A stretch of DNA of 64,000 nucleotides from Propylenella binzhouense (GTDB lineage Bacteria > Pseudomonadota > Alphaproteobacteria > Rhizobiales > Afifellaceae): the NCBI RefSeq assembly GCF_009866965.1, contig NZ_SPKJ01000002.1:89471-153470 (forward strand). Reading direction: 5' to 3'. This document shows positions 1 through 64,000 of this stretch, piece after piece (the first letter of the stretch is position 1; each line of letters begins with the position of its first letter). The position numbers and the translations under genes were made by a program. The notes below the pieces were generated by a model. That model worked only from the letters and a program-made list of their open reading frames with translations. It had not been told where the DNA came from and searched no databases.

Positions 1-324
1 GCTTTCGCCGGAGACCCGCGACAGGTCCTCGAGCACCGGCGTGGCGAGGCTCACCATCTCCGTCTCGTCGAGCGCGCCTGCGGCGAGCGCGAAGAGCGGC
101 CGCCCGATCCGGTAGCGTTTGCTGTCCTTGAGCTGCCGGAGATAGCCGAGGGAGACCATCGTCTTCACGATGTGAAACGTGGTGCTGTTGTGCAGGCCGA
201 CCCGCTTGCTGAGGTCGGCGAGGCCGATTCCCTCGCGGTTGCGGGCGACCTCCTCCAGGATCGCGAAGGCCCGTCCGATCGACTGGACGCCGCCGGGCTG
301 CCGGCCGTCGCTGTCCTCCGCCAT
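1..324 (-). CDS. IclR-family transcriptional regulator, N-terminal part (runs off the left edge)
   Basis: The visible 108 residues are the N-terminal winged-helix domain of an IclR-type regulator and the start of its effector domain; the rest lies beyond the window. An N-terminal helix (SIGRAFAILEEVARN, from about residue 15) leads into the recognition region LADLSKRVGLHNSTTFHIV and then the wing (GYLRQ, KRYRIG). The ATG at 324 gives the short lead usual for the family; the frame stays open further upstream without a better start. The gene is divergent from the pair starting at 656. The 331-base gap holds palindromes, so it probably controls itself and that pair (inference). The inducer cannot be read from this fragment. 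Confidence 0.88.
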   Translation of the reverse strand, partial: MAEDSDGRQPGGVQSIGRAFAILEEVARNREGIGLADLSKRVGLHNSTTFHIVKTMVSLGYLRQLKDSKRYRIGRPLFALAAGALDETEMVSLATPVLEDLSRVSGES

Positions 325-457
325 CGCCGGAAGCCCTTTCGGGACGATTTCGGCAAGTTCCGGCAGCTGTCTGGCGCGCCCGCTCCGGCCATTGCTCGTC
401 CGGGCCTTCGTTTGAGAGCTCAAGTCGATTTCTCCGGCTTCCAGCCCCTGTTCATAG

Positions 458-473
458 TGATTTGCCGAAATCA
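458..473. promoter_or_regulatory. Perfect palindrome, candidate IclR operator
   Basis: TGATTT-GCCG-AAATCA is a perfect 6+4+6 palindrome about 135 bases upstream of the regulator start. An inverted copy of the half-site with its flank (GCAAATCAC) sits at 551-559, closer to the gene at 656. Two related sites between a regulator and its divergent neighbour is the usual layout for IclR autoregulation. Which protein binds is inference. Confidence 0.4.
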
Positions 474-542
474 TTCCAGAGGCCCCGCCTCCGGTACGGT
501 GGCGCCGGGACGCGGATTCCGGCGCAATGCTACCACTGTATT

Positions 543-580
543 CCGCATCCGCAAATCACGGCTCACATTGTAAGATGCGG
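543..580 (+). promoter_or_regulatory. Inverted repeat upstream of the gene at 656
   Basis: CCGCATC (543-549) and GATGCGG (574-580) are perfect 7-base inverted arms around a 24-base spacer that contains the second AAATCA half-site. It could be a weak leader hairpin or a spaced operator. There is no T-run, so it is not a standard terminator. Confidence 0.3.
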
Positions 581-655
581 TTGACTCGTGCTTGCCGCGG
601 CCACAGTGTCGCGACGGAGCGGGCGCGCCCGGCGGGACGGCGGCGGACAAGACGG

Positions 656-1501
656 ATGGACCCGAAGGCCGGCAGCTTCGGCTGCAACACCTATTCCTAC
701 ATGCGCCGCGAACCTGCGGATGCCTGCCTCGCCCGGCTGGCCGACCTCGGCTTCGAGACCTTCGAGGTGATGATCCATCCCGGCCATCTCTGGCATTCTG
801 AACCGGCGACGGTCCGCGATCTCGGTCGCCTCCTTGCGAGCCGCCGGCTCGGGCTCGTGACGCTCAACATGCCCAACATCGACATCAACATCGCGGCCGC
901 GGCGCCCGAGATGCGGGAGCATTCGCTGCGGATGCTCGAGCGGGCGGTCGGCCTCGCCGGCGATCTCGGCGCGTCGGGTCTCGTGATCGCGCCGGGCAAG
1001 GCGAACCCGCTCTTCCCGCCGCCGCCGCAGGAGCTCGCGGCGCACTTCTTCGCCGCGCTCGACCGTCTCGTGCCGAAGGCGGAAGCCGCCGGCACGGCGC
1101 TCTGGGTGGAGAACATGCCGTTCGCGTTCCTGCCTGAGATCGAAACGCTCGCCGCGGCCGTCGACACCTATGGCTGCGATGCGGTCGGCATCGTCTACGA
1201 TGTCGCCAACGCGCATTTCATCGGCGAGCCGGTGTTCGACGGTCTTCTCCGCGCGCGCGACCGGCTGAAGCTGGTCCACCTCTCCGACACCGGGACCGAC
1301 GTCTATCGGCATGCGCCGGTCGGGAGCGGCACCGTTCCCTTCGGCGCGGTGCCCGCCGCGCTCGCTGCGGCGGGCTACGCGGCCCGTCCGGTGCTGGAGA
1401 TCGTTTCGGCCGATCCGGATCGGGAGATCGTCGAAAGCGCCGCGCGGCTCGCCGCAATCGGCCTCGGTGCTGGCGGCTCCGTTCAGGCTCGCCCGTCGTG
1501 A
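656..1501 (+). CDS. Sugar phosphate isomerase/epimerase-like TIM-barrel protein
   Basis: A 281-residue protein of the xylose-isomerase-like TIM-barrel (AP-endonuclease-2) family, which isomerises, epimerises or dehydrates small polyhydroxy compounds with a divalent metal. Visible metal-site segments are WVENMPF near the middle, GIVYDVANAHF, and VHLSDTG followed by a histidine (YRHAPVG), with a final glutamate strand VLEIVS. The frame is open further upstream, but the ATG at 656 (MDPKAGSFG) starts the barrel at the expected place. Its TGA overlaps the GTG of the following FAD gene (GTGA), so the two are translationally coupled. The substrate is unknown. Confidence 0.8.
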   Translation: MDPKAGSFGCNTYSYMRREPADACLARLADLGFETFEVMIHPGHLWHSEPATVRDLGRLLASRRLGLVTLNMPNIDINIAAAAPEMREHSLRMLERAVGLAGDLGASGLVIAPGKANPLFPPPPQELAAHFFAALDRLVPKAEAAGTALWVENMPFAFLPEIETLAAAVDTYGCDAVGIVYDVANAHFIGEPVFDGLLRARDRLKLVHLSDTGTDVYRHAPVGSGTVPFGAVPAALAAAGYAARPVLEIVSADPDREIVESAARLAAIGLGAGGSVQARPS

Positions 1502-3066
1502 CGGAAGGGGGCGAATCCCTCGACGGCCCGAGCTCCGCCCCGGCAGTCGCGGGCGGGCCGGAGGGCCGCGGGTCGCCGGAGGCGATCTTCGACGTAATCG
1601 TGGTCGGCGGCGGCGGATCGGGCCTTGCCGCCGCGATCGAGGCCCGCGCCGCCGGTCGCGAGGTCGTTCTCCTGGAAAAGAACCCCGCGCTCGGCGGCTC
1701 GACCGCCTGGTCCGTCGGCTCGGTCAGCGCGACCGCCACGCCGCACCAGATCCGGCGCGGCATCAAGGACAGGCCGGAGGATCACTGGGCCGACATGGCG
1801 GGCTTCAACGGCGCGCTCGATCCGCGCGACAATGCGGAGCTCCGCCGCATTCTGGCGGACGGCATGCCGGACACGTTCCGCTGGCTCCTCGGGCACGGCG
1901 TCCGCTTCTTCGGCCCGATGCCGGAGCCGCCGCACAAGAAGCCGCGCATGCACAACGTCGTGCCGAACGCGCGGTCGTTCGTCACGCATCTCGAAAAGGC
2001 CGCGCGGCGCGGCGGCGTGGCCGTCCGCCTGGAAGCGCGCGTCGTCGCGCTTGCAACCGAAAACGGGCGCGTCGTCGGCGCCGATTGCGCGACCCCGGCG
2101 GGACCGCGCCGCTACCGCGCCCGCGGCGGCATCGTGCTCGCCGCCGGCGACTTCACCAGCGACCCGGAGCTGAAGGCCCGCTTCATGGGCGAGCAGGAGG
2201 CGAAGGTGGAGGGCGTGAACGCGACGGCCACCGGCGACGGCCAGAAGCTCGCGCTGCCGCTCGGCGCGCGCATCCTGAACGGCGACCTCGCGCTCGGCCC
2301 GGAGCTCCGCTTCGTCCCGCCCGCGCGGCAGAGCCTGCTCCTGAAGCTGCCGCCCTGGCCCGTCCTCGCCGATTTCATGGCCTGGTCGCTCGACAACATG
2401 CCGAATGCGCTGCTGCGCCCCTTCGTGATGAGCTTCGTCACCACCGCGCTCGCGCCCTCGCCCGGCCTGTTCGAGGCCGGTGCCGTCCTCGTCAACGCGA
2501 AGGGCGAGCGCTTCGTGGAGGAGACCGGCCGGCCCGCCTTCGCCGTGCCGGACCAGCCGGGCAAGGTGGCCTACATCCTGCTCGACGACCGCATTGCGCG
2601 GCTCTTCTCGGGCTGGCCGCATTTCGTCTCGACCGCTCCTGGCGTCGCCTATGCCTATGTCGCCGACTACCGGCGGAACCGGCCGGACGTGTTCCGCTCG
2701 GCGGCGACGATCGCCGCGCTCGCCGACCGGCTCGGCATGCCGGCTTCCGCGCTTGCGGCGAGCATCGGCGGCTACAATGCCGGCGCCGGCGACCGGCCCG
2801 GATTCGGCGGCGGGCCCTATGTCGCGCTCGGCCCGGTCCGCTCCGTCTTCGTCCATGCCGAGGGCGGGCTCGCGGTCGACCGGGAGCACCGCGTGCTCGG
2901 AGCGGAGGGGCGGCCGATCCCCGGCCTCTTCGCCGCCGGCTCGACCGGCCAGGGCGGCCTGCTCCTCAGGGGCCACGGGCACCACCTCGCCTGGGCCTTC
3001 GTTTCCGGCCGCCGCGCCGGGCGGAACGCCGCCTACGCGGCGGTGACCGGGGACGATCCGGGCTGA
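1498..3066 (+). CDS. FAD-dependent oxidoreductase, fumarate reductase / 3-ketosteroid dehydrogenase type
   Basis: A 522-residue flavoprotein of the FAD_binding_2 family. The dinucleotide-binding fold is visible at about residue 35 (DVIVVGGGGSGLAAAIEA) with the ribose-binding glutamate at VVLLEKNP, then GGSTAWSVGSV. The C-terminal FAD segment is GLFAAGSTGQGGLLLRGHG. Such enzymes reduce or desaturate the C=C bond next to a carbonyl or carboxylate. The GTG start overlaps the stop of the isomerase-like gene by four bases. It faces the cupin gene with only six bases between stops. No secretion signal is seen, so it is probably cytoplasmic. The substrate is not predictable. Confidence 0.85.
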   Translation: MTEGGESLDGPSSAPAVAGGPEGRGSPEAIFDVIVVGGGGSGLAAAIEARAAGREVVLLEKNPALGGSTAWSVGSVSATATPHQIRRGIKDRPEDHWADMAGFNGALDPRDNAELRRILADGMPDTFRWLLGHGVRFFGPMPEPPHKKPRMHNVVPNARSFVTHLEKAARRGGVAVRLEARVVALATENGRVVGADCATPAGPRRYRARGGIVLAAGDFTSDPELKARFMGEQEAKVEGVNATATGDGQKLALPLGARILNGDLALGPELRFVPPARQSLLLKLPPWPVLADFMAWSLDNMPNALLRPFVMSFVTTALAPSPGLFEAGAVLVNAKGERFVEETGRPAFAVPDQPGKVAYILLDDRIARLFSGWPHFVSTAPGVAYAYVADYRRNRPDVFRSAATIAALADRLGMPASALAASIGGYNAGAGDRPGFGGGPYVALGPVRSVFVHAEGGLAVDREHRVLGAEGRPIPGLFAAGSTGQGGLLLRGHGHHLAWAFVSGRRAGRNAAYAAVTGDDPG

Positions 3067-3072
3067 CGCGCG

Positions 3073-3456
3073 TCAGGCCGGCGGCGCGTCGTCCGTGACC
3101 GGGGACGTGACGACGAGGAAGACGAGGTCGACGAGGCCGGTATTGGAGAGCGAATGCTCGACGCCGGGCGGCAGGAAGATGACGTCGTGCCTGCGCACGA
3201 CATGCGCCTCGCCGTCGATCTCCATCAGGCCCTCGCCCTCGAGCACGTGATAGACCTGCTCCTGGACCGCGTGCTTGTGGCGCGCGACATGGGCCATCGG
3301 CTGGTACATCGAGATGCGGTAGTCGATGTGCCGCGTACCCGCCGTCTCGGGCATGGCGAGCGGCTTCGACAGCGCGCCGCCGAAATGGCCGGGGAACTCG
3401 CGCCACGGCACGGCGGCGATGTTGCGGATGAAGGGGTGGCGCGGATCCTCGGCCAT
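3073..3456 (-). CDS. Small single-domain cupin protein
   Basis: A 127-residue cupin. Motif 1 is RHKHAVQEQVYHVLEGEG, with the two histidines and the glutamate of the metal site. Motif 2 is FLPPGVEHSLSNTG, with the third histidine. Small cupins of this kind are isomerases, dioxygenases or ligand sensors. It follows the TPP enzyme by 39 bases on the same strand, so the two probably form an operon. The start ATG has a purine-rich AGAGGAGA about eleven bases upstream. The function of this member is not known; a role in the same pathway as the TPP enzyme is inferred from position. Confidence 0.8.
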   Translation of the reverse strand: MAEDPRHPFIRNIAAVPWREFPGHFGGALSKPLAMPETAGTRHIDYRISMYQPMAHVARHKHAVQEQVYHVLEGEGLMEIDGEAHVVRRHDVIFLPPGVEHSLSNTGLVDLVFLVVTSPVTDDAPPA

Positions 3457-3495
3457 GGCGGGTCGTCTCCTCTCTGCTGGTTCCTTTCGCGCGGC

Positions 3496-5292
3496 CTAGC
3501 CGGCCGGCTCGACCGCGCCCGGCAGCCAGCGCGATCCGAAGACCGGCTCCCTGTAGGGCGTCGGCGGCAGCTCCCAGGCGCCCGTCGCCGGCGGCCGGAC
3601 CTCGGCGTCCACATGGACGTCGAGCAGGAAGGGCTTCTCCGCCGCGATCGCGTGCTCCAGCGCGCCCTTGAAGTCCTCCGAGCGCGTGACGGTGAGCGCG
3701 TCGGCGCCGGCCGCCCGCGCCCAGGCCGCGAAATCGGGATTGTACGGCCTGTTGTTGTCGCCCGCATTGAACATGGTGCCGAGCTCGCGGCCGCCGAACA
3801 TGCCGAGCTGGATGTCGCGGATCGAAACCCAGCCGAAATTGTTCCAGATCACCCAGACGACCGGGATCCGGTACTCGACCGCCGTGCAGAGCACATGCGG
3901 CACCATGGTGAAGGAGCCGTCGCCGACGATCGCCACGACCGGCCGGTCGGGGGCGGCGAGCTTGGCGCCGAGCGCGCCGGCGGCGCCGAACCCCATCGCC
4001 GAGAAGCCCCAGGAATTCAGCATGGTCTGCGGCCGGCGCGCCTTCCAGAACTGCATGTACCAATTGTGGTTGACGCCGACGTCGCAGGCGAGGATCGCGT
4101 CCGGCGGGAGGACCGACTGGCAATCCGCCACGACCCGCTCCGGCCGGATCGGCGAGGCATGCAGCTCGAAGTTCGGGCGCGTGAAGGCCTCCCACTCAGC
4201 CTGCCAGGTCGCAATGTCGGCCCGCCAGGCCGCGAACGGATCGGCGGCGACGCTGCCGGCCTCGAGCGCGGCGAGGAGCTGGCGCAGGAAGGTCCGCGCG
4301 TCGGCGAGCACGCCGAGTTCGGGCGGATAGTTCCGGCCGAGCTCGGCCGGGTCGACGTCGACATGGATGAGCTTCGAATGCGGGAAGTTCCAGGAATAGC
4401 CGGGCAGCCAGGAAGACGCCGAGCGGTCGTCGAAGCGGGCGCCGATCGCGATCACGAGGTCGGCGCGGCGTCCCGCTTGGTTCGCCGGATAGGCGCCGTT
4501 CCGCCCAATGAAGCCGAGCGAGAGCGGGTCCTCCATGTCGAGCGTGCCCATGCCGTTCGGCGAAGCGATCACCGGGATGCCGAGCCGGCGCGCGAATGCG
4601 GTGAGCTCGGCGCCCGCTTCCGCCAGCGTCACGCCGTGGCCGACGAAGAGCACCGGCCGCTTCGCCGCAAGGACCATGTCGAGGGCGGCCGCCACCTCGT
4701 CGGGCGAGGCGCCGCTCCGCTGCGCGCCGAGCCTCGGCGCCGCCGGGGGCAGCGCGACCTCGTCCTCCTCCTGGAACACGTTGAACGGCACGTCGAGATT
4801 GACCGGGCCGGGCCGCCCCGACAGCATCGTCGTCATGGATTGCCGGAGCGCGAGCGGCAGCATGTCGACCCGCGTCGGCTGGTAGCTCCGCTTCACCACC
4901 GGCCGGATGATGTTCGGGAAGTCGGCCTGGTAGTGCCGGTTGATCTCCTGGAACGGGCTCCGGTTGAACTGCGAGGTCGGCACGTTCGCGGTGATCGCGT
5001 AGACCGCGGAGCTGTCGGTGAGCGCGCAGGCGAGCGGCATCACGATGTTGCACGAGCCCGGACCGCAGGAGGTGAGCGTCGCGACCGGCTCGTGCCGGAC
5101 GCGGAAATAGGCGTCGGCCATGTGCGCGGCGACCTGCTCGTGGCGCGGCGAGACGAGCGTGATCCGGTCGCGCGCCTGATAGAGGGAATCGAGCATGCCG
5201 ACATTGCCGTGCCCGCAGATCCCGAACACGTAGGGGATCCCGCACTCGACCAGATATTCCGTGATGAGGTCGGCACCTTTCATGCGCGCCAT
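3496..5292 (-). CDS. Thiamine-diphosphate-dependent enzyme, acetolactate synthase-like
   Basis: A 598-residue enzyme with the three-domain layout of the acetolactate synthase / benzoylformate decarboxylase family. The N-terminal pyrimidine-binding domain carries the activating glutamate (SPRHEQVAAHMADAYFR). A central Rossmann-like domain follows (VLFVGHGVT, LVIAIGARFDDR). The C-terminal domain has the diphosphate/Mg motif from IVGDGSFTM to WNNFGW. Such enzymes decarboxylate or join 2-oxo acids. No regulatory subunit gene lies nearby, and its partner is a cupin, so a catabolic lyase or decarboxylase is likelier than branched-chain amino acid synthesis (inference). The start could also be the ATG nine bases further in (MKGADL). 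Confidence 0.85.
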   Translation of the reverse strand: MARMKGADLITEYLVECGIPYVFGICGHGNVGMLDSLYQARDRITLVSPRHEQVAAHMADAYFRVRHEPVATLTSCGPGSCNIVMPLACALTDSSAVYAITANVPTSQFNRSPFQEINRHYQADFPNIIRPVVKRSYQPTRVDMLPLALRQSMTTMLSGRPGPVNLDVPFNVFQEEDEVALPPAAPRLGAQRSGASPDEVAAALDMVLAAKRPVLFVGHGVTLAEAGAELTAFARRLGIPVIASPNGMGTLDMEDPLSLGFIGRNGAYPANQAGRRADLVIAIGARFDDRSASSWLPGYSWNFPHSKLIHVDVDPAELGRNYPPELGVLADARTFLRQLLAALEAGSVAADPFAAWRADIATWQAEWEAFTRPNFELHASPIRPERVVADCQSVLPPDAILACDVGVNHNWYMQFWKARRPQTMLNSWGFSAMGFGAAGALGAKLAAPDRPVVAIVGDGSFTMVPHVLCTAVEYRIPVVWVIWNNFGWVSIRDIQLGMFGGRELGTMFNAGDNNRPYNPDFAAWARAAGADALTVTRSEDFKGALEHAIAAEKPFLLDVHVDAEVRPPATGAWELPPTPYREPVFGSRWLPGAVEPAG

Positions 5293-5361
5293 GGCGTTCC
5301 CGTCCTGCTTGGAGCCGCGCCAAAGGGCGGATCGGCGAGGAGCGTTCTATCACATGATCGA

Positions 5362-5390
5362 TTGACGTACAGCGATATGAAACATACGCT
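5362..5390 (+). promoter_or_regulatory. Candidate promoter and operator for the SDR gene
   Basis: TTGACG (5362-5367) resembles a -35 box; 17 bases on, TACGCT is a weak -10. The symmetric element TATG-AAA-CATA (5376-5386), flanked by GCG and CGC, overlaps the -10 region. On the minus strand it reads GTTTCATA, close to GTTTCGTA found at 11577 and 19121. The region is locally AT-rich between two divergent genes. Evidence is by eye only. Confidence 0.3.
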
Positions 5391-5424
5391 CGACCCAGCC
5401 GCTGCCGGAAACGGCGGCAAGGAC

Positions 5425-6303
5425 ATGACAGCCCAGCAGGAGCAGATCTTGGCATCGAATGCCGCGCCTCGGCGAGCCTGGCTCGTCACCGGGTGCTCGA
5501 GCGGACTCGGCCGCGCTTTGAGCGAAGTGCTTCTGTCGCGCGGCGAGCGCGTGGTCTGCACGGCGCGGCAGACCGCGCGGATCGCCGACCTCGCCGACCG
5601 CCATCCGGACCGCGCGCTCGCGCTTCCCCTCGACGTGACCGAGCCGGCGAGCATCGGCGCCGCCGTCCCCGCGGCGCTCGACTGGACGGGCGGCATCGAC
5701 GTGCTCGTCAACAATGCCGGCTACGGCCTCGTCGGCGCGCTCGAGGAGGTCGACGAGGAGGCCCTCAAGCGGAATTTCGACGCCAACATCTACGGTCCCT
5801 ACCGCATGATCCGGGCGCTTCTGCCGCATATGCGCGCGCGGGGGCGCGGCCACATCGTGAACGTCTCCTCAATGACCGGCTTCGTGGGCGCGCCGGGCTT
5901 CTGCTTCTACAGCGCCACGAAATTCGCGCTCGAAGGCATGTCGGAGGCGCTCGCGCAGGAGGTGGCTCCGTTCGGGATCAGGGTGACGATCGTGGAGCCC
6001 GGCCCGTTCCGCACCGAATTCCGCAACCGCTCCATGGAATCGGCGCCGCCGATGGAGGCGTATGCGGCCACGATCGGCCGCTTCCGCGAGGCGCTCATGG
6101 AGACCGACGGCAAGCAGCCGGGCGATCCCTATCGCGGCGCAGAGGCGATGATCGCGGCCGTCGACGCCGAAACGCCGCCCCTGCGGCTGCCGCTCGGGGC
6201 CGTGTGCGTCGGCGCGATCCGCGGCAAGCTCGAGCGGGTCTCCCGCGAACTCGACGCCTGGGAGGCGGTGTCGGTCGCCACCTCCTACGAGGCGGCCGAG
6301 TGA
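5425..6303 (+). CDS. Short-chain dehydrogenase/reductase (SDR), classical type
   Basis: A 292-residue SDR. It shows the cofactor motif VTGCSSGLGRA, the NNAG motif (VLVNNAGYG), the catalytic serine (VNVSSMTG) and the YxxxK pair (FYSATKFALEG), then PGPFRTEF. The cysteine in TGCSSGLG is common in a subgroup acting on steroid-like or other bulky alcohols. An ATG at 5377 would add 16 residues but falls inside the symmetric element at 5376-5386, so 5425 is preferred; neither has a clear ribosome-binding site. It is divergent from the TPP/cupin pair and lies 209 bases before the Liv transporter. Substrate unknown. Confidence 0.85.
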   Translation: MTAQQEQILASNAAPRRAWLVTGCSSGLGRALSEVLLSRGERVVCTARQTARIADLADRHPDRALALPLDVTEPASIGAAVPAALDWTGGIDVLVNNAGYGLVGALEEVDEEALKRNFDANIYGPYRMIRALLPHMRARGRGHIVNVSSMTGFVGAPGFCFYSATKFALEGMSEALAQEVAPFGIRVTIVEPGPFRTEFRNRSMESAPPMEAYAATIGRFREALMETDGKQPGDPYRGAEAMIAAVDAETPPLRLPLGAVCVGAIRGKLERVSRELDAWEAVSVATSYEAAE

Positions 6304-6317
6304 GGATGAGACTTTGG

Positions 6318-6328
6318 TTGGAGTCCAA
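6318..6328. promoter_or_regulatory. Short palindrome upstream of the first Liv operon
   Basis: TTGGA-G-TCCAA is a perfect 5+1+5 palindrome just after the SDR stop; the wider context TTTGGTTGGAGTCCAAAC is also nearly symmetric. It lies about 190 bases before the binding-protein gene. The rest of the 209-base gap shows no strong promoter match. Confidence 0.25.
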
Positions 6329-6512
6329 ACATCCCGGCACTTGAAAAGTCGTCTTTCATTGTGAGAGGATTTGCCATCCGGTTGCCTTTGGCGATGCCGG
6401 GCGGCCCCTGAGCGGGGCTGATCCGGATCGGCACGAAAAGACCGGCGCCGCGGCCTGGCCGCGGCAGCCGGCGCGGGTCCCGACCGGACGGAAGACGGGA
6501 GGGAGAGCTCTG

Positions 6513-7751
6513 ATGAGCGATTTGCTTAGACGAAGCGTCCTGAAGGGCGGCGCGGCGCTCGCCGGCGCCTATGCGATCGGAATGCCGGCCATCGTCCGGG
6601 CGCAGTCGGACACGATCAAGGTCGGGCATCTCACGCCGATGACCGGCTTTCTCGGCGCGCTCGGGGAATATGCCGTGATGGGCATCGCGATGGCGGCCGA
6701 GGAGATCAATGCCGCCGGGGGCGTGATGGGCCGCAGGCTCGAGGTCATGTCGGAGGATTCCATCAATCCGGCGACCGCCTCCACCAAGGCCCAGCGCATG
6801 CTCGACCGCGACGGCGCGCTGGTGCTGATGGGCGAGATCAGCTCGGCCTCGGCGCTCGCCATCTCGCAGGTCGCGGCGCGCAACAAGAAGCTCTTCCTGG
6901 CGACCGGCCCGCGCTCCGACACGCTGCGCGGCGAGAGCTGCAACCGCTACCTCTTCTGCATCGACATCCCGAACACCGTGATGGTGAACGCCGTCGGCAG
7001 CGCGCTCATGCGGGACGGCATGGTGGAAGGCAAGAGCTTCTACACGCTCACGGCCGACTACGTCTTCGGGCACGATCTCCTGAGGGCGGCGAAGGCGTTC
7101 TTCGACGCGCACGGCGCGAAGCTCGCGGGCGACGAGCTCGTCGCCACCGACGTGACCGATTTCAGCCCCTATCTGCTGAAGATCAGGCAGGCCCGGCCCG
7201 ACGTCGTCTGCTCGAACCTGGCGGGCAACCAGGTCACCAACCTCGTCAAGCAATATGCCGAGTTCGGCCTGCCCTACCCGATCGTGGGCTTCAACCTGAA
7301 CACGGCCGACGCCTGGGCCGCGGGCGAGGGCAACCTCAGCGGCACCTGGCCGACGGTCTGGTACCACACGCTCGACGTGCCCGCCTCGAAGGCCTTCGTC
7401 GACGCCTTCCAGAAGAAGCACGGCAAGCCGCCGGAGAACCACGCCTGGATCGAATATGTCTCGCTGAAGATGCTCGCGCAGGCGATGAACGAGGCGAAAT
7501 CGACGGACAGCGAGGCGCTCGCCGACCATTTCGAGAAGGGCGCCGAGTTCGACATCCTGAAGGGCCGGCCCGCCTATTTCCGCGCCTGGGACCACCAGCT
7601 CGTCCAGGAGGCCTATCCGTTCACGGTGAAGGCCGCCGCCGAGATGAAGGACAAGTGGGACCTGATGGCGCTCGGCCCGGCGGTGCCGGCGGCCGGCGAG
7701 CCGCTCGAGACCATCTATCCGACCAAGGAGCAGAATCCCTGCAAGCTCTGA
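6513..7751 (+). CDS. Branched-chain amino acid-type ABC transporter substrate-binding protein
   Basis: A 412-residue periplasmic binding protein of the Leu/Ile/Val (type I fold) family. The N-terminus has a twin-arginine-like signal (LLRRSVLKGG, then a hydrophobic stretch ending at IVRAQS). The mature part begins IKVGHLTPMTGFLGALGEY and shows EEINAAGGVMGRRLEV and LMGEISSASALAISQVA, all typical of LivJ/LivK relatives. It is the first gene of a transporter with the permease gene at 7837 and the fused gene at 8709. A GGGAGGGAGAG ribosome-binding site precedes the ATG. A strong hairpin follows the gene. The ligand may be an amino acid, amide, urea or aromatic acid. Confidence 0.92.
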   Translation: MSDLLRRSVLKGGAALAGAYAIGMPAIVRAQSDTIKVGHLTPMTGFLGALGEYAVMGIAMAAEEINAAGGVMGRRLEVMSEDSINPATASTKAQRMLDRDGALVLMGEISSASALAISQVAARNKKLFLATGPRSDTLRGESCNRYLFCIDIPNTVMVNAVGSALMRDGMVEGKSFYTLTADYVFGHDLLRAAKAFFDAHGAKLAGDELVATDVTDFSPYLLKIRQARPDVVCSNLAGNQVTNLVKQYAEFGLPYPIVGFNLNTADAWAAGEGNLSGTWPTVWYHTLDVPASKAFVDAFQKKHGKPPENHAWIEYVSLKMLAQAMNEAKSTDSEALADHFEKGAEFDILKGRPAYFRAWDHQLVQEAYPFTVKAAAEMKDKWDLMALGPAVPAAGEPLETIYPTKEQNPCKL

Positions 7752-7761
7752 GGCCCGGCAT

Positions 7762-7788
7762 GTGCGGGCGCCCGGCCGGCGCCCGCAC
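7762..7788 (+). promoter_or_regulatory. Intercistronic hairpin after the binding-protein gene
   Basis: GTGCGGGCGCC-CGGCC-GGCGCCCGCAC is a perfect 11-base stem with a 5-base loop, 11 bases after the stop and before the permease gene. There is no T-run. In binding-protein transporter operons such hairpins usually protect the upstream mRNA or attenuate read-through, giving more binding protein than permease (known for the class; inferred here). Confidence 0.6.
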
Positions 7789-7836
7789 CGCCCGCCTCGC
7801 TCCGCCGCCCGCCTCGCCCCAACGACCGGACCGCCT

Positions 7837-8712
7837 ATGCAGCTGGTGTTCTTGCTCGAGCAGGTGGTGAACGGTCTCGTCCTCGGCGGCTATTACCTGC
7901 TGATCGCGCTCGGGCTTTCCCTGATCTTCAGCGTCGGCGGCGTGGTGAACCTCGCGCATGGCGCGTTCTACGCGCTCGGGGCCTATGCCTCGGTGGAGAT
8001 CGCCCGACGGCTCGGCTTCGGCGCCGCCGTCATCCTCTCGCCGGCCGCCGTCGGCATTCTCGGCATCCTCTTCGAGCGCTTCATCCTGCGCCGCTTCTAC
8101 GCCGCCGACCCGATCCTGAGCCTGCTCGTCACCTTCGGCCTCGCGATGGTGGCCGAGCAGCTGATCCGGATGGTCTGGGGCAGCGCGCCGCTCCCGGTCT
8201 CGATGCCGGCGAGCCTCAAGGGCTCCGTCCTCGTCGGCGACTTCCTGTTCTCGCGCTACCGCCTGCTGCTCCTGGCGATCGTGGCGCTGGTGGTGGGCGG
8301 GCTCTGGTTCGCGATCCAGAGGACCTCGTTCGGCCGCGTCGTGCGCGCCGGCATCCAGCGGCCCGACATGGTCGCCGCGCTCGGCATCCGGCTGCAGCCC
8401 TACATGACCGCCATCGTGGTCCTCGGCGTCGCCATGGCCGCGCTCGCCGGCGCGCTCTTCGCGCCGATCGCCTCCGTGCATCCGGCGATGGGCGCGGAAA
8501 TCGTCACCGTCGCCTTCGTCGTCGTCGTCATCGGCGGCCTCGGCAGCTTCTGGGGGGTGGTGCTCGCGGCGATGCTGGTCGGCGTGGTGCGCGGCATCAC
8601 GATCCACTTCCTGCCGGCGGCCGGCGAGGCCTCGATGTACGTGCTGATGTTCCTCGTGCTGATGTTCCGCCCGCGCGGTCTGCTCGGCGAGCGGATCGAG
8701 AAGTTCGAATGA
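7837..8712 (+). CDS. livH: Liv-type ABC transporter permease (LivH-like)
   Basis: A 291-residue inner-membrane permease of the LivH type. It begins LVFLLEQVVNGLVLGGYYLL and has the family landmarks LSLIFSVGGVVNLAHGAFYALGAY near residue 40 and FGRVVRAGIQRPDMVAALGI in the cytoplasmic loop that contacts the ATPase. Several hydrophobic membrane spans follow, and it ends RPRGLLGER. The frame is open upstream from 7762, but that part is arginine/proline-rich and overlaps the hairpin, so the ATG at 7837 is chosen. Its TGA overlaps the ATG of the fused LivMGF gene (ATGA). It should pair with the LivM part of the next protein. Confidence 0.9.
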   Translation: MQLVFLLEQVVNGLVLGGYYLLIALGLSLIFSVGGVVNLAHGAFYALGAYASVEIARRLGFGAAVILSPAAVGILGILFERFILRRFYAADPILSLLVTFGLAMVAEQLIRMVWGSAPLPVSMPASLKGSVLVGDFLFSRYRLLLLAIVALVVGGLWFAIQRTSFGRVVRAGIQRPDMVAALGIRLQPYMTAIVVLGVAMAALAGALFAPIASVHPAMGAEIVTVAFVVVVIGGLGSFWGVVLAAMLVGVVRGITIHFLPAAGEASMYVLMFLVLMFRPRGLLGERIEKFE

Positions 8713-11243
8713 TCGCCGCGCTCACCGCGCCGAAGCGCCGGCCGCTCCTGATCGGCGCCGCCGCGCTCGTCGCGCTGCCCTTCGCCATGCATCCGCTCGG
8801 GCTGACGACGAACACCGCGACCATGGTCGTCGCGCTCGCCATCGCGGCGATGGGCCTCAACGTGCTCGTCGGCTATACCGGGCTCACCTCGTTCGGACAC
8901 AGCGCGTGGTTCGGGATCGGCGCCTATGCGGCCGCGATCGCGCAGCGATACCTCTTCCCCGGCGGGCTCCTGCTGCCGATCCTCGCCTCGATGCTCCTCG
9001 TCGCGATCGTCTCGCTCGCGACCGGCGCGCTCATCCTGCGCCGGCGCGGCGTCTATTTCGCGCTCCTGACGCTTGCGCTCGCCGCCCTCTGCTACACGAT
9101 CGCCTTCCGCTGGACCGCCGTCACCGGCGGCGAGGACGGCTTCGGCGGGCTCACGCGGAGCCGGATCGGCCCGATCGACCTCGACGACCCGGCGGCCTAT
9201 TACGTCTTCGTCGCGCTCGTCGCCTTCGCCGTGCTCTACGCCCTGCTGCGGGTGGTCCGCTCGCCGTTCGGCCACGTCCTCGTGGCAATTCGCGAGAACC
9301 AGCTCCGCGCGACCTTCCAGGGCTATCCGGTCGCGCGCTACAAGCTCGGGGCCTTCGTGCTCTCCGCCGTCGTGACCGGGCTCGCCGGCGCGCTCATCGG
9401 CTTCCTCAACTACATCGTCTCCGCCGACGCCACCTCGGTCGGGCTCTCGGGCGAATTCCTCGCCATGGTCGTGATCGGCGGCATGCACACCATGCTCGGG
9501 CCGGCGCTGGGCTCGCTCTTCTACATCCTCTTCCGCGAGCTCTTCTCGATCTGGACGTCCGACTGGCTGTTCTGGTTCGGCCTCATCTTCGTCGGCTTCG
9601 TGCTGTTCTCGCCGGAGGGGCTGGTCGGCATAGGCGGCCGGCTCGCCCGCGCCTGGCGCCCGCCTCCCGAAGGCGCCGCCGCGATGAGCGGGCGCCGGAT
9701 CCGCGCGGGCCTGCCGCTGCCGGACTTCCTGCGTCCGGAGCCCCGCGCCGGGCGCGTGCTCGAGGTCGCCGAGGTCTCCAAGCATTTCGGCGGGATCCGG
9801 GCGGTCTCCGGCGCGAGCCTCACGATCCGGGCCGGCGAGATCCATGCGCTGATCGGGCCGAACGGCGCCGGCAAGACCACGCTCTTCAACATCGTCTCCG
9901 GGCTGTTTTCGCCGGATGCCGGCACCGTTCGCCTCGACGGGCGCGGCATCCACGGGCTGCCGCCCCACGCGGTCAGCCGGCGCGGCCTCGCGCGCTCGTT
10001 CCAGATCACCAACCTCTTCCGGGGCCTCTCGATCTACGAGAACCTGCGGCTCTCGCTGCAGGCCTGCCATCCGGGCCGCTTCAACGCCTGGCGCGACGTC
10101 GATTCCTATCCGGAGATCCATGCGGAGACGGCGGCGCTGGTGCGCTTCCTCGGCCTCGAGGGGATCGAGGGCATTGCCGGGCGCGACCTTTCCTATGGCG
10201 GCCAGCGGCTCGTCGATCTCGGCATCGCGCTCGGGTCGAAGCCGCGCCTCCTCCTCCTCGACGAGCCGCTCGCCGGGCTCGCCGCGGCCGAGCGCGAGCG
10301 CGTCGCCAACCTCGTCCGGGACGTTGCGGCGAGCATCCCGGTGCTGATCGTGGAGCACGACATCGACCGGGTGCTCGGCTTCTCCGACCGCGTCACGGTG
10401 ATGAACCAGGGCGAGGTGCTGCTCGCCGGCACGCCCGAGGAGGTCCGCCGCGACCGGCGCGTGCAGGAGGTCTATACCGGGACCGGCACGCCGCCCGCGG
10501 CCGGGCGCGGCCCGGACCGCGCGGCCGGGGACCGCCTCCTCGCCGTCGCCGGCGTCAACACCTATTACGGCAAGAGCCACATCCTCGACGACGTCCGCCT
10601 CGACGTGCGGGAAGGCGAGATCGTGGCGCTGCTCGGCCGCAACGGCGCCGGCAAGTCGACGCTCCTCAAGACCATCGCCGGGCTGGTGCCGCCCGCCTCC
10701 GGGACGATCATGTTCGAGGGGCGGGACATAGCGGGCCTGCCGGCGCCCGACATAGCGCGGCTCGGGATCGGCTACGTGCCGCAGGGCAGGGGACTCTTCG
10801 CGGGCATGAGCGTCGCCGACAATTTGGCGCTCGGCCGGCTCGCGCGGAAGACCGACGGCAGCGACGGCGTGGTCTGGAGCGAGGAGCGCATCTTCGACTA
10901 TTTCCCGCGGCTGAAGGAGCGCATGAACGTCGCCGCGGACTATCTCTCCGGCGGCGAGCAGCAGATGGTCGCGGTCGCCCGCGCGCTCTCGGGGAACGTG
11001 AAGCTCCTCCTTCTCGACGAGCCGTTCGAGGGGCTCGCGCCGGCCGTGGTGCTCGACCTCTTCCGGGTCTTCGACAGGCTGCGCGGGGAGATCGCGATCG
11101 TGATCGTCGAGCACAATCTCGACCTCGTGCTCGCGCTCGCCGACCGCGTCTTCGCGCTCGAGCGCGGCGCCGCCTTCCACGAAGGGCCCGCCGTCCGGCT
11201 CCTCGAGGATCTCGAATACCGCAAGCAGATCCTCTGGCTCTGA
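8709..11243 (+). CDS. Triple-fusion Liv ABC transporter: permease LivM + ATPase LivG + ATPase LivF
   Basis: A single 844-residue open frame carries three subunits that are normally separate. Residues 1 to about 325 are a LivM permease (NVLVGYTGLTSFGHSAWFGIG; SPFGHVLVAIRENQLRA; ends SPEGLVGIGG). About 345-600 is a LivG ATPase: Walker A GPNGAGKTT near 384, signature LSYGGQRLVDLG near 494, Walker B LLLLDEPLAG near 515. About 610-844 is a LivF ATPase: Walker A GRNGAGKST near 643, signature LSGGEQQMVAVA near 746, Walker B LLLLDEPFEG near 767. No stop interrupts the joins; the linkers are Pro/Gly/Arg-rich. The ATG overlaps the livH stop, so both are made from one message. With LivH it would form a complete importer from only two membrane-complex polypeptides. 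Confidence 0.92.
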   Translation: MIAALTAPKRRPLLIGAAALVALPFAMHPLGLTTNTATMVVALAIAAMGLNVLVGYTGLTSFGHSAWFGIGAYAAAIAQRYLFPGGLLLPILASMLLVAIVSLATGALILRRRGVYFALLTLALAALCYTIAFRWTAVTGGEDGFGGLTRSRIGPIDLDDPAAYYVFVALVAFAVLYALLRVVRSPFGHVLVAIRENQLRATFQGYPVARYKLGAFVLSAVVTGLAGALIGFLNYIVSADATSVGLSGEFLAMVVIGGMHTMLGPALGSLFYILFRELFSIWTSDWLFWFGLIFVGFVLFSPEGLVGIGGRLARAWRPPPEGAAAMSGRRIRAGLPLPDFLRPEPRAGRVLEVAEVSKHFGGIRAVSGASLTIRAGEIHALIGPNGAGKTTLFNIVSGLFSPDAGTVRLDGRGIHGLPPHAVSRRGLARSFQITNLFRGLSIYENLRLSLQACHPGRFNAWRDVDSYPEIHAETAALVRFLGLEGIEGIAGRDLSYGGQRLVDLGIALGSKPRLLLLDEPLAGLAAAERERVANLVRDVAASIPVLIVEHDIDRVLGFSDRVTVMNQGEVLLAGTPEEVRRDRRVQEVYTGTGTPPAAGRGPDRAAGDRLLAVAGVNTYYGKSHILDDVRLDVREGEIVALLGRNGAGKSTLLKTIAGLVPPASGTIMFEGRDIAGLPAPDIARLGIGYVPQGRGLFAGMSVADNLALGRLARKTDGSDGVVWSEERIFDYFPRLKERMNVAADYLSGGEQQMVAVARALSGNVKLLLLDEPFEGLAPAVVLDLFRVFDRLRGEIAIVIVEHNLDLVLALADRVFALERGAAFHEGPAVRLLEDLEYRKQILWL

Positions 11244-11530
11244 GCCGCCCCTTCCGTCAGTTCCTCGGGGTGCCTGCGCCCGCCCGGTGCGCGTCAATCC
11301 CACGCACGAACGCCGCATCGACCGGCTGATCCGCGGCGATCCGCGCGCTGCTCCGCCCGACCAGATGGTCCTGTACCGGGCCTGAGGTCAAACCGGACAG
11401 CAATGGTCGAGCCCCGGGCATGACGACCGAGCAAGCGGCGGGGCGCCGGAACAGGAGCGGGCGGGCGCCGGACCCCGAATCGGCGGCTCTCCGGGCGCCC
11501 GACCGTGGCAGCGCCGGCCGGACGCCCGTG

Positions 11531-11558
11531 TTGACACGCCTAGGGCAACATGCATACT
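11531..11558 (+). promoter_or_regulatory. Candidate sigma-70-type promoter of the catabolic operon
   Basis: TTGACA (11531-11536) matches the -35 consensus exactly. After 16 bases, CATACT (11553-11558) matches the -10 consensus at four of six positions. Transcription would begin near 11565 and run through the ATG at 11632. Confidence 0.5.
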
Positions 11559-11564
11559 CCAATG

Positions 11565-11584
11565 TAAGGAACGAGCGTTTCGTA
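11565..11584 (+). promoter_or_regulatory. Candidate operator over the transcription start
   Basis: Three short elements overlap here: TAAGGAAC (11565-11572), also present at 21259-21266; AACG-AG-CGTT (11570-11579), a palindrome matching AACG-AT-CGTT at 21362-21371; and GTTTCGTA (11577-11584), also at 19121-19128 before the IclR gene. The position just downstream of the promoter fits a repressor site. The IclR protein encoded at 19172 is the natural candidate (inference). Confidence 0.4.
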
Positions 11585-11631
11585 CAAAAGAACACTTGGC
11601 GGCCGAAGGAACCGCCGCGGAAAGGGAGGAC

Positions 11632-13125
11632 ATGTCGAGCTTCGCTCCGGACACCATCGACTGCCCGTCGGGCTCGTTCATCGCCGGCCGCTTCGTGCGG
11701 GGCGGCGGCGACGAGCTTCCGGTCGAGCGCCCGTCGGACGGAGCCGTCCTCGGCATCTTCCGCGAGGCGAGCGAGGCCGACGTCGACGAGGCCGTCCGCT
11801 GCGCCGCCGAGACGCGCCGGGCCGAGCGCTGGGGCTCCGGCGATCCGCGCCGGCGCGGGGCGGTGCTGCGGCGCTGGGCCGAGCTGGTCGAGCGCGACCG
11901 CGAATATCTGGCGCGGCTCGAGGCGCTGTGCTCCAGCCGGCCGGTCACGGAGGCGCGGCAGCGCGACATCCCCGTCGTCGCGGAGCTGCTGCGCTATTAC
12001 GGCGAATGCGCCGACAAGTGCCCCGGCGAGGTCCTCGCCACGTCGCATGACGCTCTCAACATGGTCGAGCACGAGGCCTGGGGCGTGGTCCTGGCGATCT
12101 CGCCGTGGAACGTGCCCGCGCTCCTCGCCGCCGCCAAGGTCGCGCCCGCGCTCGCCGCGGGCAACGCGGTCATCCTGAAGCCGAGCGAACTCACGCCGCT
12201 CTCGATGCTGCGGATCGCGGAACTCGGGGTGGAGGCCGGCCTGCCGCGGGGCCTGTTCAGCGTTCTCGTCGGGCGCGGCCCGACCACCGGCCGCGCCGCC
12301 GTGCGCCATCCGCTCGTCGGCTATGTCAGCTTCACCGGATCGACGGCGACCGGCGCGGCGATCATGTCGGACGCCGCCCATCACGGCATGAAGCCGGTCT
12401 CGATGGAGCTCGGCGGCAAGAGCCCGCAGGTCGTGTTCGCCGACGCGCCCGACCTCGAGAAGGTGGCCGACCTGGTGGCGCTCGGCGTCTCGCGCAATGC
12501 CGGCCAGATCTGCTTCGCCGGCACGCGCCTCATCGTCGAGGAGGCCGTCGCCGAGCGCTTCGTCGGGAAGGTGGTGGAGCGCCTGCGCGGCGTGCGGCCG
12601 GGCCCGACCTGGCGGGAGGAGACCGACCTGCCGCCGATCATCTCCAAGCGGCAGGCCGACCGGATCGAGGCGCTGGTCGAGAGCGGCCGCGCCGGCGGGG
12701 CGAAGGTGGTTGCGGGCGGCGAGCGCTTCGTCCTCGACGGCGGCCAGTACTTCGCGCCGACGGTGATGGCCGAGCTCGGCTCCGACAACCCGGCGCTGCG
12801 CGAGGAGATCTTCGGACCGGTGCTCGGCGTGCAGACCTTCCGCGGGTTCGACGAGGCGATGCGGCTCGCCGACCACCCGGTCTACGGGCTTACCGCCAGC
12901 CTCTACACCCGCGACATCGACAAGGCGATCCACGGCGCGCGCGCAATCGAGGCCGGCACGATCTGGATCAACGGCTACGGCCGCGGCGCCGACCTCGGCA
13001 GCCCGTTCGGCGGGTTCAAGCAATCGGGCTTCGGCAAGGACTTCGGGATTGACGGATTCAAGAAGTACCGGCGGAGCAAGAGCATCAACGTCTTCTTGAC
13101 CGAGGCGGAGAGGGAAGCGGCCTAA
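11632..13125 (+). CDS. Aldehyde dehydrogenase (NAD(P)-dependent)
   Basis: A 497-residue member of the aldehyde dehydrogenase superfamily. It shows the WGVVLAISPWNVPALLA cofactor segment, SFTGSTATGAAI, the general-base glutamate in MELGGKSPQVV, the catalytic cysteine in NAGQICFAGTR, and EEIFGPVLGV near the C-terminus. Such enzymes oxidise an aldehyde or semialdehyde to the acid. The ATG at 11632 follows GGGAGGA and gives a standard length. It is the first gene of the operon and its TAA overlaps the ATG of the Rieske gene by one base. With an ACMSD-like amidohydrolase downstream, a muconate-semialdehyde-type substrate is possible but not shown. Confidence 0.9.
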   Translation: MSSFAPDTIDCPSGSFIAGRFVRGGGDELPVERPSDGAVLGIFREASEADVDEAVRCAAETRRAERWGSGDPRRRGAVLRRWAELVERDREYLARLEALCSSRPVTEARQRDIPVVAELLRYYGECADKCPGEVLATSHDALNMVEHEAWGVVLAISPWNVPALLAAAKVAPALAAGNAVILKPSELTPLSMLRIAELGVEAGLPRGLFSVLVGRGPTTGRAAVRHPLVGYVSFTGSTATGAAIMSDAAHHGMKPVSMELGGKSPQVVFADAPDLEKVADLVALGVSRNAGQICFAGTRLIVEEAVAERFVGKVVERLRGVRPGPTWREETDLPPIISKRQADRIEALVESGRAGGAKVVAGGERFVLDGGQYFAPTVMAELGSDNPALREEIFGPVLGVQTFRGFDEAMRLADHPVYGLTASLYTRDIDKAIHGARAIEAGTIWINGYGRGADLGSPFGGFKQSGFGKDFGIDGFKKYRRSKSINVFLTEAEREAA

Positions 13126-13487
13126 TGCGGTACTACGTGGCGGAAGAGAGCGAGATCGGGGACGGCGAGCGCCGCGTCGTTTCCTGCGACGGCAAGGAGA
13201 TCGGCGTCTTCAGGGTGAAGGGCCGGCTCTTCGCCTGGCACAATCGCTGCGTCCACCAGAACGGCCCGGTCTGCCAGGGACGGATCTACAACCGCGTCGT
13301 GGAGCCGGTCGCCGAGGACGGCACCACCCGCTTCCAGGAATACGACGCTGAAACCTTCCACCTGGTCTGCCCCTGGCACGGCTACGAATACGACATCGAA
13401 ACCGGGCAGCATCCGGGGAACCCGAGGGTGCGGCTGCGGGCGGCGAAGCTCGAGATCGAGGACGGCAGCATCTATGTCTCTGCCTGA
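13125..13487 (+). CDS. Rieske [2Fe-2S] protein, ferredoxin-like, with a long inter-motif insertion
   Basis: A 120-residue one-domain Rieske protein. The cluster ligands are visible as C-V-H (NRCVHQNGP, about residue 42) and C-P-W-H (VCPWHGYEYDIETG, about residue 85). Thirty-seven residues separate the two motifs, against the 15-17 common in dioxygenase-type ferredoxins, so this is a distinct subgroup. It could pass electrons to an oxygenase or act as a small partner protein. It overlaps the aldehyde dehydrogenase by one base and the next gene by 14 bases, so co-translation is likely. No terminal oxygenase large subunit is encoded in the window. Confidence 0.85.
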   Translation: MRYYVAEESEIGDGERRVVSCDGKEIGVFRVKGRLFAWHNRCVHQNGPVCQGRIYNRVVEPVAEDGTTRFQEYDAETFHLVCPWHGYEYDIETGQHPGNPRVRLRAAKLEIEDGSIYVSA

Positions 13488-13824
13488 CCGAAGGCCCGGC
13501 CACGGGGCGAACGACGAATATGCGTGGATCGACCCGACCGCCGAACGCCTGTTCGAGGCGGCCAAGGATCTCCTCGGGCGCGGCGAGGCGGACCGCGTCT
13601 CGGAGACCGCGATCCGCCAGCTGCTGACGGCGGCGATCCGCCTCTACGTCGCCCGCACCGACGGCGAGGAGCGGACCTTCCGCCCGCTGATGGGACAATA
13701 CGACGACGAGGTGACCGCGACCGAGATCGTTTCGGCCTGCTCGGAACTGCTGCGCGCGCTGCGCCTCAGCCCGATGGAGCTCTCGATCTGGTTCCGCCAG
13801 CGCCCCGACGACCAGGGATACTGA
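13474..13824 (+). CDS. Protein of unknown function, 116 residues, in the Rieske/amidohydrolase operon
   Basis: I do not recognise this protein. It has no membrane span and no signal peptide. It is acidic and mostly helical in character, with segments such as ERLFEAAKDLLGRGE, ETAIRQLLTAAIRLYVAR and ACSELLRALRLSPMELSIWF. A conserved-looking tail WFRQRPDDQGY ends it. It overlaps the Rieske gene by 14 bases and lies two bases before the amidohydrolase, so it is firmly part of the operon. A small subunit or assembly factor for one of these neighbours is a reasonable guess, but nothing in the sequence proves it. Confidence 0.75.
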   Translation: MSLPDRRPGHGANDEYAWIDPTAERLFEAAKDLLGRGEADRVSETAIRQLLTAAIRLYVARTDGEERTFRPLMGQYDDEVTATEIVSACSELLRALRLSPMELSIWFRQRPDDQGY

Positions 13825-13826
13825 CC

Positions 13827-15059
13827 ATGGATGCCATCGCCACCAAACCGGCCGAGCTTCTGCCGACGCAGGAAGCCTCCGTCCACACGAACACGCGCGA
13901 GCTGCTGGACCACGCCAACCGCGACGCGAAGCGGCGGGGCCTCGAGGACTGGCTGATCGTCGACATCGACGCGCATCACGTCGAATCGGTGTCGTGGAAC
14001 CAGATCGTCCACTACATCGAGGACCCGGTGCAGCGGGCGGCCGCGCTCGACTATCACAAGAACCGGGTCGGCGCGCCGCCATACGGGCTCTCGGGCGATC
14101 TCGGCCTGCGCTACCAGAGCGTCGGCGGCCGCATCCCGCACCAGGACGACCAGAAGGAGGTCGTGGAGGACAAGTCTGTCCATCGTGACGTGACGCTCAC
14201 GCGGCGCGCCATGGAAGGCCTCGCCGTCGACTACATGGTCGTCTTTCCGACGCCGATGCTGTTCCTTGGGCTGCATCCGCAGACCCGGATGGAGGTGATC
14301 CTCGCGCGCGCCTATACGCGCTGGACGATCGACAACCTCCTGCGCGCCGATCCGCGCATCAAGACCTTCCTCTATCTGCCCTTCAACGAGCCGGACGAAT
14401 GCGTCCGCATGATCGAGGACTTCGCCGACGAGCCCGGCATCATCGGGCTGACGGTGCCGTCGGTGCGGCACAAGCCGGTGCACCACAATGCCTACATGAA
14501 GGTCTACGCGATGGCCGAGGAGCGCGGCCTGCCGGTGGCGTTCCATGCCGGCTACCACTGGCAGGACCAGTCGCTCGCCACCGTCAACCAGTTCCTCGGG
14601 ATGCATGCGCTCGGCTTCGTCTGGTGCAACATGATCCACATGACGAACTGGGTGCTGAACGGCATTCCGGAGCGCTTTCCCGGGCTGAAGAGCCTGTGGG
14701 TGGAAAGCGGGCTCGCCTGGGTGCCGTTCCTGATGCAGCGGCTCGACGACCAGTTCCTGATGCGCCAGTCCGAGGCGCCGCTCCTGAAGCGCCTGCCGAG
14801 CGAGTACATGTCGGAGCACTGCTTCTACACCTCGCAGCCGATGGAGAAGACCCATCCGCGCGCGCTGCAGTCGACCTTCGAGATGATCAAGGCCGAGACG
14901 CAGCTGCTCTACTCGTCCGACTGGCCGCATTTCGACTTCGACACGCCGGGGACGATCGCCGACATCCCCTTCATCGACGAACAGGCGAAGCGGAACATCC
15001 TCGGCCTCAACGCGGCACGCCTGTTCAACCTGCCGACGGAGCCGGTGAAGAGGCTCTGA
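13827..15059 (+). CDS. Amidohydrolase-2 (ACMSD-like) metal-dependent hydrolase/decarboxylase
   Basis: A 410-residue protein of the amidohydrolase family that includes 2-amino-3-carboxymuconate-6-semialdehyde decarboxylase (ACMSD). After a 40-residue lead it has the first metal-site strand LIVDIDAHHVES, then VAFHAGYHWQDQ, MIHMTNWVLNG, and the aspartate loop LLYSSDWPHFDFDTP. The C-terminus NILGLNAARLFNL is the usual end of the family. Members decarboxylate or hydrolyse carboxylated aromatic or muconate compounds. The ATG at 13827 follows the previous stop by two bases. It is longer than the amidohydrolase at 33898 and only distantly similar to it. Confidence 0.85.
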   Translation: MDAIATKPAELLPTQEASVHTNTRELLDHANRDAKRRGLEDWLIVDIDAHHVESVSWNQIVHYIEDPVQRAAALDYHKNRVGAPPYGLSGDLGLRYQSVGGRIPHQDDQKEVVEDKSVHRDVTLTRRAMEGLAVDYMVVFPTPMLFLGLHPQTRMEVILARAYTRWTIDNLLRADPRIKTFLYLPFNEPDECVRMIEDFADEPGIIGLTVPSVRHKPVHHNAYMKVYAMAEERGLPVAFHAGYHWQDQSLATVNQFLGMHALGFVWCNMIHMTNWVLNGIPERFPGLKSLWVESGLAWVPFLMQRLDDQFLMRQSEAPLLKRLPSEYMSEHCFYTSQPMEKTHPRALQSTFEMIKAETQLLYSSDWPHFDFDTPGTIADIPFIDEQAKRNILGLNAARLFNLPTEPVKRL

Positions 15060-15175
15060 GACCCGGCGCCGGCGGCGCGGGACGCGCCCCGCTGCGCCCG
15101 GTTGAGCCAGCCCGATCCCCGAGGCGGGTCGGCGCTGAGGACGGACGTTCGCCTCGTCACAACAGGGAGGAAGAG

Positions 15176-16300
15176 ATGGGACGGATGCAGATCTGTGCGG
15201 CGCTCGCCGCGGCCGGAATCGCCGGGGCGCTTGTCGCCGGCCCGGCGGCGGCGCGGGAGCTGATCTACAGCAGCTACGCGGGGCCGAAGCACGCCGTGAA
15301 CGAGCTGGCGCTGCCGCCCTGGTTCAAGGCGGTCGCGGAGAAGACCGGCGGCGAGGTCGAATGGAAGCTGGTGACGGGCGGCCAGCTCCTCAGCGGGCGC
15401 GACACCGTGGCCGGGGTGGGCGAGGGGATCGCCGATGCCGGGCTGGTCGTGCCGACCTACAACCCGGCCGCGCTGCCGGCGATCGCCACCATCTATTCGA
15501 CGCTGGTGTTCGGCGACGACGTGGTCGCGACGGGCGGCGCGGCGCTCGAGACGCTGCTGCTCGACTGCCCCGCCTGCAAGTCCGAGCTGAAGAAGAACAA
15601 CGCGGTGGCGATCGCCGGCTACGGCGCCACGCCGTTCAAGCTGATGTGCCGCAAGCCGGTCGCCACGCTCGCCGACCTCAAGGGCAAGAAGGTCCGCGTC
15701 TCGGGCTCTGGCGTGCCGATGATGGAGATGGCGGGGGCGACGCCGGTCGCCATGAACCCGGCCGAGGGCACCCCGGCCATGGAGCGCGGCACCATCGACT
15801 GCGTGCTCGGCTCGATCAACTGGATGGATTCCTACGGCTACCGGGACGTCGTCACCGCCATCCTCGACGTGCCGATGGGCATGATGGGTCCGGTGATGAC
15901 CGGCTACATCAACCGCGACACCTGGGACGGCCTCAGCCGTGAGCAGAAGCAGGCGCTCCTCGACGGGGCGCCCGAGCTCGACGCGCGCGGCACGCTCGAC
16001 GCCTATTACGGCGTCGACCAGGAGGTGCTCGAGTCGCTGAAGGGCAGCGACGTGAAGATGTATCCGGGCGGCAAGGATTTCGACGCGATGCTCGAGACGT
16101 TCCGGGCCAAGCTGCGGGAGATCACAATCACCGACATGAAGAAGCTCGGCCTTGCCGATCCGGGCGCGGTGATCGACGCCTACGAGAAGAACCTCGAGAA
16201 GTGGCGCAAGCTCTCCCCCGAGATCGGCCTCGACGTCGACAAGTTCACCGCCGCCCTGAAGCGGGAGATCTACGACAAGATCGACGTCGACGACCTCTGA
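15176..16300 (+). CDS. TRAP transporter solute-binding protein (DctP-like)
   Basis: A 374-residue periplasmic binding protein of the TRAP family. A cleavable signal peptide is visible (hydrophobic run ICAALAAAGIAGALVAG, cut near AAARE). The mature protein has LPPWFKAVAEKTGGEVEWKL, LSGRDTVAGVGEGIADAG, and LADLKGKKVRVSGSG with the ligand-contact region that usually holds an arginine binding a carboxylate. The start follows AGGGAGGAAG. A perfect hairpin after the gene separates it from the permease genes. TRAP systems use the sodium or proton gradient to import organic acids, so the operon's substrate is probably a carboxylate. Confidence 0.92.
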   Translation: MGRMQICAALAAAGIAGALVAGPAAARELIYSSYAGPKHAVNELALPPWFKAVAEKTGGEVEWKLVTGGQLLSGRDTVAGVGEGIADAGLVVPTYNPAALPAIATIYSTLVFGDDVVATGGAALETLLLDCPACKSELKKNNAVAIAGYGATPFKLMCRKPVATLADLKGKKVRVSGSGVPMMEMAGATPVAMNPAEGTPAMERGTIDCVLGSINWMDSYGYRDVVTAILDVPMGMMGPVMTGYINRDTWDGLSREQKQALLDGAPELDARGTLDAYYGVDQEVLESLKGSDVKMYPGGKDFDAMLETFRAKLREITITDMKKLGLADPGAVIDAYEKNLEKWRKLSPEIGLDVDKFTAALKREIYDKIDVDDL

Positions 16301-16309
16301 GCGTCGTCG

Positions 16310-16335
16310 GCCGGGCGGCCCGGACGCCGCCCGGC
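16310..16335 (+). promoter_or_regulatory. Intercistronic hairpin after the TRAP binding-protein gene
   Basis: GCCGGGCGGC-CCGGAC-GCCGCCCGGC is a perfect 10-base stem with a 6-base loop, ten bases after the stop and before the small permease gene. It has no T-run. It sits at the same relative place as the hairpin at 7762-7788 in the Liv operon. Confidence 0.55.
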
Positions 16336-16374
16336 ACCCTGCCTGCCTGACCCCTGCCGGAAATTGAGGGCCAC

Positions 16375-16920
16375 GTGACCGCGATAGGAAAGATCCTGGA
16401 CCGGCTGGTCGACGTCTTGATGTGGATCGGCTGCCTCGCCTCGGCGCTGATGATGGTGCACATCGCCGTCGACGTGTTCTGCCGAAACGTCCTGAACGCG
16501 CCGCTCGACGGCACGCTCGAGATCGTCTCGTCCTACTACATGGTGACGATCGCCTTCTTTCCGCTCGCCTATGTCTCGCGCTCGGGCGGCCAGATCTTGG
16601 TGGACCTGTTCACGTCGCAGATGCCGCGGCGGCCGCGGGCCCGGCTCGACACCGTCGTCTACGTCGCCACGGCCATCTATCTCGCGCTCTTCCTCTGGCG
16701 GTCCTACGTGACCGCCCTCGCCAAGACCCGGCAGGGCGAGGTCTGGGAATCGGCCGGCGGCTTCCTCAGCGTCTGGCCGAGCCGTTGGATCGTGGTCGTC
16801 GGCATGGCCGGCATGCTGCTCGTCACGCTGCGCCTCGCCATCGCGGGCCTCGCACGCGGCGCCGACGGCCTCGAGGCCGCGCTGCGCAAGCCGGACGACG
16901 TGTTCGAGGGGCAGGAGTGA
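16375..16920 (+). CDS. TRAP transporter small permease (DctQ-like)
   Basis: A 181-residue membrane protein with four hydrophobic spans (LVDVLMWIGCLASALMMVHI, YYMVTIAFFPLAYV, VVYVATAIYLALFLW, WIVVVGMAGMLLVTLRL), which is the fold of DctQ subunits. It binds the large permease and is needed for transport. The start is GTG at 16375. The stop overlaps the start of the large permease (ATGA-type overlap at 16918-16922), so the two are coupled in translation. DctQ proteins vary greatly in sequence; the call rests on length, topology and position between dctP- and dctM-like genes. Confidence 0.88.
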   Translation: MTAIGKILDRLVDVLMWIGCLASALMMVHIAVDVFCRNVLNAPLDGTLEIVSSYYMVTIAFFPLAYVSRSGGQILVDLFTSQMPRRPRARLDTVVYVATAIYLALFLWRSYVTALAKTRQGEVWESAGGFLSVWPSRWIVVVGMAGMLLVTLRLAIAGLARGADGLEAALRKPDDVFEGQE

Positions 16921-18230
16921 TGAGTTCGGTCGAAGTCGGCTTCTGGAGCCTCGGCGCGGTCGTCATCCTCATCGCGCTCCGCGTCCCGATCGGCGTCGCC
17001 CTCGGCGGCGTCGGGCTGCTCGGAATCGCCTATATCAGAGACTTCAGGATCGCCTACGCGGTTCTCGGCAGCACCCCTTTCGAGTTCGCCGCCCACCACA
17101 CCCTCTCGGCGATCCCGATGTTCCTCCTGATGGGCGCCATTGCCCACGGGTCGGGCATCAGCCAGTCGCTGTTCCGCGCGGCGCGGCTCTGGCTCGGCGG
17201 CATTCCGGGCGGCCTCGCCGTCGCGACGAACTATGCCTGCGCGGGATTCGCCGCCGCCTCGGGATCGAGCATCGCGACCGCGGCGGCGATGGCCAAAATA
17301 GCGGTCCCGGAGATGCTGAAGGCCGGATACGACCGCGGCCTCGCCACCGGCGTGGTGGCGAGCGCCGGCACGCTGGGCTCGATGATCCCGCCGAGCATCA
17401 TGTTCGTGCTGTTCGGCGTCTTCGCCGAGGTCTCCATCGTCAAGCTGCTCATCGCCGGCATCATTCCGGGCCTGCTCACCGCCTTCATCTACATGGTGAT
17501 GATCATGGTGCGCAGCACGCTCAATCCGGCGCTCGCGCCCCGGCTCGATCCGGAGGAGCAGCGCCGCCTGCGTCCGGAGCGGATCCGGGCGCTCCTCGAG
17601 ATCTGGCCGCTGCTGGCGCTGATGCTCGGCATCATCGGCGGGCTCTATTCCGGCGTCGTCACGCCGACCGAAGCCGGCGCCGCCGGCGCCGCCCTGGCGC
17701 TCCTCATCGCGCTCCTGCAGCGCCGGCTCTCGGTGGCGCGGTTCGTCTCAAGCCTGATCGAGGCCACCGCCTCGACCGCGCGCATCTTCTTCGTCGCCGC
17801 CGCCGCCGCGCTCTTCGCCAAGTTCCTGGCCATGACGGGCATGCCGTTCTATTTCGGCTCCCTTCTCTCCGAGCTCGGTTCGCCTTTGCTCCTGATCGTC
17901 GCGACCTCGGTGATCTTCACCATCCTCGGCATGTTCCTCGATCCGATCGGCCTGATGCTGCTCACGCTGCCGATCCTCCTGCCGATGTTCGAGGCGCAGG
18001 GCGTGGACCTCATCTGGTTCGGAGTCCTGACCGTCAAGTTCCTCGAGATCGGGCTGCTCACGCCGCCGGTCGGCTTCAACGTCTACGTCATCAAGGCGAC
18101 CGTGGGCGATGCGGTGCCGCTCGCCGAAATCTTCCGCGGCGTCGCCTGGTTCCTGCTCTGCGAGTTCATCGTGGTGGTCCTGCTGGTGCTCTTCCCGCAG
18201 ATCGCGCTGTTCCTGCCGAACACGATGTGA
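16920..18230 (+). CDS. TRAP transporter large permease (DctM-like)
   Basis: A 436-residue multi-span permease, the standard DctM length. It has VGFWSLGAVVILIALRVPIG at the start, GIPGGLAVATNYACAGFAAASGSS, GSMIPPSIMFVLFG (the family signature), YSGVVTPTEAGAAGA, and IGLLTPPVGFNVYVIK near the end. It forms the transport channel with the small permease and receives ligand from the binding protein at 15176. The ATG overlaps the small-permease stop. The three genes form a complete tripartite TRAP system embedded in the catabolic operon, which suggests that the substrate of the operon is imported by it. Confidence 0.93.
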   Translation: MSSVEVGFWSLGAVVILIALRVPIGVALGGVGLLGIAYIRDFRIAYAVLGSTPFEFAAHHTLSAIPMFLLMGAIAHGSGISQSLFRAARLWLGGIPGGLAVATNYACAGFAAASGSSIATAAAMAKIAVPEMLKAGYDRGLATGVVASAGTLGSMIPPSIMFVLFGVFAEVSIVKLLIAGIIPGLLTAFIYMVMIMVRSTLNPALAPRLDPEEQRRLRPERIRALLEIWPLLALMLGIIGGLYSGVVTPTEAGAAGAALALLIALLQRRLSVARFVSSLIEATASTARIFFVAAAAALFAKFLAMTGMPFYFGSLLSELGSPLLLIVATSVIFTILGMFLDPIGLMLLTLPILLPMFEAQGVDLIWFGVLTVKFLEIGLLTPPVGFNVYVIKATVGDAVPLAEIFRGVAWFLLCEFIVVVLLVLFPQIALFLPNTM

Positions 18231-18243
18231 GCGGCGCGCGCTG

Positions 18244-19065
18244 ATGGAAGAGACCGATCGCGTCTACGTGCTGGACTGCGGCGACGTCCGGATCCATGCG
18301 ATCCGCGATGCCGTGCTGCCGATCCCCGTCGGGAACTTCCCCGGCGCGGACGCGGAGCGCGCAGCCGCTTTGCTCGGCCAACTCTCCGAGAGCGTGCCCG
18401 TCACCGTGAACTGCTTCCTGCTCGAGGCGGCGGACGGTTCCACCTGCCTCGTCGACACCGGGGTGGGCACCGCCATCCCGGGCGTGGAGGGTGCGCTGGC
18501 GCGCCGGCTCGCGGCCGGCTTCGAGGCGCCCGGCCGCATCTTCCTCAGCCATTTCCATATCGACCATATCGGCGGGCTGGTCACGCTGGCGGGGCTGGCG
18601 CCTCCGGAGACGGAGATCCTGGTTCCCGAAGCGGAGCTCGCCTACTGGACGCGGCCCGGCTTCCCGCTCGGCGCGCCCGTCGGCCAGGGGCGCTCGCGGC
18701 CGGTGGTGGCGGCGCTCTTGGAGCGCTTCGGCGACCGGCTGCGCCCGGTCGCTCCCGATGTCGAGCCGCTGCCGGGCGTGCGGCAGGTTCCGTTGCCGGG
18801 CCATACGCCGGGGCATACCGGCATCCGGGTGGGCGAGACCCTGATCTGGGGCGACATCGTCCACGCGCCGGCGCTGCAATGCGCCGTGCCGGACTGGGGC
18901 TATGTCGCGGACGTCGAGCCGCAGGCGGCCGCCGAGCAGCGCCGGAACATCTTCGCGGAAACGGCGGAGCGGGAGATCGTCGTCGGGGGCATGCACCTGC
19001 CCTTTCCTGGCTTCGGACGCCTGCGCCGGTCGAAGGAGGGATATCGGTTCGAACCGCTTTCCTAG
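18244..19065 (+). CDS. Metallo-beta-lactamase-fold hydrolase
   Basis: A 273-residue MBL-fold protein. The zinc motif HxHxDH is present (FLSHFHIDHIGG, about residue 105). The next metal ligands are in LPGHTPGHTG and an aspartate in LIWGDIVHAP, with a final histidine in VGGMHLPFPGFG. Relatives include lactonases, quinolinases and thioesterases. It starts 13 bases after the TRAP permease and is likely the last gene of the operon. A lactone or cyclic amide formed in the pathway would be a reasonable substrate (inference). The ATG at 18244 gives a normal N-terminus for the family. Confidence 0.85.
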   Translation: MEETDRVYVLDCGDVRIHAIRDAVLPIPVGNFPGADAERAAALLGQLSESVPVTVNCFLLEAADGSTCLVDTGVGTAIPGVEGALARRLAAGFEAPGRIFLSHFHIDHIGGLVTLAGLAPPETEILVPEAELAYWTRPGFPLGAPVGQGRSRPVVAALLERFGDRLRPVAPDVEPLPGVRQVPLPGHTPGHTGIRVGETLIWGDIVHAPALQCAVPDWGYVADVEPQAAAEQRRNIFAETAEREIVVGGMHLPFPGFGRLRRSKEGYRFEPLS

Positions 19066-19120
19066 AGACAGTCCCGAACGAGACCGCTCCGTCATCTGGC
19101 GGGTTCCGCATCGCCTTGAA

Positions 19121-19131
19121 GTTTCGTAAAC
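19121..19131 (+). promoter_or_regulatory. Candidate operator before the IclR gene
   Basis: GTTT-CGT-AAAC is a perfect 4+3+4 palindrome 40 bases before the IclR start. Its left eight bases GTTTCGTA are identical to 11577-11584 at the operon promoter. Autoregulation by the IclR protein is inferred. Confidence 0.35.
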
Positions 19132-19171
19132 AATCGGCACGGCGGGAGCGCCGCGAAAGGCCGGGAAAAGC

Positions 19172-19963
19172 ATGCCGCGCGAGCGAAATCCCGTCAGCAA
19201 GACCCTGCGCTGCCTCGAACTGATCCTCGAGGCCGAAAATTCCGAGATCGGCGTCCGCGAGCTGGCGGAATCGATGCACGTGTCCCCGAGCAGCGCGCAC
19301 CGGATCCTGAACGGCCTCGTCGACGAAGGCTACGTGACCCGCGATCCGGTCACGCAGCGCTACCGGATCGGCGTGGGCTTCCTGCGCCTCGCCTATCTCT
19401 CGGCCGACCGCATCCCGATCCGCAAGCTCGCCATGGCGGCGATGCAGGAACTGGCCGAGGAGCACAATGAGACGGTTCTCCTCGGCCTCTACGATTCGAC
19501 GCGGCGGGAGATGGTGTTCGTCGCCTCGATCGAGTCCACGCATCCGCTGCGCTATGCCGTGCGCCTCAACCAGTGGTCGCCGATCCATACCGGCGCGACC
19601 GGTCTCGCCATTCTCGCGTTCCTGCCGGAGCAGGAATGCGAGGCGATCCTTTCCGGGCCGCTCGAGAGGCTGACGCCGGAGACGATCACCGATCCGAACA
19701 GGCTGAGATCCGTGCTGGAGCAGGTCCGGCGCCAGGGCTATGCGCTCACGCACGGGCAGCGGATCACCGGAGCGGTCGGAATCGCGGCGCCGATCTTCAG
19801 CGGCACGGGTGCCGTGATCGGCGACGTCAGCGTGACGATCCCCGAACAGCGCTTCGTCGAGGACCTGCAGGAGAAGCTGATCGCGGCCGTGCGCGCGACC
19901 GCGGACAAGATCACGCGCCTCACCGGCGGGGCGTCGGCCGAGCGGAGCCGCGCGGCGTCCTGA
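19172..19963 (+). CDS. IclR-family transcriptional regulator of the catabolic region
   Basis: A 263-residue, full-length IclR regulator. The N-terminal winged helix is visible (NPVSKTLRCLELILEAENSE, then VRELAESMHVSPSSAHRIL and YVTRDPVTQRYRIG). The effector domain follows, with MQELAEEHNETVLLG, WSPIHTGATGLAILAFLP, where a ligand pocket usually lies, and GAVGIAAPIFSGTGAVIGDVSVTIP. Members act as repressors or activators of catabolic operons and respond to the pathway substrate. It follows the operon on the same strand after about 105 bases and has its own candidate operator, and it faces the NicC-like gene. It is the obvious candidate to control 11632-19065 and possibly 20041-24213. Confidence 0.92.
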   Translation: MPRERNPVSKTLRCLELILEAENSEIGVRELAESMHVSPSSAHRILNGLVDEGYVTRDPVTQRYRIGVGFLRLAYLSADRIPIRKLAMAAMQELAEEHNETVLLGLYDSTRREMVFVASIESTHPLRYAVRLNQWSPIHTGATGLAILAFLPEQECEAILSGPLERLTPETITDPNRLRSVLEQVRRQGYALTHGQRITGAVGIAAPIFSGTGAVIGDVSVTIPEQRFVEDLQEKLIAAVRATADKITRLTGGASAERSRAAS

Positions 19964-20040
19964 GCCGTTCGCTGCCTGTGGCCGGACCCGATTTCGGCCG
20001 AGCGCGCCCCAAGCGATAGCCAATCGCGCCTCGCGACGGC

Positions 20041-21195
20041 TCAGCCGGCGGCGGCGTTGAGCGCGCGGTCGCCGGAGGCGATCGGGGCGTTCAGGACGTC
20101 ATAGCCGTAGCACCAGTCGGGGTCTGTCCGCTCGCGCATCCAGGTATTGGCGTGCGACCCGGCCTGGACGCGGGCAGCCCGCGCTTGCCGCGTCGCCTCG
20201 AAGCGGGCGAGCGCGCCGGCGACATCGTCCGGCGTCTCCGCGATGCAGCGCGCCAGCATGACGCCGTCCTCCATGGCCATGGCGGCACCCTGGGCCATGT
20301 AGGGCGTCATCGGATGGGCCGCGTCGCCGAGGATCACCATCCGGCCGTCCTGCCAGTGCGGGAGCGGCTTGCGGTCGACGATCGCCCACTTGTTGACCTC
20401 GGGGCAGGCGCGGAGCACGTCCCGCACCTGCGGGTGGAAGGACGCGAAGGCGCTGCGCAGCACGTCCACGTCGCCCTTCGCCGACCAGGATTCCAGCGTC
20501 CAGTCCGGCTCCGGCAGCGAGGTGACGAAGTAGACCTCGTCCCGCGCGGCGGTGGTGAGATAGATCACGATGTGCCGGTCCTCGCCCCACCATTTGGTGC
20601 ATTCGTCGATCTCCATCGACAGGCGTTCGACCGGAAAGGTGGCGCGGTAGGCCACGCGGCCGGTGTAATCGGGCTTTTCCGGCCCGAGCAGCGTCTCGCG
20701 CACGCGCGAGTGCACGCCGTCGGCGCCGACGACGATATCGGCGCTGGTCCGGGTGCCGTCCTGAAACGTGATCTCCACGCCGTCCGAACGGGTCTCGATC
20801 CCGACCACGCGCCTGTCGAGGCTGATCGCCTCGTCCGGCACGATCGAGACGAGGGCCTCGTGCAGGTCGCCGCGATGCATCAGGAGGTAGTCGGCTCCGT
20901 ATCTCGCCGAGGCGGCGTCGCCGAGCGGAAGTTCGAACTGCATCGCGCCGGTGTCCCATGTCCGGTTCTTCCAGGAACCGGGGCGGAAGGCGGTGGCCTT
21001 GACCCGCTCCTCCAGGCCGAGCGAACGCAGGACGCGCATGGCGTTCGGGCTCATCTGGATGCCGGCGCCGAGACGCAGGAAATGCGGCGCCTGCTCGAAG
21101 ATATGGCTGTCTATGCCGCGCTGCCGAAGCGCGGAATAAGCCACGAGGCCTCCCATTCCCGCTCCGATGATCGCGATCCGCGGCGCATGGCCCAT
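20041..21195 (-). CDS. FAD-dependent monooxygenase, 6-hydroxynicotinate 3-monooxygenase (NicC)-like
   Basis: A 384-residue class A flavoprotein hydroxylase. It has the GxGxxG fold at the start (IAIIGAGMGGLVAYSALRQ), the DG motif (IVVGADGVHSRVRE) and the GD motif (MVILGDAAHPMTPYMAQG). From memory of the family, several stretches closely resemble Pseudomonas NicC: CTKWWGEDRHIVIYLTT, DEVYFVTSLPEP, HANTWMRERTDPDW and CYGYDVL near the C-terminus, and the length is almost the same. NicC converts 6-hydroxynicotinate to 2,5-dihydroxypyridine with loss of CO2. Other N-heterocyclic or aromatic carboxylates are possible. The start has GGGAGGAAGAG upstream. It is divergent from the DUF35/thiolase operon across a palindrome-rich region. 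Confidence 0.85.
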   Translation of the reverse strand: MGHAPRIAIIGAGMGGLVAYSALRQRGIDSHIFEQAPHFLRLGAGIQMSPNAMRVLRSLGLEERVKATAFRPGSWKNRTWDTGAMQFELPLGDAASARYGADYLLMHRGDLHEALVSIVPDEAISLDRRVVGIETRSDGVEITFQDGTRTSADIVVGADGVHSRVRETLLGPEKPDYTGRVAYRATFPVERLSMEIDECTKWWGEDRHIVIYLTTAARDEVYFVTSLPEPDWTLESWSAKGDVDVLRSAFASFHPQVRDVLRACPEVNKWAIVDRKPLPHWQDGRMVILGDAAHPMTPYMAQGAAMAMEDGVMLARCIAETPDDVAGALARFEATRQARAARVQAGSHANTWMRERTDPDWCYGYDVLNAPIASGDRALNAAAG

Positions 21196-21249
21196 CTTCT
21201 CTTCCTCCCTTCGGCCGATTGCGGGCAGGCGCTCATCCGCGCCAATGCC

Positions 21250-21294
21250 GTTCCATTATAAGGAACATATGATCTCTTATGAGGTTCACCTCAT
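21250..21294 (-). promoter_or_regulatory. Promoter and two palindromes upstream of the NicC-like gene
   Basis: Read on the minus strand, TATAAT (21255-21260) is a perfect -10 box. It lies inside GTTCC-ATTATAA-GGAAC (21250-21266), a 5+7+5 palindrome resembling IclR-type sites. No good -35 box is present; in its place sits the perfect palindrome ATGAGGT-TC-ACCTCAT (21279-21294), centred about 38 bases before the expected start. That arrangement fits an activator that replaces the -35 contact, plus a second site over the -10. Confidence 0.5.
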
Positions 21295-21360
21295 TTGGAC
21301 CGGGAAGTCAAGCTGCGCGACCCGGGTTGACGTCCGCCGCAGAGTTGCCTAACGATAAGA

Positions 21361-21372
21361 GAACGATCGTTC
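21361..21372 (+). promoter_or_regulatory. Perfect palindrome before the DUF35 gene
   Basis: GAACGATCGTTC is a perfect 12-base palindrome ending four bases before the first possible ATG (21377). Its core AACG-NN-CGTT matches 11570-11579 at the other operon promoter. A TTGACG hexamer at 21327-21332 may be the -35 box, in which case the palindrome covers the transcription start. Confidence 0.45.
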
Positions 21373-21376
21373 GTTT

Positions 21377-21811
21377 ATGCAGAACAGGTGGATGATGCAG
21401 AAGCTCAGTGTCGTGACCGCGGAGACCCTGTCGGGGCTGGAGCGGCTGCATGTCGGCCGGGGCCCCGACGGCGCGCCGGTGCTGCGCGGCGCACGCTGCG
21501 CCGATTGCGGGCTGGTCTACTTTCCGCCGATCGGCATCTGCCCGAGCTGCGCTTCGACGGACCAGGCGGCCGAGGACATGCCGCGATCGGGCACGCTCTA
21601 TTCGGAGACCACCGTCCACGCCGCCCCGCCGCCCTGGTTCACCCCCTATTCCGTCGGCTATGTCGACCTGCCCAACGGCGCCCGCGTCTTCGGACACCTG
21701 AGGGGGAGCCCCCGGATCGGCGACCGCGTGACCCTCACGACCGCCGTCCTCGGCCGCGACGAGGACGGGCGGCCGGTGGAGACCTTCGCTTTCGAGAAGA
21801 AGGAAGGCTGA
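21377..21811 (+). CDS. DUF35-type zinc-ribbon/OB-fold protein, thiolase partner
   Basis: A protein of up to 144 residues. An N-terminal zinc ribbon has C-x2-C and a second C-x2-C (RCADCGLVYFPPIGICPSC), then an OB-fold (GTLYSETTVHAAPPPWF, YSVGYVDLPNGARVFGHL, IGDRVTLTTAVLG). DUF35 proteins form complexes with thiolase-like enzymes, for example in archaeal HMG-CoA synthesis and in steroid side-chain aldolases, where they channel acyl-CoA. The thiolase gene follows immediately (ATG two bases after the stop). The start could instead be one of the two ATGs at 21392 and 21395, which are closer to an AGGTGG sequence. Confidence 0.85.
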   Translation: MQNRWMMQKLSVVTAETLSGLERLHVGRGPDGAPVLRGARCADCGLVYFPPIGICPSCASTDQAAEDMPRSGTLYSETTVHAAPPPWFTPYSVGYVDLPNGARVFGHLRGSPRIGDRVTLTTAVLGRDEDGRPVETFAFEKKEG

Positions 21812-21812
21812 G

Positions 21813-22952
21813 ATGGTCCGGGCCGCTATCGCCGGGGTCGGAATGGTCCCGTTCGCCAAGATGCGCGAGAAGTCGCTCGCCGATATCGGCTGGCCGGCCG
21901 TCAAGGCGGCCATCGCCGATGCCGGGATCGAGCCGAAGGCCCTGCAGGCCTGCTATTGCGGCACCAGCCTCGGCGGGATGATGGCCGGGCAGCGCATTCT
22001 CGGCCGGATGGGGCTGACCGGCATCCCGGTCACGAATATCGAGAATGCCTGCTCCTCGAGCTCTTCGGCCCTCGCCCAGGCCGTGCTCGCCGTGCGCGCG
22101 GGCAAGTACGAGGCGGTGCTGGTCGTCGGCGCCGAGAAGCTCACCAAGTTCGGCGGCGGCACCCTGCCGCTCGAGAAGGAGGACTGGGAGGTCTCGCAAG
22201 GCCTCGTGATGCCGGCCCTCTATGCCATGCGCGCCAAGCGCTACATGCACGAATACGGCCTGACCGAGCTGCAGCTCGCCAAGGTGTCGGTGAAGAACCG
22301 GAAGAACGGGGCGCTCAATCCGGATGCCCAGTACCGCCAGGCCGTGACGGTCGAGGACGTGCTCGGCAGCCGCATGATCGCGGAGCCGTTCACGCTGCTG
22401 CAGTGCTGCCCGACCGGCGACGGGGCGGCGGCGCTCGTCGTCACCTCAGAAAAGCTTGCGCGGAAGCTGCGGAGCGATCCCGTCTTCGTCGCCGCCTCCG
22501 AGCTGACCTCCGGTCGCTTCACTGCCGGGTTCCGCGACATGACGACGCCGGAGATCACCGTCCGGGGCGCCGCGGAGGCCTACGAGGAGGCGGGGCTCGG
22601 GCCCGAGGACATCGACGTGGCCGAGGTGCACGACGCGTTCTCGATCGCGGAGCTCATCTATTACGACGCCTTCGGCTTCTCGAAGAAGGGCGAGGCGGGC
22701 GCGCTGATCGACAGCGGGGCGACCGAGATCGGCGGGCGGGTCGCCGTCAATCCGTCGGGCGGCCTTATCTCGAAGGGGCATCCGATCGGCGCGACCGGGG
22801 CGGCGCAGGTGGTCGAGATCACCCGCCAGCTCCGCGGCGAATGCGGGCCGCGCCAGGTGCCGGGCGCGAAGGTCGGGCTGGCGCACGCCACCGGCGGCGG
22901 CATTTCCGGCTTCGACCATGGCGCCTGCGCCATCCACATCCTGACACGCTAG
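21813..22952 (+). CDS. Thiolase-family protein (acyl-CoA acetyltransferase or aldolase)
   Basis: A 379-residue thiolase-fold protein of the SCP2/lipid-transfer type. The nucleophilic cysteine is present (NIENACSSSSSALAQAV, about residue 75). The histidine motif is GGLISKGHPIGATGAAQ. At the C-terminus, where classical thiolases have a second cysteine (C-x-G), this protein has GLAHATGGGISGF, without it. That pattern, with a DUF35 partner, is also seen in acyl-CoA retro-aldolases, so either carbon-carbon cleavage of a thioester or an acyl transfer is possible. It lies between the DUF35 gene and the CoA-transferase gene in one operon with tight spacing. Confidence 0.85.
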   Translation: MVRAAIAGVGMVPFAKMREKSLADIGWPAVKAAIADAGIEPKALQACYCGTSLGGMMAGQRILGRMGLTGIPVTNIENACSSSSSALAQAVLAVRAGKYEAVLVVGAEKLTKFGGGTLPLEKEDWEVSQGLVMPALYAMRAKRYMHEYGLTELQLAKVSVKNRKNGALNPDAQYRQAVTVEDVLGSRMIAEPFTLLQCCPTGDGAAALVVTSEKLARKLRSDPVFVAASELTSGRFTAGFRDMTTPEITVRGAAEAYEEAGLGPEDIDVAEVHDAFSIAELIYYDAFGFSKKGEAGALIDSGATEIGGRVAVNPSGGLISKGHPIGATGAAQVVEITRQLRGECGPRQVPGAKVGLAHATGGGISGFDHGACAIHILTR

Positions 22953-22974
22953 CGCCAGACGGGACGTGGAGCCG

Positions 22975-24213
22975 ATGCCAAACGACGCCGCCGCGGCCAT
23001 GCGCCCGCTCGAAGGCGTGACCGTTCTCGATCTCACCCAGTTCCTGTCGGGCCCGTACTGCACGCAGATCCTGGGCGATCTCGGGGCCGAGATCATCAAG
23101 CTGGAGAGCCCCGAGGGAGACCTCGCGCGGCACATCCCGCCTTATTTCCGCGAGGGGTCGAGCCTCTATTTCCACGCGATCAACCGCAACAAGAGCAGCA
23201 TCGTCGTGAACCTGAAGAGCGAGCGGGGCCTCGCCATCGCGCGCGACCTGATCGCGACCTGCGACATCGTGGTGGAGAACTTCCGCCCCGGCGTGCTCGA
23301 CCGGCTCGGCCTCTCCGCGGCGGAGCTGTGCAGAGAGCATCCGCGGCTGATCTGGGCCTCGATCTCGGGCTTCGGGCAGGACGGGCCGTACCGCAACAAG
23401 CCCGCCTACGACATGATCGTGCAGGCGCTTTCCGGCGGCATGAGCCTCACCGGCGAGCCGGGCGGCACTGCGGTCCGCTCCGGCATCCCGATCGGGGACC
23501 TCTCCGCCGGCATGTATGCGGCGATCGCCGCGCTCTCGGCGATGGTGCGGCGGGGCATCACCGGGAGGGGCGCCATCTGCGACATCTCGATGCTCGACGT
23601 GCAGGCGGCGATGCTCTGCTACCAGGCGGCCTATTTCCTCCATTCCGGCGTGGTGCCGGGACGGCAGGGCACGGCGCACGATTCGATCCCGACCTATCGC
23701 GGCTTCACCTGCGCGGAAGGGACCGAGCTCGTGATCACCGCCAACACCGAGCGCATGTGGCGCGGCCTCTGCCGCGTCCTCGGGCTCGACCACCTGGCCG
23801 ACGATCCCCGCTTCGTGACGAACCGCGAGCGGCACCAGAACCGCGCCGCGCTGGCGGAGCTCCTCGAGGCCGCGATGCGCCGCCGCCGCGCCGACGAATG
23901 GGTGCCGCTGCTCGAGGCCGAGGGCATTCCGGTCGGCGTCGTGAACACGCTCGACAAGGTGATGGCGGATCCGCAGCTCCGGCACCGCGCGATGATCGAG
24001 GAGATGCCGGCGCGGGCGGGCGGGCCGCTGCGCGTCATGGCGAACCCGGTGAAGTTCGTCGGCGAGCCGGCCACGGCGTCGATCCCGCCGCCCGTCCTCG
24101 GCAGCGCGACGGCCGCGGTGCTCGCGCGGCATCTCGGGCTGGCGCCGGCCGAGATCGCGCGGCTCGACCGCGAGGGCGTCATCGCGACGGCCGGCACTCC
24201 CGCCGACGCGTGA
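22975..24213 (+). CDS. Family III CoA-transferase (CaiB/BaiF type)
   Basis: A 412-residue family III CoA-transferase. It begins MRPLEGVTVLDLTQFLSGPYC after a short lead, followed by LGDLGAEIIKLE, NRNKSSIVVNLKSE and GFGQDGPYRNKPAYDMIVQALSG. The aspartate in AYDM is the catalytic residue that carries the acyl group in this family. These enzymes move CoA between carboxylic acids without ATP. The ATG at 22975 is preferred to a GTG at 22966 because GGGACGTGGAG lies just before it. It is 22 bases after the thiolase and completes a three-gene operon, so it probably activates the acid cleaved by the thiolase-like enzyme. Confidence 0.88.
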   Translation: MPNDAAAAMRPLEGVTVLDLTQFLSGPYCTQILGDLGAEIIKLESPEGDLARHIPPYFREGSSLYFHAINRNKSSIVVNLKSERGLAIARDLIATCDIVVENFRPGVLDRLGLSAAELCREHPRLIWASISGFGQDGPYRNKPAYDMIVQALSGGMSLTGEPGGTAVRSGIPIGDLSAGMYAAIAALSAMVRRGITGRGAICDISMLDVQAAMLCYQAAYFLHSGVVPGRQGTAHDSIPTYRGFTCAEGTELVITANTERMWRGLCRVLGLDHLADDPRFVTNRERHQNRAALAELLEAAMRRRRADEWVPLLEAEGIPVGVVNTLDKVMADPQLRHRAMIEEMPARAGGPLRVMANPVKFVGEPATASIPPPVLGSATAAVLARHLGLAPAEIARLDREGVIATAGTPADA

Positions 24214-24220
24214 GACGGGG

Positions 24221-24283
24221 GCTAGGGCCCGTTTGCTAGGGCCCGCTCGCTAGGGCCCGCTCGCTAGGGCCCGCTCGCTAGGG
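24221..24283. repeat. 14-base tandem repeat, about 4.5 copies
   Basis: Units begin at 24221 (GCTAGGGCCCGTTT), 24235, 24249 and 24263 (each GCTAGGGCCCGCTC), and a partial unit starts at 24277. The last three full copies are identical. The array lies between two convergent genes, and the TAG stop of the thioredoxin-reductase-like gene is within the last unit. Each unit contains the tetranucleotide CTAG, which is scarce in many bacterial genomes, and the palindrome GGGCCC. Confidence 0.9.
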
Positions 24284-25177
24284 AAAGTCTTCCGCGAGCA
24301 GCTCGGAATTGATCGCGAACGCCGCCATCGCGCCCTCGCTCGCCGCGACGATGGCGAGCTGGACATGGCGCGAGGAATCGCCGGCGACATAGAGGCCGGG
24401 CACGTTGGTCGTCTCGTAGGTGCCGGTGTCGACCGCGCCGCGGCGCGTGAACCGGCAGCCGAGGCGCTCGGCGAGATCCGAGGCCTGGCGGTCCGGCATC
24501 GCGAAGAAGAGCGCCTTCCGCTCCAGGACCCGTCCGTCGGCGAGCCGGATCGCCCGGAGGCATTCGTCGCCCTCGAGCGCGGCGACGGGCGTCCCTTCGA
24601 TCGCGATGCCGTGGCGCCGGAGCCGGCCGGCGAGCTCGGGACCGATCGCGGCGGACTCCCCGGAGAAGACCACGATGTCGTCGCTCCAGCCGCGCAGCTC
24701 GATCGCCAGGCGCGCGCCGTGCGCCTCCGGTCCGTAGACGGCGAGCGGCGCGCCCCTGTTCTCCCAGCCGTCGCAATAGGGGCAATGATAGACGCCCCTG
24801 CCGTAGAACCGTTCGGCGCCCTCGATGGGCGGCAGGTCGTCGCGGATTCCGGTCGCAAGGAGCAGCTTGCGGCACCCGACCGTCTCGCCGCCGGCGAGCG
24901 TGACGGCGTAGCGCGCCCCCTCTTTGCGCGCATCCTCCACCCGGACCTCGCGCAGCTCGACATTCGGATAGCGCCGAAGCTGGTCGCGCCCGGTCTGGCG
25001 GAGCTCGCTTGGATGGGTGCAGTCGCGGGTGAGGAAGCCGTGCAGCTCGTGCGAGGCCGCGTTCCGGCCCTTCCCTTCGTCGCACAGAAGGACCCGCCGC
25101 AGCGCGCGGCCGAGGATCAGGGCCGCGCTCAGCCCGGCCGGTCCGCCGCCCACGATCAGGACGTCATAATCGCTCAC
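24278..25177 (-). CDS. Thioredoxin reductase-like NAD(P)/FAD oxidoreductase
   Basis: A 299-residue two-dinucleotide-domain flavoprotein. The FAD fold opens the protein (YDVLIVGGGPAGLSAALILGR). The redox pair is C-P-Y-C (GVYHCPYCDGWENRG, about residue 135). The second FAD segment is VPGLYVAGDSS near the C-terminus. It reduces a small disulfide partner or acts as a stand-alone oxidase; no thioredoxin gene lies beside it. The GTG at 25177 follows GGGAGA and fits the family start; the frame is open far upstream but that part is a low-complexity Arg/Ser stretch. Short tandem repeats flank the gene on both sides. Confidence 0.87.
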   Translation of the reverse strand: MSDYDVLIVGGGPAGLSAALILGRALRRVLLCDEGKGRNAASHELHGFLTRDCTHPSELRQTGRDQLRRYPNVELREVRVEDARKEGARYAVTLAGGETVGCRKLLLATGIRDDLPPIEGAERFYGRGVYHCPYCDGWENRGAPLAVYGPEAHGARLAIELRGWSDDIVVFSGESAAIGPELAGRLRRHGIAIEGTPVAALEGDECLRAIRLADGRVLERKALFFAMPDRQASDLAERLGCRFTRRGAVDTGTYETTNVPGLYVAGDSSRHVQLAIVAASEGAMAAFAINSELLAEDFP

Positions 25178-25230
25178 GCAGTCTCCCGTCTCGTCCCGCC
25201 TCGACCGGGAGGGGAATGCTGCGCCTGCGA

Positions 25231-25275
25231 GGCGGTTCCGGACGAAGCGGTTCCGAACGAAGCGGCTCCGGATGG
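25231..25275. repeat. 15-base imperfect tandem repeat, three copies
   Basis: Three units follow each other: GGCGGTTCCGGACGA (25231), AGCGGTTCCGAACGA (25246) and AGCGGCTCCGGATGG (25261), then AGCCGTACCGG as a decayed fourth. The array lies in the 124-base gap upstream of the thioredoxin-reductase-like gene. It differs from the 14-base array at 24221. Confidence 0.8.
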
Positions 25276-25301
25276 AGCCGTACCGGATTGTGAGCGGACG
25301 G

Positions 25302-26117
25302 TCAGAACCTGTGCCAGACGGCCGCGACGAGGCCACGCTCCTTGAGCGTCTCGCGTCCGGCCACGGTGGCGATGCCGCCGATCTGGACGGACCATCGGCG
25401 TCCGAAATCCCAGACCGCGCTGAGCTCGACCTCGTGGCGGCGCGGGCGGTCGCCGGGCCGGCCTCCGCCGTCGGAGAGCGCATTGAAGGATTGCACCATC
25501 AGGAGGAGGCCGGGGCGAAGCCGCAGGCCGGCCGTGCCCTCGAGCCGGAACTCGCCCGGCCCGTCGGCAAGCGGGACGCGGTAGCCGGCCTGGAGGTCGA
25601 GGAAGCCGGGCCTGTCCCAGAGCGTAACGGAGCGGCCGAGCAGCACCCGCGCGTCGATCATGTGCTCGGTCTTCCCGGCCTCGGCCGGATTTCCCCCGTC
25701 GGATGCGCCGGCGACGCGCCCGAGCACCTGGACCGACCCGACCCAGGCCTCGGTCCGCAGGAGCCGCGTCCGGGCGCCGAACTCGGTGTAGCCGGGGCCC
25801 AGGTAGCGCGCGTCCGTCGGAGCGCCGATGGTGGTGCGCTCGATCGTCGGCGAGAAGATCAGCGTCAGCCAGTCGGTCGCGCCGTATTCGACGAGGGCCG
25901 CGATCTCGCGCTTGCGATGCGTCGGCCGGCCGACCACGTCGCCGCCGGCATCGAAGGCCTGCGTCGCGTCCTTTGCCGTGAAGGAGAAAATGATCTGGCC
26001 CGCCGCGCGATCAAGCGTCCAGGCGCCGGCATGCGCCTCGCCTGGGCGGAGATAGAGCGCGAGCAGGAGCGCCGCTCCTGCCCGCATCGCTCCGCCGAGC
26101 GGCGCACCCTTCCCCAT
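25302..26117 (-). CDS. Predicted outer-membrane beta-barrel protein, function unknown
   Basis: A 271-residue protein with an N-terminal hydrophobic signal (MRAGAALLLALYLRPGEAHAG, beginning at residue 11). The rest is made of alternating strands (QIIFSFTAKD, IAALVEYGATDWLTLIFSP, FGARTRLLRTEAWVGSVQVLG, VQIGGIATVAG). It ends in phenylalanine (VWHRF), as many outer-membrane barrels do. It resembles proteins annotated as meta-pathway or transporter-like porins, but I cannot assign a substrate. It lies upstream of the thioredoxin-reductase-like gene on the same strand, 124 bases away. The start may also be the internal methionine at residue 11. Confidence 0.7.
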   Translation of the reverse strand: MGKGAPLGGAMRAGAALLLALYLRPGEAHAGAWTLDRAAGQIIFSFTAKDATQAFDAGGDVVGRPTHRKREIAALVEYGATDWLTLIFSPTIERTTIGAPTDARYLGPGYTEFGARTRLLRTEAWVGSVQVLGRVAGASDGGNPAEAGKTEHMIDARVLLGRSVTLWDRPGFLDLQAGYRVPLADGPGEFRLEGTAGLRLRPGLLLMVQSFNALSDGGGRPGDRPRRHEVELSAVWDFGRRWSVQIGGIATVAGRETLKERGLVAAVWHRF

Positions 26118-26260
26118 GCGGCTTGCAACCTGCGAAGGCGGATTGTCGCCGCGAAGCTTCGCTTAAATTGCAGCGCGAGTCGAGACCGTCCTGATCCGCC
26201 TTGTCCAGGCGGGCCGGGGTTTTCCGGCCTCATGCCTGGCCGCGGGCGCGCCCGGGCGGT

Positions 26261-27151
26261 TCAGGCCCGGTTCGTGCGCGCCGGCCAGTAGGCGGCGAGT
26301 GCGGAGCTGTCCTTCCCGCCGAGACCGCTCGCGCTCGCCTCGTCATAGACGCCGAGCGCGCATGCGACGAGCGGCAGTTCGAACCCGCGCGACCGCGCCT
26401 CCTCGATCATCGTCCTGAGGTCCTTGCGGATCGAATCGACGTCGAAGGTCGCCGGTCCCGGCTCGTCGCCGGCGATCACGCGCCCGATGGCGGCGCCGCG
26501 CGACTTCAGGATGTTCGGCCCGCCGGAGGACTCGGCGAAGATCTCCATGACGAGCTCCGGATCGTTGCCGAGATGGCGGAGCAGCGAATAGGCCTCGCCG
26601 AGCGCCTGGTAATAGACGAGGAGGGGCAGGTTGATCGCGAGCTTGACGCTCGCCCCCGCCCCGACCGGGCCGACATGGTCGAGCCGCCGGCAGAGCTGCT
26701 CCAGGACCGGCCGGGCACGCTCCACGTCCGCCGTCTCCCCGCCCATGAAGCCGATCAGCTTGCCGGTGCGGGCCGGACCGGTGGTGCCGCCGACCGGACA
26801 CTCGACGAAGGTCGCGCCCGCGGCACGGACATCCTCGGCGAGCCTCTTCTCGGTCTCCGGGCGCACCGTGCTCATGTCGATCACGAGCTTGCCCTTCAGG
26901 TCTCCGGCAAGGAGCCCGTTCTCGCCGCGATAGACGGTGTCGATCGCGCCGGCATCGGTCAGGATCGTGATCACCACATCGGATTCGCCGGCGAGCTCCG
27001 CCGGATCCGCGGCCGCCAGCGCGCCCTTCCCGACGAGCGGCTTCGTCTTCTCCGGCGTGCGGTTCCAGACCACCACCTCGTAGCCGACTTCCAGCAGCCG
27101 CTCGGCGATTGCCGACCCCATCCGGCCGAGACCCGCAACTCCTGTCCTCAT
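26261..27151 (-). CDS. 3-hydroxyisobutyrate dehydrogenase-family oxidoreductase
   Basis: A 296-residue beta-hydroxyacid dehydrogenase. It begins with the NAD(P) fold (GVAGLGRMGSAIAERLLE) and VVVWNRTPEK, has the substrate motif VECPVGGTTGPARTGKL, and the catalytic lysine in GAGASVKLAINLPLL (about residue 170). Family members oxidise 3-hydroxyisobutyrate, tartronate semialdehyde or related acids. The ATG at 27151 has AGGTGAGGAAG upstream; longer in-frame starts lack the family N-terminus. A 16-base palindrome (27177-27192) lies 26 bases before the start. It is divergent from the CocE-type hydrolase. Confidence 0.88.
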   Translation of the reverse strand: MRTGVAGLGRMGSAIAERLLEVGYEVVVWNRTPEKTKPLVGKGALAAADPAELAGESDVVITILTDAGAIDTVYRGENGLLAGDLKGKLVIDMSTVRPETEKRLAEDVRAAGATFVECPVGGTTGPARTGKLIGFMGGETADVERARPVLEQLCRRLDHVGPVGAGASVKLAINLPLLVYYQALGEAYSLLRHLGNDPELVMEIFAESSGGPNILKSRGAAIGRVIAGDEPGPATFDVDSIRKDLRTMIEEARSRGFELPLVACALGVYDEASASGLGGKDSSALAAYWPARTNRA

Positions 27152-27176
27152 GCCCGCTTCCTCACCTTCATTTCTT

Positions 27177-27192
27177 CTGATCGGGCGATCAG
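27177..27192. promoter_or_regulatory. TetR-like palindromic operator
   Basis: CTGATCG-GG-CGATCAG is a perfect 7+2+7 palindrome just upstream of the dehydrogenase gene. A second, shorter site with the same half, ATCAG-AAAAG-CTGAT, lies at 27282-27296 on the side of the CocE-type gene. No TetR-like gene is in the window next to it. Confidence 0.4.
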
Positions 27193-27383
27193 TAGCATTG
27201 CGGCCGTCCCTGTCCAATTCCGCCGCGCGCGCCGGTTCCGGCATGGCCGAGCGTGGGGGCTGCGGATCCGCCGGCGCGATCATCAGAAAAGCTGATATGC
27301 GCCAGCACGGAATATGGTTTGCGGAGCAGGGGCGCGAATCCTACTCTCGCTGCAACCAACAAAGCCGGCTCTGGGAGGCACAG

Positions 27384-29186
27384 TTGCACGGCACCGGCGA
27401 TCCGTCCCGGCCCGGAATCGAGTCCCGCTCGGAGGAGCGCGACGGCATGCGGGTCGACTGGAACGTTCCGATCACCATGGATGACGGCCTGGTGCTGAGG
27501 GCCGACGTGTTCCGGCCGCTGGCCGAGGCCCGCCATCCCGTCATCCTGACCTACGGCCCCTACGCGAAGGGCCTGGCGTTCCAGGACGGCTATCCGAGCG
27601 CGTGGGAGCGCATGATCTCGCAGCACCCGGACGTGCCGGCCGGGTCGAGCAACCGCTACCAGGCCTGGGAGGTGGTCGATCCGGAGAAGTGGGTTCCGGA
27701 AGGCTATGCCTGCGTGCGCGTGGATTCCCGCGGGGCAGGCTGCTCGCCGGGCTATGTCGACCCGTTCTCGCCGCGCGAGCGGAAGGACTTCTACGACTGC
27801 ATCGAATGGGCGGGCGTGCAGCCCTGGTCGAACGGCAGGGTCGGCCTCAACGGCATCTCCTATTTCGGCACCAACCAGTGGCAGGTCGCCTCGCTGCAGC
27901 CGCCGCACCTCGCCGCGATCTGCGTGTGGGAGGGGGCGGCCGACTGGTACCGCGACATGACCCATCACGGCGGCATCCTGTCGACCTTCTGGGCCAACTG
28001 GTACGACATGCAGGTCAAGACGGTGCAGTACGGCGCCGGCGAGCGCGGCAAGAGGAGCCGTGTCACCGGCGAGCTCGTCTGCGGGCCGGAGCTCCTGTCT
28101 GAGGAGGAGCTCGCCGCGAACCGCTGCGATTTCGGCGGGGAAATCCGGGCGCATCCGCTCGACGACGACTATCACCGCGCCCGCTCGCCCGACTGGTCGA
28201 AGGTGACCGTGCCGATCCTCTCGGCGGCGAACTGGGGCGGCCAGGGGCTCCATCCGCGCGGGAATTTCGAGGCGTTCATGCGCGCCGCGTCCACGCAGAA
28301 ATGGCTCGAGGTGCACGGCATCGAGCACTGGACGCACTTCTACACCGATTACGGCCGCACCCTTCAGCTCCGCTTCTTCGACCATTTCCTGAAAGGGGAG
28401 GCGAACGGATGGGATGCGCAGCCGAAGGTGCTGCTGCAGGTGCGCCATCCCGGCGAGCGCTTCGTGGAGCGCGCCGAGACGGCCTGGCCGCTCGCGGGGA
28501 CGGTCTGGACCAAGCTCTATCTCGATCCGGCCGGAGGAGCGCTGCGGGCGGCGCCGCCCGAGGCTGCCGCCACGGTCACCTTCGACGCGCTCGGGGACGG
28601 GCTCACCTTCCTGACGCCGCCGCTCGAGGCCGAGACGGAGATCACCGGCCCGGCCGCCGCGAAGCTCGTCGTCTCGTCCTCGACCGAGGACGCCGACATC
28701 TTCCTGGTGCTCCGGGTCTTCGCGCCGGACCTCAGGGAGGTCACGTTCCAGGGCGCGATCGACCCGCACACGCCGGTCGGCCAGGGATGGCTGCGCGCCT
28801 CCCACAGGAAGCTCGATGCCGCGCTGACGCTGCCGTGGCGGCCCTACCACAGCCATGACGAGGTGCAGAAGCTCACGCCCGGGGAACCGGTCGAGCTCGA
28901 CGTCGAGATCTGGCCCACCTCGATCGTGGTGCCGGCGGGCTACCGGATCGGGCTTTCCGTGCGCGGCCGCGACTACGTCTATCCGGGCGGAAGCGGCGGG
29001 CGGCTCTCCAACTTCAAGAACGAGCTGACCGGCTGCGGGCCGTTCCTTCACGACGACCCGGCGGACCGGCCGCACGAGGTCTTCGGCGGGCGGACCACGC
29101 TGCACTTCCCGGGGGCGAACCCGCCCTGCCTGCTGTTGCCCGTCATCCCGGCGGACCGGCCCGGAACGGCACCGAGGGGAGGCTGA
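27384..29186 (+). CDS. CocE/NonD-type serine hydrolase (X-Pro dipeptidyl-peptidase S15 family)
   Basis: A hydrolase of about 600 residues. It opens with VDWNVPITMDDGLVLRADVF, then YGPYAKGLAF, VRVDSRGAG, and the nucleophile elbow GLNGISYFGTNQW. An acid in the following region and the histidine in EVHGIEHWTHFY would complete the triad. A C-terminal jelly-roll domain (about residues 370-600) is typical. Members hydrolyse esters or amides such as cocaine or acylated compounds. Start choice is uncertain: TTG at 27384 has GGGAGG five bases before it; ATG at 27447 begins right at the conserved part; ATG at 27297 is also open. The second Liv transporter follows 85 bases later. Confidence 0.85.
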   Translation: MHGTGDPSRPGIESRSEERDGMRVDWNVPITMDDGLVLRADVFRPLAEARHPVILTYGPYAKGLAFQDGYPSAWERMISQHPDVPAGSSNRYQAWEVVDPEKWVPEGYACVRVDSRGAGCSPGYVDPFSPRERKDFYDCIEWAGVQPWSNGRVGLNGISYFGTNQWQVASLQPPHLAAICVWEGAADWYRDMTHHGGILSTFWANWYDMQVKTVQYGAGERGKRSRVTGELVCGPELLSEEELAANRCDFGGEIRAHPLDDDYHRARSPDWSKVTVPILSAANWGGQGLHPRGNFEAFMRAASTQKWLEVHGIEHWTHFYTDYGRTLQLRFFDHFLKGEANGWDAQPKVLLQVRHPGERFVERAETAWPLAGTVWTKLYLDPAGGALRAAPPEAAATVTFDALGDGLTFLTPPLEAETEITGPAAAKLVVSSSTEDADIFLVLRVFAPDLREVTFQGAIDPHTPVGQGWLRASHRKLDAALTLPWRPYHSHDEVQKLTPGEPVELDVEIWPTSIVVPAGYRIGLSVRGRDYVYPGGSGGRLSNFKNELTGCGPFLHDDPADRPHEVFGGRTTLHFPGANPPCLLLPVIPADRPGTAPRGG

Positions 29187-29271
29187 CGACCGCCGGCACG
29201 GCCGGCACCGAAGAACAGACGAGGCCGGACAGCGGCCCGCTGGACCCGCACAGACGTGGGAGGAACCGCAG

Positions 29272-30513
29272 ATGACGATCCGACGCAGAACCGTCCTGAA
29301 AGGAATGCTCGCCTCGACCGCAATGGTCGCGGCGCCGGCCGTGCTCCGGGCCCAGGGAGCGCCGTTCAAGATCGGTCTCCTGACCGTGAAGACCGGCCCG
29401 CTCGCCCAGGGCGGAATCCAGATGGAGCAGGGCATCCAGACCCTCCTGAAGGAGAAGGGAAGCACGCTCGCCGGCCGCAAGGTCGAGCTCATCGTGGCGG
29501 ATACCGGCGGCAACCCTGCCGGCGCCAAGACCAAGGCGCAGGAGCTCGTGGAGCGCGACAGCGTCAACGTCATCCTCGGGCCGCTCGCCGCCTTCGAGCT
29601 CCTGGCCATCACCGACTACGTCCGGGAGCACACGACGCCCCTCATCAGCCTGGCGGCGGCCGAGGACGTCACCCAGCGCCACGCCAATCCCTGGGTGGTG
29701 CGGCCGTCCGCGACCTCCGGGCAGTGCTCGCATGCCATGGGCGATTACGCCGCCAAGGACATGGGCCTGAAGCGCATGGCGACGATCTCGGAGGACTTCG
29801 CCTTCGGCCACGAGCAGGTCGCCGCCTTCCAGCGCACGTTCGAGGACGCCGGCGGCAAGGTCGTCCGCAAGCTCTGGCCGCCGCTCGTCACCCCGGACTA
29901 CACGCCTTTCATCGCGCAGATCGGCGACGTGGACGGCGTCTTCACCGGCTTCGCCGGCTCCAACCCGGTGAAGTTCATGCGCGCTTATGCCGATCTCGGC
30001 CTGAAGGGCAGCATTCCGCTCACCGGCGGCTGGACCGCGATGGACGACGCGCTCCTCAAGAGCCTCGGCGACGAGGCGGTGGGGGTGGTGTCCGCGCACT
30101 TCTATTCGCCGACCATCGACACGCCGAGCAATGCGCGCTTCGTCGAGGCGATGGCCAAGGACTACCAGGTCGTTCCGGGCGGCTATTCCGCCGGCATGTA
30201 CATCGCCGGCCAGTGCGTGGAGGGGGCGCTCGAGAAGGCGGGCGACAAGGCCGGCGACAAGGAGGCGTTCATGGAGGCGCTGCGCACCGTGCAGCTCACC
30301 GACACGCCGCGCGGCCCGGTCGCCTTCGACGAATACGGCAACATCGTCGGCAACGTCTACATCCGGAAATGCGAGCGGAAGGACGGCGCGCTGGTGAACA
30401 CGATCATCAAGACCTATCCCGACGTCAGCCAGTTCTGGACCTACGATCCGGCCGAGTTCCTCAAGAACCCGGTCTATTCGCGCGACTTCCCGCCCGCGAA
30501 GAACCTCGAATAG
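29272..30513 (+). CDS. Liv-type ABC transporter substrate-binding protein (second system)
   Basis: A 413-residue binding protein with a twin-arginine-like signal (TIRRRTVLKGMLAS, then a hydrophobic part ending at VLRAQG). The mature part starts FKIGLLTVKTGPLAQGG and contains VELIVADTGGNPAGAKTKAQ, NVILGPLAAFELLAITDY and RMATISEDFAFGHEQVAAF. It belongs to the type I fold used by Leu/Ile/Val and amide/urea/aromatic-acid systems. It heads a five-gene transporter (29272-33862) and may be co-transcribed with the upstream CocE-type hydrolase. Unlike the first system there is no strong hairpin between it and the permease gene. The ligand is unknown. Confidence 0.92.
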   Translation: MTIRRRTVLKGMLASTAMVAAPAVLRAQGAPFKIGLLTVKTGPLAQGGIQMEQGIQTLLKEKGSTLAGRKVELIVADTGGNPAGAKTKAQELVERDSVNVILGPLAAFELLAITDYVREHTTPLISLAAAEDVTQRHANPWVVRPSATSGQCSHAMGDYAAKDMGLKRMATISEDFAFGHEQVAAFQRTFEDAGGKVVRKLWPPLVTPDYTPFIAQIGDVDGVFTGFAGSNPVKFMRAYADLGLKGSIPLTGGWTAMDDALLKSLGDEAVGVVSAHFYSPTIDTPSNARFVEAMAKDYQVVPGGYSAGMYIAGQCVEGALEKAGDKAGDKEAFMEALRTVQLTDTPRGPVAFDEYGNIVGNVYIRKCERKDGALVNTIIKTYPDVSQFWTYDPAEFLKNPVYSRDFPPAKNLE

Positions 30514-30554
30514 CCGGCCGGGCGGCGGGCGGCGGAAGAAGGACGTCGGCGGGA

Positions 30555-31412
30555 ATGCTCTTCTGGCTGCTCCTGGCGGTGAACAGCATCACGATGGGCG
30601 GCCTGCTGTTCCTGCTGTCGGCCGGGTTCTCGCTGATCTTCGGATTGATGCGGATCCCGAACCTGATGCACGGCTCCTTCTTCATGCTCGGCGCCTATCT
30701 GGGGGCGACCTTTCTCGCCCGCGGGATGAACTTCTGGGCGGCCGCCCTTCTCAGCGCGGCCGCCATGGTGGTGATCGGCGGCCTGATCGAGCGCTTCCTG
30801 CTCCGCCGGCTGGCGGGGCAGGACCTCGCGCAGGTGCTCCTCACCCTTGGCCTCTCCTTCGTCGTCGCCGATCTCTGCCTGATGGTGTGGACCGGCGACC
30901 CGATCCAGCCGCCGACGCCGCCCGGCCTCGCCGGCGCGTTCCGGGCCTTCGGCATGTTCTTCCCGATCTTCCGCCTGGCGATCGTGGCGATCGCCGTGGT
31001 CGTGGCCGTCGCGCTCTGGCTGATGATCGAACGGACGCGGCTGGGGGCGATGATCCGCGCCGGCGTCGACGATCCGGCGATCGCGCGGGTGATGGGCATC
31101 AAGGTGTCGCAGCTCTTCACGCTGATCTTCTGCCTCGGCGCGGGGCTCGCGGCCTTCGCCGGGGTGATCGGCGCGCCCTATCTCTCGATCTATCCCGGGC
31201 TCGACGCGGACATGCTGCCGCTCGCGCTCATCATCGTCATCCTGGGCGGCGCAGGCAGCCTGGCCGGCGCGCTGCTCGGCAGCTTCATCATCGGCTTCCT
31301 CTACAATTTCGGCCAGGCGCTCTTTCCCGACCTCGCCTACGTGATCCTGTTCCTGCCGATGCTCCTGATCCTCGTGCTCAGGCCGCAGGGCCTTTTCGGC
31401 AGGGTCGGGTGA
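30555..31412 (+). CDS. livH: Liv-type ABC permease (LivH-like, second system)
   Basis: A 285-residue permease with the LivH landmarks NSITMGGLLFLLSAGFSLIFG, LMHGSFFMLGAYLGA and TRLGAMIRAGVDDPAIARVMGI (the loop that docks on the ATPase), ending RPQGLFGRVG. Eight or so hydrophobic spans can be seen. It begins at the ATG at 30555, 41 bases after the binding protein. Its TGA overlaps the ATG of the LivM gene by one base. The frame is open upstream but reads arginine-rich sequence there, which is a shadow of the binding-protein gene. Confidence 0.9.
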   Translation: MLFWLLLAVNSITMGGLLFLLSAGFSLIFGLMRIPNLMHGSFFMLGAYLGATFLARGMNFWAAALLSAAAMVVIGGLIERFLLRRLAGQDLAQVLLTLGLSFVVADLCLMVWTGDPIQPPTPPGLAGAFRAFGMFFPIFRLAIVAIAVVVAVALWLMIERTRLGAMIRAGVDDPAIARVMGIKVSQLFTLIFCLGAGLAAFAGVIGAPYLSIYPGLDADMLPLALIIVILGGAGSLAGALLGSFIIGFLYNFGQALFPDLAYVILFLPMLLILVLRPQGLFGRVG

Positions 31413-32419
31413 TGCCGCCGGGCGCCGTGCGGGCTCTCTGCCTCGGGGCGGCGCTCGCTGTGCTCGCCGCGCTGCCCTGGTGGATGGCCAATCCCTATTA
31501 TGTCAACATCGCGAGCCAGATCCTGTTCTGGGCGGTCTTCGCGCTCGCCCTCAACGTGCTGGTCGGCTATGCGGGCCTCACCTCGCTCGGCCATGCCGGC
31601 CTGTTCGGCATGGCGGGCTACACGGCCGGGCTGATGCTCGCCGCCGGCGCCGGCCACGCCGCCGCGATCGTCGCGGCCCTTCTCGCCACGCTCGCCACGA
31701 CGGCGATCTTCGCGCTCCTGGCGCTGCGGGCGACCGGCATCGGCTTCCTGATGATCACGCTCGCGCTCGGCCAGATCCTGTGGGGGATCGCCTATCGCTG
31801 GGCGAGCCTCACGAACGGCGACAACGGGGTGAAGCTCGCCGACCGCCCGGCGCCGCTCGGCCTGCACCTGTCGAGCCCGGACGCGTTCTACCTCGCCACC
31901 TTCGCCGTGTTCCTGCTCTGCCTCGCCTCGATGCGCCTCTTCGTCCGCTCGCCCTTCGGCGCGAGCGTCCGCGGCACGCGCGACCAGCCGCGGCGGATGC
32001 GGACGCTCGGCTACAATGTCTGGCTCGTCCGCTTCCTCGCCTTCCTGTTCTCCGGGTTCTGGACCGGCGTCGCGGGACTGCTCTTCGTCTACTACAACCA
32101 GTTCATCAGCCCGCAGGTGGTCGCGCTGCAGACCTCCGCCGAGGTGCTCCTGATGGTGATCTCCGGCGGGGTCGGGACGCTGTTCGGCCCGGTCGCCGGC
32201 GCCGCCATCGTGGTCGTGATGAAGAACGTGGCGAGCGCCTATGTCGAGCGCTGGAACATGGTGCTCGGCATCATCTTCGTGCTCATCATCGTGTTCATGC
32301 CGGAGGGGCTCGTGCCGGGCGCGGCGCGGCTGGTCCGGCGCGGCTATCGCGGGCTTCGCGCCGGGAGCGGGCCGGCCGCGGCGGAGGCCGCCGCCAGCCC
32401 GGGGACGGCGGGGCGATGA
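31412..32419 (+). CDS. livM: Liv-type ABC permease (LivM-like, second system)
   Basis: A 335-residue permease of the LivM type. It has NVLVGYAGLTSLGHAGLFGMAGY near residue 50, LRATGIGFLMITLALGQILWG, and SPFGASVRGTRDQPRRMRTLGY in the docking loop, then MPEGLVPG at the end followed by a short Ala/Gly-rich tail. It pairs with the LivH at 30555. Here LivM is a separate protein, in contrast to the fused gene at 8709, and the tail after MPEGLVPG is where the fusion joins its ATPases. The stop overlaps the start of livG (ATGA). Confidence 0.9.
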   Translation: MPPGAVRALCLGAALAVLAALPWWMANPYYVNIASQILFWAVFALALNVLVGYAGLTSLGHAGLFGMAGYTAGLMLAAGAGHAAAIVAALLATLATTAIFALLALRATGIGFLMITLALGQILWGIAYRWASLTNGDNGVKLADRPAPLGLHLSSPDAFYLATFAVFLLCLASMRLFVRSPFGASVRGTRDQPRRMRTLGYNVWLVRFLAFLFSGFWTGVAGLLFVYYNQFISPQVVALQTSAEVLLMVISGGVGTLFGPVAGAAIVVVMKNVASAYVERWNMVLGIIFVLIIVFMPEGLVPGAARLVRRGYRGLRAGSGPAAAEAAASPGTAGR

Positions 32420-33153
32420 GCGCGCTGGTGCTCGAGGACCTCTGCAAGTCGTTCGGCGGGCTGCGGGTCACTAGGAACGTGAACCTCGTGGTGGCGCCCG
32501 GCGAGCGGCGGCTCATCATCGGGCCGAACGGCGCCGGCAAGACGACGCTCTTCAACCAGATCACCGGCGACATCCGCTCGAACAGCGGCACGATCCGGCT
32601 GTTCGGGCGCGACATCACCCGGATCCCGGCGCGCCAGCGGGCGCATCTCGGCATGGCGCGCACCTTCCAGATCATCACGCTCTTCCCGCGCGACACGCTG
32701 ATCCGGAACGTGATGCTCGCGCTGCTCGGGCTCTCGCCGCTGCGGTGGAACCCGTTCGCCGACCTCGACCGGCGGCGCGACCTTCGCGAACGGGCGCTCG
32801 CTGCGCTCGCCCGGGTGGGGCTCGACCGTCTCGCCGAGCGCGCGCTTTCCGAGACCTCCTACGGCGAGCGCCGCCGCGTCGAGATCGCGATGGCGCTCGC
32901 GCAGGAGCCGAAGGTGCTCCTGCTCGACGAGCCGCTCGCCGGCCTTTCGCTGGAGGAGCGGCGGGAGATGAGCACGCTTCTCGCGGCGCTACCGCGCGAC
33001 GTGACGGTGGTGATGATCGAGCACGACATGGACGTCGCACTCGAATTCGCCGACCGCATCACCGTCCTCCATTTCGGCGAGGTGATCGTGGAGGGCACGC
33101 GGGCCGAAGTGGTGGCGGACGCGCGCACCAGGGAGGTCTATCTTGGCGCGTAG
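32416..33153 (+). CDS. livG: Liv-type ABC ATPase (LivG-like, second system)
   Basis: A 245-residue ATPase. Walker A is IIGPNGAGKTTLFNQITGD (about residue 34), the Q-loop region is RTFQIITLFP, the signature is TSYGERRRVEIAMAL, and Walker B is VLLLDEPLAGLS, followed by the switch histidine in IEHDMD. The C-terminus REVYLGA is typical of the family. It overlaps livM by four bases and livF by eleven, so all subunits are translated in series. It drives import together with LivF. Confidence 0.92.
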   Translation: MSALVLEDLCKSFGGLRVTRNVNLVVAPGERRLIIGPNGAGKTTLFNQITGDIRSNSGTIRLFGRDITRIPARQRAHLGMARTFQIITLFPRDTLIRNVMLALLGLSPLRWNPFADLDRRRDLRERALAALARVGLDRLAERALSETSYGERRRVEIAMALAQEPKVLLLDEPLAGLSLEERREMSTLLAALPRDVTVVMIEHDMDVALEFADRITVLHFGEVIVEGTRAEVVADARTREVYLGA

Positions 33154-33862
33154 CGCCCTCAGCCTGCGCAACGTGGACGCCTGCTACGGCGACAGCCACG
33201 TCCTGCACGGCGTGTCGTTCGAGCTCGCCGAGGGCAGGCTTCTCGGCCTCCTCGGCAGGAACGGCGCCGGCAAGTCGACCTGCATGAACGTCGTGGTGGG
33301 CCTGCTCGGCGCGCGCGCGGGCGAGGTCGAGCTCTTCGGCGAGGCGGTGACGCGCTATCCGCCGGAGCGGATCGCGGCCTGCGGCGTCTCCCTCGTGCCG
33401 CAGGGCCGGCGCGTCTTCCGCACCCTCACCGTGCGCGAGAACCTCGCGGTGGCCGCCCGCAGGCCGCGGCGCACGGGAGCGGCGCCCTGGACCGAGGAGC
33501 GGGTGTTCGAGATGTTTCCGCGCCTCAGCGAGCGCCGGAACCAGACCGCGGGCCTCCTTTCCGGCGGCGAGCAGCAGATGCTCGCGATCGGGCGCGCGCT
33601 GATGGGCAATCCCCGCGTCCTCCTGATGGACGAGCCGTCGGAAGGCCTCGCGCCGCAGATCGTGGCCGATGTCGGCCGGATCATCGGGCGGCTCAAGGCG
33701 GACGGCCTCTCGATCGTCCTCGTCGAGCAGAACCTCAAGCTCACGCTCGAACTCGCCGACGACGTCGTGATCATCAATACCGGCCGCGTCGCATTCCGCG
33801 GGTCCGCCGCCGAAGTGGCGGCCGATCACGCCCTCGTCGCCCAGAATCTCGGGATCTTCTGA
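33143..33862 (+). CDS. livF: Liv-type ABC ATPase (LivF-like, second system)
   Basis: A 239-residue ATPase starting at TTG (33143), which has GGGAGG seven bases upstream. It shows Walker A LLGRNGAGKSTCMN, the LivF-typical SLVPQGRRVFRTLTVRENL, the signature LSGGEQQMLAIGRAL, Walker B VLLMDEPSEGLAP and the switch histidine region replaced by VEQNLKL, as is usual in LivF. It ends QNLGIF. It is the last transporter gene; the amidohydrolase follows after 35 bases and probably belongs to the same transcript. Confidence 0.92.
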   Translation: MARSALSLRNVDACYGDSHVLHGVSFELAEGRLLGLLGRNGAGKSTCMNVVVGLLGARAGEVELFGEAVTRYPPERIAACGVSLVPQGRRVFRTLTVRENLAVAARRPRRTGAAPWTEERVFEMFPRLSERRNQTAGLLSGGEQQMLAIGRALMGNPRVLLMDEPSEGLAPQIVADVGRIIGRLKADGLSIVLVEQNLKLTLELADDVVIINTGRVAFRGSAAEVAADHALVAQNLGIF

Positions 33863-33897
33863 TCCGCCGCCCAGCCCACCGAGGAGAACGCCCCAAG

Positions 33898-34968
33898 ATG
33901 CCAGAGCTTTGGAACCGGTACGGCCCGACCGCCGCGCGGACCCACGGGCGTCCCGGCCGCGAGACCCGGCCGCAAACGACGACGGTCGACCTCCACTCCC
34001 ATGTCGCCGTTCCGGCCGCGGCAGAGCTGGTGAAGCCCTATCTCGACTGGTCGACGGTCCCGCTCGCGCATTTCGCGACCCCCGACACCAAGGAGCTGAA
34101 CCAGCGGCAGGAGGCCGACCGCGCCTCCCGCTTCGTCACCTATGACGAGCGGCTGGCGGACCTGGAGGCGATGGGCATCGACGTCCAGGTGGTGAAGCCG
34201 CCGCCGCCGCAATGCTATTACACGGTGCCGATCGAGATCGGCGTGAAGGCGGCGCAGATCGTCAATGACGGGGTCGCCGAATTCGTCGCGGGCCGCCCGG
34301 ACCGGTTCATCGGCTTCGGCACGGTGCCGCTGCCGGACGGCGAGGAGGCCGCGAAGGAGCTCGAGCGCTGCGTGCGCGAGCACGGCTTCCGGGGCGTCCA
34401 GATCCTCACCAACGTCGCCGGCCGCGAACTGTCGGATCCCGCCTTCGAGCCGTTCTGGGCGAAGGCGGAAGCGCTCGGCATCCTCGTCGTCATCCACCCG
34501 AACGGCTTCACCGAGGGACAGCGCCTCACCCGCTTCTACTTCAACAACGTGGTCGGCAATCCGTTCGACACCACGCTCGCGCTCCACTACCTGATCTTCG
34601 ACGGCGTGCTGGAGCGGCATCCCGGCCTGAAGATCCTCGCCGTTCATGGCGGCGGCTACCTCGCCAGCTATTCGGGCCGCATCGACCATGCCTGGGGCGC
34701 CCGCTCGGACACGCGCGGCGAGCTGCCCAATCCGCCGACGAGCTATCTGCGGAAGGTCTATTTCGACACGGTCGTCTTCACGCCCCACCAGCTCAGGAAC
34801 CTCGTCGAGGTGTTCGGCGCGGACAGGATCGTGATGGGGACGGACTATCCGTTCGACATGGCCGAGTCGGATCCGATCGGCCACATCCGATCGGTGGAGG
34901 AATTCGACGAGGCCACGGTCTCCGCGCTCGCCGGGGGCAACGCCAGGCGGATCCTCGGCCTTACGTGA
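33898..34968 (+). CDS. Amidohydrolase-2 (ACMSD-like) family protein
   Basis: A 356-residue member of the ACMSD-related amidohydrolase family. The first metal motif is VDLHSHVAVP (about residue 30), followed by MGIDVQVVKPPPP, RFIGFGTVPLP, GFRGVQILTNV, LVVIHPNGF (metal histidine), ILAVHGGGYLASY and the acid loop VMGTDYPFDMAESDP. The end NARRILGL is characteristic. It should decarboxylate or hydrolyse a carboxylated ring or enol compound. Its place right after the second Liv transporter suggests that the transporter brings in its substrate or a precursor. It differs clearly from the amidohydrolase at 13827, which has a longer lead. Confidence 0.87.
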   Translation: MPELWNRYGPTAARTHGRPGRETRPQTTTVDLHSHVAVPAAAELVKPYLDWSTVPLAHFATPDTKELNQRQEADRASRFVTYDERLADLEAMGIDVQVVKPPPPQCYYTVPIEIGVKAAQIVNDGVAEFVAGRPDRFIGFGTVPLPDGEEAAKELERCVREHGFRGVQILTNVAGRELSDPAFEPFWAKAEALGILVVIHPNGFTEGQRLTRFYFNNVVGNPFDTTLALHYLIFDGVLERHPGLKILAVHGGGYLASYSGRIDHAWGARSDTRGELPNPPTSYLRKVYFDTVVFTPHQLRNLVEVFGADRIVMGTDYPFDMAESDPIGHIRSVEEFDEATVSALAGGNARRILGLT

Positions 34969-35002
34969 CCGGCCGGCCGGCGGGCGCTTTGCCGGCGCCG
35001 GC

Positions 35003-37420
35003 TCAGGCGGCGCCGCGCTGCCGCGTCCGGGCAGGGCCGCCGGCCAGCCGCCGGGGGTGCGAGACGACGTCCTCCGCGAGATGCCCGGTGAACTCCGACA
35101 TTGGCCCCGGGCGCCCCAGCAGGTAGCCCTGCACCGCGCTGCAATCCACCGCCCGCAGGAATTTCAGCTCGTCCTCCGTCTCGACGCCCTCCGCCAGGAC
35201 CGGCAGGTTGAGGCCGCGCGCCAGGCCGACGACGGCACGCACGATGGCGGCCGCCTCGGCGCTGCTGTCCACCGAGCGGACGAACGACTGGTCGATCTTG
35301 ATCTTGTCGAAGGGGAAGGCGCGCAGGTTCGAGAGCGACGAATAGCCCGTGCCGAAATCGTCCATGGCGATATGGACGCCGAGCGCCCGCAACTGGCGAA
35401 GCGCCGTCAGCGTCCGGCCGACATCCTTGATGAGCGCCGATTCCGTGATCTCGATCTCGAGCCGGGACGGCGCGAGGCCGGTTTCCTTCAGCACCTCCTC
35501 GACGATCAGGGCGAGGCTCCCGCTGTGGATCTGGACCGGCGAGACGTTGACGGCGATCATCAGCGGCCGCTGCCAGCGGGCGGCTTCCGCGCAGGCGGTG
35601 CGCAGAACCCATTCGCCGATCTGGACGATCGCGCCGCAATCCTCGGCGATCGGTATGAACTCCGCCGGCGAAATCGCTCCCTTCGTGCCGTGCTCCCAGC
35701 GCAGGAGCGCCTCGAAGCCGACGACCTCGCCCGTCTGGAGATCGGCCTGCGGCTGGTAGACGAGGCTGAGCTCGCCGCGGGCGACGGCGTGCCGTATGTC
35801 GTGCTCGAGCTGACGCCGGTCGCGGAGATGGGCACCCATCGAGGGCTCGAAGAAGCAGTAGACGCCGCGGCCCTCCGCCTTCGCGGCGTAGAGCGCGGCA
35901 TCGGCATGGCTGAGAAGCGTCGCGCGATCGGGCGCGTCGCCGGGGAAGAGCGCGATGCCGATGCTCGTCCGGACCGCGAACCCCTTCGGCAGCTGCTCCG
36001 TCTCCTTGTCGAAGGCGCGGAGGACGGCCTCGGCGATTTCGGCCGCGGCGCCCGCATCTGCCAGGTCCGGAGCGATGATGGCGAACTCGTCGCCGCCGAG
36101 CCGCGCGACGAGCGCGTCCGGGCTGAGCACGCTCTGGACCCGCTCCGCGACATATTGCAGGACGGAATCGCCCGCCGGATGGCCGAAGAGGTCGTTCACC
36201 TCCTTGAAGCGGTCGAGGTCGAGGAAGAGGACCGCCAGCAGCCGCCGGCCGCCGCGGTGCGCCGCGATCTCCGCTTCCAGGCGCTTGTTGAAGCTTGTGC
36301 GGTTCGGCAGCTTGGTGAGCGGATCGTGGTGGGCGAGGAAATAGATCTCCTCCTCGGCCTTCTTGCGCTCGCTGAGATCGCGCACCGCGAGAACCCTGTG
36401 CGGCTCGCCGGCATAGACGATGTCGCGCTGGATGAGCTCGACGGGAACCGAGCGGCCGTCCGCCTGCCGCAACGTCGATTCGACCGGGACCGTGCCGATC
36501 CCCCGGAGCTCCGTCTCCGAGAGGGCGGGAAAGATCGTCTCGATGTTGCGCCCGAGCAGGGCCTGCCGGTCGCGCCCGACGAGCTCCGCGAAGCTGCTGT
36601 TGGCGGCGGCGATCGTCCGGCCCTTGCAGACCACCAGCCCCTCGACCGCGGCGTCGGCGAGATCGCGCATCCGGTCCGCCTCGCGCGCGGCGTTGCGGTG
36701 CTCCCGAAGATCGAGCCAGAGCGCGCCGAGCGCGAGCAGGATGATGAGCGTGGAGACGAGCGCGACCGCGACGGCGAGCATGCCTGACGGAAGCGCCGGA
36801 TCGGGCACGTGGATCGCCGGGTCCGGGACGATCGAGGCGGCGCCCATCGCGGTGAAATGGAGGCTGCAGATCGCCACGGTGAGCAAGGCGGCGCCTCCGG
36901 CCTTCCAGCGGAAGGCCCGGGAGCGGAGGCCGACGGCAAGGCTCGCTGCACCGAACAGGACGGCGAAGGCCAGCGAAGCGGCGACGAGGCTCGGATCCCA
37001 GACGATCCGGCCGGCGATCTCGAACGCCGCCATGCCGGTATAGTGCATGACCGCGACGCCGGCGCCGGCGATCGCGCCGCCGATGAGCCGGCCATGCGGA
37101 ATCCGGGAAAGCGCGCAGGCGAACCCGATCCCCGTGACGCAGATCGCCACCAGGAGCGACGCGAGCGTGAGGTCGAGGTCGTAGCCGGTCGGAACCGGCG
37201 GCACGAAGGCCAGCATCGCGATGAAGTGGGTCGCCCAGATGCCGAATCCGCTGGCGATGGCGGCAATCGAGATCCAGATGCGGCGCATGAATCGCGAGCT
37301 GGACCCGCCGTGATGCAGCAGGTTGATGGCCGTGCCCGAGGCGAGGCCGCACATCAGCACCGCCAGCACCACCAGGCGCAGGTCGTGCTGGGTCGCAATG
37401 CAGCTATAGACCTTGAGCAT
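35003..37420 (-). CDS. MHYT-PAS-GGDEF-EAL protein (cyclic-di-GMP turnover)
   Basis: An 805-residue membrane protein. The N-terminal seven-span MHYT sensor has the repeated motif THFIAMLAF, VMHYTGMAAF and LHFTAMGA, proposed to bind a metal and sense a gas such as O2 or NO. A PAS domain follows (about residues 270-390). The GGDEF domain has an intact active site (RLGGDEFAII, about residue 445) and the EAL domain has EALLRWEH (about 570), IEITESALIKD and DDFGTGYSSL, so both synthesis and breakdown of c-di-GMP look possible. The ATG at 37420 starts just before the first span; the open frame further upstream is not membrane-like. It converges on the amidohydrolase and is divergent from the MFS gene. 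Confidence 0.9.
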   Translation of the reverse strand: MLKVYSCIATQHDLRLVVLAVLMCGLASGTAINLLHHGGSSSRFMRRIWISIAAIASGFGIWATHFIAMLAFVPPVPTGYDLDLTLASLLVAICVTGIGFACALSRIPHGRLIGGAIAGAGVAVMHYTGMAAFEIAGRIVWDPSLVAASLAFAVLFGAASLAVGLRSRAFRWKAGGAALLTVAICSLHFTAMGAASIVPDPAIHVPDPALPSGMLAVAVALVSTLIILLALGALWLDLREHRNAAREADRMRDLADAAVEGLVVCKGRTIAAANSSFAELVGRDRQALLGRNIETIFPALSETELRGIGTVPVESTLRQADGRSVPVELIQRDIVYAGEPHRVLAVRDLSERKKAEEEIYFLAHHDPLTKLPNRTSFNKRLEAEIAAHRGGRRLLAVLFLDLDRFKEVNDLFGHPAGDSVLQYVAERVQSVLSPDALVARLGGDEFAIIAPDLADAGAAAEIAEAVLRAFDKETEQLPKGFAVRTSIGIALFPGDAPDRATLLSHADAALYAAKAEGRGVYCFFEPSMGAHLRDRRQLEHDIRHAVARGELSLVYQPQADLQTGEVVGFEALLRWEHGTKGAISPAEFIPIAEDCGAIVQIGEWVLRTACAEAARWQRPLMIAVNVSPVQIHSGSLALIVEEVLKETGLAPSRLEIEITESALIKDVGRTLTALRQLRALGVHIAMDDFGTGYSSLSNLRAFPFDKIKIDQSFVRSVDSSAEAAAIVRAVVGLARGLNLPVLAEGVETEDELKFLRAVDCSAVQGYLLGRPGPMSEFTGHLAEDVVSHPRRLAGGPARTRQRGAA

Positions 37421-37581
37421 GAGTCGGATAGCCTTTCGAGCTCGCCTCGAGTCAAGAACTATTAGCGGCCCGGAGTGAACGGACTCTTGATCGGCAGCCG
37501 GCAACAGGATGCGGCGCCGCCGACATTGCAGAGACAAGGGAAGGTGCGCATGCTGCCCGGCGCGTCCGAAGGAGGGGAGAG

Positions 37582-38895
37582 ATGGCGGCGGTCCCATTCG
37601 AGACGGCGCTGGCGGCTGCCGGCGTCGGCGCCTTCCAGAAGCGGCTCATCGGCATCTTCGGCCTCGTCTGGGCCGCGGATGCGATGCAGGTCCTGGCGAT
37701 CGGCTTCACCGCGCCCTCGATCGCCGCGACCTTCGGGCTGAGCGTCCCGCAGGCGCTGCAGACCGGTACCCTCTTCTTCCTGGGAATGCTGATCGGCGCC
37801 AGCCTGTTCGGCCGCCTCGCCGACCGCTTCGGCCGGCGACGGGTGCTGATCGCGACGGTGCTGATCGACGCGGTGTTCGGCCTTCTCTCGGCGGTCGCGC
37901 CCGGCTTCGGCTGGCTGCTGGCGCTGCGGTTCCTGACCGGCCTCGGGGTGGGCGGCACGCTGCCGGTCGACTATGCGATGATGGCGGAGTTCCTGACGCC
38001 CGACCGCCGAGGCCGCTGGCTCGTCGTCCTGGAGGGGTTCTGGGCGGTCGGAACCGTGCTCGTCGCGCTCGCGGCATGGGCGGCGCAGGCGGGCGGCGGG
38101 GAGGACGCCTGGCGGACGATCTTCCTGGCGACGGGCGCGCCGGCCCTGATCGGCCTCCTGCTGAGGTTGTGGGTGCCGGAATCGCCGCTCTATTTGCTGC
38201 GCACCGGGCGCGGCCGGGAGGCCCGCGCCGTGCTGGAGCGCATCGCCCACGCGAACGGGCGGACCGCGCCCGCCGTCGAGCTGGCGGAGACGCGGGAGGC
38301 GCAGCCCGGGCTCGCGGCGCTCTTCTCCGGCGTTCTCCTGCGGCGGACGCTGCTCGTGCTCGTCGCCTGGCTGCTCGTCTCGGTCTCCTATTACGGTGTG
38401 TTCGTCTGGCTGCCGGCGCGCCTTGCCGGCCAGGGATTCGGATTCGTGCGCGGGCACCTCTTCCTGGTCGTTCTCGCCCTCGCCCAGCTTCCGGGATACG
38501 CGCTCGCCGCCTACGGCGTGGAGCAATGGGGCCGGCGCCCGACGCTGATCGGATTCCTGGTGCTGAGCGCAGCCGGCTGCTTCCTCTACGCCGTCACCAC
38601 GTCGGCGCCGCTCGTCGCAGGCTCGATGATCGTCATGAGCTTCGCCCTTCTCGGCACCTGGGGCTCGCTCTACGCCTTCACGCCGGAGCTCTACCCGACG
38701 ACGCTCCGCGCGACCGGGATGGGCGCGGCCGGGACGATGGCGCGGCTCGGCGGCCTGCTCGCTCCCTCCGCCATGGCGCCGGTGGTCGCCTCCGGCTTCG
38801 GCACCGCGCTCGCCGTCTTCGCCGCCCTCCTCCTCGTCGCGGCCGGGGCGGTCGCCGCGATCGGCGTGGAGACGCGGAACGTGCCGCTCGCCTGA
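37582..38895 (+). CDS. MFS transporter, sugar/organic-acid type
   Basis: A 437-residue, twelve-span major facilitator. The signature between spans 2 and 3 is GRLADRFGRRRVLIATVL. Span 4 ends LTGLGVGGTLPVDYAMMAEF, and PESPLYLLRTGR marks the central loop, as in the sugar/aromatic-acid:proton group. The repeat signature in the second half is EQWGRRPTLIGF, and PELYPTTLRATGMG follows span 10. A very good ribosome-binding site (AGGAGGGGAGAG) precedes the ATG. It stands alone between the c-di-GMP gene and nicotinate phosphoribosyltransferase; the latter converges on it. The substrate is not predictable. Confidence 0.87.
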   Translation: MAAVPFETALAAAGVGAFQKRLIGIFGLVWAADAMQVLAIGFTAPSIAATFGLSVPQALQTGTLFFLGMLIGASLFGRLADRFGRRRVLIATVLIDAVFGLLSAVAPGFGWLLALRFLTGLGVGGTLPVDYAMMAEFLTPDRRGRWLVVLEGFWAVGTVLVALAAWAAQAGGGEDAWRTIFLATGAPALIGLLLRLWVPESPLYLLRTGRGREARAVLERIAHANGRTAPAVELAETREAQPGLAALFSGVLLRRTLLVLVAWLLVSVSYYGVFVWLPARLAGQGFGFVRGHLFLVVLALAQLPGYALAAYGVEQWGRRPTLIGFLVLSAAGCFLYAVTTSAPLVAGSMIVMSFALLGTWGSLYAFTPELYPTTLRATGMGAAGTMARLGGLLAPSAMAPVVASGFGTALAVFAALLLVAAGAVAAIGVETRNVPLA

Positions 38896-38923
38896 GTCCG
38901 GGGCGGCAGCACGCGGCCGTGGT

Positions 38924-40237
38924 TCAGACCAGCACCCTCCGCGCCTCGAAGCTCGTCTCGCCGAACACCCGCTTGTAGCGGGCGATCTCCGAGGGCTCCC
39001 CGGTCGCCTTGTTGGGATTGTCGGAGAGCTTCACCGCGGGCCGGCCGTCCGCCTCCGTCACCTTGCAGACGAGCGAGATCGCCTCGAGCCCGGTGAGCCG
39101 CTTCGGCGAGACGCCGCGGAAGTCGTTGGTGAGGTTCGTCCCCCAGCCGAAGCTCATCCGGACGCGGCCGTCGAAATGGCGGTAGGTCGTCTCGATCGTG
39201 TCGATGTCCATCGCATCGGAAAAGACGAGCAGCTTGTCGCGCGGATCCTGGCCGCGCTCGCGCCACCAGCGCATGATCATCTCGCCGCCCTCGATCGGCG
39301 GGGCGGAGTCCGGCCGGAAGCCGGTCCAGTCGGCGACCCAGTCCGGCGCGCCCCGCAGGAAGGCCGGCGTCCCGAACGTGTCCGGCAGCACGATCAGGAG
39401 GTTGCCGCCGTAATAGCGCTGCCATTCCTCGAGCACCCGGTAGGGCGCCATGCGCAGCGCCTCGTCGTCGGCGCCGGCGAGCGCCGCGAGGACCATGGGC
39501 AGTTCGTGCGCATTGGTGCCGATCGCCTCGAGCCCGGCCTCCATGGCGATGAGGACGTTGCTCGACCCGATAAAGGCGTCGCCGAGCCCCTCCTTCAGAG
39601 CCTCGACGCACCAGCGCTGCCAGAGGAAGCCGTGCCGGCGGCGGGTGCCGAAATCGGAGATGACGAGGTCCGGAAGCCGGCAGAGCCGCTCGACCTTGTT
39701 CCAGAGCTTCGCCTTGGCGCGGGCATAGAGCACGTCGAGCTCGAACCGGCCGAGATCGTTCATGGCCGCGCGCGAGCGCAGCTCGTTGATGATGGAGAGC
39801 GCCGGGATCTCCCACATCATCGTGTGGGTCCAGGGCCCCCTGAAATGGAGCTCGTACTGGCCGTCGACGCGGCGGAGCTCGTAGTCCGACAGCTGAAAGT
39901 CGGCGAGCCATTCGAGGAATTCCGGGCCGAAGATCTGCTTGCGCCCGTAGAAGGTGTTGCCGGCGAGCCAGATCATCTCCTGCTTGGTGAAGCGGACCTC
40001 GCGGGCATGGTCGAGCTGCGCCCTGAGCTCGGCCTCGTCGATCTCGTCGGCGAGGCGGACGCCGGCCGTCCGGTTGATGAGCGAGAAGGTGACGTCGACG
40101 TCGCGGTAGAGCCCCCACACCATCTGCAGCATGAGGAGCTTGTAGAAATCCGTATCGAGCAGGCTCCGCACGATCGGATCGAGCTTGAAGGTGTGGTTCC
40201 ACACCCGCGTGGCGATGTCGGTCAGGATCGTTGGCAC
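38924..40237 (-). CDS. pncB: Nicotinate phosphoribosyltransferase
   Basis: A 437-residue enzyme of NAD salvage. It condenses nicotinate with phosphoribosyl diphosphate to form nicotinate mononucleotide. Landmarks are [17 protein letters not shown] at the start, [28 protein letters not shown] (with the phosphorylated-histidine region), [35 protein letters not shown] and [11 protein letters not shown]. The GTG at 40237 follows GAGGAGGGG and fits the family N-terminus; the open frame upstream is arginine/proline-rich and not conserved. It is a single gene. Its presence near nicotinate-oxidation-like genes may be a coincidence, because it is a housekeeping enzyme. Confidence 0.95.
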
Positions 40238-40426
40238 GCGCCCCTCCTCGCCGCCGGCCGGGGCGCCCGTCCCGGGCACGCCATCCGGACGAGGGACCTC
40301 TAGCTTATTTCGGCGCGGGATGCAGGCCGCCCGCGCCGGCGCCGGCCGGAGTCTCCTCCATGTCCCTGGAACAGCACGGCAAATTCTGCGTTTGCGGGCG
40401 ACAGGCATTTCACGATCGGAACGTCA

Positions 40427-40630
40427 ATGACCGACAATTCCCTTGCCGGCATCTTCGCCGCGTCGGCCTGCGTCGCCCTGCTGGCCCTCTTCATGCTCTG
40501 GCCGCGCGACGCCGAGACCCCGGCGGAGGTGCGCGTGGCGACCTGGCCGTGGGAGAACGCGGGGCCGGCCTCGGTCGCTCCGCTGGCGCGGCAGCCCGGC
40601 GCCGGCGCGGCGGCCCTCGTCACCCGGTGA
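40427..40630 (+). CDS. Small single-span membrane protein, unknown
   Basis: A 67-residue protein with one N-terminal hydrophobic span (LAGIFAASACVALLALFMLWP) and a short soluble tail rich in Ala and Pro. It has no recognisable family. The start codon has only a weak upstream purine stretch. It precedes the DUF423 gene by 76 bases on the same strand. Codon use looks normal for the region, which supports it being real, but a short open frame in GC-rich DNA can also arise by chance. Confidence 0.5.
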   Translation: MTDNSLAGIFAASACVALLALFMLWPRDAETPAEVRVATWPWENAGPASVAPLARQPGAGAAALVTR

Positions 40631-40706
40631 GACATCGCGGCGCTTGCAGGCGGAGCGGGACCGGCGCAAAGGCCTTCCGGGCCGGAACGGTCCGGAGGAG
40701 ATCGCC

Positions 40707-41090
40707 ATGGCCGCGGGCCGCCTTGCGCACCGCCTGGTGCATGCCCTTGCCGCGCTCATGGGCGGAGCCGGGGTCGCGCTCGCCGCGGCCGCGGCGCACG
40801 TCACCGGCGGCGGCAACCTCGAGACGGCGGCCTATTTCCTGCTCTTCCACGCGGCGGCGGTGATCGCGCTGGCGGCGGCGCCGGGGCGTGCCGCGCTGAT
40901 CGCGGCGGCGCAATGGATGCTGCTCGCCGGCGCGCTCGTCTTCTCGGGCACGCTGGCGCTCGGCGCCCTGCTCGATATCCACCTCGCGCCGAGCCCCGCG
41001 CCCTGGGGCGGGACCCTCATGATCCTCGGCTGGCTCGTCGCGGCGGCGGGCCTCTTCGCGCCCGGCGAGCCGTCCGCGCGGAGCCGCTAG
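40707..41090 (+). CDS. DUF423-family membrane protein
   Basis: A 127-residue membrane protein with four hydrophobic spans, matching the DUF423 family in length and layout. The N-terminal span contains ALMGGAGVALAAAAAHVTGG where the family usually has a G-A-x-G-A-H-type motif. ETAAYFLLFHAAAVIAL follows, then FSGTLALGALLDI. The biochemical role of DUF423 is unknown. The ATG follows GGAGGAGATCGCC. It converges on the TadG-like gene with five bases between the stops. Confidence 0.75.
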   Translation: MAAGRLAHRLVHALAALMGGAGVALAAAAAHVTGGGNLETAAYFLLFHAAAVIALAAAPGRAALIAAAQWMLLAGALVFSGTLALGALLDIHLAPSPAPWGGTLMILGWLVAAAGLFAPGEPSARSR

Positions 41091-41095
41091 CCGCG

Positions 41096-42598
41096 TCAGC
41101 GCGTGATCCGGAGCGTGGTGAGGTCGTCGCCGATATCCTCGAACGCGGTCTGCAGCGTCGCCGCGTCGGGGGCGTAATAATAGAGCGGCTCGCCGTCCTC
41201 GCCGGTCGAGGCGCAGGTCCGGAACACGTCCTGGATGCTCGCCGCGTTGACCTGGAAGAGGATCGTGTAGACGCGGATCCCCTTCGCCTTCACGCTCTCG
41301 CAGATTCGCGAGACCTTCTTGTCGGTGGCGCGCTCCGCGCCCTCGATCGTGTCCGAGCCCAGCCGCTTCTGCGCGAGATAGCCGTAGGAGGTGTAGTCGG
41401 ACTTGACCGGCGCGCTCGAGCCGACGCCCTGGTTGAAGCCGTCGCTGAGGAGCACGAGCACCTTCGTCGTCTCCTTGTCCGAATAGGCTACGCCCTCGGT
41501 GAAGGGCGCCTCCGGCGAAAGCACGCGCCAGGCCCAGACGAGACCCTGGGCGATGTTGGTTCCCGACGCCGGATGCGGCTGCATCTGCGTGATCTCGCCC
41601 TTGATGCGGCTCACGTCGTCGGTGAGCTCCACGACCGGACGGGGGCAGGCGAGGTTCGGGCCGCCGGTGCGCGGATCGTTGACCTTCACCTTCTTCCCGT
41701 ATTTCGAGAGGTCGCGCAGGCGCGTCCAGTAGTCGCCGGAAACCCCGTCGGCGAGGTAGCTGTGGTAGGAGCTGTCCGGCTCGTCCGGCCAGAGATAGGG
41801 CACCCAGCGCGTCGCCGCATCGACCGGCGCCTCGTCCGTCTCGTCATAGCCGCTTGTGCGCGCTTCGACGCAGCCGTCCCATTCGGATCCCATCTTCGCG
41901 AAGAGGGCGATGCGGTCCACGGCCTTGCCGCCCTCGAAGGCGAATCCGTAGGGATCGTCGGCGCCCTTCCGCTCGATCCAGGACCAGTCGAACGCCTTCC
42001 CGCGGATGTTCACGGCCGTGACGAAGGGCACGAGGGCGACCTTCACCCGGTCCTCCGATCCCTCCTCGGCATAGAGCGTGTCGACCAGCTCCCCCGCCGA
42101 TTTCCGCAGCGCCTGGATCTTGCCGTTCTGGGCCATCGACCCGGTATTGTCGAGCGCGAGCGCGATCTCGTACTTGCCCGCCGAGCTCGCCACTTCCGTC
42201 GTCAGGTCGATCGGCAGCGTGGCGAACCCGAGGAGGGGCAGGAAGGCGGTGTCCATCGTCGCCTCGACGCTCACGACGTAGCCGCTCTCCGTCTTCTCGG
42301 TCTCGAAGCCCGGCAGGTGGACCGACGCATCGGGCTTGCCGATCACCGATTCGACATAGCGGTTCACGAAGGCGTCGGCCTCCGGCTTCTTCATCGCCGG
42401 CTGCCGGGCGAGCGCGATCGCGGCCGCGTCCATGGCGTTGGCGATCTCCGCCTTGTAGCGCTGCTGGCGCGTCACATCGACGGCGCCTCCCATCAGCCCG
42501 ATCAGGGGAATCGCGGAGAACGCGAAGATGATCCCGACATTGCCGCTCTCGTTCGAGAAGATGCCCGGCCGTCGCGCCCAAGCGAGCCCGTTGAACAT
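41096..42598 (-). CDS. TadG-like protein: Tad-type N-terminal segment plus von Willebrand factor A domain
   Basis: A 500-residue protein. The N-terminus has the TadE/TadG-like pattern: a short polar lead (FSNESGNVGIIFAF), one hydrophobic span (SAIPLIGLMGGAVDV) and a helix (QRYKAEIANAMDAAAIALA). From about residue 150 to the end there is a von Willebrand A domain with a metal-site-like DNTGSM (ALALDNTGSMAQNGK) and, later, VLVLLSDGFNQGVGSS. Such proteins act at the cell surface in pilus or adhesion functions. No other tad/flp gene is in the window, so it is an isolated copy. It is divergent from hemA, with about 250 bases between them. Confidence 0.82.
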   Translation of the reverse strand: MFNGLAWARRPGIFSNESGNVGIIFAFSAIPLIGLMGGAVDVTRQQRYKAEIANAMDAAAIALARQPAMKKPEADAFVNRYVESVIGKPDASVHLPGFETEKTESGYVVSVEATMDTAFLPLLGFATLPIDLTTEVASSAGKYEIALALDNTGSMAQNGKIQALRKSAGELVDTLYAEEGSEDRVKVALVPFVTAVNIRGKAFDWSWIERKGADDPYGFAFEGGKAVDRIALFAKMGSEWDGCVEARTSGYDETDEAPVDAATRWVPYLWPDEPDSSYHSYLADGVSGDYWTRLRDLSKYGKKVKVNDPRTGGPNLACPRPVVELTDDVSRIKGEITQMQPHPASGTNIAQGLVWAWRVLSPEAPFTEGVAYSDKETTKVLVLLSDGFNQGVGSSAPVKSDYTSYGYLAQKRLGSDTIEGAERATDKKVSRICESVKAKGIRVYTILFQVNAASIQDVFRTCASTGEDGEPLYYYAPDAATLQTAFEDIGDDLTTLRITR

Positions 42599-42775
42599 GA
42601 CCCCTCCGTCGACGCAAGGCGGCCCGTCCGGCCGCGTTTGAGTAAAGTTTTATCGACATCCTTCCTCTGCCGCGTGCCGACGGAAGGCGCACGCCCTTTC
42701 GGGAAACGACGTGAAGCGTTAAGGTTTACGCGAGGAAATGCCCAGGCGCTGATCGCCCGCCGCCCGTTGAGCAGG

Positions 42776-42794
42776 CAGCGGCAAGGTGCCGCTG
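42776..42794 (+). promoter_or_regulatory. Hairpin upstream of hemA
   Basis: CAGCGGCA-AGG-TGCCGCTG is a perfect 8-base stem with a 3-base loop, 54 bases before the hemA start, in the 250-base divergent gap. There is no T-run on either strand. It may be a leader hairpin or an operator. Confidence 0.35.
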
Positions 42795-42848
42795 GAAATT
42801 TGAACACATTCGCGCTTACTAATAGATCCGAGCGGGCTGGAGCCACGG

Positions 42849-44120
42849 ATGTTCGACTATCAGAGCCATTTCCAGAGCGCGGTGGACGCGCTGCGCACCG
42901 AGCGGCGCTATCGCGTCTTCGCGGATCTGGAACGTCGGGTCGGTTCGTTTCCGAAGGCCATCCACCGGACCGGCGATGCCGAGCGCGACATCGTCATCTG
43001 GTGCTCGAACGACTATCTCGGGATGGGCCAGCACCCGAAGGTGGTGCGGGCCATGCAGCAGGCGGCCGGCCGGATGGGCGCCGGCGCCGGCGGCACGCGC
43101 AACATCTCGGGCACCAACCATCCGCTGGTCGAGCTCGAGGCGGAGCTCGCCGACCTCCACGGCAAGGAGGGGGCGCTCGTCTTCACCTCCGGCTTCGTGT
43201 CGAACGAGGCCTCGATCTCCACCATCTCGCGGCTCCTGCCGGACTGCCTGATCCTGTCCGACCAGCTGAACCACGCCTCCATGATCGAGGGCGTGCGCCG
43301 CGCCGGCAGCCAGAAGCAGATCTGGCGCCACAACGATCTCGCGCATCTGGAAGACCTGCTGAAGGCGGCGGGACGCGAGCGCGCCAAGCTGATCGTCTTC
43401 GAATCGGTCTATTCCATGGATGGCGATGTCGCGCCGGTCGGGCGGATCGCCGATCTCGCCGAGCGCTACGGCGCGATGACCTATATCGACGAGGTGCATG
43501 CCGTCGGCATGTACGGCCCGCGCGGCGCCGGCATCTGCGAGCGCGACGGCGTGATGGACCGGATCGACGTGATCGAGGGCACGCTCGCCAAGGCGTTCGG
43601 CGTGCTCGGCGGCTACATTACCGGCACCCATGCCGTCGTCGACGCCGTCCGCTCCTACGCGCCGGGCTTCATCTTCACGACGGCGCTGCCGCCGGGCCTC
43701 GCCGCCGCGGCCTGCGCCTCCATCCGGCACCTGAAGGTCTCCTCCGCGGAGCGCGAGGCGCAGCAGCGCCAGGCGGCCCGTACCAAGGAGCGGATGATCG
43801 ACGCGGGCCTGCCGGTCATGCCGTCGGAGACCCACATCGTGCCGGTGCTCGTCGGCGATCCGGAAGCGTGCAAGGCGGCGAGCGACCATCTTCTCGACCG
43901 GCACGGGATCTACATCCAGCCGATCAACTATCCGACGGTCCCGCGCGGCACGGAGCGGCTCCGCATCACGCCGACGCCGTTCCACTCCGACGCGCTGATC
44001 GACGCGCTGGTCGAGTCCCTGGTGGAGACGTGGGACCATATCGGGCTTCCGCTCACCGGCCCGACGACGGTGGAGATCGTCTCCCGCCGTGCGGAGATCT
44101 TCGCCGCCTCCGGCGGCTGA
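42849..44120 (+). CDS. hemA: 5-aminolevulinate synthase
   Basis: A 423-residue PLP enzyme that condenses glycine and succinyl-CoA to 5-aminolevulinate, the first step of heme and bacteriochlorophyll synthesis in Alphaproteobacteria. It begins [21 protein letters not shown], and contains [51 protein letters not shown] and the PLP-lysine motif [18 protein letters not shown]. The C-terminal half has [20 protein letters not shown] sequence ([19 protein letters not shown]), as expected. It is a single gene, divergent from the TadG-like gene, with a hairpin in the control region and a terminator-like hairpin after its stop. Confidence 0.97.
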
Positions 44121-44127
44121 GAGCCGT

Positions 44128-44154
44128 CCGGGCGCGGCTTCGGCGAGCGTCCGG
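44128..44154 (+). terminator. Terminator-like hairpin after hemA
   Basis: An imperfect stem (CCGGGCGC pairs with GCGTCCGG including one G-T pair, then a small internal loop) closes on a TTCG tetraloop. It starts eight bases after the hemA stop and is followed by TATCATCCT, only a weak T-tract. It may serve both convergent genes. Confidence 0.35.
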
Positions 44155-44187
44155 TATCATCCTCGGCTGCTGTGACCCTGCCTCCGC

Positions 44188-45252
44188 TCAGCCGCGCGGG
44201 CCGGGCCTCTTGCTGACCCATTTCGCGATGAGCGGCGTCGTCAGGGAGATCGCGAAGAAGCGCACCACGTGATGTGCGGCCACATAGGCCGGGTCGACGT
44301 CAAGCGCGAAGGCGACGATGATGAGCGCCTCGATGGCGCCGGGCGCGAACGCCATGAAGGCCTGGATGAAGCCGACCCCGAGCGTGACCGTGACGAGGGT
44401 CGCCGCGGCGAGCGAGATGCCCATCCCGATCGCGAAGGCGACGATCGCAGGCCCGCCGAGGCGCGGCAGGAGCTGCCAGTCGCCCGGACGGAAGCGGCTG
44501 CCCGCCACCGCGCCGAGAACGACCGTGGCCGGCGCGACGAGGCCGGGCGGAAGCTGTCCGTCGACCGCGCTTGTCAGATAGAGCACGGCCGTCGCGATGA
44601 GACCGCCGAGCATCAGCCCGCCGGGCAGCCTGGCCCGCATCAGCAGGATGCCGCCGACCGCGCCGAGCGCGAACACCATCGCCACCTGGTGGAGATCTGC
44701 CGTCGCCGTCTCGTGCACGGGCGCATCGGGTGCGCCTGTGCCGACGCCGGTCAGGAGCGCCAGGAGGGGAATGATCTCGATCAGAATCAGGAGCCGGACG
44801 GTCTGGGTGACGGCGATCTTCCTGAGGTCGGCATTGACCGATTCGGCGGTGGCCATGACCATGGCGAGCGAACCGGGCATCGCCGCGAGGAGCGCCGAGA
44901 TCGGGTCCCAGCCGCACCACCGGTTGAGCCACCGGTAGGACATGGCGACCACGACGACGAGCGTCGCCAGGACGACCGCGAAGCTTACCGGCCAGGTCCG
45001 CATCTGCACGATCGTCTCCGGGCCCACTCCCGTCCCGGCATAGATGCCGAGAAACAGATAGACCGGCAGGCGCAGCCAGTTGGGCACCTCGGTCGGGAAG
45101 CCGGCGAGCGAGACGATCGCGACGGCGAGCAGGCTGCCGGAGAGCGTGCCCGCCGGGAGTCCGGCATAGGAGGCGAGGCTTCCGCCGGCCGCTCCCGCCA
45201 GGAGCGTCACGGAAATGCGCAGCGCCCTGACGCGGACGGGGCTCGCGGCCAC
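44188..45252 (-). CDS. AbrB-family membrane protein (putative transporter/regulator)
   Basis: A 354-residue, multi-span membrane protein made of two similar halves, as in the AbrB-duplication family (named after a region of ammonia monooxygenase operons). The first half contains GLPAGTLSGSLLAVAIVSLAG and LGIYAGTGVGPETI, then AAMPGSLAMVMATAESVNAD. The second half contains ARLPGGLMLGGLIATAVLY and FAPGAIEALIIVAFALDVDPA. Function is not established. The GTG at 45252 is the likely start; the frame is open further upstream but that overlaps the aminotransferase. It follows the aminotransferase by 13 bases on the same strand, so they are probably co-transcribed. Confidence 0.8.
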   Translation of the reverse strand: MAASPVRVRALRISVTLLAGAAGGSLASYAGLPAGTLSGSLLAVAIVSLAGFPTEVPNWLRLPVYLFLGIYAGTGVGPETIVQMRTWPVSFAVVLATLVVVVAMSYRWLNRWCGWDPISALLAAMPGSLAMVMATAESVNADLRKIAVTQTVRLLILIEIIPLLALLTGVGTGAPDAPVHETATADLHQVAMVFALGAVGGILLMRARLPGGLMLGGLIATAVLYLTSAVDGQLPPGLVAPATVVLGAVAGSRFRPGDWQLLPRLGGPAIVAFAIGMGISLAAATLVTVTLGVGFIQAFMAFAPGAIEALIIVAFALDVDPAYVAAHHVVRFFAISLTTPLIAKWVSKRPGPRG

Positions 45253-45265
45253 GCCTGCCGACGAC

Positions 45266-46435
45266 CTAGCGGGCGAGCCAGGAGGAGAGCCGCCGGGCCG
45301 CCTCCCGCATGTCGTCGGCGCGCCGCGCGAAGCAGATCCGCATATAGGGCTCGCCGCCGGGGCCGAACGCCGTGCCGGGCGCAAGCCCGATATTCGCCTC
45401 GTCGACGAGCCGGAGGCCGAGGCGGGAGGTGTCCGGCTCGTCCGTGATCGCGAAGAAGAGATAGAAGGCGCCGTCCGGCCAGGCGAAGCGGACCCGGTTC
45501 GACCCCTCGAGCGCGCCGCAGACGATCTGCCGTCCTTCCGCGGCGCGGGCGACCTGCTCGCGGACGAACCACTCGCCCTCCTCGAGGGCGGCCACCGCGG
45601 CGCGCTGCATGAAGGCGGCGACGCCGGAGGTCGAATACTGGATGAGGTTCTCGAGCACCGGCCCGAGCGATTCCGGCGCCGCGATCCAGCCGATCCGCCA
45701 GCCCGTCATCGCCCAGTTCTTCGAGAACGTGTTGACGAACAGGATGCGGTCGCCTTCGGACATCACGTCGTAGAAGGACGGCGCCCGCTCGCGCCCGTAG
45801 ACGAAGCGGTTGTAGACCTCGTCCGCGACGATCCAGAGGCCGTGGCGGCGGGCGAGCGCGAGCAGGAACCGAAGATCCTCTTCCGTCGCCGTCCAGCCGG
45901 TCGGATTGGACGGCGAATTGATGAAGATCGCGCGGGTCTTCTCGTTGATTGCGGCGGCCACAGCATCGAGATCGAGGCTCCAGCGCGATCCTGAGAGCGT
46001 GATCGGGACGAAGCGCGGGGTTCCGCCGGCCACGCCGAGCGCCGCGGCGAAGTTCGGCCAGGCCGGCGTCGGCACGATCACCTCGTCGCCGGTTCCGGCG
46101 ACCGCGGCGATGGCGATCTGGATCGCCTGCATGCCGGATCCGGTCACGTAGAAGCGCTCGTGCTCGAAGCTCCGGCCGAACTGCCGCTCGTGATAGGCGG
46201 CGAGCGCCCGGCGGAGTTCCGGGATGCCGCGCTGCCAGGTGTAGAAGGTCTCGCCAGCGGCGAGCGAGCGGGCGGCGGCCTGGCAGATGAAGTCCGGCGT
46301 CGGAAGATCGCCCTCGCCGGCCCAGAGCGGGATCATCCCCGGCCGCTCCCGGCCGTAGTTCATGACTTCGACAATGCCGGATTCCGGCGCTTCGCGTGCT
46401 TCGCGGCGAAGCGCCCCGAGGAGCGTCTGGTTCAT
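45266..46435 (-). CDS. Class I/II pyridoxal-phosphate aminotransferase
   Basis: A 389-residue fold-type I aminotransferase. It shows MIPLWAGEGDLPTPDFI near the start, YTWQRGIPELRRALAAY, TGSGMQAIQIAIAAV, FINSPSNPTGW (substrate and PLP contact), IVADEVYNRFVYG and the PLP-lysine motif VNTFSKNWAMTGWRIGW. The final arginine that binds the carboxylate is in YMRICFARR. It probably moves amino groups between an amino acid and a 2-oxo acid. It precedes the AbrB-type gene in the same direction. The substrate is open; aspartate- or aromatic-like is usual for this group. Confidence 0.88.
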   Translation of the reverse strand: MNQTLLGALRREAREAPESGIVEVMNYGRERPGMIPLWAGEGDLPTPDFICQAAARSLAAGETFYTWQRGIPELRRALAAYHERQFGRSFEHERFYVTGSGMQAIQIAIAAVAGTGDEVIVPTPAWPNFAAALGVAGGTPRFVPITLSGSRWSLDLDAVAAAINEKTRAIFINSPSNPTGWTATEEDLRFLLALARRHGLWIVADEVYNRFVYGRERAPSFYDVMSEGDRILFVNTFSKNWAMTGWRIGWIAAPESLGPVLENLIQYSTSGVAAFMQRAAVAALEEGEWFVREQVARAAEGRQIVCGALEGSNRVRFAWPDGAFYLFFAITDEPDTSRLGLRLVDEANIGLAPGTAFGPGGEPYMRICFARRADDMREAARRLSSWLAR

Positions 46436-46487
46436 GGGCGAGAGCCCTAGCGCAACTCCCGCGGCCGGGAAAGCGGAGAGCGCGCGC

Positions 46488-46913
46488 TCAGCCGCCGCGC
46501 GCCTTCAGGAGGTCCCGGATCTCCATCAGGAGCTGGACGTCCTGCGGCGGGGGCGGCGCCTCGGCGGGCTTTTCGATCTGCTTCTGCGTCAGGCGGTTGA
46601 TCGCCTTCACCAGGATGAAGACCGCGAAGGCGACGATGACGAACTTCACGATCGCATTGATGAAGAGGCCGATGTTCCAGGTCACGGCGCCGTCCGCCTT
46701 GGCCTGCGCCACCGTGTTGTAGGTGCCCGTGCCCTTCAGCACGACGAAGATCTGCGAGAAGTCGATGCCGCCGAGGATCAGGCCGATCGGCGGCATGATG
46801 ATGTCGTCCACGAGCGAGGAGACGATCGCACCGAAGGCGCCGCCGATGATGATGCCGACCGCGAGGTCGAGCGCGTTGCCGCGCAGCGCGAACTTCTTGA
46901 ATTCCTCGAACAC
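46488..46913 (-). CDS. mscL: Large-conductance mechanosensitive channel
   Basis: A 141-residue channel that opens under membrane tension to release solutes during hypo-osmotic shock. It starts [19 protein letters not shown] after the first residue, then [19 protein letters not shown] in the first span, with [13 protein letters not shown]. The second span is [18 protein letters not shown]. The C-terminal part ends in a proline-rich linker and a helical bundle ([13 protein letters not shown]). The GTG at 46913 matches the conserved start; a longer frame is open but not family-like. A run of GGGGGG lies about nine bases before the start. It is a single gene, divergent from the symporter-kinase gene. 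Confidence 0.95.
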
Positions 46914-46929
46914 GGCCGAGCCCCCCTTC

Positions 46930-46941
46930 GGATGCGCATCC
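46930..46941. promoter_or_regulatory. Perfect palindrome in the mscL / kinase gap
   Basis: GGATGCGCATCC is a perfect 12-base palindrome 17 bases before the mscL start, in the 149-base gap between divergent genes. The binding protein is unknown; it may be a chance match in GC-rich DNA. Confidence 0.25.
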
Positions 46942-47062
46942 TGCCATTGTGCCCCGAAGCCGGCGAAGGACAAGCGCGACTTCGTCCTGAGCCCCTGCCG
47001 GGGAAGCTGCCACGGGCCTCGCCGGCTGCTATGATCCGGCCGAGGTTGGATCGGGTTTCGCC

Positions 47063-50000
47063 GTGCTCGGCTGGGTCGCCGTCCTGACGGCCATCGCCTA
47101 TATCGCCGCGCTGTTCGCCGTGGCCGCCTACGGCGACCGGGCGCGCGCGCGGAGCCGCACGTCGGGCCGCCCGATCCTCTACGCGCTGGCGCTCTCCGTC
47201 TACTGCACCTCCTGGACCTTCTTCGGATCGGTCGGGCTCGCCTCGCGCACCGGCTGGGAGTTCCTGGCGATCTATCTCGGGCCGATCCTGGTGTTCACGC
47301 TCGGCTATCCGGTGCTGAAACGGGTGGTCCGGCTCTCCAAGGCGGAGCGCATCACCTCGGTCGCGGATTTCGTCGGCGCCCGCTACGGCAAGAGCCAGGC
47401 GGTCGCCATCGTGACCACCCTCATCGCCGCGGTGGGCGTCATCCCCTATATCGCGCTCCAGCTGAAGGCGATCGCCGCCTCGGTCGCGACGCTGATGCCG
47501 GGGCTCGCCGCGGGCGCGCTCCCGGCCTTCGCCGATCTCGCGCTGCTCCTCGCCGGCGCGCTGGCGCTCTTCGCGATCCTGTTCGGCACCCGCCATGCCG
47601 ACGCGACCGAGCACCAGGACGGCATGATGCTCGCCATCGCGGTCGAGGCGGTCGTGAAGCTCGCGGCGTTCCTGGTGGTCGGCGGCTACGTCACCTACGT
47701 GCTGAACGACGGTCTCGGCGACCTCCTCGGCCGGGCCCTCCGCGATCCCGAGATCGCCGCGACGCTCGCGGGGGAGCGCGCCGGCGGGCGATGGATCACC
47801 ATGACCGTCCTCTCCGCCTGCGCCTGCATCCTGCTGCCGCGCCAGTTCCACGTCACCGCCGTGGAGAGCCGGGGCCCGGGCGAGCTGCGCTCGGCCGCCT
47901 GGCTCTTCCCGGCCTATCTTGCGGCGATCAATCTCTTCGTCGTGCCGCTCGCGATTGCCGGCCGCTTCGCCTTCGGCGCGGCATCCGACGGCGACCTCTT
48001 CGTGCTGCGGCTCCCCTTGGAGGCGGGCGCCGGCGCGGTGACGCTGATCGCGTTCCTCGGCGGCCTTTCGGCGGCCACGGCCATGGTGATCGTGGCGAGC
48101 GTGGCGCTCGCGATCATGCTCTCCAACGAGATCGTGCTGCCGCTCATCCTGCGCGGCCGCAGCCGGAGCCTGCTCCCGGCCGACATGAGCGGCTTCGTGC
48201 TCAACGTCCGGCGCGGCGCGATCGTGCTCGTGCTCCTTTCCGGCTATCTCTACTACCGGGCCGCCGGCGCGCCCGTCCTCGCCTCGATCGGGCTCCTCTC
48301 CTTCGCCGCCGTCGCGCAGCTCGCGCCCGCCTTCTTCGGCGGGCTCGTGTGGCGGCGGGCAACGGCGCGCGGCGCGATCGCCGGCATGACCGCGGGCATC
48401 CTGGCCTGGGCCTACACGCTGCTCCTCCCGGACCTCGTGGCGGCCGGCCTGCTCTGGCCCGACCTGCTGCAGTCCGGGCCGTTCGGCATCGCGATCCTCA
48501 GGCCGCAGGGCCTCCTCAACCTCTCGCTCGACCCGCTCACCCACGGCGTCGTCTGGAGCCTTTCGCTCAACCTCCTGGCCTATGTCGCCGTGTCGCTCAC
48601 CCGCCAGCCCCGGCCGATGGAGCGGCTCCAGGCCAACCTCTTCGTCCCGCTCGAACGGTTACCCTCGCCGAAGATCAGGCCGATCGGCACCGGCGTGCGG
48701 ATCGGCGAGCTGCAGGAGGTCGCCGCCCGCTATCTCGGCGCGGAGCGGGCGGAGCGCTCCTACCAGCGCTTCCGCAACGAGACCGGCCGCGAGCTCGATC
48801 CGCGCGCGACCGCCGACCTCAACGTGCTTCACTTCACCGAGCAGCTGCTCGCGAGCGCCATCGGCGCCGCCTCGTCGCGGCTCGTGCTCTCGCTTCTCCT
48901 CGAGCGCGAGAATCCCTCCCAGCGCGGCGCCCAGCGCCTCCTCGACGATGCCGAGGCGGCGCTCCACTACAATCGCCACCTCCTCCAGGGCGTCCTCAAC
49001 CGCATCGAGCAGGGCGTCGCCGTCTTCGATGCCGACTGCCGGCTGGTCTGCTGGAACCGGAACTTCAGACTGCTCCTCGCGCTTGGCCTCGAGCACGGGC
49101 GCGTAGGCGCGCCGCTCCGCGAGATGATCCGGGACCTCGCGGCCGCGGGCCTTTTCGGTCCCGGCGAGACCGACGCGGTCGCCGACGATGCGCTCGCGCG
49201 GCTCGTTGATGCGCGCGCGGGCCTGAGGGAGCGCCATCCGGCGACGGGCCGCCTGCTCACGATCGAGCCGCAACAGATCGGGGAGACCGGCCTCCTCTTC
49301 ACCGTGACGGACATCACGGAGCGCGCGGAAAGCCAGGCCGCGCTCGAGCAGGCGCGCGCCACGCTCGAGCAGCGCGTGGCCGAGCGCACCGAGGAGCTGA
49401 CGCGGCTCAACGCTGCGCTCGAGGCGGCGAACGCGGCCGCGGAGGAGGCCAATATCGGCAAGACCCGGTTCATCGCCGCCGCCGGGCACGACGTGCTGCA
49501 GCCGCTCAACGCCGCAAGGCTCTACGCCACGGCGCTGTCGGAACGCTCCGCCGGCACCCCGAATGCCGAGCTCGCGCACAATGTCGAGACGGCGCTCGAC
49601 GCGGTCGAGGACATCTTCCGCGCGGTGCTGGAGATCTCGCGGCTGGATACCGGCCGGCTCAGGCTGGACCTGCGGCCGGTCGCGATCGCCGACATCCTGG
49701 AGCGGCTCCGCGTCGACTTCGAGCTCGCGGCGCGCTCGAAGGGCCTGACGCTGACGGTCGTGCCCTCCTCGCTCACCGTCGTGTCCGACCCGCATCTCCT
49801 CGGCCGCCTCCTCCAGAATCTCGTCTCCAACGCGGTCAAGTACACGCCGGCCGGCGGCGCGGTGCTGGTCGGGTGCCGGCGCCGGCGCGGTCGCGTCTCG
49901 GTCGAGGTGGTCGATACCGGGATCGGCATCGCCGAAGCGGAGCAGGCGCTGGTCTTCCAGGAATTCCGCCGGCTGGAGGCGGGCGCAAGGGTGGCGCCGG

Positions 50001-50557
50001 GGCTCGGGCTCGGCCTTTCGATCGTGGAGCGGATCGGGCGCGTGCTCGAGGCGCCGATCCGCTTCGTCTCCGCGCCCGGCCGCGGGACGCGCTTCACTGT
50101 TGTGCTGCCCTCCGCGCCGGGGCTGCCGCGCGCCGCGCCGGCGGAAATGTCCGAAGCGGCTTCCTCCGTGCTGCCGCCGGCGATGCTGGTGCTCTGCATG
50201 GACAACGATCCGAAGATCCTGTCGGGCATGGAGGCGCTGCTCGCGGGCTGGGGATGCCGCGTGGTCGCCGCGGAGAACGCCCGGGCGGCGCTGCGGGCGC
50301 TACGCCATGCCGGCCGGCCCGACATCATGCTCGTCGACTACCATCTCGACGAAGCCACCGGGCTCGGCGCCATCAGCGAGCTGCGCAGCCGGTTCGGCCC
50401 GGACGTGCCCGCGGTGCTCATCACCGCCGACCGCTCGGCGGAGCTCAAGGAGCGTGCGCGCCGGGCCGGCGTGCGCGTCCTCAACAAGCCGCTGAAGCCG
50501 GCCGCGCTCAGGGCGCTGATGATGCAGACGATGACGATCCGGTCCGCGGCGGAATGA
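47063..50557 (+). CDS. Hybrid sensor: sodium/solute symporter domain + PAS + histidine kinase + receiver
   Basis: A 1164-residue membrane sensor. Residues 1 to about 510 form a sodium:solute symporter-like module with about twelve spans ([59 protein letters not shown]). A PAS-like region follows (about 620-740). The kinase core has the phospho-histidine box [19 protein letters not shown] (about residue 810) and an ATP lid ([28 protein letters not shown]). A receiver domain ends the protein with the phospho-aspartate in [15 protein letters not shown] (about 1091). This layout is that of the CbrA/ErcS group, which senses nutrients. The start is GTG. It ends directly against the stop of the response regulator at 50558. 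Confidence 0.92.
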
Positions 50558-51220
50558 CTATTCGGCCGCGTGGAGCTGCCACTGGCCGAGGTCGAACCGG
50601 CCGGCGGTGAGCACCGCCTTGGTCCTGTTCTCGACCCCGAGCTTCTGGAGCACCGCCGAGACATGCGCCTTGACCGTCGCCTCCGAGACGCCGAGCTCGT
50701 AGGCGATCTGCTTGTTGAGGAGCCCCTCCGAGAGCATCATCAGCACCCGCGCCTGCTGCGGCGTGAGGGTGCGGAGGCGGGCGGCGATCTCCGCCTCCAC
50801 CTTGGCCTCGGCATCGAGGGCGATTCCGTGCGGGGTCCAGATGTCGCCGGAGAGCAGCGTCGCGACGGCCTGGGCGACGACGGCCGGCGCGGCCGATTTC
50901 GGGATGAACCCGGACGCGCCGAGCGCGATCGCCCGCCGGATCGTCGCCGGGTCCTCGCTTCCGGAGACGACGCAGATCGGGATCTCCGGATATTGCGCGC
51001 GCAGATAGACGAGGCCGGAAAAGCCCCGCGTGCCGGGCATGGAGAGGTCGAAGAGCACGAGATCCGGCTCGTCGAGATCGCGGATCGCCGCGGCGACCTC
51101 GTCGAGGGTGCCCGCCTCGATGATGCGCGCGCCCGGGAATGCGGCCCCGACGGTCTGCCGGAGCGCCCCGCGAAAGAGCGGATGATCGTCTGCCACTATG
51201 AACGTGACCGCCTCAGTCAC
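50558..51220 (-). CDS. LuxR-type (NarL/FixJ family) response regulator
   Basis: A 220-residue response regulator. The receiver has the acidic pocket IVADDHPLFRGALRQ, the phospho-aspartate in LVLFDLSMPGTRG (about residue 58), the conserved serine in VVSGSED and the lysine in FIPKSAAP. The C-terminal LuxR helix-turn-helix is TPQQARVLMMLSEGLLNKQI and SEATVKAHVSAVLQKLGV. Relatives (ErdR/AgmR/ExaE) control alcohol oxidation and growth on two-carbon compounds. Its gene is tail-to-tail with the symporter-kinase hybrid, their stops adjacent, so they are probably partners. It is divergent from the puuA-like gene. Confidence 0.92.
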   Translation of the reverse strand: MTEAVTFIVADDHPLFRGALRQTVGAAFPGARIIEAGTLDEVAAAIRDLDEPDLVLFDLSMPGTRGFSGLVYLRAQYPEIPICVVSGSEDPATIRRAIALGASGFIPKSAAPAVVAQAVATLLSGDIWTPHGIALDAEAKVEAEIAARLRTLTPQQARVLMMLSEGLLNKQIAYELGVSEATVKAHVSAVLQKLGVENRTKAVLTAGRFDLGQWQLHAAE

Positions 51221-51312
51221 AGGGTTCCTCCATCTCTGCGAGTGATCCTCGCTCCTTTTCCGGAGACATTACCGGGATGAGACCATTTTTCAAATAAGCC
51301 GTCGGCGCGGCC

Positions 51313-51336
51313 CGGCCTTGTTCTGGATCAAGGCCG
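51313..51336. promoter_or_regulatory. Hairpin with an FNR/FixK-like site before the puuA-like gene
   Basis: CGGCCTTG-TTCTGGAT-CAAGGCCG has perfect 8-base arms and an 8-base loop. Inside it, TTGTT-CTGG-ATCAA (51318-51331) matches the FNR/FixK-type consensus TTGAT-N4-ATCAA at nine of ten fixed positions. It lies 93 bases before the response-regulator start and 141 before the puuA-like start. Confidence 0.4.
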
Positions 51337-51476
51337 CGCGTGCGCCGAAGGGTGTTTGGTCCGGCGTTGGACGAGACCTGACGCGCGACGGCGAGCGGAC
51401 CGGCCGACGGCGGACCACCCGTCGGAATTGCTTTTCCTCCCACGAACGGACCGGCTAGAAAGGGGCGAGGGAGATC

Positions 51477-52880
51477 ATGACAGTCATCGAGCGAGAAGCG
51501 ACCCCATCGGAAGCCCCGGCCGCCCGCGGCGTAGCCGACCTGTCCGAAGCGCGGCAATGGTGCCGCAGCCGGCGGATCGAAGACGTCGAGTGCATCATTC
51601 CCGACCAGGCCGGCGTTGCACGCGGCAAGCTGATGCCCACCGAGAAGTTCTTCGGCGGCCGTCCGATGACGCTGCCGGGGTCGATCTTCACCCAGACGAT
51701 CACCGGCGAATATCCCGAAGAGGAGGAGGCCTTCCTGGAAGGGCTCACCGACGGCGACCTGCTCTTCCTGCCCGACTTCTCAACTCTTGCGATCGTCCCC
51801 TGGGCGAGCGACCCGACCGCGCAGGTCATCCACGACGCCTTCCACAAGGACGGGACGCCCTTCGAGATCGCGCCGCGCCAGGTGCTCCGGCGCGTCGTGG
51901 AACTCTACACCAGGCGCGGATTGAGACCGGTCGTCGCGCCGGAGATGGAGTTCTACCTCGTCAAGCCGAACATCGACCCGGACTATCCGCTCGAGCCGCC
52001 GGTCGGCCGTTCCGGGCGCCCGGAGCGCGCGCGGCAGGCCTATTCGATCACCGCGGTCAACGAGTTCGAGGCCCTCTTCGACGACGTCTACGAGTTCTCC
52101 GAGGCGCAGGGACTCGAAATCGACACGCTCGCGCACGAGGACGGCACCGCCCAGATGGAGATCAATCTCCGTCACGGCGACCCGGTCGAGCTCGCCGACC
52201 AGGTCTTCCTGTTCAAGCGTACGATCCGCGAGGCCGCGCTCCGCCACAACATGTATGCGACCTTCATGGCGAAGCCGATCGCCGACGAGCCCGGCTCGGC
52301 CATGCACATTCACCATTCGGTGGTGGACATCGCGACCGGAGCGAACGTCTTCTCCAACCCGGACGGCGGGTCGTCGCAGACCTTCCTCGGGTACATCGCC
52401 GGGCTGCAGACCTACATTCCGCGCGTCATGTGCATGATGGCGCCCTTCGTGAATTCTTACCGCCGCCTTTCGCGCAACACGTCGGCGCCGATCAACGTGC
52501 GCTGGGGGCACGACAACCGGACGGTCGGCCTGCGCGTGCCGCTCTCCAATCCGGAGGATCGCCGGGTCGAGAACCGCGTGCCGTCCTCCGACGCCAATCC
52601 CTATCTCGCGATCGCCGCATCGCTCGCCTGCGGCTACCTGGGCATCGTCAACGGGCTCGAGCCGGACAAGCCCCAGGAGGGCCCGAACAAGGATCCGGTC
52701 TTCACGCTTCCGCGCTCGATCCTCGACGCGGTGAGGCTCCTCGAGAACACGCCTGAACTGGTCGAGATCTTCGGGGAGAGCTTCGTGCGCACCTATCGCA
52801 CGATCAAGGAGACCGAGTTCGAGACCTACATGGGCGTCATCAGCGCCTGGGAGCGCGAGTACCTGCTTCTCAGCGTCTGA
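51477..52880 (+). CDS. Glutamine synthetase-like, gamma-glutamylpolyamine synthetase (PuuA) type
   Basis: A 467-residue enzyme of the glutamine synthetase fold. The N-terminal beta-grasp domain (about 30-125) includes PDQAGVARGKLMP and DGDLLFLPDFSTL. The catalytic domain has PVVAPEMEFYLVKP (metal glutamates), HEDGTAQMEINL, GSAMHIHHSVVD, and NTSAPINVRWGHDNRTVGLRVP. PuuA attaches glutamate to putrescine using ATP. The immediate downstream gene is an amine oxidase of the PuuB type, two bases after the stop, which supports this role against plain glutamine synthesis. Homologues that act on ethanolamine or other amines exist, so the amine is not fixed. An AAAGGGGCGAGGGAG ribosome-binding site precedes the ATG. 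Confidence 0.88.
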   Translation: MTVIEREATPSEAPAARGVADLSEARQWCRSRRIEDVECIIPDQAGVARGKLMPTEKFFGGRPMTLPGSIFTQTITGEYPEEEEAFLEGLTDGDLLFLPDFSTLAIVPWASDPTAQVIHDAFHKDGTPFEIAPRQVLRRVVELYTRRGLRPVVAPEMEFYLVKPNIDPDYPLEPPVGRSGRPERARQAYSITAVNEFEALFDDVYEFSEAQGLEIDTLAHEDGTAQMEINLRHGDPVELADQVFLFKRTIREAALRHNMYATFMAKPIADEPGSAMHIHHSVVDIATGANVFSNPDGGSSQTFLGYIAGLQTYIPRVMCMMAPFVNSYRRLSRNTSAPINVRWGHDNRTVGLRVPLSNPEDRRVENRVPSSDANPYLAIAASLACGYLGIVNGLEPDKPQEGPNKDPVFTLPRSILDAVRLLENTPELVEIFGESFVRTYRTIKETEFETYMGVISAWEREYLLLSV

Positions 52881-52882
52881 CG

Positions 52883-54151
52883 ATGCGCCCGGCGCTGCCT
52901 GAGCCCTTCTACGCCCGCTGCATCGCGGACCCGCCGCGCTTTGCCCCGCTCGAGGGGACGCACGAGGCCGACCTCGTGGTGGTGGGGGGCGGCTTCACCG
53001 GGCTTTCGGCGGCGCTCGCCGCTGCCGAGGCGGGGCGGTCCGTGGTGCTGCTCGAGGCCGGGCGCCTTGCCGCCGGCGCTTCGGGGCGGAACGGCGGCCA
53101 GCTCCATTCCGGCCAGCGGCAGGACGTGCTCTGGCTCGAAACGCATTTCGGCTATGGCCGCGCGCTCGCGCTCTGGCGCTTCGGCGAGGCCGCGAAGGCG
53201 CATGTGCTCGGCCTGATCGACCGCTTCGGGATCGAGTGCAACCTGCAGCGTGGCCTCATCCACGCCCTCCACAAGCCGGGGCTCGTGATCGAGGCGAAGG
53301 AGCATGTCGAAGCGCTCGGCGACCGCTATTCCTACCCGGTCGAGTATCTCGGACGCGAGGAGACGGCGGCTGCGCTCGGTTCGCGCGCCTATTTCGGTGC
53401 GATCAGGGATCCGGGCGGCGCCCACCTGGACCCGCTCCGCCTCGCCCACGGCCTTGCGCGGGCCGCGGTCTCGGCCGGCGCCGCGCTCCACGAGGAGAGC
53501 GCGGCGACGGCGCTTTCGCGGCACGGCGCCGGACCTTTGGTGCGCACCGCCCGCGGCGAGGTGCGGGCACGGCACGTGATCGTCGCCACCAACGGACGCT
53601 CGAACGGCCTCGAGCGGGCGACCCGGCGCCGGACGCTCGGGATCAACAGCTACATGGTCGCGACCGAGCCGCTCGGCCCGCTCGGCGACACGATCCTGCC
53701 CGGCGGCGAAGGCGCCTCGGACAGCCGCTTCGTCGTCCGCTACTGGCGCAAGCTCGCCGACGGGCGACTGACCTTCGGCGGCGGCGAGAGCAATGCCGGC
53801 AGAATCCCGTCCGACATCCGATCCTTCGTGCTGCCGCATCTCCTCGACGTCTACCCGCAGCTCAAGGACGTCGGCATCGCGCATGCCTGGGGCGGCATCG
53901 TCACGGTCACCAAGCCGCGCCTTCCCTTCGTCCGCGAGATCGCGCCCCAAGTCTGGGCGGCGGCCGGCTTTTCGGGCCAGGGGGTGGGCCTCGCCCCCTA
54001 TGTGGGGCGGCTTCTCGTGGAGCGCCTGCACGGGCGCGGCGGCGAGCTCGACCTCTATACCCGCCTCCACATCCCGCCGCTGCCGAGCAGCACCTGGATG
54101 AGGCGGGCGCTGGTTTCGCTTGCGATCTGGTACGGCCGGCTCGGCGACTGA
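52883..54151 (+). CDS. FAD-dependent amine oxidase, gamma-glutamylputrescine oxidase (PuuB)-like
   Basis: A 422-residue D-amino-acid-oxidase-type flavoprotein. The FAD fold is at residue 30 (ADLVVVGGGFTGLSAALAAA) with VVLLEAGRLAAGASGRNGGQ, the signature of PuuB-like enzymes. Later parts are HLDPLRLAHGLARAA, GEVRARHVIVATNG and AAAGFSGQGVGLAPYVGRLL at the C-terminus. PuuB oxidises gamma-glutamylputrescine to an aldehyde, with release of ammonia and H2O2. The gene follows the puuA-like gene with a two-base gap. The aldehyde dehydrogenase and hydrolase of the full pathway are not adjacent. Confidence 0.87.
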   Translation: MRPALPEPFYARCIADPPRFAPLEGTHEADLVVVGGGFTGLSAALAAAEAGRSVVLLEAGRLAAGASGRNGGQLHSGQRQDVLWLETHFGYGRALALWRFGEAAKAHVLGLIDRFGIECNLQRGLIHALHKPGLVIEAKEHVEALGDRYSYPVEYLGREETAAALGSRAYFGAIRDPGGAHLDPLRLAHGLARAAVSAGAALHEESAATALSRHGAGPLVRTARGEVRARHVIVATNGRSNGLERATRRRTLGINSYMVATEPLGPLGDTILPGGEGASDSRFVVRYWRKLADGRLTFGGGESNAGRIPSDIRSFVLPHLLDVYPQLKDVGIAHAWGGIVTVTKPRLPFVREIAPQVWAAAGFSGQGVGLAPYVGRLLVERLHGRGGELDLYTRLHIPPLPSSTWMRRALVSLAIWYGRLGD

Positions 54152-54195
54152 CGGCCGGCGTTGGAACCGGCCGGCGCCATCACCATTTCCGGGCC

Positions 54196-54636
54196 ATGAC
54201 AGCGATCGACGCATCCTCCCCTTCGAGATCCGGCCCGGCGACTGGCTTCGCCGGCCGTTACGTCGCCGACGACGAGACCACGCGGCGCATGCGCCGCCTC
54301 GACAATCTCGAGAGATGGCTCGACCGTCAGTTCTACGTCCCGGGCATCAGGATGCCGGTCGGCGTCGACGGCATCGTCGGGCTGCTGCCGGTGGTCGGCG
54401 ACACCGCGACGGCGGCGCTCTCGGCCTACATCGTCTGGGAGGCGCACAAGGCCGGCGCCGACGGTTCGGTGAAGGCGAGGATGCTCGGCAACATCGCGCT
54501 CGACTATCTGATCGGGCTCGTGCCGGTGATCGGCTGGGTGGGCGACTTCTTCCACAAGGCCAACACGAAGAACGTGCGCCTGCTCAAGCGGCACCTTGCC
54601 GAGCGGGGCCGCCTGGCGGGGCCCGCCGAGCTCTGA
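54196..54636 (+). CDS. DUF4112-family protein
   Basis: A 146-residue protein. It carries the DUF4112 core: TRRMRRLDNLERWLDRQF, MPVGVDGIVGLLPVVGDTATAALSAYIVW and LDYLIGLVPVIGWVGDFFHKA, which includes two hydrophobic stretches that may insert in the membrane. The end is a basic helix (NTKNVRLLKRHLAER). The role of the family is unknown. It starts 45 bases after the puuB-like gene and may be read from the same message, though functional linkage is not shown. Confidence 0.82.
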   Translation: MTAIDASSPSRSGPATGFAGRYVADDETTRRMRRLDNLERWLDRQFYVPGIRMPVGVDGIVGLLPVVGDTATAALSAYIVWEAHKAGADGSVKARMLGNIALDYLIGLVPVIGWVGDFFHKANTKNVRLLKRHLAERGRLAGPAEL

Positions 54637-54768
54637 GGCGGCCGCCAATCCGGGGCGCGCCGGTCTCCGGGCGCACAATCCACGCCCGGTCCGGAACGGC
54701 TGGTCCCGCCGCGCATTAGCGATTCGTTTCCCGGCTCGCCGGGTCGCTCCCGCGCGCGAGGGACCGCA

Positions 54769-56097
54769 ATGTGGAAGCGCCTCCTTCTCGGCCTGATCGT
54801 GCTGGTCCTGGCGGCCGGCATCGGCTTCTTCGCGCTCGCCTGGCGCTCCGCCTACGATCCGATCGACCCGCCCGGCCGCACCGCCTTCGACGACGCGGCG
54901 ATCGCCCGGGGCGCCGCGCTCGCCGGGATCGGCGACTGCGCGGTGTGCCACACCGCCGCGGGCGGGGAGGCCTATGCCGGCGGACTGCCGATCCCGACGC
55001 CGTTCGGCACGATCTACTCCACCAACATCACGCCCGACCCCGAGACCGGCATCGGCCGCTGGTCGGAGGCGGCGTTCCGCCGCTCGATGCGCGAGGGCGT
55101 CGCCCGCGACGGCAGCCATCTCTATCCGGCCTTCCCCTACCCGCATTTCACCAAGGCGACCGACGAGGACATCCGCGCCATCTACGCCTTCCTGATGACC
55201 CGGGAGCCGGTGCGGGCCGAGGCGCCGGCGAACCAGCTGCCGTTCCCGCTGAACTTCCGGCCGCTGATGGCGGGCTGGAACCTGCTCTTCCTCGACGAGG
55301 GCCCGTTCCGGCCGGATCCGAACCAGAGCGAGGCCTGGAACCGCGGCGCCTATCTCGCCGAGGGCCTCGGCCATTGCGGCTCCTGCCACACGCCGGTCAA
55401 CGCGCTCGGCGCCGAGAGGAAGGACAGGCGCTATGCGGGCGGCGTCGCCGAAGGCTGGCACGCCCCGGCGCTCGACGCGAGCTCGCCGGCGCCGATGCCC
55501 TGGACGGAGGAGGCGCTCGCGAACTACCTGCGCGGCTGGGATCCGCATCACGGCCTCGCGGCCGGGCCGATGGCGCCGGTGGTGGAGACCATGAAGGACG
55601 CCCCGGCGGCCGACATCGCGGCGATCGCGACCTATGTCGCCTCGCTCTCCGGCGGCCGGACGGCGAGCCGCCGCAGCGCGGACCAGGTCGTGGCCTTCGC
55701 CGAGGAGCGCGCCTTCGGCCCCGTGCCCCAGGTCGACCGGCCGAAGATCAGCGCGGTCCAGGCCGAGGGATTGCAGGACGGCGAGCGGCTCTTCGTCGGC
55801 GCCTGCGCGACCTGCCACCACGAAGGCGGCGCGCTTCCCTATACGCGCCCGGTCGAGCTCTCCTTCAGCTCCAGCGTCACCGGTCCGGACCCGCGCAACC
55901 TGGTCCGGATCGTCCTCGACGGCATCCATCCGCCCGAGGGGCAGCCGGGACCCATCATGCCGGGCTTCGCCGGCGCGCTCACGGATCAGCAGCTCGAGGC
56001 GCTCCTCATCTATGTGCGGCGGCATTTCGGCAACGCGCCGGCCTGGCGCGAGCTCGGCGCGACGATCCGGGACATCAGAGGGAGTGACGCGTCATGA
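54769..56097 (+). CDS. Membrane-anchored tri-heme cytochrome c
   Basis: A 442-residue cytochrome c with one N-terminal span (LLLGLIVLVLAAGIGFFALAW) that anchors it so that the rest faces the periplasm. Three heme-binding C-x-x-C-H motifs are visible: CAVCH (about residue 61), CGSCH (about 205) and CATCH (about 346). Methionine axial ligands are expected later in each domain. This is the layout of the cytochrome subunit of membrane alcohol and nicotinate/isoquinoline-type dehydrogenases. Its TGA overlaps the ATG of the iron-sulfur subunit, so it is the electron acceptor of the two following subunits. Confidence 0.92.
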   Translation: MWKRLLLGLIVLVLAAGIGFFALAWRSAYDPIDPPGRTAFDDAAIARGAALAGIGDCAVCHTAAGGEAYAGGLPIPTPFGTIYSTNITPDPETGIGRWSEAAFRRSMREGVARDGSHLYPAFPYPHFTKATDEDIRAIYAFLMTREPVRAEAPANQLPFPLNFRPLMAGWNLLFLDEGPFRPDPNQSEAWNRGAYLAEGLGHCGSCHTPVNALGAERKDRRYAGGVAEGWHAPALDASSPAPMPWTEEALANYLRGWDPHHGLAAGPMAPVVETMKDAPAADIAAIATYVASLSGGRTASRRSADQVVAFAEERAFGPVPQVDRPKISAVQAEGLQDGERLFVGACATCHHEGGALPYTRPVELSFSSSVTGPDPRNLVRIVLDGIHPPEGQPGPIMPGFAGALTDQQLEALLIYVRRHFGNAPAWRELGATIRDIRGSDAS

Positions 56098-56591
56098 TGG
56101 CTCTCGACGTGAACGGCACGACCCGCCAGGTCGACGCCGATCCCGACACGCCGCTCCTCTACGTGCTGCGGAACGACCTCGCGCTGAACGGCGCCAAGTT
56201 CGGCTGCGGTCTCGGCCAATGCGGGGCCTGCACCGTGATGGTCGACGGCAATGCGGTCTTTTCCTGCGTGACGCCGATCTCGCTGCTGGAGGGCCGGCGG
56301 ATCACCACGGTGGAAGGGCTCGGGACGGCGGAAAACCCGTCGCCGCTGCAGCAGGCCTTCATCGACGAGCAGGCCGCCCAGTGCGGCTATTGCATCGCGG
56401 GCATGATCATGCGCGCGCAGGCGCTGCTGGAGCGCAACGCCCGGCCGAGCGACGCCGAGATCCGGCGCCAGATGCAGCCGAATCTCTGCCGCTGCGGCAC
56501 GCATATGCGGATCCTGAGGGCGGTGCGGCGCGCGGCCGACGCGATGGGATCGGCATCCGCCGCGCCCGCCGGCGGGGAGGCGCGGCTGTGA
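56094..56591 (+). CDS. [2Fe-2S] subunit of a molybdenum hydroxylase (nicotinate/isoquinoline dehydrogenase type)
   Basis: A 165-residue iron-sulfur subunit of the xanthine oxidase family. The plant-type cluster is bound by GCGLGQCGACTVMVDG and VFSCVTP (residues about 40-65). The second cluster, in the helical domain, uses QCGYCIAGMIMRA and NLCRCGTH (about 100-145). It moves electrons from the molybdenum site to the cytochrome. It begins with an ATG overlapping the cytochrome stop and ends overlapping the GTG of the large subunit, so the three form one translational unit. IorA and NicA are the best-known relatives. Confidence 0.93.
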   Translation: MMALDVNGTTRQVDADPDTPLLYVLRNDLALNGAKFGCGLGQCGACTVMVDGNAVFSCVTPISLLEGRRITTVEGLGTAENPSPLQQAFIDEQAAQCGYCIAGMIMRAQALLERNARPSDAEIRRQMQPNLCRCGTHMRILRAVRRAADAMGSASAAPAGGEARL

Positions 56592-58831
56592 ACGCGCAAT
56601 TCCAGCCGAACCTGACGCGGCGCACGCTGCTCGGCGGCGGCGGCGCGCTGGTGGTGAGCTTCTCGCTTCGGCCCTTCGCGCGCGCGGCGGCGCAGGAGGT
56701 GCAGTCGGAGGCGGAGGCGTTGCCCGAATGGGGCAGCCTCAAGGACAATCCGATGCTCGATTCCTGGATCAGGATCGACGCGGAGGGCAAGGTGACCGTC
56801 TTCACCGGAAAGGCCGAACTGGGCCAGGGCATCAAGACGGCGCTGGTGCAGCTCGCAGCGGACGAGCTCTCGGTGCCGCTCGGATCGGTCGCGCTCGTGA
56901 CCGCAGACACCGCCCGCACCGCCGACGAGGGCTATACCGCCGCCAGCCATTCCATGGAGGAAAGCGGGACCGCCATCTGGCATGCGGCCTCCCAGGTCCG
57001 CCACATCCTGACCGGCTGGGCGGCGGAACGGCTCGGCACCGGGGCGGGCGAGCTCCGCGCCGAGGGCGGCGCCGTGCTCGCTCCCGACGGCCGGCGCATC
57101 GGCTATGGCGAGCTCGTGGCCGGGCGCTCCCTCCATGTGGCGGCCGCCGCGCCCTCCCGGCTGAAGCCGGTCGGCGAATACAAGATCATCGGGACTTCGG
57201 TCGCCCGCATCGACATTCCGGCGAAGGTGACCGGCGGCGTCGCCTACGTCCAGGACCTGCGCCTGCCGGGCATGGTCCACGCCCGGATCGTCAGGCCGCC
57301 GAGCCGCGGCGCCCGGCTGACCGGCCTCGATACGCGCGGCGCGGAGGCCATTCCCGGGTTCCTGAAGGTGGTCCGCAACGGCAACTTCCTGGCCGTCGTC
57401 GCGGAACGGGAGTTCCAGGCGATCCGCGCGATGCAGGCGCTCGCCGCCGGAGCGACCTGGCAGCGCGCCGCCGCGCTGCCGAACGAGGACGAGATCTTCG
57501 AGGTCCTGCGGCGGCTCCAGTCCGAGGAGCGGGTCATCAAGGCGGAGGGTGGCGGCGTGACGAACGCCGCGCAGACGATCGAGGCGCGCTATCTCCGGCC
57601 CTACCAGATGCACGGCTCGATCGGCCCCTCCTGCGCCGTCGCCCTTTACGAGAACGACGCGCTCACCGTCTGGAGCCACACCCAGGGCGCCTTTCCGCTC
57701 CGCGCCGCGGTCTCCGAGCTTCTCCGGATGCCGCCGGAGAAGGTCCGCGTGATCCACATGGAAGGCGCCGGATGCTACGGCCATAACGCGGCCGACGATG
57801 TCGGCGGCGACGCGGCGCTCGTCGCCCGCGAAATGCCGGGCCGGCCGGTCCGGGTCCAGTGGATGCGCGAGCAGGAGCACGGCTGGGAGCCGCTCGGCTC
57901 GGCGATGATCACGGAGGCGAGCGGGCAGCTCGACGCGGACGGCAACCTCGTCGGCTGGACCTACGACGTCTGGAGCTGTCCCCATTCCACCCGGCCCGGC
58001 GGCGCGGGATGGCTTCTCCCGGGCTGGGAGATCGAAAGCCCGTTCCAGCCCGACCGGCCGAAGCCGATCCCGCAGCCGGCGGGCGGCGGCGACCGCAACG
58101 CGATCCCGCTCTACCGGATCCCGAACGTGCGGGTGGTGGATCATTTCATCCCCGAGATCCCGATCCGGACCTCGGCGCTCCGCTCGCTCGGAGCCTACAT
58201 GAACGTGTTCTCCGTCGAGAGCTTCATGGACGAACTCGCGCGCGCGGCGAAGGCCGACCCGGTGGCGTTCCGGATGCGCTACCTGGAGGATCCGCGCGCG
58301 CGCGCCGTCGTCGAGACGGCCGCCGAGAAGTTCGGCTGGAAGCCCGGCGAGAAGCCCGGACCCGGCCGCGGCCAGGGCTTCGCCTTCGCGCGCTACAAGA
58401 ACCTCGCCTGCTATGTCGCGATCGCGGTCGAGGCGGAGGTCGATGCCGGCACCGGCTACATCCACCTGCCGCGGATCGTGGCGGCCATCGACAGCGGGCT
58501 CGCGGTCAATCCGGACGGCATCCGCAACCAGACCGAAGGCGGCATCCTTCAGGCCTCGAGCTGGACGCGATTCGAGGAGGTGCGGTTCTCGACCGAGGAG
58601 ATCACCAGCCGCGACTGGGGGAGCTATCCGATCATGCGGTTCGAATCGGTGCCGGGCTCGGTCGAGGTTCACATCGTCAACCGCCCCGACCAGCCGTTTC
58701 TCGGGACCGGCGAGGGCGCCCAGGGGCCGACCGCGGCGGCGATCGCCAATGCCGTGGCCGACGCGACCGGGGTCCGCATCCGCACTTTGCCGCTCAGCCC
58801 CAAGCGCGTGAAGGCGGCGCTCGGAGTCTGA
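56588..58831 (+). CDS. Molybdopterin subunit of a nicotinate/isoquinoline-type dehydrogenase
   Basis: A 747-residue catalytic subunit. The N-terminus has a twin-arginine-like signal (LTRRTLLGGGGALVVSFSLR, cut near AAAQE), so it works in the periplasm. The mature part starts WIRIDAEGKVTVFTGKAELGQG, with DEGYTAASHSMEESG, VTGGVAYVQDLRLPGMVHA, HGSIGPSCAVALYENDAL, and the C-terminal active-site segment PFLGTGEGAQGPTAAAIANA with the glutamate base. Such enzymes hydroxylate N-heterocycles next to the nitrogen, or oxidise aldehydes. The start is GTG, overlapping the [2Fe-2S] gene by four bases. Unlike NicB, the heme domain is not fused but is the separate gene at 54769. Isoquinoline, nicotinate or an aldehyde are all possible substrates. 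Confidence 0.9.
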   Translation: MNAQFQPNLTRRTLLGGGGALVVSFSLRPFARAAAQEVQSEAEALPEWGSLKDNPMLDSWIRIDAEGKVTVFTGKAELGQGIKTALVQLAADELSVPLGSVALVTADTARTADEGYTAASHSMEESGTAIWHAASQVRHILTGWAAERLGTGAGELRAEGGAVLAPDGRRIGYGELVAGRSLHVAAAAPSRLKPVGEYKIIGTSVARIDIPAKVTGGVAYVQDLRLPGMVHARIVRPPSRGARLTGLDTRGAEAIPGFLKVVRNGNFLAVVAEREFQAIRAMQALAAGATWQRAAALPNEDEIFEVLRRLQSEERVIKAEGGGVTNAAQTIEARYLRPYQMHGSIGPSCAVALYENDALTVWSHTQGAFPLRAAVSELLRMPPEKVRVIHMEGAGCYGHNAADDVGGDAALVAREMPGRPVRVQWMREQEHGWEPLGSAMITEASGQLDADGNLVGWTYDVWSCPHSTRPGGAGWLLPGWEIESPFQPDRPKPIPQPAGGGDRNAIPLYRIPNVRVVDHFIPEIPIRTSALRSLGAYMNVFSVESFMDELARAAKADPVAFRMRYLEDPRARAVVETAAEKFGWKPGEKPGPGRGQGFAFARYKNLACYVAIAVEAEVDAGTGYIHLPRIVAAIDSGLAVNPDGIRNQTEGGILQASSWTRFEEVRFSTEEITSRDWGSYPIMRFESVPGSVEVHIVNRPDQPFLGTGEGAQGPTAAAIANAVADATGVRIRTLPLSPKRVKAALGV

Positions 58832-58936
58832 GATGGCCGGACGGCGCGGAACGGAGCCCGAGGACCGGGGACCGGCGACCTATTCGGAATCTGAGCTCCT
58901 AGGCGGCCCGCTCGACGCCGCCGGGCATCACGCGGT

Positions 58937-60001
58937 TCAGGCGCGGTCGAGGACGACCAGATCCTCGCGCGCGAAGCTCACGGTGACGGGCGCGCCGCGC
59001 GCCGGGGGCGGCACGCTGGCCTGGTTGAACATGTCGAGCGAGATCGCCGATCCGCCGAGCGAGACGCGCACGCGCACGACCGAGCCGAGGAAGCTCACCT
59101 CGTCGATCGTGCCGCGGAGCCTGTTGTGATCGAGGTGGCCGTTCTGCAGCGAGAGCGCTTCGGGCCGGAGCGCCACGACGCGCGTTTCGCCGGCCTGCGA
59201 TCCCGCGAGGCCGCGCGCGGAGACGATCTCCTGGCCGTCGACGGCGATCCGCCCCGAATCCGGATCGAGGACGCGGCCCTCGAGCAAATTGAGGGTGCCG
59301 ACGAAGGAGGCGACGAAGCGCGTGCGCGGATAATTGTAGATCTCGAACGGCGAGCCGATCTGCTCCACCCGGCCTTCGCTCATGACGACGATCCGGTCCG
59401 ACATCGAGAGGGCCTCCTCCTGGTCGTGCGTCACGTAGATCGTCGTGATTCCGAGGTCGCGCTGGAGCGCGCGGATCTCCTCGCGCAGCGACACCCTGAT
59501 CTTGGCATCGAGCGCTGAGAGCGGCTCGTCGAGGAGCAGGACCTTGGGCCTGACCGCGAGGGCGCGGGCGAGCGCGACGCGCTGCTGCTGGCCGCCCGAG
59601 AGCTGGTAGGGATAGCGGCCGGCATGCTGCGGCAGCTTGACGATCTCGAGCATCTCGGCGACGCGCGCCCTGATCTCCTCCGCCGGCCGCCGCGCCACCC
59701 GCAGGCCGAAGCCGATATTCCCGGCGACCGTCATGTTGGGGAAGAGCGCGTAGGACTGGAAGACCATGCCTATGTCGCGCTGGTTCGGCCGCAGATCCGT
59801 GACCTCGCGCCCGTCGATGGAAACGGTGCCGGTGGTCGGGCGCTCGAAGCCCGCGACCATGCGCAGCGTCGTCGTCTTGCCGCATCCGGACGGTCCGAGA
59901 AACGACACGAACTCGCCGCGTGCGATGGAGAGGTCCATCTGGCGCACCACCTGCTGCTGGCCGAAGGCCTTGGTGATGCCCTGAAGCTCCAGAAACGGCA
60001 T
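58937..60001 (-). CDS. ABC transporter ATP-binding protein (PotA/AfuC type)
   Basis: A 354-residue ATPase. The nucleotide domain occupies about residues 1-235: Walker A FLGPSGCGKTTTLRMVAGF, the Q-loop, signature LSGGQQQRVALARAL, Walker B LLLDEPLSALDAK and the switch histidine in VTHDQEEAL. A C-terminal TOBE-like domain follows (GRIAVDGQEI, VVALRPEALSL, VSFLGSVVRVRVSLGG). It supplies energy for the two permeases at 60009 and 60797. It is the last gene of a four-gene, minus-strand operon headed by the binding protein at 62939, seven bases after the permease stop. Confidence 0.93.
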   Translation of the reverse strand: MPFLELQGITKAFGQQQVVRQMDLSIARGEFVSFLGPSGCGKTTTLRMVAGFERPTTGTVSIDGREVTDLRPNQRDIGMVFQSYALFPNMTVAGNIGFGLRVARRPAEEIRARVAEMLEIVKLPQHAGRYPYQLSGGQQQRVALARALAVRPKVLLLDEPLSALDAKIRVSLREEIRALQRDLGITTIYVTHDQEEALSMSDRIVVMSEGRVEQIGSPFEIYNYPRTRFVASFVGTLNLLEGRVLDPDSGRIAVDGQEIVSARGLAGSQAGETRVVALRPEALSLQNGHLDHNRLRGTIDEVSFLGSVVRVRVSLGGSAISLDMFNQASVPPPARGAPVTVSFAREDLVVLDRA

Positions 60002-60008
60002 GGCGCTC

Positions 60009-60800
60009 TTATCCCTTCTCGGCTCTGGCCATGTAGCGGGCGCGCCCGAAGACCTGGATCAGCCCCATGCAGCCCCAGGTGACGACGAAGGCGATGATGG
60101 CGAGGGCGGCGGGCTCGTAGGCGCGGTTCGCGCCCACGAGCTGCATGTAGCTCGCGAAGACCGGCCGGTTGAGGAGGCTTCCCAGCACGAACTCGCCGAT
60201 CACGATCGCGAATGTCAGGAAGGCGCCCGAAAGGACGGCGGAGCGCACGTTGGGCAGGATCACCCGGAAGAGGATCGTCGCGCGGCTCGCGCCGAGGCTC
60301 TCGGCCGCCTCCGTCAGGGTGCGGACGTCGATCGCGCGGAGCCCGGTGTCGATAGCGCGATACATGTAGGGCAGCGACAGGACGACATAGCCGAAGGTCA
60401 GCAGGAGATCGGTCGCCCGGACATTGCCCGTCATCGGCAGGAACGAGGACGAGTTGTAGAAGCGGAGATACCCGAAGACCAGCACGATCGGCGGAATGAT
60501 GAGCGGCATCAGCGTGATGAACTCGACGACCGGCGCCAGCCGGGGCAGCTTCAGGCGTATCCAGTAGGCGGTCGGCAGGATCAGGAGGATGCCGATCACG
60601 ATCGTCGCGACGGCGAGCAGGGCCGAATAGGCGACGCTCGACTGGAAGCGCGGATCGGCGAGCACGACCTGGTAGGCGTCGAAGGAATATTCGCCGCGGC
60701 GCATCCGCAGCGAAAATTCGAACGTGCCGATCAGCGGGAGCAGGAAATAGAGCGCGCCGAGCGCGATGGCGATCCAGGGCCCGATGCGGTTCGGCTTCAT
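60009..60800 (-). CDS. ABC transporter permease (PotC-like)
   Basis: A 263-residue permease with six spans. The cytoplasmic docking loop is AAESLGASRATILFRVILPN, the EAA-type motif, with the glycine seven residues from the start. Other landmarks are FGYVVLSLPYMYRAIDTGLRA and AFLTFAIVIGEFVLGSLLNRP. The ATG at 60800 overlaps the stop of the partner permease by four bases. It forms a heterodimer with the PotB-like protein at 60797-61696. The open frame further upstream is the partner gene read in another frame. Confidence 0.9.
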   Translation of the reverse strand: MKPNRIGPWIAIALGALYFLLPLIGTFEFSLRMRRGEYSFDAYQVVLADPRFQSSVAYSALLAVATIVIGILLILPTAYWIRLKLPRLAPVVEFITLMPLIIPPIVLVFGYLRFYNSSSFLPMTGNVRATDLLLTFGYVVLSLPYMYRAIDTGLRAIDVRTLTEAAESLGASRATILFRVILPNVRSAVLSGAFLTFAIVIGEFVLGSLLNRPVFASYMQLVGANRAYEPAALAIIAFVVTWGCMGLIQVFGRARYMARAEKG

Positions 60801-61696
60801 CGCAGCCACCTCTCGGCGCGGGCACGGAGCAGGATGTAGGCGCCGTTGGAGATTCCGGTGATGAGGATCATCCCGAGCGCGAGCGCGTAGCCGAGATTCT
60901 GGTCGTGCAGCACGTCGCCGCGGATCTGGGCATAGAGCAGGATTGTGACGATGTTGAGCGACGAGCCGGTGAGCGCATAGGCCGTGGCGACGGCACCGAA
61001 CGCGTTCGCGAAGAGGAGGAGCGTGGTCCCGAGGATCGCCGGCCAGAGCACCGGGAAGGCGACGTGGCGCCAGTACTGCCAGCCGCTCGCACCGAGGATC
61101 GAGGACGCCTCGCGCCATTCCGGCTTCAGCCCGTCGAGCGCGGGGGCGAGGATGAGGACCATGAGCGGGATCTGGAAGTAGAGATAGGTGAGCGTCAGGC
61201 CCCAGAAGCTCAGGAGGTTGAAGCCCGTGCGGTAGAGATTGAAGCCGAACAGTTCCATCAGCAGCACGGTCACGAGCCCGAGCCGCCCGAGCGTCGCCAG
61301 GAAGGCGAAGGAGAGCGGGATGCCGGCGAAGTTTGAGGCGACGCCGGAGAAGGTCATGAGGACGGGCCGCACGAAGCGCGGCAATCCGCCGAGCACCGCC
61401 GCGTAGGCCAGGCCGAAGCCGAAGGCGGCGCCGAGCACGGCGGAGGCGGCGCTGACCTTGATCGAGATCCAGTAGGCCGAGACGATGTTGGGCTGGAGGA
61501 GCTTCGCCATATTGGCGAGCGTGAACTGGCCCTCGGCATCCTGGAACGCGCCGATCAGGAGCATGAAGGTCGGCCCGATCAGGAACATCAGGGCGAAGAG
61601 GAAGAACGGGGCGACACCGAGCCAGGTCGCGGCGCGGGCCCCGCTCCGCACGCGCGGCGCGGCGATCGGCAGGGAAGTCGTCTCGGTCTGAGCCAT
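60797..61696 (-). CDS. ABC transporter permease (PotB-like)
   Basis: A 299-residue permease. Span regions are FFLFALMFLIGPTFMLLIGAF, AAFGFGLAYAAVLGGLPR and FAGIPLSFAFLATLG. The docking motif is EWREASSILGASGWQYWRHVAFPVLWP, and the last region is TGISNGAYILLRARAERWLR. The ATG at 61696 was chosen because the longer open frame adds a basic, unconserved lead. It lies 142 bases after the binding-protein gene and is coupled to the next permease by overlap. Membership in the spermidine/putrescine or iron(III) group depends on the binding protein. Confidence 0.9.
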   Translation of the reverse strand: MAQTETTSLPIAAPRVRSGARAATWLGVAPFFLFALMFLIGPTFMLLIGAFQDAEGQFTLANMAKLLQPNIVSAYWISIKVSAASAVLGAAFGFGLAYAAVLGGLPRFVRPVLMTFSGVASNFAGIPLSFAFLATLGRLGLVTVLLMELFGFNLYRTGFNLLSFWGLTLTYLYFQIPLMVLILAPALDGLKPEWREASSILGASGWQYWRHVAFPVLWPAILGTTLLLFANAFGAVATAYALTGSSLNIVTILLYAQIRGDVLHDQNLGYALALGMILITGISNGAYILLRARAERWLR

Positions 61697-61838
61697 GCGG
61701 GATCCTGGGCGATCTCCGTCGGACCATGCCCTTGCGGCCGGGGAGGGGCAAGGCCGCAAGGTCCCCGGGGATGGGGAGCGCGGCCGCCGCCGAGGTGACG
61801 GCCGCGCGGAGGCTGGCGGGAGCGGGCGGCGTGCGCCG

Positions 61839-62939
61839 CTACTGGACGTTGGCGCCGACGACGCTGTCCCACTTGGTCGTGATGACGTCCTTCGCCGCGT
61901 TCTGCTCGTCGAGCGTCGGGAACACGGCCGCCTTGTAGGCTTCCGCCGGCGGCAGCTTGTCGAGCATCTCCTGCGGGATCTTGCCCTTCTCGGCGAGGTC
62001 GTTGAACCGGATGGGATGGCAGTAGCCCTTCAGCCAGAGGAGCTGGCCCTCGTCTGAATAGAGATGCTCCATCCAGAGCTTGGCGGCGTTCGGATGCGGC
62101 GCGAAGGCGCTGATCGCCTGGACGTAGACGCCGGCGACGACGCCGGTCTTCGGCACCACGACGTCGAGCGGCGGATTGCCCTTCAGCGTGTCGCGGTCGG
62201 CGAGCGCGTTGTAGTCCCAGCGGATCAGGATCGGCGTGGAGCCCTGCGCGACCGAAGCGGCCTTGCCGATGATGGGAACGAAATTGCCGGCCTTGTTCAG
62301 CTCGGCGAAATAATCGAGGCCTGCCTGCGCCGCCTTCGCCGCGTCGCCGCCCGCACGCGAGAGCCCGGCCGCGTAGACGCCCTGGATCGCCTGGTTCGAG
62401 GCGCGCGGATCGCCGGCGAGCGCAACCGCATTGGCATAGTCGCCCTTCAGGAGGTCATCCCAGTCCTGCGGGGATTCCGTCACGATGTCCTTGTTCACCT
62501 CGAAGGCGAGCACGCCGTAATAGTCGCCGTACCAGTGACCCTCGGCGTCCTTCGCGCTGTCCGGGATCGTATCCCAGGTGGAGACCTTGTAGGGCTGCAG
62601 CAGGCCTTCCGCCTTGGCGGACGGGCCGAAGGAGAGGCCGACATCGATCACGTCGGGAGCCTGCGGGCCGGTATTGCCCTTGTTCGCCTTGATCGCCTCG
62701 ACCTCGTCGCCCGAGCCGGCGTCCGGGTTGAGCTCGTTCACCTTGAGCCCGTACTTGTCCTTGAAGCTCTGGATCACCTCGCCGTAATTGCACCAGTCGT
62801 GCGGGAGCGCGATCGTGGTGAGCTGGCCTTCCTTCTTGGCGGCCGCCACCAGCTCCTCCATCGACTGGGCGGAGGCGACGCTCGTCGCCGCGACGATCGC
62901 GGCGAGCGACACCGACAGCATTGAACTCCATCTCTTCAT
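61839..62939 (-). CDS. ABC transporter substrate-binding protein (PotD/AfuA type)
   Basis: A 366-residue periplasmic binding protein. The signal is clear (MLSVSLAAIVAATSVASAQS). The mature part begins MEELVAAAKKEGQLTTIALP, with IQSFKDKYGLKVNELNPDAGS, PDVIDVGLSFGPSAKAEGLLQ, YGDYYGVLAFEVNKDIV and IRWDYNALADRD, as in the type II fold used for iron(III), thiamine and polyamine-type ligands. The ATG at 62939 has GGGAGAA upstream. It heads the operon 62939-58937. Several acidic residues (DWDDLLKGDYA) could suit a cationic ligand; polyamine uptake would fit the puuA/puuB-like pair nearby, but this is inference. Confidence 0.88.
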   Translation of the reverse strand: MKRWSSMLSVSLAAIVAATSVASAQSMEELVAAAKKEGQLTTIALPHDWCNYGEVIQSFKDKYGLKVNELNPDAGSGDEVEAIKANKGNTGPQAPDVIDVGLSFGPSAKAEGLLQPYKVSTWDTIPDSAKDAEGHWYGDYYGVLAFEVNKDIVTESPQDWDDLLKGDYANAVALAGDPRASNQAIQGVYAAGLSRAGGDAAKAAQAGLDYFAELNKAGNFVPIIGKAASVAQGSTPILIRWDYNALADRDTLKGNPPLDVVVPKTGVVAGVYVQAISAFAPHPNAAKLWMEHLYSDEGQLLWLKGYCHPIRFNDLAEKGKIPQEMLDKLPPAEAYKAAVFPTLDEQNAAKDVITTKWDSVVGANVQ

Positions 62940-63247
62940 GACATTCTCCCTGAAAGGCATGCGACGCGATCGCTCCCGATCCCGCGGCCCGGACCAGCGT
63001 CGATAGCGCGCTTCTGTTGCGGTTCCATGTCTGTCCGAGGCCGCCGCGCGACGGTGGAGAGGCCGGAAGATCCCGTCCCGAATGCCGGCATGCGCCCCCC
63101 GCCCGCACGCATCCGCGCGCGGATGGTGGCCCATCTTCCGGTGAAGCGCCAGCGTCAGCCGCAGGCCCTTGCCGCATTGCGGGCACAATTCGGCCACAGC
63201 CTTCCACTAGCGGCCGAACGCTTCGCTCCCTGGAGGAACGCCCGACC
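62940..63247. other. Intergenic region between the Pot-type operon and the transglycosylase gene
   Basis: No convincing gene is present in this 308-base divergent gap. Both genes have ribosome-binding sites here (GGGAGAA for the minus-strand gene; TGGAGGAACG for the plus-strand gene). I see no strong promoter pair, palindrome or repeat. Confidence 0.5.
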
Positions 63248-64000
63248 ATGCCTCGCGCCCCGTCGAACGCGCCCTGCGCCCGGCAAACCGCCGGACGCTT
63301 AGGCGCCGCACCGGGACTGGCCGTCCTGTGCCTCGGCCTGTCGATCGCCGCCGCCACCGCCGAGGAGCGCGAGCCGCTCCTTCCCGTCGCAAGAGAGGTG
63401 AAGGAGACGCAGCAGCAGCCGGCGCCCGCCGCCGAGGCCGAGCCGAAGGCGCAGACGGCCGCGGCGCGCTCGGACTGGCGCCCGGCACCCTCGGCCGGGC
63501 GGAGCCCCTACGACGCGCTCATCGCCCGCTACGCCGCCGCCTATGACGTGCCGCTCCCGATCGCGCATGCCGTGATCAAGAAGGAGAGCGGCTACAACGC
63601 GAACGCCACCGGGCTCGGCACGGTCGGGCTCATGCAGATCAAGCCCGCCACCGCGCGCGGCATCGGCTATACCGGGACGACGAAGGGGCTCTACGACCCG
63701 GAAACGAACCTCACCTGGGGCATGAAATACCTGGCCCGGGCCTATCAGCTCGGCGGCCGCGACGTCTGCGGCATGGCGCTGAGGTACCAGGGCGGCCACC
63801 GCGCCACCCGGATGACCGCCGCATCCCGGGAATATTGCGCCGACCTGAAGCGGATCCTCGCCACGTCGGGCGCAAGCGAGTTCGCGGTCGCGCGGGACAC
63901 GGCGCCCGCAGCCGAGCCGGTGGTGGCGGCCGCCTTCGCCCCGCTGCCGGAGCCCCGCCCGACGCCGGCGCTTCTCGCCGCGGCGGAGGCGGCCGAGGCT
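63248..64000 (+). CDS. Lytic transglycosylase (SLT domain), cut by the right edge
   Basis: The visible 251 residues begin with a hydrophobic signal-like region (LAVLCLGLSIAAATAEERE) and a Pro/Ala/Gln-rich linker. A complete SLT domain follows (about 88-190): the catalytic glutamate is in HAVIKKESGYNANA, then the family motif GLMQIKPATARGIGY, YDPETNLTWGMKYLARAYQ, and ALRYQGGH. Lytic transglycosylases cleave peptidoglycan in the periplasm to allow growth or the passage of machines. The C-terminal part after about residue 200 is Ala/Pro-rich and runs off the window. The ATG at 63248 follows GGAGGAACG. Confidence 0.9.
   Translation, partial: MPRAPSNAPCARQTAGRLGAAPGLAVLCLGLSIAAATAEEREPLLPVAREVKETQQQPAPAAEAEPKAQTAAARSDWRPAPSAGRSPYDALIARYAAAYDVPLPIAHAVIKKESGYNANATGLGTVGLMQIKPATARGIGYTGTTKGLYDPETNLTWGMKYLARAYQLGGRDVCGMALRYQGGHRATRMTAASREYCADLKRILATSGASEFAVARDTAPAAEPVVAAAFAPLPEPRPTPALLAAAEAAEA

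Follow-up and report, generated by a model that had tools for sequence, protein, structure and literature searches.

The stretch of Propylenella binzhouense DNA analysed here (the window, 64,000 nucleotides) carries 13 genes within 12.6 kb which an original prediction had described as a catabolic island with its own TRAP importer and IclR-family regulator, a description that our analysis supports. All 13 genes were found in place and with matching Pfam families, which bears out the predicted gene set, the only gene without a Pfam family being that of a 116-residue protein, here called u116. The genes and associated features are the following, where ARO stands for amidohydrolase-related dinuclear oxygenase (e.g., AibH2 or SfbO).

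11531..11558, + strand: weak sigma-70-like promoter match TTGACA-16-CATACT, upstream of ALDH
11557..11572, + strand: operator-like imperfect palindrome CTCCAATGTAAGGAAC, predicted IclR site 1
11632..13125, + strand: aldehyde dehydrogenase (ALDH), PF00171 (Aldedh), E 6.6e-143
13125..13487, + strand: Rieske [2Fe-2S] protein, PF00355
13474..13824, + strand: 116-residue protein (u116), co-occurring with ARO and Rieske
13827..15059, + strand: likely ARO-type oxygenase component, PF04909 (Amidohydro_2)
15176..16300, + strand: TRAP substrate-binding protein DctP, PF03480, NF037995 above cut-off
16375..16920, + strand: TRAP small membrane subunit DctQ, PF04290
16920..18230, + strand: TRAP large membrane subunit DctM, PF06808, scanned from 16917
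18244..19065, + strand: metallo-beta-lactamase-fold (MBL) hydrolase, PF00753 (Lactamase_B)
19172..19963, + strand: IclR-family regulator, PF01614 and PF09339
20041..21195, - strand: NicC-like flavin monooxygenase, PF01494 (FAD_binding_3)
21250..21266, + strand: perfect palindrome GTTCC-N7-GGAAC in the monooxygenase/DUF35 gap, predicted IclR site 2
21377..21811, + strand: DUF35 / ChsH2-type OB-fold thiolase partner, PF01796 and PF12172
21813..22952, + strand: thiolase, PF22691 and PF00108
22966..24213, + strand: class III CoA-transferase, PF02515 (CoA_transf_3), E 1.5e-125

The nine genes from ALDH to IclR form a run of 8.3 kb on the + strand, in which ALDH and the Rieske gene share one base, the Rieske gene overlaps u116 by 14 bp, and the ATG of the ARO (13827) lies 2 bp past the u116 stop. 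The monooxygenase gene is on the - strand, and DUF35, thiolase and CoA-transferase then follow on the + strand. The sigma-70-like match at 11531 is within chance, being the sole match in 13.3 kb with 0.9 expected. ALDH scored below the curated cut-off of each NCBIfam model among the matches listed (25 of 42), and the MBL hydrolase is a distant relative of the AidB lactonase (NF047979, 160 bits against a cut-off of 360). As had been noted before, no ring-cleaving dioxygenase was found by Pfam among the 13 island proteins.

AROs have been recognised as an enzyme group only recently, and the amidohydrolase of the island, originally read as ACMSD-like, is likely to be one of them. ARO searches used the protein read from 13824, which has one residue extra ahead of the Met. 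As a single sequence against the PDB, its five best distinct matches were 8sm7, SfbO (8sm6), AibH2 (6m1w_B), 8sm9 and 8sm8 (E 5.8e-40 to 6.8e-27; three of the entries 8SM6-8SM9 are titled 'TruffO'), followed by AibH1 and PtmU3 (1e-12) and, lower down, by 5-carboxyvanillate decarboxylase (6e-8) and ACMSD (5.7e-5). The same five headed the search with the family profile, in which 5-carboxyvanillate decarboxylase (4e-17) outranked PtmU3 (4e-14). Foldseek with the predicted model, whose segment 84-110 has pLDDT below 50, returned AROs, AibH1H2 or PtmU3 at all of ranks 1-21, with TM-scores of 0.65-0.72 for AROs against 0.55-0.63 for decarboxylases, only a modest gap. The predicted metal ligands, counted from the ATG at 13827, are D48, H50, H240, E293, D365 and H368 (in alignment A1, numbered from 13824, they are D49, H51, H241, E294, D366 and H369), and those of AibH2 are D25, H27, H211, E265, D337 and H340 according to the descriptions in PMC7782822 and PMC10401708. 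The second H, the E, the following D and the third H were read off the alignment to AibH2, and the N-terminal DxH comes from brief alignments to 8sm7, 8sm9 and SfbO, none of them significant by itself. Of 115 aligned family sequences (a set that takes in the window protein and some duplicates), 112 retain all six AibH2 ligands, and the other three are cut by contig ends. Mononuclear amidohydrolase members carry HxH where AROs have DxH. The island protein has the PF04909 fold, the six ligands, AROs rather than mononuclear enzymes as nearest characterised relatives, and a small Rieske gene within three genes.

Since the amidohydrolase appears to be an ARO, the Rieske protein is likely to be its ferredoxin. 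Its ligands form CxH and CxxH motifs 37 residues apart; all four are present in 77 of 77 aligned sequences, with the same spacing in 73. A linked, AibF-like ferredoxin:NAD+ reductase was not found by Pfam among the 13 island proteins, the nearest pyridine-nucleotide flavoprotein found being encoded at 24278-25171 on the - strand.

The protein u116 matched no family in Pfam or NCBIfam, and a fold search of its model (four predicted helices, pLDDT 83) against the PDB gave no usable match, so that it has no convincing relative in Pfam or the PDB; its relatives number 455 database proteins at E <= 0.001. Pfam matches to CENP-P (five of 47 relatives) and CENP-H (two of 47), with a best E of 4e-4, were judged to be chance, and no gene fusions were seen in the four longer homologues inspected. 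Among 385 alphaproteobacterial genomes, u116 occurs in 17 and the ARO subfamily of the window in the same 17, with subfamily members at 498 bits or more and the next class match at 174. All 25 u116 copies in these genomes, including those with a differing gene order, have a Rieske gene at a distance of about 1.5 kb or less; 24 also have an ARO no more than 1.5 kb away, and for the last copy the ARO is at 5.8 kb; a second genome sample added four u116 copies, each with a nearby Rieske gene and an ARO. Conversely, 27 of 35 ARO copies have u116 within 1.5 kb and one at 5.8 kb, whereas for the remaining seven no u116 was found up to 10 kb away on the same contig. On plasmids, all 14 u116-bearing records also carry an ARO; tblastn found no u116 on 17 of 31 ARO-bearing plasmids, and on the one such Phaeobacter plasmid checked it was detected by profile (E 1e-8). 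Distance correlations (ARO-u116 0.87, ARO-Rieske 0.83) were discounted because joint inheritance would give them. From its presence in the same genomes as the ARO subfamily, near Rieske and ARO genes, we infer that u116 is likely a third oxygenase component. Since descriptions of the published AROs mentioned in this text include no such protein, it may not be essential. We propose only tentatively that u116 is an obligate effector or coupling subunit, with a role like that of MmoB in methane monooxygenase, of a previously unrecognised ARO branch which would attack aromatic or N-heteroaromatic acids in soil and marine Alphaproteobacteria.

Two other readings of these genes deserve consideration. 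The amidohydrolase could be a mononuclear-metal decarboxylase or hydrolase of the ACMSD or gamma-resorcylate decarboxylase type, its Rieske neighbour serving an oxygenase elsewhere; PF04909 is common to both types, and decarboxylases do appear further down the lists, one of them above PtmU3 in the profile search. However, the top ranks of AROs in sequence, profile and fold searches, the conservation of all six dinuclear ligands with DxH in place of HxH, and the Rieske gene close to all 25 u116 copies make this very improbable, and we rejected an ACMSD-type identity. As for u116, it could act not as a subunit of the working enzyme but as a regulator, or as a protein that helps the oxygenase to fold or to acquire its metals. 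Its small size, an all-helical model with no known fold match, and the seven of 35 subfamily AROs with no u116 found nearby would suit such a role, against which stand the translational packing of its gene between Rieske and ARO, an association that persists where gene order changes, and the absence of a DNA-binding Pfam match in the window protein (among 47 relatives, HTH-type matches are single and weak, E > 0.05). We regard this alternative as possible but less likely than not. Found in exactly the 17 of 385 genomes that hold one ARO branch, u116 is a specific candidate partner for experiments and may account for the coupling of electron delivery to C-H oxidation in these enzymes.

The island as a whole is less conserved than this cassette. 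At 80 related ARO loci, 41 of them of at least 19 kb, u116 and a Rieske gene are present in 76 (one Rieske gene is cut by a contig end), 75 of these with the contiguous order Rieske-u116-ARO, and in the other four the contigs begin at or within the ARO. No relatives of DctP, DctQ or DUF35 were found at the 80 loci, around which MBL occurs once, thiolase twice, CoA-transferase three times, DctM four, the monooxygenase eight, ALDH ten and IclR 19 times. Because the other genes are mostly not conserved around the cassette, we reject the idea of one fixed pathway as a conserved unit: gene order in other genomes, which the original prediction had offered as a test that could refute it, speaks against a fixed island and keeps only the three-gene cassette. 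The split arrangement seen in L086 and in class genome G071 is on the same contig (37,742 bases) and is therefore one event, and in other members of the subfamily, such as L171, L172 and L173, AROs lie in tandem. On an Aminobacter plasmid an aromatic ring hydroxylase adjoins the cassette; the four plasmid neighbourhoods inspected had varied contexts and no named substrate.

In the second half of the island, the original reading of a NicC-like hydroxylase agrees with the best PDB matches, both 6-hydroxynicotinate 3-monooxygenases (8uiq, E 2.1e-112; 5eow, E 1.1e-111); the best NCBIfam model, 3-hydroxybenzoate 6-monooxygenase, was below its cut-off. A NicX ring-opening dioxygenase is absent from the 13 island genes, and the sole NicX-like match in the genome is on contig C167, 63% identical to a gene of L026 whose product, used as the query, gives a NicX match at E 1e-7 over its C-terminal part. 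A search for the second half by its CoA-transferase gave matches at E <= 1e-110 in five of 372 class genomes, the window's own included, with thiolase and DUF35 also nearby in two, L175 and L176. By eye, a molybdenum-hydroxylase-like gene lies in between in L176.

The two halves may nevertheless be linked by regulation. The operator 15-mer, derived from a single window site (the second site being imperfect), has two matches with up to three mismatches in 64 kb, against 0.08 expected, and none of 100 shuffled controls had two. Genome-wide, the reversed control pattern is found 13 times against six for the operator pattern, and GTTCC-N7-GGAAC, as a loose palindrome, is about as frequent as its control (five sites against four). 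The operator pattern also stands beside the ARO cassette in L026 and beside DUF35-thiolase-CoA-transferase in L175, where relatives of the window IclR protein are 48% and 53% identical, respectively. Because a similar rare palindrome is present at both promoters and recurs near IclR relatives, it is likely, to judge from sequence, that the IclR protein controls both halves through a shared predicted operator. Such an operator would tie the oxygenase to a downstream pathway and so narrow the search for the substrate. A further motif, GAACGATCGTTC, is common to these promoters as well (11569-11580 with two mismatches; 21361-21372) and was not counted, with 4.5 matches expected by chance. The halves could instead belong to unrelated pathways that are adjacent by chance: they are unlinked in the 80 related loci, and G402 (a genome 92% complete) has IclR-DUF35-thiolase-CoA-transferase and no ARO match. 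Yet the similar palindromes at both promoters argue against this, and so do the IclR relatives, which adjoin one half in one genome and the other half in another, as does L026, which unites IclR, a 53% identical NicC-like monooxygenase and the cassette, and we think a chance adjacency unlikely, though far from negligible.

On balance, it seems probable that Rieske protein, u116 and ARO form an O2-dependent C-H monooxygenase, with u116 as likely coupling subunit, which probably opens the breakdown of a likely aromatic and presumably TRAP-imported acid, with ALDH, the NicC-like enzyme and CoA-transferase/DUF35-thiolase downstream and IclR over both halves. Our best guess for the substrate is an aromatic or pyridine-type acid. 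Once the acid has been imported by the TRAP system, an unlinked NAD(P)H reductase would supply electrons through the Rieske protein to a diiron or Mn/Fe site, u116 binding the oxygenase and gating or coupling their transfer. Hydroxylation or dealkylation by the ARO would yield an alcohol or aldehyde, to be oxidised by ALDH; the NicC-like monooxygenase would hydroxylate the ring, with decarboxylation if it acts like NicC, an enzyme encoded outside the island would open it, and CoA-transferase and DUF35-thiolase would then cleave the opened chain. The IclR protein would act on both halves via the common operator.

Several known systems resemble parts of this scheme. The riboflavin pathway described in PMC12746152 was rejected as a parallel, as it relies on a P450 together with a Rieske dioxygenase. 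NicC (6-hydroxynicotinate 3-monooxygenase; PDB 5EOW, 8UIQ) provides the closest solved relatives of the island flavin monooxygenase, but unlike the nic pathway the 13 island genes include no NicX-like gene, the one found being on another contig. The DUF35 and thiolase pair recalls the BbsAB benzoylsuccinyl-CoA thiolase, although its scores fall far below the BbsAB equivalog cut-offs (78 bits against 250 and 327 against 750). PtmU3, the diiron hydroxylase of platensimycin synthesis (PDB 6OMP), is like the ARO an amidohydrolase-fold monooxygenase, but is biosynthetic and a weaker match (E 1e-12). AibH1H2GF, the 2-aminoisobutyrate monooxygenase of Rhodococcus wratislaviensis, shares with the island, as described in PMC7782822 and PMC10401708, an amidohydrolase-fold oxygenase with the six ligands, a Rieske ferredoxin, and a clustered transporter and ALDH. 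Its oxygenase comprises two ARO subunits, and an FMN reductase, AibF, is linked to it, whereas the island has one ARO and no linked reductase; with one PF04909 protein in the island, a second, non-catalytic AibH1-like subunit is absent, and u116 is extra relative to the published system. SfbO and the other characterised AROs (PMC10811679; PDB 8SM6-8SM9) are the best matches of the window ARO and likewise have a Rieske neighbour and a predicted dinuclear site; according to that account, the natural substrates of the candidates studied there could not be deduced from the genome. Its main text makes no mention of u116, which accompanies the subfamily of the window, and this subfamily stands clearly apart, its members scoring at least 498 bits and the next class matches at most 174.

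The original prediction listed 13 genes for the island (window 11632-24213), and all 13 were confirmed, including the following:

11632-19963, + strand: nine genes, from the aldehyde dehydrogenase (ALDH) through the IclR regulator
13474-13824, + strand: u116, encoding a protein of 116 residues
13827-15059, + strand: amidohydrolase

The ALDH, Rieske, u116 and amidohydrolase genes are probably expressed as a single transcript, since they overlap or almost touch, and the flavin monooxygenase gene lies on the opposite strand, divergent from the DUF35-thiolase-CoA-transferase genes. The region directly 5' of the island (6513-11243) encodes an ABC importer of the branched-chain type, in which a single 844-aa protein combines the second permease with two ATPase domains. 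A gene of the 3-hydroxyisobutyrate-dehydrogenase type (26261-27283, - strand; PF03446, PF14833) is also present in the window; in the Aib pathway, an enzyme of this type acts after the step catalysed by the amidohydrolase-related dinuclear oxygenase (ARO). A second catabolic cluster may occupy 27447-34968, where a second ABC importer of the branched-chain type occurs with a hydrolase of the S15-peptidase/CocE type and another amidohydrolase of PF04909, this one carrying an HxH motif.

The island amidohydrolase had been described as ACMSD-like, but phmmer, profile and Foldseek searches all rank AROs first, arguing strongly for an ARO-type oxygenase instead. In a phmmer search of the PDB the top five matches were all AROs (8sm7, 5.8e-40; SfbO, 3.3e-34; AibH2, 2.2e-29; 8sm9, 1.6e-27; 8sm8, 6.8e-27), followed by AibH1 and PtmU3 (1e-12), with decarboxylases lower (5-carboxyvanillate decarboxylase, 6e-8; ACMSD, 5.7e-5 and weaker). 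A profile of 36 sequences returned the same five AROs on top, and here 5-carboxyvanillate decarboxylase (4e-17) outranked PtmU3 (4e-14). With the predicted structure (pLDDT 83), the first 21 Foldseek matches were AROs, AibH1H2 and PtmU3, decarboxylases beginning at rank 22, the gap in TM-score among the best 50 matches being modest (0.65-0.72 versus 0.55-0.63). The metal ligands of AibH2 are D25, H27, H211, E265, D337 and H340 (PMC7782822; PMC10401708). Their equivalents are D49, H51, H241, E294, D366 and H369 (numbered from 13824, one residue ahead of the ATG), the last four assigned by alignment to AibH2 and the first two from the DxH motif together with brief N-terminal matches to 8sm7, 8sm9 and SfbO, none of them significant by itself. 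The full set of six is conserved in 112 of 115 aligned ARO sequences (the window protein and some duplicates of one locus included), the other three being cut by contig ends. HxH at the first motif is a mark of mononuclear amidohydrolase members; the other window amidohydrolase (33898-34968) has H-S-H there, as against D-A-H in the island ARO. Residues 84-110 of the ARO (window 14073-14153) are largely conserved, yet have pLDDT under 50 in the monomer model; they may serve to bind a partner or as a lid over the active site.

The association of u116 with the ARO is strong, and its role is one that we infer. Among 385 genomes of the class (the organism's own included), u116 and the ARO subfamily occur in the same 17. 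A Rieske gene lies within about 1.5 kb of u116 at all 25 places where u116 was found (in L104 and L105 it is cut by the locus end, and whole when re-extracted as L131 and L129), and an ARO within 1.5 kb at 24, the last being 5.8 kb off on the same contig. Gene order varies, with ARO-Rieske-u116 in L099, L101, L102 and L103 and Rieske-ARO-u116 in L104 and L105. Of 35 ARO copies, 27 have u116 within 1.5 kb, one at 5.8 kb and seven none; these copy numbers, like those of u116, are minimum values, as scoring was limited to 4 (ARO) or 11 (u116) candidates per genome. All seven copies lie in genomes that carry u116 elsewhere, and the flanks of the four loci inspected (L125-L128) held neither u116 nor a Rieske gene. 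Nine of 17 weaker ARO-like places were inspected (L135-L143): u116 is absent from all nine, and a Rieske gene neighbours four of them (L135, L136, L138, L139). No u116 was found in the 60 relatives examined from the same family and order; in a phylum sample it occurred in 3 of 398 genomes, the organism's own and two of the same order, with Rieske and ARO accompanying all four further copies. On plasmids, ARO was found in 31 records and u116 in 14, all within the 31; in a Phaeobacter plasmid, the one checked of the 17 ARO plasmids lacking u116 in the first search, u116 was detected by profile only. In L086 (3817-10001; same contig as L170), about 6 kb separate u116 and ARO; judged by eye, this interval has ORFs resembling CRISPR type III (RAMP) genes plus what looks like a repeat array.

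As for the protein itself, 455 database proteins match u116 at E <= 0.001. The window u116 has no match in Pfam or NCBIfam and nothing below E 0.3 in the PDB, and its model, predicted to have four helices, has no match in a fold search. No column in an alignment of 86 sequences has Cys or His in >=30%, which makes it improbable that u116 binds a metal or cluster of its own.

In 80 comparison loci picked by ARO similarity, u116 and the Rieske gene are present in 76 and contiguous in 75 (the Rieske gene of L033 is cut by the contig end); in the remaining four the contig begins at or inside the ARO. The island's gene set as a whole, which the original prediction had proposed to seek in other genomes, does not hold up there: window genes outside the Rieske-u116-ARO cassette are rare around these loci, just 41 of which are at least 19 kb long. 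Molybdenum-hydroxylase genes, recognized as sequence clusters and confirmed by family on two L088 proteins, lie near 20 of the 80. They also accompany a second, divergent cassette in the organism's own genome (G000:C24; L088 7801-9767), its ARO about 51% identical. Downstream in L088, genes for an ACMSD-like amidohydrolase, a CoxG-like protein and a NIPSNAP-like protein were recognized by eye or by cluster, and loci from Afipia and Mesorhizobium have similar sets close to the cassette. Aminobacter plasmid pAA01 carries the genes in the order ALDH-ARO-u116-Rieske-aromatic ring hydroxylase.

Both island halves are likely to share IclR control through predicted sites:

21251-21265: palindrome TTCCATTATAAGGAA
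11557-11571: imperfect copy, 3 mismatches

These are the only matches at <=3 mismatches in 64 kb (0.08 expected; two in 0 of 100 shuffles), odds that are somewhat flattering because the pattern was taken from one site and the second spotted by eye; the 4.7-Mb genome holds six, both window sites included, and 13 for the reversed control. Two palindromes near IclR relatives in other loci give independent support. In L175, from a genome (G402) with no ARO match, the palindrome TTCCGTAATACGGAA is flanked by an IclR gene, with 53% identity to the one in the window, and by DUF35-thiolase-CoA-transferase genes; in L026, TTCCGTTAAACGGAA has a NicX-like gene on one side and Rieske-u116-ARO on the other, with an IclR gene (48% identity) about 1 kb off. 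Exact matches to the looser GTTCC-N7-GGAAC occur in 6 of 176 loci: the window (L148), L026, L175, L054 (just 5' of the Rieske gene), L077 (close to an IclR gene) and L011; genome-wide this loose form has 5 sites versus 4 for the reversed control and is therefore uninformative alone. A second near-palindrome, GAACGATCGTTC, stands at both promoters (11569-11580 and 21361-21372), the only two matches at <=2 mismatches in 64 kb versus 4.5 expected.

A pyridine-type or other aromatic acid is favoured, indirectly, as the substrate, because the island flavin monooxygenase has NicC as its closest PDB match, L026 carries the cassette along with genes for a NicC-like enzyme and a NicX-like dioxygenase (matching NicX at E 1e-7 over its C-terminal part), and contig C167 of the organism's own genome encodes a protein related (63%) to this dioxygenase.

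The four ligands of the Rieske protein are kept in 77 of 77 aligned sequences, and in 73 of these a distance of 37 residues separates the two ligand pairs, more than the 15-18 of ordinary ferredoxins. AROs were defined in PMC10811679, where new ones were discovered by way of their Rieske neighbours, and a Rieske gene adjoins 90% of 555 AibH2-like genes (PMC10401708). The available text of these two papers makes no mention of a third small protein, and a literature search gave no further paper on one among the matches listed. Two ARO copies lie close together beside a Rieske gene in L171, L172 and L173; these tandem AROs resemble the AibH1/AibH2 pair and may, by analogy, form heteromeric oxygenases.
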